Positions 1 through 32,731 of a stretch of DNA of 32,731 bases are shown piece by piece (position 1 is the stretch's first letter; each line of letters begins with the position of its first letter). Source of the DNA: a virus; IMG/VR virus record IMGVR_UViG_3300021140_000022, positions 1 to 32,731 of that record; one strand, written 5' to 3'. Under the pieces are notes generated by a model. It ran no database searches, was not told the origin of the DNA, and saw nothing but the letters and a program-made list of their open reading frames with translations. The translations under genes were made by a program, and so were the position numbers.

Positions 1-11
1 AGTTTTCGGTA

Positions 12-19
12 TATTTATA
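12..19 (+). promoter_or_regulatory. TATTTATA leader motif (candidate phage promoter)
   Basis: TATTTATA lies 15 bases before the first start codon at 35. The same core recurs before the genes at 3022, 10184, 13205, 22389, 29730 and the minus-strand gene ending at 12521. A role as a late promoter is inferred from this recurrence; the AT-rich background makes this single copy weak evidence. Confidence 0.3.
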
Positions 20-34
20 TATAAAAATAATTTT

Positions 35-259
35 ATGAATTTGAAAGCAACATTAGACAACTATCTTGGAAAATCGGTTAGATATTCTGAAGAAGACAAT
101 GGAGACGGAACTAAACAAGTTTGTGATTTAGATACCGGAGATTGTTATACTGTGAGAGAAAGAGACGGTCTGATTGAAAGAGCCGGACATCAAACAACTG
201 CCAATAGAAAGGTTAGAGTAGAAACATCTAGAGGAATTAAACAATTATTAAACGGATAA
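35..259 (+). CDS. Small uncharacterised phage protein (74 aa)
   Basis: This is an intact 74-residue reading frame starting ATG AAT TTG, with an AT-rich leader and no Shine-Dalgarno sequence. The protein is soluble and polar. It has a CDLDTGDCYTVRERDG segment in which two cysteines flank a turn, followed by a basic C-terminal half. There is no signal peptide or membrane segment. I do not recognise a family. It is followed after only 4 bases by the next gene, so the two are probably co-transcribed. A TATTTATA motif lies 15 bases upstream of the start. Coding status is supported by tight packing and the lack of a competing frame, not by homology. Confidence 0.6.
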   Translation: MNLKATLDNYLGKSVRYSEEDNGDGTKQVCDLDTGDCYTVRERDGLIERAGHQTTANRKVRVETSRGIKQLLNG

Positions 260-263
260 TAAA

Positions 264-914
264 ATGAGTTTAGATAAAAAAATATTAGAAGAAATCCAAA
301 GATATAAAAGTATTAATAACTATATCACAGAACAAGATGCGATTGATGATTTAACGGCACCATTACCTGGAGCTGAAACAGCACCGGAGATAGGAGCAGA
401 AGCAACACCACCGGCACCCGGAGCAGATACAACACCACAACCAATTGATGTTGAAACTGACCCTGATGTTGAAAAAATTGATGATGAAGGAAAATCTGAA
501 GAAGGTGAAGAATCTGATTCGGAAGAATTGGACATCACCGAATTAGTTGATGCTCAAAAAAATATCTTAACCAAACAAGATGATTATTTTGAAAATTTAT
601 TTAATCAATTAAATAGTTTGGAACAAAAATTGGGTGAGATGGATACCATTATGAATAAACTTAATTCACTTGAAAATAAAATTGAGAAATATAGAGAAAA
701 AACACCTCAAGAAAAATTAGAATTAAGAAGTTATGACTCATACCCATTCAATCAAAAACTATCACAATTTTTTGATGACAAACAAGAGGAGATGGAAAAA
801 ACAGGAAAAAATGATTATGTTTTAACATCAGATGATGTGACAGACATAAATGTAAGTGATATCAAAAATTCATTTCAAGGGGGAACACTTACCGATAAGT
901 TACAATATAAATAA
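264..914 (+). CDS. Acidic, Pro/Ala-rich coiled-coil phage protein of unknown function
   Basis: The 216-residue product has four visible parts. Residues 1-25 are a charged helix ending in INNYITEQD. Residues 30-65 are a low-complexity Pro/Ala/Thr/Glu stretch and 65-92 are very acidic (Asp/Glu/Ser). Residues ~93-150 are a probable coiled coil with leucines and isoleucines at heptad spacing and repeated LNSLE. The C-terminus is polar and ends in GGTLTDKLQYK. Such acidic coiled-coil proteins occur among phage head-core or scaffold-like and accessory virion proteins, but no specific family is recognised. It starts 4 bases after the preceding gene and is closed by a strong intrinsic terminator at 934-960, so it ends an operon. 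A minus-strand frame of 72 codons inside it is a composition shadow. Confidence 0.7.
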   Translation: MSLDKKILEEIQRYKSINNYITEQDAIDDLTAPLPGAETAPEIGAEATPPAPGADTTPQPIDVETDPDVEKIDDEGKSEEGEESDSEELDITELVDAQKNILTKQDDYFENLFNQLNSLEQKLGEMDTIMNKLNSLENKIEKYREKTPQEKLELRSYDSYPFNQKLSQFFDDKQEEMEKTGKNDYVLTSDDVTDINVSDIKNSFQGGTLTDKLQYK

Positions 915-933
915 ATAAAACATTTATAAATTG

Positions 934-960
934 AAAAACCACCTTCGGGTGGTTTTTTTT
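934..960 (+). terminator. Intrinsic terminator with UUCG tetraloop
   Basis: A perfect 10-bp stem (934-943 with 948-957) encloses a TTCG loop and runs into an uninterrupted T tract to 960. C(UUCG)G is an exceptionally stable tetraloop. It lies 20 bases after the stop of the coiled-coil gene and just before the gp32 promoter, so it insulates the gp32 unit. Confidence 0.92.
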
Positions 961-962
961 AT

Positions 963-991
963 TTGACAAAGAGACTAATTTCAGTTATTAT
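963..991 (+). promoter_or_regulatory. Sigma70-type promoter for the gp32-like gene
   Basis: TTGACA at 963-968 is separated by exactly 17 bases from TATTAT at 986-991. That is a consensus -35, an optimal spacer and a near-consensus -10. Transcription would begin near 998, leaving a ~30-base A/T-rich leader before the gp32 start at 1028. The position directly after a terminator and before a gene needed in large amounts supports it. Bacteroidetes housekeeping sigma factors prefer a different -7 box, so its actual strength in the host is uncertain. Confidence 0.6.
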
Positions 992-1027
992 TAACTTAAT
1001 TATTATAACATTTAAAATTTAAAACAC

Positions 1028-1891
1028 ATGATGAGTTCATTAGACGCCGTATTGGCACAGTACGAAAAAGCACAACAAGCAGGGGGCGGGGCCCAAAGTA
1101 AAATGTCTCAAGATGAAAGAATGAAAAAGTATTTCGCTCTTATTCTTGGGGAAAAAGAAAAATCAGGACAACGAAGAGTTCGTATCCTACCAACACAAGA
1201 TGGTAGTTCACCATTTAAAGAAGCTTGGTATCACGAAATCCAAGTAGGTGGACAATGGCAAAAATTCTATGACCCGGGAAAGAATGACAATGAGCGTTCT
1301 CCATTAAACGAAGTTTATGAGGAGTTGATGTCTACGGGCAAAGAGTCTGACAAAGAATTAGCAAAACAATATAAATCTCGTAAATTTTACATCGTTAAAG
1401 TTATCGATAGAGATAATGAAGCGGATGGACCAAAATTTTGGAGATTTAAACATAACTATAAAAATGATGGTATCTTGGATAAGATTATTCCTATTTGGAG
1501 AAACAAAGGAGACATCACAGACCCTGAAAAAGGTCGTGACCTTATCATTGAACTTGCAAAGTCTAAAACACCGGCAGGTAAAGAATATACAAGTGTGTCG
1601 ACGATTATGTATGATGACCCGACTCAGGTTCATGAAGAAAAAGAACAAGCTAACTCTTGGATTAATGATGAATTGACTTGGTTGGATGTTTATTCTAAAA
1701 AACCTGTTGAATATCTTGAAGCTATCGCTCGTGGAGAAACTCCAAAATGGGATAGTGAGAAAGGTGGATATGTTTATGGTAATGATACAGAATCTACCAC
1801 AACTATGGGTGGCTCTAAAAAAACAGAAACAAAAACAACAATCGTTGACCCTCAAGTAAATGATGTGGTCGATGGGGACCTCCCATTTTAA
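1028..1891 (+). CDS. 32: gp32-like single-stranded DNA-binding protein
   Basis: The 287-residue protein resembles the T4 gp32 family, which coats single-stranded DNA during replication and recombination and contacts polymerase, helicase loader and UvsX. The N-terminal segment is a short helical arm. The central part (about residues 45-220) has the family pattern QRRVRILPTQDG, then AWYHEIQ and KFWRFKHNY, then SWINDELTWLDVY, consistent with an OB-fold core. The C-terminus is a Thr/Lys-rich linker ending in an acidic tip, VVDGDLPF, much like the partner-binding tip of bacterial SSB. The product has no cysteine, so it cannot form the Zn site that T4 gp32 builds with three Cys and one His. Start could be 1028 or the adjacent ATG at 1031. 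It has its own promoter (963-991) and terminators on both sides, as expected for a highly expressed gene. Confidence 0.82.
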   Translation: MMSSLDAVLAQYEKAQQAGGGAQSKMSQDERMKKYFALILGEKEKSGQRRVRILPTQDGSSPFKEAWYHEIQVGGQWQKFYDPGKNDNERSPLNEVYEELMSTGKESDKELAKQYKSRKFYIVKVIDRDNEADGPKFWRFKHNYKNDGILDKIIPIWRNKGDITDPEKGRDLIIELAKSKTPAGKEYTSVSTIMYDDPTQVHEEKEQANSWINDELTWLDVYSKKPVEYLEAIARGETPKWDSEKGGYVYGNDTESTTTMGGSKKTETKTTIVDPQVNDVVDGDLPF

Positions 1892-1907
1892 TAATAACTC
1901 ATCGAAG

Positions 1908-1946
1908 ACATTCTCAAAGACATTGTGTCCTTGAGAATGTTTTTTT
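1908..1946 (+). terminator. Intrinsic terminator or attenuator between gp32 and uvsX
   Basis: The 10-bp arm at 1908-1917 pairs perfectly with 1931-1940. The loop itself can form a small inner stem (GACA 1919-1922 with TGTC 1926-1929). A run of seven T follows at 1940-1946. It stands only 17 bases before the uvsX start, leaving no room for a separate promoter in between. Confidence 0.85.
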
Positions 1947-1963
1947 AATTTAAAACAAAAATT

Positions 1964-2971
1964 ATGGCAATAAAGAAAAATGATTTCAGTTCGTTGAAGA
2001 AAAAGTTCTCAACATCTGCTAAATATAAACCCCAAAGATTTTTTGATTTGGGTCCTGACTTCTTGGATGCGGTGGGATTACCAGGTCCGGCTATTGGGCA
2101 TTTGAATATGTTCTTGGGTCACTCTGATACGGGTAAAACAACGGCATTAGTTAAAACTGCGGTTGATGCTCAAAAGAAAGGTATTCTTCCTGTATTCATT
2201 ATCACAGAACAGAAATGGAGTTTTGAACATGCTAAACTTATGGGACTTCAATGTGAAGAAGTGGTTGATGAAGAGACGGGTGAGGTTGATTGGGATGGAT
2301 TTTTTATCATAAATAACAATTTTGAATACATTGAACAAATTACAGATTATATAAACGAATTATTAGATGCTCAAGAGAAAGGGGAATTAGATTATAGTTT
2401 ATGTATAATGTGGGATAGTGTGGGGTCAATTCCTTGTAAACTCACTTATGATGGTAAGGGGGGCAAGCAACACACGGCCGGTGTATTATCTGATAAAATT
2501 GGTATGGGAATTAATCAACGAATTTCAGGTTCTCGTAAATCAGATTCAAAATATGAGAATAGTTTAATTATAATTGCACAACCTTGGGTAGAATTGCCTG
2601 ATAATCCATTTGGACAACCCAAAATTAAAGCGAAAGGTGGTGAGTCGATTTGGTTAAATTCCTCTTTAGTGTTTTTATTTGGCAATCAAAAGGGTGCTGG
2701 AACAACAAAAATTACTGCAACAAAAGATAAACGTTCAATTAAATTTGCAATAAGGAGTAAAGTATCGGTATTAAAAAACCACATATCAGGTTTGGGTTAT
2801 GATGATGGAAAGATAATTGTAACACCACATGGGTTTTTAGCTGGTAAAGATTCTATTGAAGAAAAATCTAATATTGAAAAATATAAGAAAGAATATGCGG
2901 ATTATTGGAAAGATATTATTGGTGTTGATGGTGATTTCGATTTGAAAGAAGAATTTGAGGAAGATAAATAA
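1964..2971 (+). CDS. uvsX: UvsX/RecA-like strand-exchange recombinase
   Basis: This 335-residue RecA-fold ATPase would form filaments on single-stranded DNA and carry out strand exchange for recombination-dependent replication and repair. The Walker A motif GHSDTGKT is at residues 52-59. The Walker B strand LCIMWDSVGS has its aspartate at 151. A ring of RecA-type strands follows (LIIIAQPW, then a KAKGGESIWLNSS segment before a basic loop). An acidic C-terminal tail, DFDLKEEFEEDK, is typical of UvsX/RecA regulatory tails. Length is close to RecA (~350) and somewhat below T4 UvsX (~390). It lies next to the gp32-like gene, its known functional partner in T4. A terminator hairpin 17 bases upstream suggests that expression comes by read-through from the gp32 transcript. 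Confidence 0.87.
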   Translation: MAIKKNDFSSLKKKFSTSAKYKPQRFFDLGPDFLDAVGLPGPAIGHLNMFLGHSDTGKTTALVKTAVDAQKKGILPVFIITEQKWSFEHAKLMGLQCEEVVDEETGEVDWDGFFIINNNFEYIEQITDYINELLDAQEKGELDYSLCIMWDSVGSIPCKLTYDGKGGKQHTAGVLSDKIGMGINQRISGSRKSDSKYENSLIIIAQPWVELPDNPFGQPKIKAKGGESIWLNSSLVFLFGNQKGAGTTKITATKDKRSIKFAIRSKVSVLKNHISGLGYDDGKIIVTPHGFLAGKDSIEEKSNIEKYKKEYADYWKDIIGVDGDFDLKEEFEEDK

Positions 2972-2977
2972 AAAAAG

Positions 2978-3006
2978 TTGTAATTATTCTACTTTTAATA
3001 TATTTG
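2978..3006 (+). promoter_or_regulatory. Bacteroidetes-type promoter (TTG-N18-TATATTTG)
   Basis: TTG at 2978-2980 lies 18 bases before TATATTTG at 2999-3006, an exact match to the TAnnTTTG -7 box of Bacteroides/Flavobacterium housekeeping promoters at their usual spacing. Transcription would begin about 5-8 bases later, just before the start at 3022. It would drive the small ribbon-helix-helix gene, the HNH gene and possibly the replication genes beyond. Confidence 0.6.
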
Positions 3007-3021
3007 CAGATATTTATTAAT

Positions 3022-3174
3022 ATGGGAAGAAAGAAAAAAGAAGAAATTGAAAAAAAAGTTAAAATTGGAGTTTCGGTTGACCCCGAGCTTCCACAATACT
3101 TTAAAAACAAATCTATTAATCTATCTTCTCTTGTTAATAAGTTGTTAAAAGAATATATTAAAAATGGAAACTAA
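3022..3174 (+). CDS. Small ribbon-helix-helix-like DNA-binding protein (50 aa)
   Basis: The ATG GGA AGA AAG AAA start opens a 50-codon frame ending TAA at 3172-3174. The product begins with a lysine-rich arm, then a short beta-like strand VKIGVSVDPEL, a Pro-containing turn, and two helices ending SSLVNKLLKEYIKN. That is the strand-helix-helix layout of Arc/MetJ/CopG-type repressors, which bind operators as dimers through the N-terminal strand. A Bacteroidetes-type promoter and an ATATTTATTA motif lie immediately upstream. Its last 11 bases overlap the start of the HNH endonuclease gene, so translation of the two is probably coupled. The assignment rests on pattern and length, not on a database match; autoregulation of this promoter is a guess. 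Confidence 0.65.
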   Translation: MGRKKKEEIEKKVKIGVSVDPELPQYFKNKSINLSSLVNKLLKEYIKNGN

Positions 3175-3826
3175 GGTTTGTTCTAAGTGTAAAGGAGAAA
3201 AAAAAGTTTGTGAATTTGGTAGTTCAAAATCATCTAAAGATGGATTATTATATTGTTGTAAAGAATGTAATAATAAACGAAGTAAAACTTATCGTAATGA
3301 AAATTATCAAAAAACATTAGGGCAACAAAAAAAATGGAGGGATAAAAATCCCGAATGGGTTTACAATCGTCAAAAAAAATGGAGAGATGAAAATCGTGAA
3401 TTGGCTAATGAGATGAAACGGAATTGGTTAAGTAAAAATCCTGAAAAAAGAAAAGAATATCGAGAAAATTACAAACCAAGAAAACGGGAACAAAGGAAAG
3501 AAAGACGTAATAATGACCCAATTTTTAATTTAACCAATAGAATGAGAGGTCGATTGAGAAAATACCTAACCATTCTCAACATCACCAAAAAGAATAAAAC
3601 TTTCGAAATTGTTGGATGTTCTCCACAATTTCTTAAGGAACATTTAGAAAAACAATTTGTTGATGGTATGACTTGGGAGAATAGGAGTGAATGGCACATT
3701 GACCACATTATTCCATTATCTTCGGCAAAAACAGAGGAAGAACTTTACAAGTTGTGTCATTATACAAATCTTCAACCATTATGGGTGGAAGAAAATATGA
3801 AAAAAAGTAACAAAATTATTGTCTAA
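3164..3826 (+). CDS. Free-standing HNH endonuclease with N-terminal zinc finger
   Basis: The 220-residue protein has a zinc-binding pair at its start (Cys6-x2-Cys9 and Cys32-x2-Cys35). A very basic middle follows with repeated W+DKNPE-like units (KKWRDKNPEW, KKWRDENREL, RNWLSKNPEK), probably helical DNA contacts. The C-terminal HNH nuclease core is WHIDHIIPLS at 177-186, with Asn202 in TNLQPLW and Asn211 in EENMKKSNK. This architecture is typical of phage homing-type HNH nucleases, which nick or cut DNA at a short site and spread into relatives. Its position inside the replication block, between uvsX and the 5' nuclease, fits such mobile genes. Its start overlaps the ribbon-helix-helix gene by 11 bases. 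I see no sign that it sits in an intron. Confidence 0.85.
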   Translation: METKVCSKCKGEKKVCEFGSSKSSKDGLLYCCKECNNKRSKTYRNENYQKTLGQQKKWRDKNPEWVYNRQKKWRDENRELANEMKRNWLSKNPEKRKEYRENYKPRKREQRKERRNNDPIFNLTNRMRGRLRKYLTILNITKKNKTFEIVGCSPQFLKEHLEKQFVDGMTWENRSEWHIDHIIPLSSAKTEEELYKLCHYTNLQPLWVEENMKKSNKIIV

Positions 3827-3843
3827 CCAATAAATTAAAAAAA

Positions 3844-4845
3844 TTGAAAAAAACATTATTAGTCGATGGAGACAACTTATTCAAAATAGGTTTTCATGGG
3901 GCTAAAGATTTATATAGTAATGGAGAACACTTAGGGGGAATCTATCATTTCATTAACATCTTACGAAAATTTCTTGAAGAACACAACCACGATAAAGTAA
4001 TTGTAATGTGGGATGGAGAATCAAATTCATCCATTAGAAAGTCCATTTACCCCCAATATAAAGCAAATAGAAGACAAGATATGAACGAGTTCAAATACGA
4101 GTCGTATCTTCAACAAAAAGTTCGTGTAAAACAATACTTGGAAGAAATCTTTGTTAGACAGGTTGAGGTTAAAGATAATGAGTCCGACGACCTGATGGCA
4201 TACTACTCCCAAATATCGACCGATGAGGATATTATTATCTTCTCGGCAGACAAAGACCTCACCCAACTTATTTCCGAACGAGTAACGATTTACTCGCCAA
4301 TTTCAAAACAATATTATAAGAATGGGGATATGATAACCATTAACAAGGTTGACATTCCCCACTATAATGTATTGTTAACCAAAATCTTTACTGGTGATAA
4401 ATCCGATAACATTTATGGTATTGAAGGATTGGGAGAAAAAACATTGATTAAATATTTCCCTCAAGTGCAGGAGAAACCATGCACTATCGAAGAAATCTTG
4501 GACTACGCACGAAATATCGAGCAAAAGAAACCTATTAAAACTCTGAATAATATTTTGACTGGTAAGACAAAATTGTCTATACTTGGAGAAGAGTTCTATA
4601 ATACGAACAAAAAAATTGTTGACCTTAAAAACCCCCTAATTACAGATGATGGAAAAGACTTAGTAGAACAGATTTTAACAGACGCGATAGACCCTACCGA
4701 TAGGGGATATAAAAACTTAATGAGAATGATGATGGAGGATGGTCTCTTTAAGTATCTCCCAAAAGACGACGAGGCTTGGGTTAACTTCCTCAAACCATTT
4801 ATGAAATTAACAAGAAAAGAAAAAAGAAACACACAAAAAAATTAA
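3844..4845 (+). CDS. rnh: FEN-family 5'-3' exonuclease / RNase H (T4 Rnh-like)
   Basis: The 333-residue protein belongs to the flap-endonuclease family, which removes RNA primers and 5' flaps on the lagging strand; T4 RNase H is the phage model. The metal-binding acidic clusters are all visible: Asp8/Asp10 in LLVDGDN, Asp57 in VMWDGE, Glu113-Asp115-Asp116 in NESDDLMAYY, Asp136/Asp138 in FSADKDL, and Asp185/Asp188 in TGDKSDNI. The last is followed by the helix-hairpin-helix GIEGLGEKT that grips duplex DNA. Length is close to T4 Rnh (305). The start codon is TTG at 3844: no in-frame ATG precedes the conserved LLVDGDN strand, and the family begins just there. It sits between the HNH gene and a gene of unknown function that starts 3 bases after it. 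Confidence 0.87.
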   Translation: MKKTLLVDGDNLFKIGFHGAKDLYSNGEHLGGIYHFINILRKFLEEHNHDKVIVMWDGESNSSIRKSIYPQYKANRRQDMNEFKYESYLQQKVRVKQYLEEIFVRQVEVKDNESDDLMAYYSQISTDEDIIIFSADKDLTQLISERVTIYSPISKQYYKNGDMITINKVDIPHYNVLLTKIFTGDKSDNIYGIEGLGEKTLIKYFPQVQEKPCTIEEILDYARNIEQKKPIKTLNNILTGKTKLSILGEEFYNTNKKIVDLKNPLITDDGKDLVEQILTDAIDPTDRGYKNLMRMMMEDGLFKYLPKDDEAWVNFLKPFMKLTRKEKRNTQKN

Positions 4846-4848
4846 TTT

Positions 4849-5301
4849 ATGAAAGAACAAGAAAGCACAAAAATTGAATTTTTATTAACACTAAATGATA
4901 ATATTGTAGTTCAAAGGTTTTTTAATGTTAGAGGATATAATCCTAAAGCGAAAAATTCATTGGAGTTCTATTACTTTATGAAAAGTTTTAAAGAAGAACT
5001 TCAATATCTATTGAAAATGAAAACGGTTACTTATATGATGGACAATCAAGATTCCATATCAAATGACCCAACTATTATGAATACATCGTTTACCGACGGC
5101 CCGGAAATCTTCAATATGTATATTAAAATTGGAGAGCAGACAATTTGTCATAGAATTTTGGACGGAAAATTATTTCCACCAAAAGTTCGTTATACTGTCG
5201 ATATACGACCAATATTAAAAGATGCGCTCCGAGATTTGACTGACATCTTTTCAACAAAAAAATTAAGTTTTAATTATTTGGGAATTGATTTGAGTAAGTA
5301 A
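4849..5301 (+). CDS. Uncharacterised protein in the replication cluster (150 aa)
   Basis: The 150-residue soluble protein has no recognised motif. It is mixed alpha/beta by appearance: an N-terminal strand region IEFLLTLNDNIVVQRFF, an aromatic helix LEFYYFMKSFKEELQYLL at about residues 38-55, and a C-terminal segment with a VRYTVDIRPIL strand and a helix before SFNYLGIDL. It starts 3 bases after the 5' nuclease and ends 35 bases before the replicative helicase. The position suggests a role in the replication fork, for example a helicase or primase accessory factor, but nothing in the sequence proves this. Start ATG 4849 is the only reasonable choice. Confidence 0.7.
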   Translation: MKEQESTKIEFLLTLNDNIVVQRFFNVRGYNPKAKNSLEFYYFMKSFKEELQYLLKMKTVTYMMDNQDSISNDPTIMNTSFTDGPEIFNMYIKIGEQTICHRILDGKLFPPKVRYTVDIRPILKDALRDLTDIFSTKKLSFNYLGIDLSK

Positions 5302-5336
5302 CTATTTAATAAAACAAGGAAACTTACAAAGAACAT

Positions 5337-6713
5337 ATGAACAAGAATTTTGATTATTTAGGAAATACATTTCAATTACAACTTTTAAACCAAATCATAG
5401 TAGATAAGGAATTCTCAATGACCATTATGGATGTCATTGAAAGTTCTTACTTTGACAACAAATACTTTAAAATCATCTTGCAGATGGTTAAAGAGTATTA
5501 TGTAAAATACCAATCAACACCTAATTTCGATACTCTTGAGCAAATCGTTAAATCTGAAATTTCACAAGAACTGGTTGCTAAAATCGTTCTTGACACCATA
5601 ACACAAGTTAAAGATGCTCCATTTGAAGGAACCCAATTTGTTCAAGAAAAGGCTTTGAAGTTCTGTAAACAACAGGAACTTCAAAAGGCGATGGATAAGG
5701 CTCAAAAAATCATCACAGAAGGTGATTTTGAATCGTATGATAAAGTTGAAGGGTTGGTTCGAGAAGCGTTACAAGTTGGGGAAAGAGAAACCGGATTGAC
5801 TGATATATTCTCCAACCTTGACACCGTTTTGGATGAGGATTTTAGACACCCGATTCCGATGGGTATTCCGGGTATTGACAAGTTGTTAAAAGGTGGTTTG
5901 GCGAAAGGTGAGATTGGGGTGATACTCGCTCCGACCGGTGTTGGGAAAACAACCATCTTAACCAAAATTGCAAACACCGCATTTAATCTTGGTTATAATG
6001 TTATCCAAATATTTTTTGAGGATAACCCTAAAATCGTTCAAAGAAAACATTTTACCCTTTGGACTGGTATTGAACCGGATAACTTGGTTCAAAATAAAGA
6101 AGAGGTTATGGGTAAAATTACCGAGATTAAAGAAACTATGAAAAATGAGTTAATCTTGAAAAAATTACCATCAGATTCTGTCACTATGAATCAGATTAAG
6201 AATCAACTTAGAAAAATGATTGCCGACGGAACAAAAATTGATTTGGTTTTATTAGACTATATTGATTGTGTGGTTCCTGAAAGTAGTAGTAAAGATGAGT
6301 GGAAAGCTGAGGGTTCGGTTATGAGAGGGTTTGAAGCTATGTGTCACGAACTTAATTTGGTTGGTTGGACGGCAACACAAGGTAATAGAAGTTCAATCTC
6401 ATCTGAGGTTGTAACAACAGACCAAATGGGTGGGTCAATTAAGAAGGCTCAAGTTGGGCATGTTATTATATCTGTTGCTAAAACATTACAACAAAAAGAA
6501 ATGAATTTGGCAACAATTGCAATTACCAAATCAAGATTGGGTAAGGATGGTGTTGTATTTGAGAATTGTAAATTCAACAATGAATTACTTGAGATTGATA
6601 CTGAAAGTTCGGTAACATTCTTAGGGTTTGAAGAACAACAAGAGGAGAGAAAAAGAGATAGAGTTAAAGAATTATTAGAAAAAAGAAAATTAAGAGAACA
6701 ACAACAAAATTAA
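5337..6713 (+). CDS. 41: DnaB-like replicative helicase (T4 gp41-like)
   Basis: The 458-residue protein has the two-part layout of hexameric DnaB/gp41 helicases, which unwind the fork and work with primase. Residues 1-150 form a helical N-terminal domain. The RecA-type motor follows, introduced by PMGIPGIDKLLKGGL, with Walker A APTGVGKTT at 198-206 and Walker B LVLLDYID with Asp307. GWTATQGNRSS (about 345-355) matches the family's motif H3, and a sensor-like stretch with Arg/Lys precedes the end. The last 30 residues are a charged helix (EERKRDRVKELLEKRK). Length agrees with gp41 (475). The gene is followed after 9 bases by nrdB. A separate primase (gp61) and helicase loader (gp59) are not visible here. 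Confidence 0.87.
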   Translation: MNKNFDYLGNTFQLQLLNQIIVDKEFSMTIMDVIESSYFDNKYFKIILQMVKEYYVKYQSTPNFDTLEQIVKSEISQELVAKIVLDTITQVKDAPFEGTQFVQEKALKFCKQQELQKAMDKAQKIITEGDFESYDKVEGLVREALQVGERETGLTDIFSNLDTVLDEDFRHPIPMGIPGIDKLLKGGLAKGEIGVILAPTGVGKTTILTKIANTAFNLGYNVIQIFFEDNPKIVQRKHFTLWTGIEPDNLVQNKEEVMGKITEIKETMKNELILKKLPSDSVTMNQIKNQLRKMIADGTKIDLVLLDYIDCVVPESSSKDEWKAEGSVMRGFEAMCHELNLVGWTATQGNRSSISSEVVTTDQMGGSIKKAQVGHVIISVAKTLQQKEMNLATIAITKSRLGKDGVVFENCKFNNELLEIDTESSVTFLGFEEQQEERKRDRVKELLEKRKLREQQQN

Positions 6714-6722
6714 AAAAAAAAT

Positions 6723-7670
6723 ATGGAAAAAATATTAGTAGAAAACCCTAACAGGTTTGTTATATTCCCGATAGAACACAACGATATCTGGGAATTTTAT
6801 AAACAACATCAAGCCGCTTTTTGGACTGCGGAAGAAGTAGACTTAACCAATGACATTCGTGATTGGGAAAATTTGTCGGATAATGAAAAGTATTTCGTTA
6901 AGAATGTATTGTCATTCTTCGCGGCATCGGATGGTATCGTTAATGAGAACTTGGCGGAAAACTTCCTAAAAGAAGTTCAATACCCGGAAGCTAAATTTTT
7001 CTACGGATTCCAATTAATGATGGAAAACATACACGGATTGATGTATTCATTATTGATTGACACTTATGTTTCAAATCCAAAAGAAAAAGATGAATGTTTC
7101 CACGCAATCGATAGATTACCTGCAGTTCAAAAGAAAGCTAATTGGGCTTTGAATTGGATTAAAGACGCGTCATTCCAAGAACGATTGGTAGCATTTGCGG
7201 CAGTTGAAGGTATCTTCTTTTCAGGGTCATTCTGTTCAATTTTTTGGTTAAAATCAAGAGGACTTATGCAAGGTTTGTGTAATGCTAATTCATTGATTTT
7301 TAAGGATGAGAACTTACATTGTGATTTCGCGATTCATTTATTGAACAATCATATCGAGGATAAACCAAGTGAAAAGAGAATCAAAGAAATTTTATTATCA
7401 GCGTTAGAAATTGAAAAAGAATTTATTACAGAATCTTTACCAGTTTCACTTATTGGGATGAATTCAAACTTGATGAAACAATATCTTGAGTTTGTTGTTG
7501 ATGGACTTTTGGTTAAACTTGGTTGTAAAAAAGAATTTAATGTTGAACAACCATTTAAGTTCATGGAACAAATCGCGGTTGAAACTAAAGGTAATTTCTT
7601 TGAATCAAGAACTATGGAATACCAAAAAGCAAAATTGAACGAAACTATTACATTTACAGAAGATTTCTAA
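6723..7670 (+). CDS. nrdB: Ribonucleotide reductase class Ia, small (R2) subunit
   Basis: This ferritin-fold protein of 315 residues houses the diiron-tyrosyl radical centre that starts ribonucleotide reduction. The metal ligands are in place: Asp70 in [13 protein letters not shown], Glu101 and His104 in [13 protein letters not shown], Glu162 in AAVEGIFF, and Glu196 and His199 in DENLHCDF. Tyr108 occupies the radical position of the eukaryotic-type R2 pattern [15 protein letters not shown]. The C-terminus TFTEDF resembles the tail by which R2 docks to the large subunit. Its signature is closer to the eukaryote/Bacteroidetes-like R2 group than to E. coli NrdB, which hints at acquisition from a host of that group. 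It is followed after 14 bases by nrdA, the reverse of the T4 order. Confidence 0.93.
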
Positions 7671-7684
7671 ACAAAACATAAATT

Positions 7685-10105
7685 ATGATGTCATTAAGAA
7701 TTAAAAAAAGAGGTGGAGACGATGCGCCGTTTAACCCACAAAAAATTTACAACAGAATTAAAAGAGCTTCGAAAGGATTGAGTGTTAATTCTGACGAGAT
7801 TTTTATAAAAGTAATAACTTCAGTTCCAACTGAAGGTTTGATTACCACTAAAGAATTGGATAAACTTGTTTATGAAATTGCCGCGGCATATACGGGTAGT
7901 CACCACGACTACTCAAGACTCGCATCATCAGTTGCTATTTCAGCGTATCATAAGGAAACTAAAGATAGTTTTTCAGAGACAATGATGGAACTCTATGAAA
8001 CGGGAGTGGTTAATGACAAGTTTATTGAGACTATCAATAACTACGGACCGGAAAAAATTGATGAAGTTATTAATCATGATAATGATTATAATTTCGACTA
8101 TTTTGCTTGGAGGTCATTACAGGAAATGTATTTGTTAAAAACACCACAAGGTAAAGTGATTGAAAGACCTCAACATATGTATATGAGGGTTGCGATATGG
8201 GTTACAAATTCATTTGAAGAAGCGATGGATTATTACAATTCATTATCGAACCAATTAATATCACCAGCAACTCCAATTATGATTAATTCGGGGACTAAAG
8301 TTCCTCAATTGGCTTCTTGTGTATTACATTACAACAATTCAGATTCTCGTAATGGTTTATTACAAACTTTGAATGATATCTCAACTTATTCTTCGGATGC
8401 TGCGGGTATTGGATTATCAATGTCTAATATTAGAAGTAAAGAAAGTAGAATTAATTCATCTGGTGGATTTGCCGGTGGATTATTGAAATACCTTAAGATT
8501 GTTAATGAGTCATTGAGATTTTTTAACCAACAAGGAAGAAGACCTGGTAGTGCGGCGATTTACCTTGAACCATGGCATAAAGATATTATTGACTTACTTG
8601 AAATTAAAAAGAATACAGGTGCTGAGGAGTTGAGAGCAAGAGACTTGTTTACGGCATTATGGATACCGGATAATTTTATGAGAGCGGTTAGAGAAGGTGG
8701 AGATTGGTATCTATTTTGTCCTAATGAAATTATTAAGGCGGGAATTAAACCACTACAAGAATGTTATGGGGATGAATATGAATCAAATTATGATAAAGCT
8801 GTTGAAATGGGACTTGGAAAAAAAATCAAGGCTCAAGAGATTTGGACAAAAATTGTAGAGTCTCAAATTGAAACAGGAGTTCCATATCTATGTTCAAAAG
8901 ACAACGCTAATAGAAAGACAAATCACCAAAACATTGGAGTAATCAAACAATCTAATCTTTGTAATGAGATTTACCAATATACGGACGAGGAAACTACTGC
9001 AATTTGTACCCTATCATCAATGGTATTAAAGAATTTCATTAAGGATGGTAAATTCGATTATAACTTGTTAATCAGTGAAGTAAGGAAAGTTGTTAGAGCA
9101 TTGAATAATGTGGTTGATAAGAATAACTACTCAACAGAAAAAGGGTTAAAAGGTGGTCTTGAACAAAGAGCAATTGCGATTGGAACACAAGGATTGGCGG
9201 ATGTATTCTACTTGATGGATTATATTTTCACTTCAGAAGAGGCGAAAACTTTAAATAAAAACATTTTTGAAGCAATTTATTTCGCAGCGGTTACTGAAAG
9301 TATGGAATTATGTAAGTCAGGAGTTAGAACTCCTTATAAGTTTTTTGAAGGTTCTCCGATGTCTAAAGGTATTCTTCAATTCGATATGTGGGGATTAAGT
9401 GAAACTGATTTATTTTTGGATTGGTCATTACTAAAAGAAGATGTTAAAAAATATGGTGTTTGTAATAGTTTGTTCACCGCTCAAATGCCTGTGGCGTCTT
9501 CAGCTAAGATTACAGGTTCATTTGAAATGACCGAACCAGCTCACTCTGCCTTATTTAATAGACGAGTTGTTGGAGGGGAAATATTAATCGTAAACAAATA
9601 CTTAATTAATGATTTTGAGAAGATGGGCATTTGGAGTGAAGATTTGAAAAATGAAATCATTATGAATGAAGGGTCTATCCAAAATATTAATTTTAACAAC
9701 TACCTTGACCCGGAAGATAAAAATTATCTTAAGAAAGTTAAAAGAGCTGAACACCTGATTAGTAAGTATAAAACAATTTGGGAGATATCTCAAAGAGAAT
9801 TGATTGATATGGCGGCAGACAGAGCACCATTCGTTGACCAATCACAATCAATGAATATCTATATGGCTAATCCAACATTATCAAAAATTACATCATCACA
9901 TTTCCATTCATGGGAAAAAGGTTTAAAAACTTTATGTTATTATGTAAGAACTAAAGCGATTTCAACAGGAGCAAAACACTTGGCGGTTGATGTTTCAAAA
10001 ATACAACAAGTTAAAAATAAAGTCGAAATACCTAAAGTGGATATTATTAATACATCGGTTAAACCCGAAGATAGTCCATTTGAATGTTTCGGTTGTTCTT
10101 CTTAA
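7685..10105 (+). CDS. nrdA: Ribonucleotide reductase class Ia, large (R1) subunit
   Basis: The 806-residue catalytic subunit reduces ribonucleoside diphosphates to deoxy forms. Residues ~3-95 are an ATP-cone (LRIKKRGG, FNPQKIYNRI), so dATP feedback control is likely retained. The barrel contains active-site Cys212 (QLASCVLHY), the thiyl-radical motif NLCNEI with Asn424/Cys426/Glu428, and the second redox Cys441 (AICTLSS). Tyr752-Tyr753 of LCYYVRTK form the radical relay. The tail Cys801-x2-Cys804 (ECFGCSS) is the shuttle pair that re-reduces the active site. Every key residue is present, so the enzyme should be functional. Start may be 7685 or the adjacent ATG at 7688. No glutaredoxin or thioredoxin gene is visible in the window. 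A terminator follows directly. Confidence 0.95.
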   Translation: MMSLRIKKRGGDDAPFNPQKIYNRIKRASKGLSVNSDEIFIKVITSVPTEGLITTKELDKLVYEIAAAYTGSHHDYSRLASSVAISAYHKETKDSFSETMMELYETGVVNDKFIETINNYGPEKIDEVINHDNDYNFDYFAWRSLQEMYLLKTPQGKVIERPQHMYMRVAIWVTNSFEEAMDYYNSLSNQLISPATPIMINSGTKVPQLASCVLHYNNSDSRNGLLQTLNDISTYSSDAAGIGLSMSNIRSKESRINSSGGFAGGLLKYLKIVNESLRFFNQQGRRPGSAAIYLEPWHKDIIDLLEIKKNTGAEELRARDLFTALWIPDNFMRAVREGGDWYLFCPNEIIKAGIKPLQECYGDEYESNYDKAVEMGLGKKIKAQEIWTKIVESQIETGVPYLCSKDNANRKTNHQNIGVIKQSNLCNEIYQYTDEETTAICTLSSMVLKNFIKDGKFDYNLLISEVRKVVRALNNVVDKNNYSTEKGLKGGLEQRAIAIGTQGLADVFYLMDYIFTSEEAKTLNKNIFEAIYFAAVTESMELCKSGVRTPYKFFEGSPMSKGILQFDMWGLSETDLFLDWSLLKEDVKKYGVCNSLFTAQMPVASSAKITGSFEMTEPAHSALFNRRVVGGEILIVNKYLINDFEKMGIWSEDLKNEIIMNEGSIQNINFNNYLDPEDKNYLKKVKRAEHLISKYKTIWEISQRELIDMAADRAPFVDQSQSMNIYMANPTLSKITSSHFHSWEKGLKTLCYYVRTKAISTGAKHLAVDVSKIQQVKNKVEIPKVDIINTSVKPEDSPFECFGCSS

Positions 10106-10109
10106 AATA

Positions 10110-10142
10110 AAAATCCCAACATATGTTGGGATTTTCTTTTTT
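10110..10142 (+). terminator. Intrinsic terminator ending the nrdB-nrdA unit
   Basis: A perfect 24-base palindrome (10111-10122 with 10123-10134) centred on CATATG has a C/G-rich core of TCCCAAC, followed by T-rich sequence to 10142. It lies 5 bases after the nrdA stop and separates the metabolic block from the baseplate block. Confidence 0.85.
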
Positions 10143-10146
10143 AATC

Positions 10147-10180
10147 TATTTATAAGAAAAAACAGAAGAGTATATTTATA
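10147..10180 (+). promoter_or_regulatory. Two TATTTATA motifs before the baseplate cluster
   Basis: TATTTATA occurs at 10147-10154 and again at 10173-10180, the second just 3 bases before the gp25-like start. This is the first tail gene after a terminator, so a promoter is required hereabouts. The upstream copy is at the right distance for a conventional leader. The downstream copy would imply a nearly leaderless transcript, or else acts as part of the translation leader. Confidence 0.45.
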
Positions 10181-10183
10181 GTT

Positions 10184-10654
10184 ATGGCTAATGGTGTTAC
10201 ATATGGTATTAATTTTCCGTTTAGAGATTCTCTAAGAGGAAACTACTTACAATTAACAGAATTACAATCAGAAGAAATTAAAGCTGATTTAATTCATCTA
10301 TTGTTAACTAGAAAGGGTTCGAGATATTTTCTACCTGAATTTGGAACGAGATTATATGAATTTCTTTTTGAACCATTTGATGGATTAACATTTAACGCTA
10401 TTGAATCTGATATAAGAGACGCTATTGAAAACTTTATGCCAAATTTATTGGTTAATAGTTTAAGTATAACACCAGCCGACCCACAAGAAGAAGTTGATAT
10501 TGCAACAGGTCAAAATTTTGTGGGAACAAGCGAATCGTCAATATATCGATTTCCGGGAAAAGGAACTTCAGAATATACTGCAAAAATAAGGATAGATTAC
10601 TCAACCAATGGTTCTACTTTTGGTCAAAGTGATTTTGTGATTATTAATATTTAA
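10184..10654 (+). CDS. 25: gp25-like baseplate wedge protein
   Basis: The 156-residue protein belongs to the GPW/gp25 family, a conserved baseplate wedge component of contractile tails from which sheath assembly is nucleated. The diagnostic segment is residues 36-68: LIHLLLTRKGSRYFLPEFG followed by a Tyr/Phe-rich turn and FEPFDG, with Glu63-Pro64 matching the start of the family's EPR motif. An ~25-residue insert with a Gly/Ser-rich loop precedes the C-terminal strands. Length is near T4 gp25 (132). It heads the structural block behind a terminator and two TATTTATA motifs, and the gp6-like wedge gene follows after 5 bases. A contractile tail, so a myovirus morphology, follows from this pair. 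Confidence 0.88.
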   Translation: MANGVTYGINFPFRDSLRGNYLQLTELQSEEIKADLIHLLLTRKGSRYFLPEFGTRLYEFLFEPFDGLTFNAIESDIRDAIENFMPNLLVNSLSITPADPQEEVDIATGQNFVGTSESSIYRFPGKGTSEYTAKIRIDYSTNGSTFGQSDFVIINI

Positions 10655-10659
10655 ATAAT

Positions 10660-12498
10660 ATGGCAAACAACAGAATATCATACGCTAGTAGAGATTATCA
10701 ATCAATAAGGGCAGACCTTTTAAATTATACGAGAACTTATTATCCTGAATTGATTCAGGATTTTAATGACGCTTCTATATTTTCCGTATTTTTGGATTTA
10801 AATGCTGCGGTCGCAGACAATCTACATTATAATATTGACCGAAGTATTCAAGAAACGGTTCTACAATATGCTCAACAAAGGTCGTCAATTTATAACATCG
10901 CAAGAACTTACGGATTAAAATTACCGGGACAAAGACCATCTGTTTCATTGGTAGACTTCTCAATCACAGTTCCTGCTTTTGGGGATAAAGAGGATGAGAG
11001 ATATCTTGGAACATTGGCTCGAGGGTCTCAAGTTGTTGGTGCGGGGGTTGTATTTGAGAATGTTTATGATATTGATTTTGCATCACCATACAATGCTCAA
11101 GGATTCCCAAATCGTTTAAAGATTCCAAACTTCAACGCTAATAATGTTTTAGTTAATTATACGATTACCAAAAGAGAGGTGGTGGTTAATGGAATAACTA
11201 AAGTATTCAAAAGAGTTATTAACGCAAATGATGTTAGACCATTCTTTGAATTATTTTTACCTGAAAAAAATGTTTTGGGGATTACAAGTGTACTTTTGAA
11301 AAATGGGACAAACTATACTAATGTTCCAACAACCGCAGAGTTTTTAGGATTAGACAATCGATGGTATGAAGTAGATGCGTTAGCGGAAGATAGAGTATTT
11401 GTTGAAGACCCAACAAAAGTTTCGGACCAACCCGGAATTAAAGTTGGAAGATATATTCAAACTCAAAATAAATTTATTACGGAATATACGCCAGAAGGAT
11501 TTAAAAAAATGACATTTGGTGGAGGAACTAACACCGCTCAAGACCAATTAAATCAATTTACGACTTTAGGCGCTACATTAAACTTACAAAGATATTCTAA
11601 TAATCTATCATTAGGTGCGGCTCTAACACCAAATTCAACATTATTTATTCAATATAGAGTTGGTGGGGGATTGGCAACAAACTTAGGAACAAATGTTATT
11701 AATCAAATTGGAACTGTTTCATTTTTCGTTAATGGACCTTCCGAAGTTACAAACTCATCCGTTGTTAATTCATTGAGATGTGTTAACGTAACCGCGGCGG
11801 TTGGTGGGGCAGGAATTCCATCATTAGAAGAAATTAGAAATTATGTTTCATTTAACTTCGCAGCACAAAAAAGAGCTGTTACGGTACAGGATTATGAATC
11901 ATTAATTAGAAATATGCCGGCGCAATTTGGCGCACCCGCTAAAGTATCAATAACAGAAAACGATAATAAAATTTTAATTCAAATATTATCATACGACACT
12001 TCAGGTAAGTTAACAAACATTGTGTCAAATACTTTAAGACAGAATATTGCGAATTATTTATCAAATTATAGAATGATGAATGATTACATTTCTATTTTCA
12101 GTGCGGAAGTAATTGATTTAAGTATGGATATTTCTATTGTTTTAGATTCCGCTCAAAATTCAGGGCAAGTAATCGCTAGCGTGGTCGACAAAGTATCCGC
12201 TTATTTTAATCCACAAACAAGACAATTAGGTCAGAATGTTTATCTATCTGAAATTAGAAGTATTATTCAAAATACAAATGGGGTATTAACGGTTGCGAGT
12301 ATGGATATTTTTAATGAGGTTGGTGGACAATACTCTTCAGCGGAAACATCTATGTTATATGAGAATGAAGAAACAAAATTAATTGGTCCTGTTGATGATA
12401 CAATATTTGCTCAACCGTCTCAAGTTTATCAAGTTAGGTACCCGAATAAAGATATTAGAATATCGGTAAAAAATTTCCAATCAATAACTTTTTCATAA
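10660..12498 (+). CDS. 6: gp6 / baseplate J-like wedge protein
   Basis: The 612-residue protein matches the gp6/baseplate-J family, whose dimers form the inner ring of the baseplate around the hub. The N-terminus has the typical SYASRDYQSIRADLLNY helix followed by SIFSVFLDLNAAVADNLHY. The C-terminal half holds the J-like core: LEEIRNYVSFNFAAQKRAVT, VQDYESLIRNMP, a beta-hairpin KVSITENDNKILIQIL, and repeated ferredoxin-like units ending near VASMDIF. Length is close to T4 gp6 (660). Its final 45 codons (from 12364) are duplicated at 12975-13109 beyond a minus-strand gene, with one amino-acid change (Gly to Thr) and two silent changes. The present 3' end may therefore be a replaced version (see findings). 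Confidence 0.87.
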   Translation: MANNRISYASRDYQSIRADLLNYTRTYYPELIQDFNDASIFSVFLDLNAAVADNLHYNIDRSIQETVLQYAQQRSSIYNIARTYGLKLPGQRPSVSLVDFSITVPAFGDKEDERYLGTLARGSQVVGAGVVFENVYDIDFASPYNAQGFPNRLKIPNFNANNVLVNYTITKREVVVNGITKVFKRVINANDVRPFFELFLPEKNVLGITSVLLKNGTNYTNVPTTAEFLGLDNRWYEVDALAEDRVFVEDPTKVSDQPGIKVGRYIQTQNKFITEYTPEGFKKMTFGGGTNTAQDQLNQFTTLGATLNLQRYSNNLSLGAALTPNSTLFIQYRVGGGLATNLGTNVINQIGTVSFFVNGPSEVTNSSVVNSLRCVNVTAAVGGAGIPSLEEIRNYVSFNFAAQKRAVTVQDYESLIRNMPAQFGAPAKVSITENDNKILIQILSYDTSGKLTNIVSNTLRQNIANYLSNYRMMNDYISIFSAEVIDLSMDISIVLDSAQNSGQVIASVVDKVSAYFNPQTRQLGQNVYLSEIRSIIQNTNGVLTVASMDIFNEVGGQYSSAETSMLYENEETKLIGPVDDTIFAQPSQVYQVRYPNKDIRISVKNFQSITFS

Positions 12499-12501
12499 CA
12501 A
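12364..12501 (+). repeat. 138-bp direct repeat, copy 1 (3' end of the gp6-like gene)
   Basis: Identical to 12975-13112 at an offset of 611 bases except for four substitutions, at 12385, 12386, 12396 and 12468. Homology stops abruptly at both sides. The pair brackets the minus-strand gene at 12521-12931. Confidence 0.95.
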
Positions 12502-12520
12502 TCAATGAGTTTATTATAAA

Positions 12521-12931
12521 TTATATATTAATATAATAAATGTCACCACTTTTTTCAAATTTAAAATTTGGTTGGTATTTCTCCAAAAAAAATTGATATA
12601 TTTTTTCTCTTTGAATTTTTTTCTCTTTACTACCGTAAAGAGAAAAAACAAATCCTTTAAGTTTATTCTTTAAAGTGAAGTCGTTAATTATATCTATTAT
12701 TGTTATTTTTAGCATACCAATCAGTTCCTTTAACGCCGACTTAACCTTATATATATTTTTGTTAATCTTAACATCTTGACTCAACTCAACAATCGCAATT
12801 TTATAATACCCATCTTCCATCAAATATGGTGAAATAATGATTTGATATTTTTTAATATCACCATCAAATGAATAAAGGTGTTTACCATTTATCTGTTCTA
12901 ATTGGAAGTTGTAAGATTTTTTTTCCGACAT
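12521..12931 (-). CDS. Uncharacterised minus-strand gene inserted after gp6 (136 aa)
   Basis: This is the only convincing minus-strand gene in the window. The 136-residue product starts ATG TCA GAA AAA AAA. It has an N-terminal strand-rich half (NGKHLYSFDGDIKKYQIIIS, then YYKIAIVEL), a central helix KSALKELIGMLKITIIDII, and a C-terminal GFVFSLYGSKEKKIQREKIY helix before a final strand IYYINI. It is predicted soluble and basic. I recognise no family with confidence. The layout loosely recalls small phage proteins ending in an FS...R.K+Y segment. Base composition is even more AT-rich than its neighbours. It is flanked by a 138-bp repeat of the gp6 3' end and has its own upstream GTATTTATTG motif, which together look like a cargo or mobile insertion. 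Confidence 0.75.
   Translation of the reverse strand: MSEKKSYNFQLEQINGKHLYSFDGDIKKYQIIISPYLMEDGYYKIAIVELSQDVKINKNIYKVKSALKELIGMLKITIIDIINDFTLKNKLKGFVFSLYGSKEKKIQREKIYQFFLEKYQPNFKFEKSGDIYYINI
12617..12648. repeat. Perfect 14-bp inverted repeat inside the minus-strand gene
   Basis: Arms 12617-12630 and 12635-12648 are perfect reverse complements around a 4-base loop TACC. The hairpin lies within the coding region, over codons for FSLYGSKEKK. Neither strand has a T tract after it, so it does not look like a normal terminator. Confidence 0.8.
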
Positions 12932-12948
12932 TCAAGAAAACTATATAT

Positions 12949-12958
12949 CAATAAATAC
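12949..12958 (-). promoter_or_regulatory. GTATTTATTG motif upstream of the minus-strand gene
   Basis: Read on the minus strand, GTATTTATTG lies 17 bases before the start codon at 12931. It has the same sequence and orientation relative to its gene as the motifs before plus-strand tail genes, which argues that the motif is directional and not mere AT-rich background. Confidence 0.4.
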
Positions 12959-12974
12959 ACTTAGTCGTAAAAAA

Positions 12975-13109
12975 AATGAAGAAACAAAATTAATTACTCC
13001 TGTTGACGATACAATATTTGCTCAACCGTCTCAAGTTTATCAAGTTAGGTACCCGAATAAAGATATTAGAATATCGGTGAAAAATTTCCAATCAATAACT
13101 TTTTCATAA
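12975..13109 (+). pseudogene. Detached duplicate of the gp6 C-terminus (45 codons)
   Basis: The frame from AAT GAA GAA through the TAA at 13107-13109 encodes the last 44 residues of the gp6-like protein with a single substitution. No start codon lies in frame upstream, so it is not expected to be translated. Two of the three codon changes relative to copy 1 are silent, so the copies diverged while both or either were under selection, or one was imported from a relative. Confidence 0.85.
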
Positions 13110-13112
13110 CAA
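12975..13112 (+). repeat. 138-bp direct repeat, copy 2
   Basis: Partner of 12364-12501 (134 of 138 bases identical). It ends with the same stop codon plus three bases, after which the sequences diverge completely. Confidence 0.95.
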
Positions 13113-13180
13113 GTTTATTTTATTTTACTTTAACTTATAATTTTATCATGTGGATTTTTCTTTTAAAAATTCCATATAAA

Positions 13181-13190
13181 GTATTTATTA
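13181..13190 (+). promoter_or_regulatory. GTATTTATTA motif before the giant tail gene
   Basis: GTATTTATTA lies 14 bases before the ATG at 13205 and follows the non-coding remnant left by the gp6 duplication. A new promoter is expected here because the convergent minus-strand gene interrupts the upstream operon. Confidence 0.45.
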
Positions 13191-13204
13191 AATAAAGTAG
13201 TTTG

Positions 13205-16200
13205 ATGGGTCAATCGTATAGAATAAAAACAGAGTTAGGTATTAATAAGTTAATTAATATTCAACTAGACCAGCAATTTGAATTTTTAGAGGTTTTATCG
13301 TTAACATTACAACAAGAAGACATTTATACTAAAAGTTGTGCTCAATATGGTGTTATTGTGGGTAGAGTTACAGCAAACAATGGTTTTGGTCTCCCAAACG
13401 CAAGAGTATCTGTATTTATCCCAATCACTTCGATAGACGAATCAAACCCTATCATTTCAAGTATTTACCCATACAAATCACCTAACGATAAAAATGAAGA
13501 TGGGTATCGATATAACTTATTACCATATGAGAAATCTTACTCAACCCATTCTGCGACTGGAACATTACCCTCAAGATTAGATTCATTAACTGGTGATACC
13601 GCAGTTGAAATTTATGACAAATATTACAAATATAGTGTAAAAACTAACGATAGTGGTGATTATATGATAATGGGAGTACCTCAAGGTAATCATAGTCTTG
13701 TAATGGATGTTGACTTATCTGATATTGGTGAATTCTCACTAACACCACAAGATTTAATAAGAATGGGTTTGGCAACTGATGCTCAAGTTGCGGGAAATCG
13801 TTTTAGAACATCTACGGACTTAAATTCTTTACCACAAATTATTAATTTAACAAAAGATGTTGAAGTATCACCTCTTTGGGGTGACCCTGAATTGTGTGAT
13901 ATTGCAATAAATCGAGTTGATTTTGATTTAAGAGACGATGCAAATGTCGACATTCAACCAACATCGGTGTTTATGGGGTCAATATATTCAACTTCAGATA
14001 GTTATAGGGTTAGAACAAATGCAAAACCTGCGGATGATATGGGTAATCTTTGTTCATTAATTGCTGGTCCGGGACAAATATTAGCCATAAGACAAACAAT
14101 TTATCAAGATAATGAAGGTAATCCTGTTTTGGAGCAACATCAATTAGAACAATCTGGTAATATAATAGATGGTAATGGAGTTTGGTTAACTGAATTACCA
14201 ATGAATTTGGATTACTTTATAACAAATGAGTTTGGTGAAAAAGTTCTATCTAATGACCCAACAATTGGTATACCAACTAAAGCAAAATATAGGTTTAAAA
14301 TCAAATGGCAACAATCGCCAAGTTTAAGTGAACAAGTTAGAAGACCATATTATTTGGTACCTAATGTTAAAGAATATGGTTGGGGTGCAGGAGGTGGAGC
14401 GATAAATAATTCGCTACAACTAGAAAGTTCATATTATTTTGGTCTTGCATGGAGTGGATACACTAACGGATTTAATAAAGCAATACCGCCACCACCATTA
14501 CAACCAGTTTCAGATTATACTAATAGATTAAATGAAATTATTAATTGTGAAGATACTTTTTATGAATTTCAATATAATAAAGTTTACACAGTTGCTGGTC
14601 TAATTGACGAATTTAAAAATGGTGGAAGAGGTAATTTCATAGGGATTAAAGAAATTGATAGTTCAGATTGTGACAATACAATTAATAAGTTTCCTGTAAA
14701 TGACGGATTTAGAAATTTTGACTTAATATATTTTATTTTTGCAATAATCCTTCAAATAATACAAATAATAGGTATACCTTTACTAACAATATTTCATTTT
14801 TTGGTATTTCTTTGGAATAACTTTGCAGTAATTATTTTGTTATTTTTTATTGGGTTATTAATAAAGGCTGCGGCACAACAAGGATTTTTAGTTATTGCGG
14901 CAATTGCTGGTTCCGCAGCGTTTGGTGCAACTGCCGCCATGATTGTTCCACATGCGTTACTGGCTTTAGTATTTGGTGTGGGGGCACTTTTCTTAGCAAT
15001 TAATTTTAGACAAATTATAAGTTATAAGTTTGGTCGACTTAAATTACCTATGATGACATATCCTGATTGCCAAGCTTGTGAATGTGACCCTGAAACTACC
15101 GCTCCAGGAGGAGGAAACCAAGAGACCGCACCACCATCAGGTTTATTAACACAATTATCTAATGGAGGGTTATATGTTGATGGGTTAGAAATTCAATTTT
15201 TCAACCCTAATACTGATAATGAAGATAGTGCTCAATTGAGTGCAATTACAATATCTCAATCATTATCAGGAAGATTCAGTACCAAAACTCCAACACTATA
15301 TAAATCAACTTTTTCAGAACCATTTACTTTTCCAAATACTGATGGAACTAGATTTGGGTCTAAACTAATCGCAGCAGGTATTACCTTACCTCCGGGAGAA
15401 AGAATTAATAAGTATAATACAAGAAAAAAATATTTTGATAATGTTAACAAAATAAAAGTAACATTTAATTATCCAAGTAATATTGGAAAATCTCACGACG
15501 ATAACACATTAACCGTTTTGGCGTCACAAATTCTTCAACCTGGTACATTATTAACTTTTATCGACCCTCTTAAAAGTAAAGACGTAAACTTTTTATGGAC
15601 AGGGACGACCGCAATTGGAAATAACTTATTAAATGGTGTTAATGGTATTATCAAGAATACCGGGTTTACCGCAAATGTGAGTTATGCGACAACACAAGCA
15701 GGCCCTCCATCCATTGTCCCATATATTATCCCATCGGGTAATTCGACTTGTTTTTTATCAATAACATTTGATGTGGTGGCCACGGGAACTACGACTTATT
15801 TTAGTTGTGCTAACAATAAAGTAACAGTAACTGCAACAACAACTGGAACTAAAACAATAACCAATGAGAATGGTATAGATGTCACAACATTAGGTGGAAC
15901 TGCTGAGATAAGTGGAATTACTTATGGACAGGCTTGTCAAAGATATATTTATCCTTCAGACCTTGAATATTATCAAGTATTAACTGCAATTACGATAACA
16001 ACTACGGTTGTTAATGGTAAAACAATTTATTCATTACCGGGACAAGTCCTTGATAATTCAGGAAACCCCGACCCAACCAAAGGGTTTTGGAACGATTTAA
16101 TTGCGGATAATAAAGGGTTTTTATTTTCTAATAGAGCAAGTGGTGAGTCTGAATTAAATGACAGGTGGGGATATATAGGTGGAACAGATTATATTGATAC

Positions 16201-18721
16201 TTGTAAATTATGTATTTATGATGACGATTATGAAAATGTTGTCCCACCAGATAATCCTAGTTTTAGTTACCCTACCTCAATATTAGATGGATTTAATGAA
16301 CAAGTGGTTTTAATATTACAAAGAGGTGTTGACCCTTATTCTCCGAAATTGCAAAATAGTTACGGAATTGGGAGAATATTAGGACATCCAAGTGAAAACG
16401 CGGTTGTAATTACAGGGATGACAAGAATGAATATTCCAATCCAACCATTACCTTCTAATTCTACAATTTCAGTTCAAAATCATAAAAATGTTGATGAAAT
16501 ATTTTCAGGTTCTTATTTTTATACGCCGGGTATTCCAAATAATATAATACCTAATGCTTCAACAACACCAGGTCTTGCATTTTCATCATATACCACAAGT
16601 AATGTTGGATACTACGGAGCTTTGGATAGTCGATATTTGAGACCACCATCTCAACTAAAAATAACCTCAATTTTAAATCAAGTATTTTATGGAAATGCAA
16701 TCCAAAGTAATACATTTTTTCAAGATGGACCTGGAGCTCTCTTTGTTCAACCTACTTACAATGTAACAACAAATACTCCTTATGGTATTAATTCAATTTC
16801 AGTTGGAGGACCTACAATAATGAAGGGTGTTGCAAGTTCTCAAATCGCAAATTTATTTGCAGGACAAAGTACTAAATCGTCTTGGGTACCTGACATTAAT
16901 TATGGTGGAAAAACACCATTAAATCCAAGTACTCGATATTTACCAACTGAAGACTTATCAGGTGGTGCATATATGTTTAGAGGACCTCTAAGCACGTTTT
17001 TATCGGATTGGGAGTTAGTGGCAGATAATAAACTTGGATACCAAATAACTGAAGGTCAACCTTTTAATTTATATTTTAGTCCATTATTATTACCTGAATT
17101 TACAGGAACTACAGGAGTTAATTCAGGACTCACAATTAGTTCTTCAACTCAAATGGTAATGAGAACTGACCGTTTACCATCTTCTGACGGATTTGATGTT
17201 CAGAAAAGAGCAACAGATTTTGCGTTTTTAAATGGTAGTGTCGGTTTACTACAACAAAATTTATCATTCACGGTATATTCAAAAGAAGCGGGATTAAGTT
17301 TTGGGGCACCTAGCTTTTCAACAGGTGCAGAACAAGTTACCGCAGACATTCAAAATCAGGTATTATCTGCAACAGTTTTTGAAACCATGAATACTTGTGA
17401 AAAAATGGTTGGACTTGAGCAATATAGTGGTAATGGTGTTACTTTTGGTGTAAAAAAAGACGCGTTAACCACAGATAATGTTGAAAATGGGTGTTATGTA
17501 ATGTTGAATAGGCCGTTATTTGATTTAACAAAAGATATTGAAACATTTGGGGAATGGGGTTATAGACTTAGATTTTATTATGGGTTATGTAGAGGAGTCT
17601 TGTCCCAATCATTTGTAAATAATTGGGTTAACGGTTCGTTATATATGTTCCCAATCGAAGTTGATACTTTTTATGATATTAACAACAAACCAACATCTGA
17701 ATACCCAACTCAAATTGTTTATTTTGATAATAAAACAAATAATTTTTATTTTAGGAGTTCACCGTATTTGTTATCTTCAAATCCTCCAAGATTTATCGGC
17801 TCACCGATTTTCGAATTAAATAGTTCTTTAAACTCTAGAAATTTATTATTCCCAACAACAATAATTAACTTAGGATATAAAGATGATTTTTATGGTGAAA
17901 TAATATTTGACCCCGCAGCTAAGGGTTATATCATGAGAAGTTTAAACTCCACTTCTTATTCTGACACTTCAGATTTGGTTAATTTGTTTGTGATTAGTAG
18001 GATTACGAATAGTAGTTTTTTGGGTAACATATTGTCTGGTTTAAATAATGCGCTTAATATCTTATTCTCAAGAAAGGGCCTTAGAATTGATGGTGATTTG
18101 GCTCAAAGTATGTCAATTAATTCTGAGTATGGTGTCATACCATTTTCACCTGAATACTATAGTCCTGAGAGTGGTTCTGTTGTTGTTTTAAATGGTCCTA
18201 CGATGGGAGTTTTCTTTTCATCAACAACTTTTGATTTACAAAATAAAGATTTTCTGAGTCCGGGGATTATTAACTTCAGGTCTCCATTTAGTACCAATGT
18301 GAATACATTTCAATATGGTATAAAATCACAAGTTGTCCCGTTCTATCAATGGGATTTGGTTCAACTAGGTGGAAACAACACAATTTTTGGTAGTGAAAGG
18401 AATACTTGGAAAACAAACCAAGGACCTACCAATGAAGGAATTTTTAGTAGAAATTACCAATCTTTAAATAGAAGAGAACCTGACATTGCAGGAACCCCAA
18501 GTTATTTTATGGGTTCGAATGTTCAAGGAACGGGAGGTAACAAAGATATATATCAGAGAGGGTATATTTTCAATGTTGACTCTAATGGTAATTACTCATT
18601 TAGTGCTGGTACATGGCCTGACGAATTTTTAGTTGGAGCACCTAATCATTTCTATTTTGGAACAATTCAAGGAGAATCGGCTTTAGATAAATTTAAAACA
18701 AAATATTCGATTGATGAATAA
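13205..18721 (+). CDS. Giant baseplate/tail protein with Cna-B-like and hydrophobic regions (1838 aa)
   Basis: This is the largest gene in the window. Residues ~45-175 resemble a carboxypeptidase-regulatory/Cna-B-like beta-sandwich: YGVIVGRVTANNGFGLPNARV is the opening strand pair and VKTNDSGDYMIMGVPQGNHS the closing one. A ~70-residue insert separates the two. Residues ~506-605 form a strongly hydrophobic block with four or so membrane-length segments (LIYFIFAIILQIIQIIG, IILLFFIGLLI, LLALVFGVGALFLAI). A cysteine cluster follows (Cys622, 625, 627), then a second CxxC at 1000-1003. The remaining ~800 residues are beta-rich and Asn/Ser/Gly/Thr-rich. The place after gp25 and gp6 corresponds to T4 gp7 (1032 aa), but I see no clear gp7 signature. 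The in-frame TTG one codon upstream is not preferred over ATG 13205. Confidence 0.75.
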   Translation: MGQSYRIKTELGINKLINIQLDQQFEFLEVLSLTLQQEDIYTKSCAQYGVIVGRVTANNGFGLPNARVSVFIPITSIDESNPIISSIYPYKSPNDKNEDGYRYNLLPYEKSYSTHSATGTLPSRLDSLTGDTAVEIYDKYYKYSVKTNDSGDYMIMGVPQGNHSLVMDVDLSDIGEFSLTPQDLIRMGLATDAQVAGNRFRTSTDLNSLPQIINLTKDVEVSPLWGDPELCDIAINRVDFDLRDDANVDIQPTSVFMGSIYSTSDSYRVRTNAKPADDMGNLCSLIAGPGQILAIRQTIYQDNEGNPVLEQHQLEQSGNIIDGNGVWLTELPMNLDYFITNEFGEKVLSNDPTIGIPTKAKYRFKIKWQQSPSLSEQVRRPYYLVPNVKEYGWGAGGGAINNSLQLESSYYFGLAWSGYTNGFNKAIPPPPLQPVSDYTNRLNEIINCEDTFYEFQYNKVYTVAGLIDEFKNGGRGNFIGIKEIDSSDCDNTINKFPVNDGFRNFDLIYFIFAIILQIIQIIGIPLLTIFHFLVFLWNNFAVIILLFFIGLLIKAAAQQGFLVIAAIAGSAAFGATAAMIVPHALLALVFGVGALFLAINFRQIISYKFGRLKLPMMTYPDCQACECDPETTAPGGGNQETAPPSGLLTQLSNGGLYVDGLEIQFFNPNTDNEDSAQLSAITISQSLSGRFSTKTPTLYKSTFSEPFTFPNTDGTRFGSKLIAAGITLPPGERINKYNTRKKYFDNVNKIKVTFNYPSNIGKSHDDNTLTVLASQILQPGTLLTFIDPLKSKDVNFLWTGTTAIGNNLLNGVNGIIKNTGFTANVSYATTQAGPPSIVPYIIPSGNSTCFLSITFDVVATGTTTYFSCANNKVTVTATTTGTKTITNENGIDVTTLGGTAEISGITYGQACQRYIYPSDLEYYQVLTAITITTTVVNGKTIYSLPGQVLDNSGNPDPTKGFWNDLIADNKGFLFSNRASGESELNDRWGYIGGTDYIDTCKLCIYDDDYENVVPPDNPSFSYPTSILDGFNEQVVLILQRGVDPYSPKLQNSYGIGRILGHPSENAVVITGMTRMNIPIQPLPSNSTISVQNHKNVDEIFSGSYFYTPGIPNNIIPNASTTPGLAFSSYTTSNVGYYGALDSRYLRPPSQLKITSILNQVFYGNAIQSNTFFQDGPGALFVQPTYNVTTNTPYGINSISVGGPTIMKGVASSQIANLFAGQSTKSSWVPDINYGGKTPLNPSTRYLPTEDLSGGAYMFRGPLSTFLSDWELVADNKLGYQITEGQPFNLYFSPLLLPEFTGTTGVNSGLTISSSTQMVMRTDRLPSSDGFDVQKRATDFAFLNGSVGLLQQNLSFTVYSKEAGLSFGAPSFSTGAEQVTADIQNQVLSATVFETMNTCEKMVGLEQYSGNGVTFGVKKDALTTDNVENGCYVMLNRPLFDLTKDIETFGEWGYRLRFYYGLCRGVLSQSFVNNWVNGSLYMFPIEVDTFYDINNKPTSEYPTQIVYFDNKTNNFYFRSSPYLLSSNPPRFIGSPIFELNSSLNSRNLLFPTTIINLGYKDDFYGEIIFDPAAKGYIMRSLNSTSYSDTSDLVNLFVISRITNSSFLGNILSGLNNALNILFSRKGLRIDGDLAQSMSINSEYGVIPFSPEYYSPESGSVVVLNGPTMGVFFSSTTFDLQNKDFLSPGIINFRSPFSTNVNTFQYGIKSQVVPFYQWDLVQLGGNNTIFGSERNTWKTNQGPTNEGIFSRNYQSLNRREPDIAGTPSYFMGSNVQGTGGNKDIYQRGYIFNVDSNGNYSFSAGTWPDEFLVGAPNHFYFGTIQGESALDKFKTKYSIDE

Positions 18722-20429
18722 GTATACAATTATTCCAAGTAGTTTACAATATAAGTCTGCACCATTCGTTGACCAAGAAATTTCTTTATCACTAGAAGAA
18801 CAGAGTCAACTAATTACCGAATACGATAGAAGTCAAAGTATAAGTCTTGCTCAGATATATAATGATGAAAGACAGTCTTGTACAATTTTCAGACCGACAT
18901 TTAAATTAAATTATTTGTACGCTAACACTTATACTGGAACTACAGAGTATATACCGTTTAGAAATACTTTATATTATGTTCAACCTGAGGATTCTTCATT
19001 TAATAATGTTTGGATTGGATATCCACAATATTATGAGTTTGATATGTATCGACCGAACATTAGTGACCAGCATATAAGGTATCAAGCAAAAAGTGCTTAT
19101 ACATATAATTGGACTTATTATTTAAGTTATCCTTTTCAAAACAATTATAATAAAAAATTATATTATGAGTTGGAAAATAGTAGTGGTGACTGGATTGCTT
19201 CGGAAGGAATTCCGTATATCGTGAATAAATCAAGTCAAAATGGGAATAGTTTAATATCGTTCAAATGTATTGCACCGCATGGATTGACTGTTGGTGAATA
19301 TGTTAGATTGAAATTTGTAACCGCACCGTTTAATTATAATGGAATTGACTTATTTCAGGTGTATTCGTTGGGTAACGGTTTACTTGAAAGTAATGAATAT
19401 ATATTCAATATTTATGATGTTGGATACACTGGTACGACATTTACAAACAGGAGAAGAGGGATATTCAAAAGGGTAATTAATCCTGATAATCTCTTGGAAA
19501 CTGAATCAAAATATTATGTTAGACAACACAAAATACTTACAAATGTGGATGAGTGTATTATCACTAAAAATGCCTTTGAGAAGAACATATTTAATGAGGA
19601 GAGGAAACTTGAACTTAGTTCTCTGACACCAAACAACATTACAAGAGTTTCTCAAAAAACGAGTAGTAACACATTTAATATTACCTTCAAAAACGATTTT
19701 AACTTATTTGGGGTATTGGATAATCAAAAAAGACCTTTAACTGAATTATTTCTCACGGTAATAAATAAAGGGTATACCGGATATTTCAATAAACCTAATC
19801 CCGGTACAACCTCAGGACTAAAAGAAGGGTGGAGATTTAATTTAACTCAAACGAGTAATGATTGGTGGGATAATGGTAGAGTTGACTCAAATACCAATAT
19901 TCAAACTTCAAGTTATACTTTAACTAGTGGGGTAACAAAAACATTTTATTATAATCAAAATTTAATGTCAGGAGACACAATTGACGGGGATTTTTGTGAA
20001 TGGAATGATTATGAACAAGCCGAGAGAATTATATCATCATATTATCATAAATTGAAGTATAATCAGGATGTTTTTCAAACAACACAAACTCCAACATCCA
20101 ACGCTCCTGGTTTTTATTATCAACCACATACTGCAATGACAATAAGGGTGTTTTCTGATTATGTTGAAACAGGAGACGTTGCGGTAGTTGAGGGAATTCC
20201 GGGATATGCGTATTACTCTAAAACTGACCAACAATTTAGATGGAGAGATTTATATACTTATGGATTCATTGATAATTTAGGGAGAGGGGTTGACTACCCT
20301 TTTTTGAATTTTGCTCAATATCCATTTAAAGAAGTCCAATTCAGATTAATCCCTGAAGGAATAAACTATAACTCCAATCTAAATGGAGTTAATTATCCAA
20401 TAAAACCTTTGATTGATGAATGTGAATAA
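18714..20429 (+). CDS. Tail/baseplate structural protein, aromatic-rich (571 aa)
   Basis: The start codon ATG 18714 lies inside the end of the giant gene (8-base overlap), so translation is coupled. The product is rich in Tyr, Asn, Phe and Thr, without signal peptide or membrane helices, and looks largely beta-stranded. Segments such as LKLNYLYANTYTGTTEY-like strands, CIAPHGLTVGEYVRLKF (about 189-205) and the C-terminal EVQFRLIPEG are typical of virion structural proteins. The CIAPHGLTVGEYV motif resembles the AxHGLxxGDxV segments seen in many phage tail and fibre proteins. No T4 counterpart can be named with certainty; gp8 of the wedge is the positional candidate. Confidence 0.65.
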   Translation: MNKYTIIPSSLQYKSAPFVDQEISLSLEEQSQLITEYDRSQSISLAQIYNDERQSCTIFRPTFKLNYLYANTYTGTTEYIPFRNTLYYVQPEDSSFNNVWIGYPQYYEFDMYRPNISDQHIRYQAKSAYTYNWTYYLSYPFQNNYNKKLYYELENSSGDWIASEGIPYIVNKSSQNGNSLISFKCIAPHGLTVGEYVRLKFVTAPFNYNGIDLFQVYSLGNGLLESNEYIFNIYDVGYTGTTFTNRRRGIFKRVINPDNLLETESKYYVRQHKILTNVDECIITKNAFEKNIFNEERKLELSSLTPNNITRVSQKTSSNTFNITFKNDFNLFGVLDNQKRPLTELFLTVINKGYTGYFNKPNPGTTSGLKEGWRFNLTQTSNDWWDNGRVDSNTNIQTSSYTLTSGVTKTFYYNQNLMSGDTIDGDFCEWNDYEQAERIISSYYHKLKYNQDVFQTTQTPTSNAPGFYYQPHTAMTIRVFSDYVETGDVAVVEGIPGYAYYSKTDQQFRWRDLYTYGFIDNLGRGVDYPFLNFAQYPFKEVQFRLIPEGINYNSNLNGVNYPIKPLIDECE

Positions 20430-21231
20430 AATACAACTATTAAACGACGGATTTATTAATAAAGAGTTAGTAATACCGATAGAATTAACTTGGGATTATT
20501 TAGGTCTCGACCAAAGTATTGATGAATATGAGGGAGAAATGATTAAAAAAGTTAGTGGAGGTTTTGGTGATTTTGAAATTGATAGATTTGCTCATGCTCC
20601 AACCATAGTCCCCGACCCAAATTCAAATACACCGTTTGAACTTACGGACATTCAGTATGAATTTTATTTTCATTCAGGTGGTTCATTAAACAACATAAAC
20701 AGTTGGGAGAATAGTTATATTAAGGAAGGATTTACCCCACAAGACATTTATTACTACACGAACAACTTTACAAATTCATTTTTTAAGTTGGATTTGTATG
20801 ACAATGTTGATGAAAAAAGACAAACAAATTATATAACGATTATTATTCCAACACAACAGGGATTAACAATGCCAGCAATTATGCAAAGAACCCCCGTCAA
20901 TATTAAAAAACCTAAGTTTGTTTTGGATTATGTTGGTGATAAAGAAGGATTTTTTATTTATTGGTTGAAGAAAAGGAATTTCTTGGATATATCAACATTT
21001 TATATGACCGCCAAATTTTATGACGCCAGACGAGGATTTTTTACAAAAATGATGAACCTACCACAATCCACATTAACCGGAAATAAATTTGTTTTTGATA
21101 ACACAAAATATTTTTATTATAGAGTTCAGTTAAATTATGAAAATCAAACCTACCAAGTTTTTGATATGCACACTAATCAACGAGCCGGGGCAAGTACACC
21201 CATAAAATGGTATGAATATGTTAATCCTTAA
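20416..21231 (+). CDS. Tail/baseplate structural protein (271 aa)
   Basis: ATG 20416 overlaps the previous gene's end by 14 bases, again within the sequence ATTGATGAAT seen at the preceding junction. The protein opens with MNVNKIQLLNDGFINKELVIPIELTWDYLG and has a long loop of Pro/Asn. Middle aromatic strands (YEFYFHSGG, IYYYTNNFTNSFFKLDLYD) and the closing KYFYYRVQLNYENQTYQVF suggest a beta-sandwich virion component. The two-base gap to the next gene keeps it in the same operon. No family recognised; role as a baseplate or tail-tip part is from context. Confidence 0.62.
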   Translation: MNVNKIQLLNDGFINKELVIPIELTWDYLGLDQSIDEYEGEMIKKVSGGFGDFEIDRFAHAPTIVPDPNSNTPFELTDIQYEFYFHSGGSLNNINSWENSYIKEGFTPQDIYYYTNNFTNSFFKLDLYDNVDEKRQTNYITIIIPTQQGLTMPAIMQRTPVNIKKPKFVLDYVGDKEGFFIYWLKKRNFLDISTFYMTAKFYDARRGFFTKMMNLPQSTLTGNKFVFDNTKYFYYRVQLNYENQTYQVFDMHTNQRAGASTPIKWYEYVNP

Positions 21232-21233
21232 TA

Positions 21234-22343
21234 ATGGAAGATTTTTATAATATAATAATATCACCTGAAACAATTCGTGGAGATATCTTTAGAGTAAACC
21301 TTAGTGGCCAAACTGTAGGACCGACTTATACGGGAGAGACTGTCGGGGTTTATTCTGCTATGACACAAGTTCTTAGTGCGGGACCAAACGGGTCTTCATT
21401 ATTAACCGGATTAACAATACCAATATTAATTAGACAAACTGCAATAGATGTTGGATATTATAGCCCATTTGATGGGGCAGTTTTACAGAAAGATGTTGTT
21501 GCTAATTTTATATTTTCATCAACAACTTCAAATCCTTATGTTTATAACATTTACAACACATCAAGTGAATTCCAAAAATTTTTGGATTTGTCGACATATA
21601 CAATTGATTGGGGGGATGGTTCTTCGATAGACCCTATCACAAATTATACTCCAAATTCGATAAGTCATACCTATCCCGTGGCAAATAAAACTTATCAAAT
21701 TACATTAGAACAGACAAATCCTTGGGGAATAACTCGAGTAACAAAAACGATAACAACACCATATACTAATATCGTGGCAAATAATCCGAATGGAGAAGCG
21801 TTTTTCATACCTGCTGGAGGGAATTGGATAAATACACCGGTAAGTTATGATTATATTTTTTCGGGAGATGCGGTTAATGAGGTGTTACCTCAAACTTCAT
21901 TTAATTATGTAACAGTTCCATATACTGTTTCAGGATTTACAAAGTCTAGTTTAACCGACTTAATATTATATGGGCCGGTTCAATATCAAGTTGGGGCTGT
22001 TGTAATTAAGAACGGACAAATTTGGGGGACTGTCACAGATATAAACGATATCTTCACTGCATATACTATTAACAATGTAAATTATTATGATTATATTGAC
22101 GGAACAACAATATTTTTTGAACAATCTTCAGGTTTTACTGAAGATAATTTAACTGCAGTTCCTATTACTAAAGATGAAGTTTTATTAAAAGTTATTGACC
22201 AAGCTCAAGTTCAAACAAACATATTTATTGAGCGTGGTAAAAACTCAGCTTTTGAAAGAATCCAAAGATTGGGTGAAGTCGACAATCTCGGAGATATGAT
22301 AAATTATGGTTATGGATTTTATAATGTAGTTGAAAAGAATTAA
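21234..22343 (+). CDS. Tail protein with PKD-like domain (369 aa)
   Basis: Residues ~85-175 carry a PKD-like Ig fold: a strand VANFIFSS, then TIDWGDGSS at 123-131, HTYPVANKTYQITLEQTN at 145-162, and a closing strand. WGDGS followed by HTY is the hallmark of PKD domains, found on secreted and surface proteins that bind polysaccharide or protein. The first 80 residues are strand-rich, with SGQTVGPTYTGETVG. The C-terminal part contains a PVQYQVGAVVIKNGQIWG strand set and ends in a helical RIQRLGEVDNLGDMINYG segment that may dock to the tail. It begins 2 bases after its neighbour. A carbohydrate-contacting role at the tail tip is inferred. Confidence 0.65.
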   Translation: MEDFYNIIISPETIRGDIFRVNLSGQTVGPTYTGETVGVYSAMTQVLSAGPNGSSLLTGLTIPILIRQTAIDVGYYSPFDGAVLQKDVVANFIFSSTTSNPYVYNIYNTSSEFQKFLDLSTYTIDWGDGSSIDPITNYTPNSISHTYPVANKTYQITLEQTNPWGITRVTKTITTPYTNIVANNPNGEAFFIPAGGNWINTPVSYDYIFSGDAVNEVLPQTSFNYVTVPYTVSGFTKSSLTDLILYGPVQYQVGAVVIKNGQIWGTVTDINDIFTAYTINNVNYYDYIDGTTIFFEQSSGFTEDNLTAVPITKDEVLLKVIDQAQVQTNIFIERGKNSAFERIQRLGEVDNLGDMINYGYGFYNVVEKN

Positions 22344-22363
22344 ATTGAAAAAATAGAAATAAA

Positions 22364-22372
22364 GTATTTATA
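22364..22372 (+). promoter_or_regulatory. GTATTTATA motif in the 45-base gap before 22389
   Basis: GTATTTATA lies 16 bases before the ATG at 22389, in one of the few real gaps in the otherwise overlapping tail operon. The spacing suggests a new transcription start. It is the cleanest example of the recurrent motif. Confidence 0.45.
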
Positions 22373-22388
22373 ATATAAAAAATAAGAT

Positions 22389-23297
22389 ATGGCAATAGGC
22401 TCGTATGGCACAATTAGACCTTCAGACGTAAGTCCTGAAGATGTTCAGATAATAATGAATTACACTCCCAGTAGGGATGCTACGGATAATTTTATCCTAA
22501 CAGAACTTGATGCACCAACATTATTAAAACCTTATTTTAATAATACTCAAACTGGTGGCAATGCGAATGTTGAGATATTAGGGGGTTTGTACAACTTAAC
22601 ATTACCTGCAGAACAATTTAATGAAATTGGAATATATACATTGTATTTGAGACCAGCACAAATTAGAACGGTTATTACCGATTGTGGTGTCTTAAATGCT
22701 CTCCCAAATGTAAAGGGAATCGTAATTGATGTTTCAAATGTTCCGATACAATTTCAAAACAAATTTGTACCACAAGGGTTGGTTGGATTTAGGATTGAAT
22801 ATTTGAATCCTGACGGTTCAAAAATACCAAATTTCTTTAGAGTTGTTACATCTTCATTCTTTTGTGAACCGGTAGTTGCAAATGAGATTAACACAACTCA
22901 AAAATCAATAAGATATCGTTATGTCGATGGAACTTCAAATTTAATATTTTTAACTTTATCTCCTTCTTCTTCACCTACAAACAAACCAAATGCAACACCA
23001 TTCATTGGGCAGCCGAATCAAAATATTATAATTACTAACACATTCTTTAATCCTGTTACATTGGAGATTGAAATGGTTGAATACGATGTATCATCTCTTG
23101 CGATTGCACTTTATGGTAATCAAACCAAATCTATTGATGATGGTATTTACACAATCTACGACTCTGAGAATAATATTTATAGACAATACAATCTATACGA
23201 GATTAGAGACCAATTTAATGCTCTTCTTTATGAAGTTAGACAAAGTCGTGGTAATAATATTGATTTCAGCAAAAACTTCACAACAATAACTGGATAA
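22389..23297 (+). CDS. Tail structural protein (302 aa)
   Basis: The product starts MAIGSYGTIRPSDVSPEDVQIIMNY and has beta-rich sections: GLYNLTLPAEQFNEIGIYTLYLRP at about residues 66-90, a GIVIDVSNVPIQF strand, and FRVVTSSFFCEP. It has a Ser/Pro-rich loop LSPSSSPTNKPNATP at about 191-205 and a closing helix-containing segment LYEIRDQFNALLYEVRQSRG. There is no signal or membrane segment. It is overlapped by one base (TAATG) with the next gene, which indicates coupled translation and possibly a complex with that product. I do not recognise a named family; tail or baseplate role is from position. Confidence 0.63.
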   Translation: MAIGSYGTIRPSDVSPEDVQIIMNYTPSRDATDNFILTELDAPTLLKPYFNNTQTGGNANVEILGGLYNLTLPAEQFNEIGIYTLYLRPAQIRTVITDCGVLNALPNVKGIVIDVSNVPIQFQNKFVPQGLVGFRIEYLNPDGSKIPNFFRVVTSSFFCEPVVANEINTTQKSIRYRYVDGTSNLIFLTLSPSSSPTNKPNATPFIGQPNQNIIITNTFFNPVTLEIEMVEYDVSSLAIALYGNQTKSIDDGIYTIYDSENNIYRQYNLYEIRDQFNALLYEVRQSRGNNIDFSKNFTTITG

Positions 23298-26281
23298 TGG
23301 CGGTAGAGATTAAACAAACTAAATTTTTTTATCCACCGAGACCCGGAAATGGGGCGGGGACTTTTTCTGACAACATTGTAGGATTACAAACCGTTGAGGG
23401 AGGAGGACTTACGCAAGGTAATTTCGAATTTACCACAGGAGTTGTTGAAAAGGTTAATAGAACTTTTAATGTAGGAGCGTTCTCCGAACCTATGTCATTA
23501 GACATGATGGGTATTGATAGTTTGGAACAGAGTAGAATAATACTGGCGACACAATTTAGAGTTTATCCAAATTATGATATATCCCAAGTTCTTAATTTTT
23601 CAATGTATGGGTCGCTATCGAAAAGATTTAGCGTATCTATTACAAAAATTATAAATTATTTTCCCGCGGCATTAGACATTCAATTTAATAATAATGAATT
23701 CGTAACCGGAAATACCGCTTATGATATTGTATATGATTCTCAGGAAGATGAAACTTATTTTAAGGTTAATGTTGATAGAATTAATAATCCATTTGACATT
23801 GATTATTCGGTAAATGCGATTAATAACTTATCATTAAGAGAGATTGAGGTATCCAAGTATCGAAATTTGTATAATACTTATTTGGATTATTGTATTAATA
23901 TTAATGACAATATTTACCAAGTATTGGCATTTGTTCCATCGGAAACATTATCTACCGGATATATTCAATTATATGTGTCAGGGTCTCCATTTGGTACGAC
24001 CGCAACTACAATCACAAATGATTTTTTGATAAGACCTAACGATATTATAACTGATAAAATATTCCAAGAAGATTTTGATGAAGTTGAAAAGTTTTTATTA
24101 AATAGATTGGTTAGACCTGAATATACTGCGGTTTTCCAAGTACCACAACAGAATGAATACGGACAGACTTATACAGAATATCAACAAGTAACATGGCCTA
24201 AAAACGGACCTTGGAATTTGGATATTGCGTCATACCAATTCGATGCCTATTTGGAACAAATTCAAGAAATAGCGGTAAATTTAGATTCATTTAAGACAAA
24301 TTTAATTTCAAGATTTTTGGTTACCGATTCACTTAAAGAATTTGATACTCTTGGACAAAAGGTTGAAAAAATATTTCAAATCTATGGTAGAAGTTTTGAC
24401 CAAGTAAAACAATTTATTGATGGATTGGCTTATATGACTTCTGTTAATTATAACCCATCGAATGATATTCCTTCGGAGTTATTAGTTAATTTGGCAAGAA
24501 CTTTAGGATGGTCGTCAAATTTTTCTCCAATCACCAATGAAGATTTTTTAAGTTCGGTATTTGGAAACACATCCACACCGACTTACCCTGGTTATGCGAG
24601 GGCTCTCACACCAACTGAATTAAATTACGCTTATTATAGAAATTTGATTTTGAATGCTTCGTATTTGTTTAAATCAAAGGGAACAAGAAGGTCAATTGAG
24701 TTTTTATTAAGATTGATTGGAGCACCTGATTCATTAATTGAATATAATGAACACATTTATTTAGCGGACCAAAGAATTAACTTAGACCAATTTGAAACAC
24801 AATGGGCTCAAATTTCGGGAGGAACTTATGTGAATTCAGTACCTACTTATTTACCCGGAGACACTTATAAAATAAAGGGGCAATTATATACCGCATTTAC
24901 AACAACAGAAACATACCAAAGTGCGAATGTTAATTTAACTGACTACCCAATTGATTTTGAAGGTTACCCTAAAGCGCCGATAAACACCGAAACATATTTC
25001 TTCCAAATAGGTTCAGGGTGGTATGAAACTACACCACAACATAGGAGTCCCGACCAAGTACAATTAACTGGATTGGTTTATACGGGACAAAATTATGATA
25101 TTCAAACTCAATTATCACCATTCACTTATGGACAAACATACCTGAATCGTTTTAGGGATTTTCCATTTATGAATGAAGGGTTTAAACTTAGAAAAGTTGT
25201 TGATAATAATAAATCGTGGTTGTCTGATGACGATAAAATCCGTGTATCTACACAAGGTGATTATAACGCGTATTATTTTGTTGATAATGAAAAATTGGTA
25301 TTAAATGTTAAAAATGTTGATATATTCTTAAATCCGGCTCAAGGGTTATTATATGATGTTTGGGATGAATCGAGACAATACGATTATCCAATCCCTGAAT
25401 CAGGTCTAACGGTTGGTTACCCTGTTCCAGGTGGCGTTGATTCAACTTTTGTTAATCCTGAACCAAAGAAAAAAACATTTTTTGAATTCTCTCAAACTTT
25501 TTGGGAGAATATGATTAATACAAGAAATAGACAATACATATCGGATGGAAAGACTGGAGGATATCCAACATTACAATCAATTTTTTGGAAATATATTGAA
25601 TCAGAACAAACTGTCGGAATACCAAACAACCAATACACTTATCAAAAATTAATTGATTATGTTAATGGTATTGGTCCGTATTGGACAAAATTGGTAGAAC
25701 AAATGGTTCCAGCAACGACTATTTGGAACGGAGGTGTTAGATTAGAGAATTCAATTTTGCATAAACAAAAATTTGTTTATAGGAGACAAAGAGGGTGTCA
25801 ATTCATTCCAGTTGTTGTCAATCCATGTTTTATTATTTCAGGTATTTTTGATTATAATTGTAATAGTGAATTTGCGGAATTTAATATCTATCCTTGGAAT
25901 AATCGTGATATTAATGTCTCAAATTTTAATAGTATATTAGCCAATAGAATTGACAATATGTTAGCTCAAAGCGGATTAACATTAAACCAATGTAATCAAA
26001 ACTCGGTATTAACCGAATGGTATGTTGATTTAGAACTCAATGGACAACAAATAATTAAAGAGTTATTTTATGTTGGATTTGGTTATACTGCTGTCCCAAC
26101 TACAGAACAATGGAGGTTGGCATTAATTAATTATTTACCACAATTAATAAATTATGGATACACTTATTCGTTAATTGGTAATATATTAACAATAACGAAT
26201 TTAAGTTGTTTGGATAATACCGCAATTAGTTCAGTTTCTCTAAATGTGGGAATAAACATTAATATTAACTGTACTCAATAA
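23297..26281 (+). CDS. Large baseplate/tail protein with tail-protein-I-like motif (994 aa)
   Basis: The 994-residue protein has an N-terminal ~200 residues of beta-rich sequence. A helical middle (EFDTLGQKVEKIFQIYGRS, FKSKGTRRSIEFLLRLIGAP) has its KGTRR motif at residues 461-465. The YLFKSKGT..IEFLLRLIGAP pattern, in which a helix is followed by KGT and a hydrophobic helix, resembles the segment of tail protein I and related baseplate-to-fibre connectors that marks the fibre attachment region. The C-terminal third is aromatic and includes a Cys-containing domain (CQFIPVVVNPCFIISGIF, DYNC). Both ends overlap neighbours by a single base (TAATG). It immediately precedes the fibre/adhesin genes, so a role as the adaptor joining baseplate and fibres is plausible, but inferred. 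Confidence 0.65.
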   Translation: MAVEIKQTKFFYPPRPGNGAGTFSDNIVGLQTVEGGGLTQGNFEFTTGVVEKVNRTFNVGAFSEPMSLDMMGIDSLEQSRIILATQFRVYPNYDISQVLNFSMYGSLSKRFSVSITKIINYFPAALDIQFNNNEFVTGNTAYDIVYDSQEDETYFKVNVDRINNPFDIDYSVNAINNLSLREIEVSKYRNLYNTYLDYCININDNIYQVLAFVPSETLSTGYIQLYVSGSPFGTTATTITNDFLIRPNDIITDKIFQEDFDEVEKFLLNRLVRPEYTAVFQVPQQNEYGQTYTEYQQVTWPKNGPWNLDIASYQFDAYLEQIQEIAVNLDSFKTNLISRFLVTDSLKEFDTLGQKVEKIFQIYGRSFDQVKQFIDGLAYMTSVNYNPSNDIPSELLVNLARTLGWSSNFSPITNEDFLSSVFGNTSTPTYPGYARALTPTELNYAYYRNLILNASYLFKSKGTRRSIEFLLRLIGAPDSLIEYNEHIYLADQRINLDQFETQWAQISGGTYVNSVPTYLPGDTYKIKGQLYTAFTTTETYQSANVNLTDYPIDFEGYPKAPINTETYFFQIGSGWYETTPQHRSPDQVQLTGLVYTGQNYDIQTQLSPFTYGQTYLNRFRDFPFMNEGFKLRKVVDNNKSWLSDDDKIRVSTQGDYNAYYFVDNEKLVLNVKNVDIFLNPAQGLLYDVWDESRQYDYPIPESGLTVGYPVPGGVDSTFVNPEPKKKTFFEFSQTFWENMINTRNRQYISDGKTGGYPTLQSIFWKYIESEQTVGIPNNQYTYQKLIDYVNGIGPYWTKLVEQMVPATTIWNGGVRLENSILHKQKFVYRRQRGCQFIPVVVNPCFIISGIFDYNCNSEFAEFNIYPWNNRDINVSNFNSILANRIDNMLAQSGLTLNQCNQNSVLTEWYVDLELNGQQIIKELFYVGFGYTAVPTTEQWRLALINYLPQLINYGYTYSLIGNILTITNLSCLDNTAISSVSLNVGINININCTQ

Positions 26282-29200
26282 TGAATTATAATGTATTAGT
26301 AACGGGAGATTGTCAAAGTAATAGTTCAGGCGCAATAGCTCTTTCAATTAATGGGGGTAGTGAACCATATACGGTACAATGGGTCACTCCAAATTTAGGT
26401 ACGGATGTGATTACTGCGCCTCAACAATCAATACGAGCTTCATTAAGTTCCGGCACATACTTAGTTACCGTTAATGATAGTACATTACCTGTTAATCAAG
26501 TTTTAAATATTAATATACCTGTATCCTCAGGAGTATGTGCTAGTATTCTCGGAGTCCAAGGAACAACATGTTCTTTAGATAATGGTTCGGTTACAGGAAC
26601 CTCATCTTCAAATTTTTCAACCACACAATTTTATTTATATGATTCTAATGATAATAATATTACGGCTCAAAGTACTAATATAAATGTCAATGATGTTATT
26701 TTTAGTACTTTAAGTGCCGGAACTTATTATATGAAAGTGGTCGATATTGGAGGGTGCACAGGATATAGTCAAAATTTTATCATCGAAGACTCTACTCCTT
26801 TAGATTTTGGAATATATAATGTGCCAAATTCTTCTTGTGGAGGAACACCTATAGGTAAACTTTTTGTTACAGGAGTCACTGGGTCTCCCCCGTATAGTTA
26901 TATTTGGTCTAATGGAGCGACAGGGTCTACCATAACTGGTCTAACTTCAGGTGCCTATTCGGTAACTGTTACGGATTCTTTAGGGTGTTCACAAACTGAA
27001 GGGGTAAATGTTGTAGATGTTCCTCAAGTAGGGTTAGGTACTTTTACATCAAATCCACCTAGTTGTTTTGCCGCTGATGGGTCGATTACAATTCAAATAA
27101 CCGGAGGGACTGCTCCATATTATTACTCGGCATCAACAGGGGCGGTTACCATTCAATATGGAACATCTTGGACTTTAAGTGGATTATCACCAGGATTTTA
27201 TTCTATCCAAGTAACGGATGCTGCGTTATGTTCATTTGTTGCGGGTACGGTATTAACATCACCTCAAGGTATGACATCGGTTAATGTTAGTTCAATCGGT
27301 TCAACTTGCTCTAGTAGTGATGGTTCAATACAAGTTTCGGTTATTGGAGGAGTAACACCATACACTTATACTATAATTTACCCTAATGGTAATACCTCAA
27401 ATTTTAGTGGTACTCAAACTGTTCAAATATTTCCAGGTCTTTCTTCAGGAACTTATTCAGTTGCCGTTCAAGATTCATCATCATGTTATTTTATGGAAGA
27501 GGTGACCTTGTTTGCGACCGACACTTATACAATTTCAACAGAAACAACCGGCACAACTTGTAATCAAAATAATGGTTCAATACTCGTTACAAGAACTGAA
27601 GGTGGTGTAAGCCCTTATGATTTTTCTTTAGACGGGGTTCAAAATATATTAAACACAAATTTATCTGCGGTAACATTTACTAATGTATCTTCAGGTCAAC
27701 ATACAGTTAGTGTTACTGACGCTGCGGGGTGTGTTCAAACATCTCAAGTGTATGTTAACACAAGTGACCCTTTGGATTTTACATTGTATAGTACATCTTG
27801 TGGTAATGGAACGGAAGGGACTTTAACTGCGTTAATTTCAAGTGGGACTCCTCCTTTTACCTTTAATTGGTCGGCTAATGTTCCCGGGAATCCTCAAGAT
27901 ATTGAGGTTAGTAATTTAAGTGCTGGTACATACAACTTATCAATTACGGATAGTAATGGATGTACTTTGGACAGGAGCACAACCATTAATTGTGATGCTC
28001 TTTATGTGTCTTACCAAACATATGTAATGGGAGGGGAAGATTTTACAATACAATCACAATCTAAATTTGGATTACTCCAAATGTTAAATGAAGGGTTTAA
28101 TGATTTGACAAGTAACGAAAGTGGATGTACTCTAAACAATGCTGTTTTTGGGATTAAAATTTCTGTAAATCCATCAGGTTTTACTACAAGCGAAAATTTC
28201 TTTACTGGAACAACATTAACTTCCGTACCCACTGATAGTCTTTACTATGATACACTTACGAGTTTATTATTAACGGTTCCGGGTATTGGAGGGGTAGTAA
28301 TTGATGACGAAAATAATCAAATAACTATTAGTACAATTCCTGATGATTTTAGATTAAATGGGCAAAGAATTATTGTTGAACTAACGATAGTATATGATAT
28401 ATTATGTGAATGTCCAACTTATAGTTTTACCGGTTGTTGTGAACAAAGTTATTGGGATGGGGGTGAACGAATATATTATGAAATTAACATTCAGACCTCA
28501 GAAACATTTAATATTGGTGGAATATACTATATAGAAACCGATATTTATAGTGGATGCGTGACTAATGTTATTTACAATTCGTTATACCCTATTTATGATT
28601 ATGTTCCCAATTCTAAAATAGATAATAATTATCAAAGTTGTGAAGAATGTTCGACACCAAGTACACAACTCTGTCCGAACTATTTTTTTGGCAGTTTTTC
28701 TGCATGTTCAGGTAATACTGTTTTTACATTAATTATTCCAGACACGCCTAATCCCCCAATCCAAATGGGTTCGGAGAACTGGTATGTTGAAACAGATTCG
28801 TTTAGTGGGTGTGTAACAGGTGTTTATTATAATCCGACTTATCCTATATATAATCAAATCGGTAATGCAACTTTTTTTGATACTTGTGATGAATGTCAGA
28901 TAATTCCAACACCAACACCTACTCCAACAATAACTCTGACACCAACAATAACTCCAACACCTACTCAAACTCCAACAATAACTCCAACAATAACACCAAC
29001 AAGTCAAACTCCAACTCCAACACCAACCAACACTACAACACCTACAGTTACTCCAACTATAACTAATACACCAACTCCAAGTACGACTCCTCTAACAGGC
29101 ACTATTTTCCGAATGAGATTATTTCAGTCAGGTTCTAATGTAATAATGTCGGGAACTGGTGAATTCAATACTTCCGCTTTAACAATTGGAGGGGGTACTA

Positions 29201-29550
29201 CTTCTACCTCGTTTATTTTTCCTAATATAGCAACCTTTACGAGTGGTATTGCAACATCAACATCTACTCAACCTTATACGGGTATAAGTACTTACCCAAG
29301 TAATTTTGGTTCAGGAACTGTTCTCGCGGCTAATTCAGGAAGTGGTGATAAAGTTGGTATTGTATATGCAGGACCTACTGATGTCCAATTAATTGTTCCT
29401 GGAGGATATGTTTCGTTTACCACCTTAACAACAGAAACAACTTATACAGGAAGAACATTATCTAGTTTAGGTTGTACTGTTGGTACATACATTTGGACTT
29501 GGGGTACAGGTCCAAATGTTGGAAACTTGATATTAACAGTAGGACCTTAA
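26281..29550 (+). CDS. Modular tail adhesin with seven SprB-like repeats and Thr/Pro linker (1089 aa)
   Basis: Residues 1-571 contain seven ~75-residue units of the SprB-repeat type. The clearest is unit 3 (about 201-240): SPPYSYIWSNGATGSTITGL then SGAYSVTVTDSLGCS. Others share GG..PY.Y, LS.GTY.V.V.D and GC. SprB repeats are known from the mobile gliding adhesin of Flavobacterium and other secreted Bacteroidetes proteins. Residues ~572-715 are a unique strand-rich domain. Residues ~715-875 hold two Cys-rich repeats sharing YVETD.(Y/F)SGCVT.V.YN..YPIY. Residues 876-939 are a Thr/Pro linker. Residues 940-1089 resemble the extracellular domain of PEP-CTERM-type proteins (SGSGDKVGI, VPGGYVS, GTYIWTWGTG) without the sorting signal. 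No signal peptide is visible, fitting assembly in the cytoplasm. Probable host-binding fibre. Confidence 0.8.
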   Translation: MNYNVLVTGDCQSNSSGAIALSINGGSEPYTVQWVTPNLGTDVITAPQQSIRASLSSGTYLVTVNDSTLPVNQVLNINIPVSSGVCASILGVQGTTCSLDNGSVTGTSSSNFSTTQFYLYDSNDNNITAQSTNINVNDVIFSTLSAGTYYMKVVDIGGCTGYSQNFIIEDSTPLDFGIYNVPNSSCGGTPIGKLFVTGVTGSPPYSYIWSNGATGSTITGLTSGAYSVTVTDSLGCSQTEGVNVVDVPQVGLGTFTSNPPSCFAADGSITIQITGGTAPYYYSASTGAVTIQYGTSWTLSGLSPGFYSIQVTDAALCSFVAGTVLTSPQGMTSVNVSSIGSTCSSSDGSIQVSVIGGVTPYTYTIIYPNGNTSNFSGTQTVQIFPGLSSGTYSVAVQDSSSCYFMEEVTLFATDTYTISTETTGTTCNQNNGSILVTRTEGGVSPYDFSLDGVQNILNTNLSAVTFTNVSSGQHTVSVTDAAGCVQTSQVYVNTSDPLDFTLYSTSCGNGTEGTLTALISSGTPPFTFNWSANVPGNPQDIEVSNLSAGTYNLSITDSNGCTLDRSTTINCDALYVSYQTYVMGGEDFTIQSQSKFGLLQMLNEGFNDLTSNESGCTLNNAVFGIKISVNPSGFTTSENFFTGTTLTSVPTDSLYYDTLTSLLLTVPGIGGVVIDDENNQITISTIPDDFRLNGQRIIVELTIVYDILCECPTYSFTGCCEQSYWDGGERIYYEINIQTSETFNIGGIYYIETDIYSGCVTNVIYNSLYPIYDYVPNSKIDNNYQSCEECSTPSTQLCPNYFFGSFSACSGNTVFTLIIPDTPNPPIQMGSENWYVETDSFSGCVTGVYYNPTYPIYNQIGNATFFDTCDECQIIPTPTPTPTITLTPTITPTPTQTPTITPTITPTSQTPTPTPTNTTTPTVTPTITNTPTPSTTPLTGTIFRMRLFQSGSNVIMSGTGEFNTSALTIGGGTTSTSFIFPNIATFTSGIATSTSTQPYTGISTYPSNFGSGTVLAANSGSGDKVGIVYAGPTDVQLIVPGGYVSFTTLTTETTYTGRTLSSLGCTVGTYIWTWGTGPNVGNLILTVGP
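28906..29097 (+). repeat. Thr/Pro low-complexity linker (codons for PT repeats)
   Basis: About 64 codons repeating Pro-Thr with Ile, Leu or Gln (for example [18 protein letters not shown]). The DNA is a string of ccaacaccaacaata-like units. It behaves as a flexible or glycosylatable stalk between the Cys-rich repeats and the C-terminal domain of the 1089-residue protein. Confidence 0.85.
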
Positions 29551-29729
29551 TAAAATATTTACATAAAGAGAGTGGAGAAATTTATTATAAAACCGCAGGC
29601 GGAGACATATAGTTAATTATGGGAATATCTCAAACACCATATTGTTGTGATATTTCATTTATTTAATATTTGAATTTAAAGGTTTAATTTTATTCTAACG
29701 CAATTATAACATTGGTGTATTTATAGTTA
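29551..29729 (+). other. 179-bp intergenic region with a leader motif
   Basis: This is the longest non-coding gap in the fibre cluster. It holds a TATTTACATAAA element at 29556-29567, a short GC island CCGCAGGCGG near 29593, and a 15-codon frame starting at 29619 that I do not call. GTATTTATA at 29717-29725 lies 4 bases before the next start. No terminator hairpin with a T tract is evident after the 1089-residue gene. Confidence 0.55.
29717..29725 (+). promoter_or_regulatory. GTATTTATA motif just before the second fibre gene
   Basis: The motif is followed by GTTA and the ATG at 29730. The arrangement TATTTATAGTT(A)ATG is almost identical to that before the gp25-like gene at 10173-10186. The repeated, very short distance to ATG points to a leaderless transcript or a translation-leader role. 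Confidence 0.45.
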
Positions 29730-30839
29730 ATGGTACAAATACGAATAACAAATATTTCGGGAGGAACTTACCCAATTGATGTTTATATTTCAGATGTTTA
29801 TGGAAATAATAAAAGTTATTTAACAACAATAACCTCTGGCCCTGTGCCTCCCACATTATTTTATACGGCGATTATTCCACCAATATTTGAGACAGCTCCT
29901 GAAATATTACTAACTTTAGTTGATGCTAACGGATGTGAATTATTTGAACTTATCCCATGTAGTAGTCCAACACCAACACCAACACCAACGATTACACCAA
30001 CACCAACTCTTACTCCTGGATTATCTCCTAGTCCAACACCGACAATTACATCAACTCCTACAACGACGCCAACTGTAACTCCAACCACAACTTCAACACC
30101 AACTCCAACACCAACTCTTACTCCTGGACTATCTCCTAGTCCAACACCGACAATTACATCAACTCCTACAATTACACCAACAAAAACAAGTTCACCTACA
30201 CCTACTCCAACAATTACGCCGTCTCCAACTCAAGGACTTTATTATGCTTATTTATTCGCGGAACCTCAAACATCAACTGATGATTCGACTTTATTAGCAT
30301 ATGCTTCGGCAAACGGTGCGGTTCAATGGTGGAGTTTTTATGGACTTTCTTCACCACCAAATAACACAGGAGGAAATTATAGTAATGACTTAAATATTTA
30401 TGCTCACCAACCATCTTTTGTTAGTGGTGGTGGTAATTTCGTAACACCTGTTACATTTAGTTCACTAATTGCTCAAACGCCAGGACAAATTATTAATGGA
30501 CTTGCTCAAAATATTTATACATATGGTTCAATTCAAGTTAGTTCAACGGTAGTTAATCCTTCAATTCAATATTTCTATAGTATATGGATACCATTAGCTG
30601 GTGTTGGTGGTGCAATGAGTGACATGACGAATGATGTTGGAACTTTAGCTGGAAGTCAAGATATCTATGCAAATATTGGAACTGTAACTTCATTAACTGC
30701 ATTAAATGTTACGGTAACATCAGGAGCTGCAATACCTGCTGGTACTTATAGAGTACTTTGGGTTAGTCCTCAGTATACATTACCGGGTGGTACACCATTA
30801 ACAGGTTCATTGTTTTTCAGAGGTGAAACTAAGATATAA
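29730..30839 (+). CDS. Fibre protein: short head, Thr/Pro stalk, 200-aa tip (369 aa)
   Basis: Residues 1-77 form a small beta-rich head ([20 protein letters not shown], then [19 protein letters not shown]). Residues 80-167 are a Thr/Pro stalk in which a block with [18 protein letters not shown] occurs twice, 36 codons apart. Residues 168-369 are a unique tip domain starting [12 protein letters not shown], with Gly/Ser/Ala loops ([24 protein letters not shown]), [14 protein letters not shown] and the end LFFRGETKI. There is no signal peptide or membrane segment. The head-linker-tip layout parallels the preceding protein, and both linkers are Thr/Pro-rich. It is likely a virion fibre or decoration; the tip's ligand is unknown. 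Confidence 0.68.
29997..30170 (+). repeat. Two 66-bp direct repeats in the Thr/Pro stalk
   Basis: 29997-30062 recurs at 30105-30170 (offset 108 bases, 36 codons) with a single substitution (GGATTA versus GGACTA, which is silent). The intervening 42 bases are also Thr/Pro codons. The near identity indicates a recent duplication that lengthened the stalk by 36 residues. Confidence 0.85.
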
Positions 30840-30862
30840 AAATTTAATTAAATATAGTGTAA

Positions 30863-32731
30863 ATGTCATTTCCATATAAAAATCCCACTTCATTAACTTC
30901 ATTATCGGCACCTGAAGGAGTAGCTTTAACCAGTACGCAAGGAACCAATTTTTCGGTTTCTCAAGTTGGAGGTTACATGGAGGTTTATTATTTAGAAAAT
31001 CTAAGATTAACTTTCAGCGGTACTGGGTCTCAAACTCTATCTGCTAATACAATCCCAATTGTTATTGCAGTACAACCTAATGTTGGTATACAATATACAC
31101 AATTAACTTTAAATTCTGATAATATATCTTCAGGAAGAAGAAGATTAGGTATGCAGGTTTATGTTCAAGAAACAGATACGGTTTACCAATATAGTATCCC
31201 GAATTATGACTCTTTGTGGGCATCACTTACAGGTCTTACAGGTGTTTCTGCTATTACTCAAACATCAACATTTACTACGGTAAATGCTCGTTCTCAAGCC
31301 GGAAGAGATTTTATAAGTGCATGGACTGGTTCTACAATTGAAGGAGTTAATGGTGTTAATCGTAATGATGCAAGATGGAAAATATTTTATGGAACTGATG
31401 TTCAAATAACAGGAGGAACTTATTATTCCGCAATCACGACTTTAGATTTATATAATAATACAGGAGGAACCATCTCAATATCAGGGTTCAATGGAACAAT
31501 TACTGGTGGAACATATAATAGCGGAACGGGTACACTTACATTAAATAATAGTAATGGTTCTCCAGTTATTGTAACAGGATTTACAAGTGGAGGAGGAGGA
31601 AGTCCTTTGACAATTTATGATGCAACCTCAGGGGTGACGGTAACAAATGTCACAGGTATGACATTTTCCGGTGCTTCCGTTATTAATAATGGAGGCGGGA
31701 ATGTTTTAATTAATATTACCGGTGGAACATCCGGTTCAAGCGGAACATCAGGCTCAAGCGGGATTAGTGGTTCTTCAGGGACTTCGGGTTCTAGTGGAAG
31801 TTCAGGTTCTTCAGGAAGTTCAGGGTCTTCGGGCTCATCAGGAACATCAGGTTCATCAGGAACAAGCGGGATTTCAGGTAGTTCAGGAACATCAGGTTCA
31901 AGTGGAAGTTCTGGAACTTCAGGGGTAAGCGGTGCGTCAGGAACTTCGGGAACTTCAGGTTCAAGCGGAACAAGTGGTGTTAATGGTAGTAGTGGGACTT
32001 CAGGTTCATCAGGAACAAGTGGTATTAACGGTTCTTCAGGAACTTCAGGTTCAAGTGGAACTAGCGGAAGTAGTGGAACAAGCGGAACGGATGGTAGTAG
32101 TGGTACGAGTGGTAGTTCAGGTTTGTCAGGTTCAAGTGGTTCTTCAGGAACTTCGGGTTCATCAGGAACAAGCGGGATTTCAGGTAGTTCAGGAACGTCA
32201 GGTTCAAGTGGTTCATCAGGTTCTTCAGGGACTAGTGGATTAACAGGAGCGTCAGGTACTAGCGGAACTTCAGGTTCTTCAGGAACTAGTGGTAGTAGTG
32301 GAATAAGTGGTTCTTCAGGAACTTCAGGTTCAAGTGGAACGAGCGGTTCAAGCGGAACAAGTGGTAGTTCGGGTTCTTCAGGAACATCGGGTAGTAGTGG
32401 GACAAGTGGTTCTTCAGGTTCAAGTGGAACTAGCGGAACATCGGGTAGTAGTGGAACAAGTGGAACAGATGGTAGTAGTGGTACGAGTGGTAGTTCAGGC
32501 TCAAGTGGTACAAGTGGCTCGTCAGGGTCTTCAGGAACATCCGGCTCATCAGGAACTTCAGGTTCTAGCGGTAGTTCAGGTTCATCAGGGACTAGCGGTT
32601 CAAGCGGTTCATCAGGAAGTTCAGGAACATCCGGTTCAAGTGGGTCTTCAGGGACAAGTGGATTAACAGGAGCGTCAGGTACTAGCGGAACATCAGGTTC
32701 AAGTGGAACAAGTGGTTCTTCAGGGACTGGT
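30863..32731 (+). CDS. Collagen-like Gly-X-Ser fibre protein, 3' end beyond window (partial)
   Basis: An open frame from ATG 30863 runs without a stop through the last base (623 codons). Residues 1-~287 form a beta-rich head that starts MSFPYKNPTSLTSL and contains VGGYMEVYYLENLRLTF, QVYVQETDTVYQYSIPNYD and later Gly/Thr/Asn-rich strands. From residue 288 on, at least 112 consecutive triplets follow the pattern Gly-X-Ser, with X mostly Ser or Thr and sometimes Ile, Val, Ala or Leu. Only a few triplets break the Ser (GVN, GIN, GTD twice, GLT twice). Collagen-like Gly-X-Y shafts occur in phage fibres and form trimers. It begins 23 bases after its neighbour. The missing C-terminus should carry a trimerising tip or receptor-binding domain. 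The apparent ORFs in other frames across the repeats are shadows. Confidence 0.8.
   Translation, partial: MSFPYKNPTSLTSLSAPEGVALTSTQGTNFSVSQVGGYMEVYYLENLRLTFSGTGSQTLSANTIPIVIAVQPNVGIQYTQLTLNSDNISSGRRRLGMQVYVQETDTVYQYSIPNYDSLWASLTGLTGVSAITQTSTFTTVNARSQAGRDFISAWTGSTIEGVNGVNRNDARWKIFYGTDVQITGGTYYSAITTLDLYNNTGGTISISGFNGTITGGTYNSGTGTLTLNNSNGSPVIVTGFTSGGGGSPLTIYDATSGVTVTNVTGMTFSGASVINNGGGNVLINITGGTSGSSGTSGSSGISGSSGTSGSSGSSGSSGSSGSSGSSGTSGSSGTSGISGSSGTSGSSGSSGTSGVSGASGTSGTSGSSGTSGVNGSSGTSGSSGTSGINGSSGTSGSSGTSGSSGTSGTDGSSGTSGSSGLSGSSGSSGTSGSSGTSGISGSSGTSGSSGSSGSSGTSGLTGASGTSGTSGSSGTSGSSGISGSSGTSGSSGTSGSSGTSGSSGSSGTSGSSGTSGSSGSSGTSGTSGSSGTSGTDGSSGTSGSSGSSGTSGSSGSSGTSGSSGTSGSSGSSGSSGTSGSSGSSGSSGTSGSSGSSGTSGLTGASGTSGTSGSSGTSGSSGTG
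31724..32731 (+). repeat. Gly-X-Ser tandem repeat array (at least 112 triplets)
   Basis: The array has a 9-base micro-period at protein level, written with mixed synonymous codons (all six Ser codons and all four Gly codons occur). Longer duplicated blocks lie within it: the segment at 32237-32268 recurs at 32660, the one at 32090 recurs at 32468, and one from 31861 recurs at 32167, at offsets of 423, 378 and 306 bases. All offsets are multiples of nine, so the frame and the triplet register are kept. Confidence 0.9.

Follow-up and report, generated by a model that had tools for sequence, protein, structure and literature searches.

Some integrative elements enter a gene and restore its 3′ end; such elements are found in tRNA genes, icd, and the like. 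In T4-like phages, novel ORFs located between core genes have been attributed to illegitimate recombination, free 3′ ends have been suggested to make illegitimate additions, and the junctions with imported DNA are typically devoid of mobile-element signatures (PMC2993671). The first description of break-induced replication came from T4, where it was called recombination-dependent replication (PMC3678771). In the MMBIR model, the return before or behind the site of collapse decides between deletion and duplication, and the junctions then carry sequence from elsewhere (PMC2621351).

The locus described here lies in a DNA of 32,731 nucleotides from an uncultured bacterial virus (the window; IMG/VR record IMGVR_UViG_3300021140_000022), in which a small cargo gene is bracketed by two copies of the 3′ end of a gp6-like gene. 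Like the moron/ORFan insertions of T4-like phages (PMC2993671), the locus has a small orphan gene between conserved structural genes in one lineage, with joints free of mobile-element signatures; the gene is an extra one between genes that adjoin in the relatives, is lineage-specific, and deviates in composition. Unlike those insertions, the joint bears an unusually clear 138-nt duplication of the neighboring gene end. The free-standing homing endonuclease genes known from T4-like phages (PMC2993671) are likewise small, intercalated between conserved genes, and patchily distributed, but in the cargo no endonuclease motif was found, and no biased spread was seen. Rearrangements ascribed to MMBIR (PMC2621351) also show local duplication around sequence from elsewhere with nearly absent joint homology, although that model was built for cellular chromosomes. 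The original prediction had likened the locus to tRNA-targeting integrative elements. The likeness to elements restoring a 3′ end holds for the duplicated end of the target gene and for the gene staying functional, but it fails for the tiny 473-nt insert, which gave no recombinase or nuclease match, for the supplied gp6 end, which appears not to be foreign, and for recurrence, of which none was found; a recombinase might be encoded elsewhere in the genome, of which the record is a fragment. A transposon or IS was rejected as well, with no transposase match and a duplication of 138 nt rather than a short one, and the repeat search reported no terminal inverted repeats at the ends of the insert. 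A literature search found no paper with exactly this architecture.

Structure of the duplicated gp6 3′ end

The two copies of the gp6 3′ end (E1 and E2, Table 1) are direct repeats of 138 nt each, identical at 134 of the 138 positions and with a start-to-start distance of 611 nt; the coordinates originally given for them, on both sides of a minus-strand gene, were reproduced exactly. In a self-BLAST the pair scores 233 bits, whereas no direct repeat in 30 Markov-shuffled sequences exceeded 38 bits, which excludes a chance origin. E1 comprises the last 45 codons of gp6, stop codon included, and both copies terminate in the identical stop followed by CAA. Three codons differ (E1/E2: GGT/ACT, encoding Gly/Thr; GAT/GAC; and GTA/GTG), the latter two silently, so the alignment agrees with the earlier description of a common stop plus three bases and of two silent changes among three. 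The gp6 of the relatives has the same length (612 aa) as that of the window.

Table 1. Features at the gp6 locus, with positions in the window
Feature	Position	Strand	Basis
gp6-like baseplate wedge gene, intact, 612 aa	10660..12498	+	PHROG 219 baseplate wedge subunit (2.4e-23); Pfam Baseplate_J (1.7e-7)
E1, copy 1 of the gp6 3′ end, in frame with gp6	12364..12501	+	Repeat alignment, site table
X, inserted segment, 473 nt	12502..12974		Missing from all empty-site relatives; 23.7% GC vs 33.4%
Cargo gene, 136 aa	12521..12931	-	ORF list; longer than shuffles; weak PHROG 27255 match
E2, copy 2 of the gp6 3′ end, untranslated remnant in native downstream context	12975..13112	+	Repeat alignment, site table
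Native spacer with hairpin (about 13149-13175) and late-promoter-like motif (13175-13197)	13113..13201	+	Conserved in relatives, motif score, hairpin fold
Next gene of the cluster, 1839 aa, putative tail or structural protein, untouched by the insertion	13202..18721	+	ORF list; adjoins gp6 in relatives

The identical E1–X–E2 structure recurs in four more IMG/VR contigs, whose metagenome IDs differ (L001, L002, L003, and L004; L001 and L006 are one contig and were counted once), giving five carrier contigs with the window counted. These four are 99.8–99.9% identical to the window and show no SNP within 12364–13112. The identical join in four further contigs speaks strongly against an assembly artifact, which was therefore rejected.

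Empty and filled sites in relatives

Relatives of gp6 were gathered with the protein and with a degenerate pattern matching the gp6 end, and the spacer from the gp6 stop to the next gene, which lies directly 3′ of gp6 in the relatives, was measured in each. A single gp6 end followed by a spacer of 15–98 nt (mostly 82–95 nt) was found in 146 of the 147 distinct gp6 ends, extending to distant relatives (gp6 identity, 77–99%), and a spacer of 703 nt in the carrier lineage only. The closest empty site is that of L007 (gp6, 99% identical; spacer, 92 nt), and 703 equals 92 plus the 611 nt separating the starts of the two copies. Because the single end is found in all the others and this sum only here, the insertion at the gp6 end is real and derived. 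The spacer 3′ of E2 is that of L007 with a few changes, including the hairpin and the motif TATTTATTAAATAAAG, which is kept ahead of the next gene in relatives and, of all positions in the window, scores highest at 13175. By virtue of this native spacer, E2 stands in the ancestral context, and E1 together with the 473-nt insert is formally the addition.

These comparisons bear out the original prediction in that 611 nt (the gp6 duplicate plus the cargo) were gained at the gp6 end with the frame kept, and in that the duplicate and the minus-strand gene, far from being carried by all relatives, are absent where the gp6 end is single. The further idea of a recurring docking site found no such backing: one of the 147 distinct gp6 ends is occupied, no other cargo was seen at the junction among them, and none of 45 relative records outside the carriers contains the cargo. 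The gp6 gene gave no match in bacterial genomes, hence no host could be derived from it.

Inserted segment and its cargo gene

At 136 aa, the cargo ORF exceeds every ORF obtained by dinucleotide shuffling of the insert (500 shuffles; maximum, 109 aa) and is hence very likely a genuine gene. As first noted, it is the sole convincing minus-strand gene, here for the window up to its repetitive last 2 kb, other minus-strand ORFs overlapping plus-strand genes. The encoded protein weakly matches PHROG 27255 (7.8e-4), a family of unknown function whose profile gave no match in 23 relative records. Nothing credible was found in Pfam, NCBIfam, or PADLOC, and the scores for HORMA (0.088), SerS (0.027), and OMP decarboxylase (0.4) were regarded as chance. 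Profile searches of X, in which the cargo is the sole ORF and which comes from a record that is a genome fragment, gave no recombinase, nuclease, or transposase match, and those of the cargo none to HNH, GIY-YIG, LAGLIDADG, or other nucleases. No relatives of the cargo were found among GenBank phages, among plasmids, or in an octapeptide scan of 84,980 genomes. A single-sequence structure model of the protein, of low confidence (pLDDT, 62), had no significant match in BFVD or PDB, and its fold matches all had Z-scores under 8; the best Z in VIA-align (7.1) was not distinctive, and several of these insignificant matches are RNase H-like.

A late promoter for the cargo gene, suspected from TATTTATTGAT, was not upheld by the motif model, and the region upstream of the gene differs from the late motif of this phage group. 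The sigma-70-like hits for the cargo were at chance level, and no terminator was found for the gene. The cargo may be a tolerated or mildly useful accessory gene of the moron-like kind. Within the cargo ORF, an inverted repeat at 12617–12648 has a perfect 14-bp stem and a 4-nt loop; none in the window is longer (insert shuffles, at most 11; RNA z-score, −4.45).

Ancestry of the two copies

In the site table, E1 and E2 share three states against L007 (12408, 12417, and 12441), and at 12408 and 12441 L007 agrees with L008 against both copies. E1 has two private silent changes, while in E2 the neighboring bases GG have become AC, which yields a Thr absent in 121 relatives, as expected of an untranslated remnant. 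Each copy is five changes away from L007, and the two are four changes (2.9%) apart. A tree of the 138 nt placed both copies in the L007/L008 lineage, joined to each other at weak support (66/0), and pairing either copy with L007 was not rejected (p-AU, 0.23 and 0.31). The common lineage, together with the three shared states, points to a local duplication, and the 138-nt site table and tree make a foreign replacement gp6 end unlikely. Of the two origins put forward at the outset, local duplication followed by insertion fits better than an element bringing its own replacement end, the tree test being weak. The mutational history of the copies would also be compatible with two closely related parents, and on these sites a one-parent and a two-close-parent origin are not firmly separable.

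Compared with L007, the window is a sharp mosaic at 5967–15187, with 7 differences at 7922–10776, about 3% difference at 10777–13774 (with the insert inside), and 10–30% difference beyond these near-identical and 3% blocks, indicating recent recombination between close phages. The insert thus lies within a stretch in which co-circulating phages recombine normally. A recombination breakpoint at the insert itself was rejected, since each flank differs from L007 by about 3% and the changes in identity fall near 10777 and 13774.

A similar scar in a relative

When 2.26 Mb of relatives (a redundant set) were scanned for direct repeats in two copies, no further case turned up at gp6. In L227, a 711-aa tail gene has its final 55 nt (8806–8860, minus strand) repeated at 6312–6366 with 98% identity; the copied end is fused behind a fragment of a glycosyltransferase-9 gene (GT9; PF01075, 5.8e-8), and the scar (6312–6603) adjoins a tandem copy of the downstream gene, a TPTNT-repeat gene. 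This scar is an independent case of the same type as that at the gp6 end. Joints between foreign gene pieces and copied structural-gene 3′ ends seem to have formed on more than one occasion among these phages, with site and cargo differing between the cases; error-prone recombination or replication accounts for this better than a specific element does.

Origin of the insertion

We favor, with a probability of roughly 0.55, a one-off insertion with local duplication through replication template switching or illegitimate recombination, followed by ordinary inheritance and recombination. The phage is T4-like and would probably replicate by recombination. Synthesis may have traversed the 138-nt gp6 3′ end (E), quit its template just past the stop codon, and continued on an AT-rich foreign template for about 473 nt (X), taking up the 136-aa gene in reverse orientation, before returning to the phage DNA 138 nt behind the point of departure; the product would be gp6–E–X–E–spacer–next gene. 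With gp6 whole and the second E retaining the native spacer, hairpin, and promoter before the next gene, the late genes would suffer little harm and the insertion would be tolerated. Possible microhomology at the joints amounts to just 2–3 nt (CAA and AA), no more than AT-rich DNA would offer by chance, and both the donor of X and the switch points are putative. The 2.9% divergence of the copies makes the repeat older than the present clone, so that selection or infrequent recombination between the repeats is needed. The clean scar suggests how a T4-like phage may acquire a gene next to a late structural one and leave the latter unbroken, the join being recognizable by the duplicated gene end, and such scars could show the entry of accessory genes without a mobile element. 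No new class of element is revealed, and an ordinary one-off accident is favored over a travelling element.

The same arrangement could have come from two parents, by unequal crossover or single-crossover integration between an E–X genome (or circle) and a close relative, E1 and X being derived from one and E2 with the downstream region from the other; this is a possible but rather doubtful origin. The four differences between the copies, close to the five from each to L007, are as sister parents would give, the region does recombine, as the mosaic shifts attest, and the pairing of either copy with L007 was not rejected. However, the three states distinguishing the copies from L007 are common to both, an E–X arrangement without E2 was not found among the 147 sites, and X would already have to stand behind a gp6 end, which pushes the question back by one step. 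It is improbable that the 136-aa protein is an unrecognized endonuclease cutting empty gp6 ends, by which the insert and its flanks would spread through break repair and the duplication would arise as a by-product of imperfect repair. Many free-standing homing endonucleases occur in T4-like phages (PMC2993671), the location of the insert in a roughly 3% divergent block beside a backbone nearly identical to L007 is what co-conversion could leave, and the low-confidence model of the cargo gives weak RNase H-like fold matches; yet these matches are insignificant, the cargo lacks any nuclease match, and the empty site is kept in all non-carrier relatives, giving no sign of spread.

Very little speaks for the element of the original prediction, which would target the gp6 3′ end and replace it by a copy that the element carries, as elements in tRNA genes and certain protein genes do. 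The perfect restoration of frame and stop, the predominance of silent codon changes (2/3), and the old end left downstream agree with such an element, but the 473-nt insert has no integrase, neither copy of the gp6 end appears foreign, and no second cargo, or second site with a gp6 end, was present in the 147 gp6 ends or the 2.26 Mb of relatives. A minimal non-autonomous mobile unit, consisting of a copied structural-gene 3′ end plus one gene and moving between phages by their homologous recombination with the target left intact, is likewise highly unlikely; the scar in L227 would then be its second case. Finally, an ancestral E–X–E may have been lost repeatedly elsewhere by recombination between the repeats. 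Direct repeats of 138 nt should promote loss by homologous recombination, and they predict that the insert can be lost reversibly; even distant relatives are all empty, however, and the copies differ at four sites as against at least 15% across the gp6 ends of the group, by which the duplication is recent. Ancestral presence is effectively refuted by this small divergence, unless gene conversion is invoked.

Other features of the window

A 220-aa endonuclease VII/HNH-like gene (PHROG 1035, 7.5e-27) at 3164–3826 lies between recA-like and exonuclease-like genes, where most relatives checked have a gap of 37–57 nt. Two relatives contain a full-length version (48–50% identity), and L210 and L127 retain a 58-aa stretch only. 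The gene is likely a free-standing mobile endonuclease and a true homing-type candidate in the window. In the tail-region gene at 26281–29550, SprB repeats (5.6e-23) occur along with a weak match to a Por-secretion tail, which hints either at a Bacteroidota host or at a fiber of adhesin-like type. A strong terminator-like hairpin (AAAATCCCAACATATGTTGGGATTTT; z, −5.9) is located at 10110–10142, 3′ of the ribonucleotide reductase gene, and a late-promoter-like motif at 10140 precedes the gp25-like gene.
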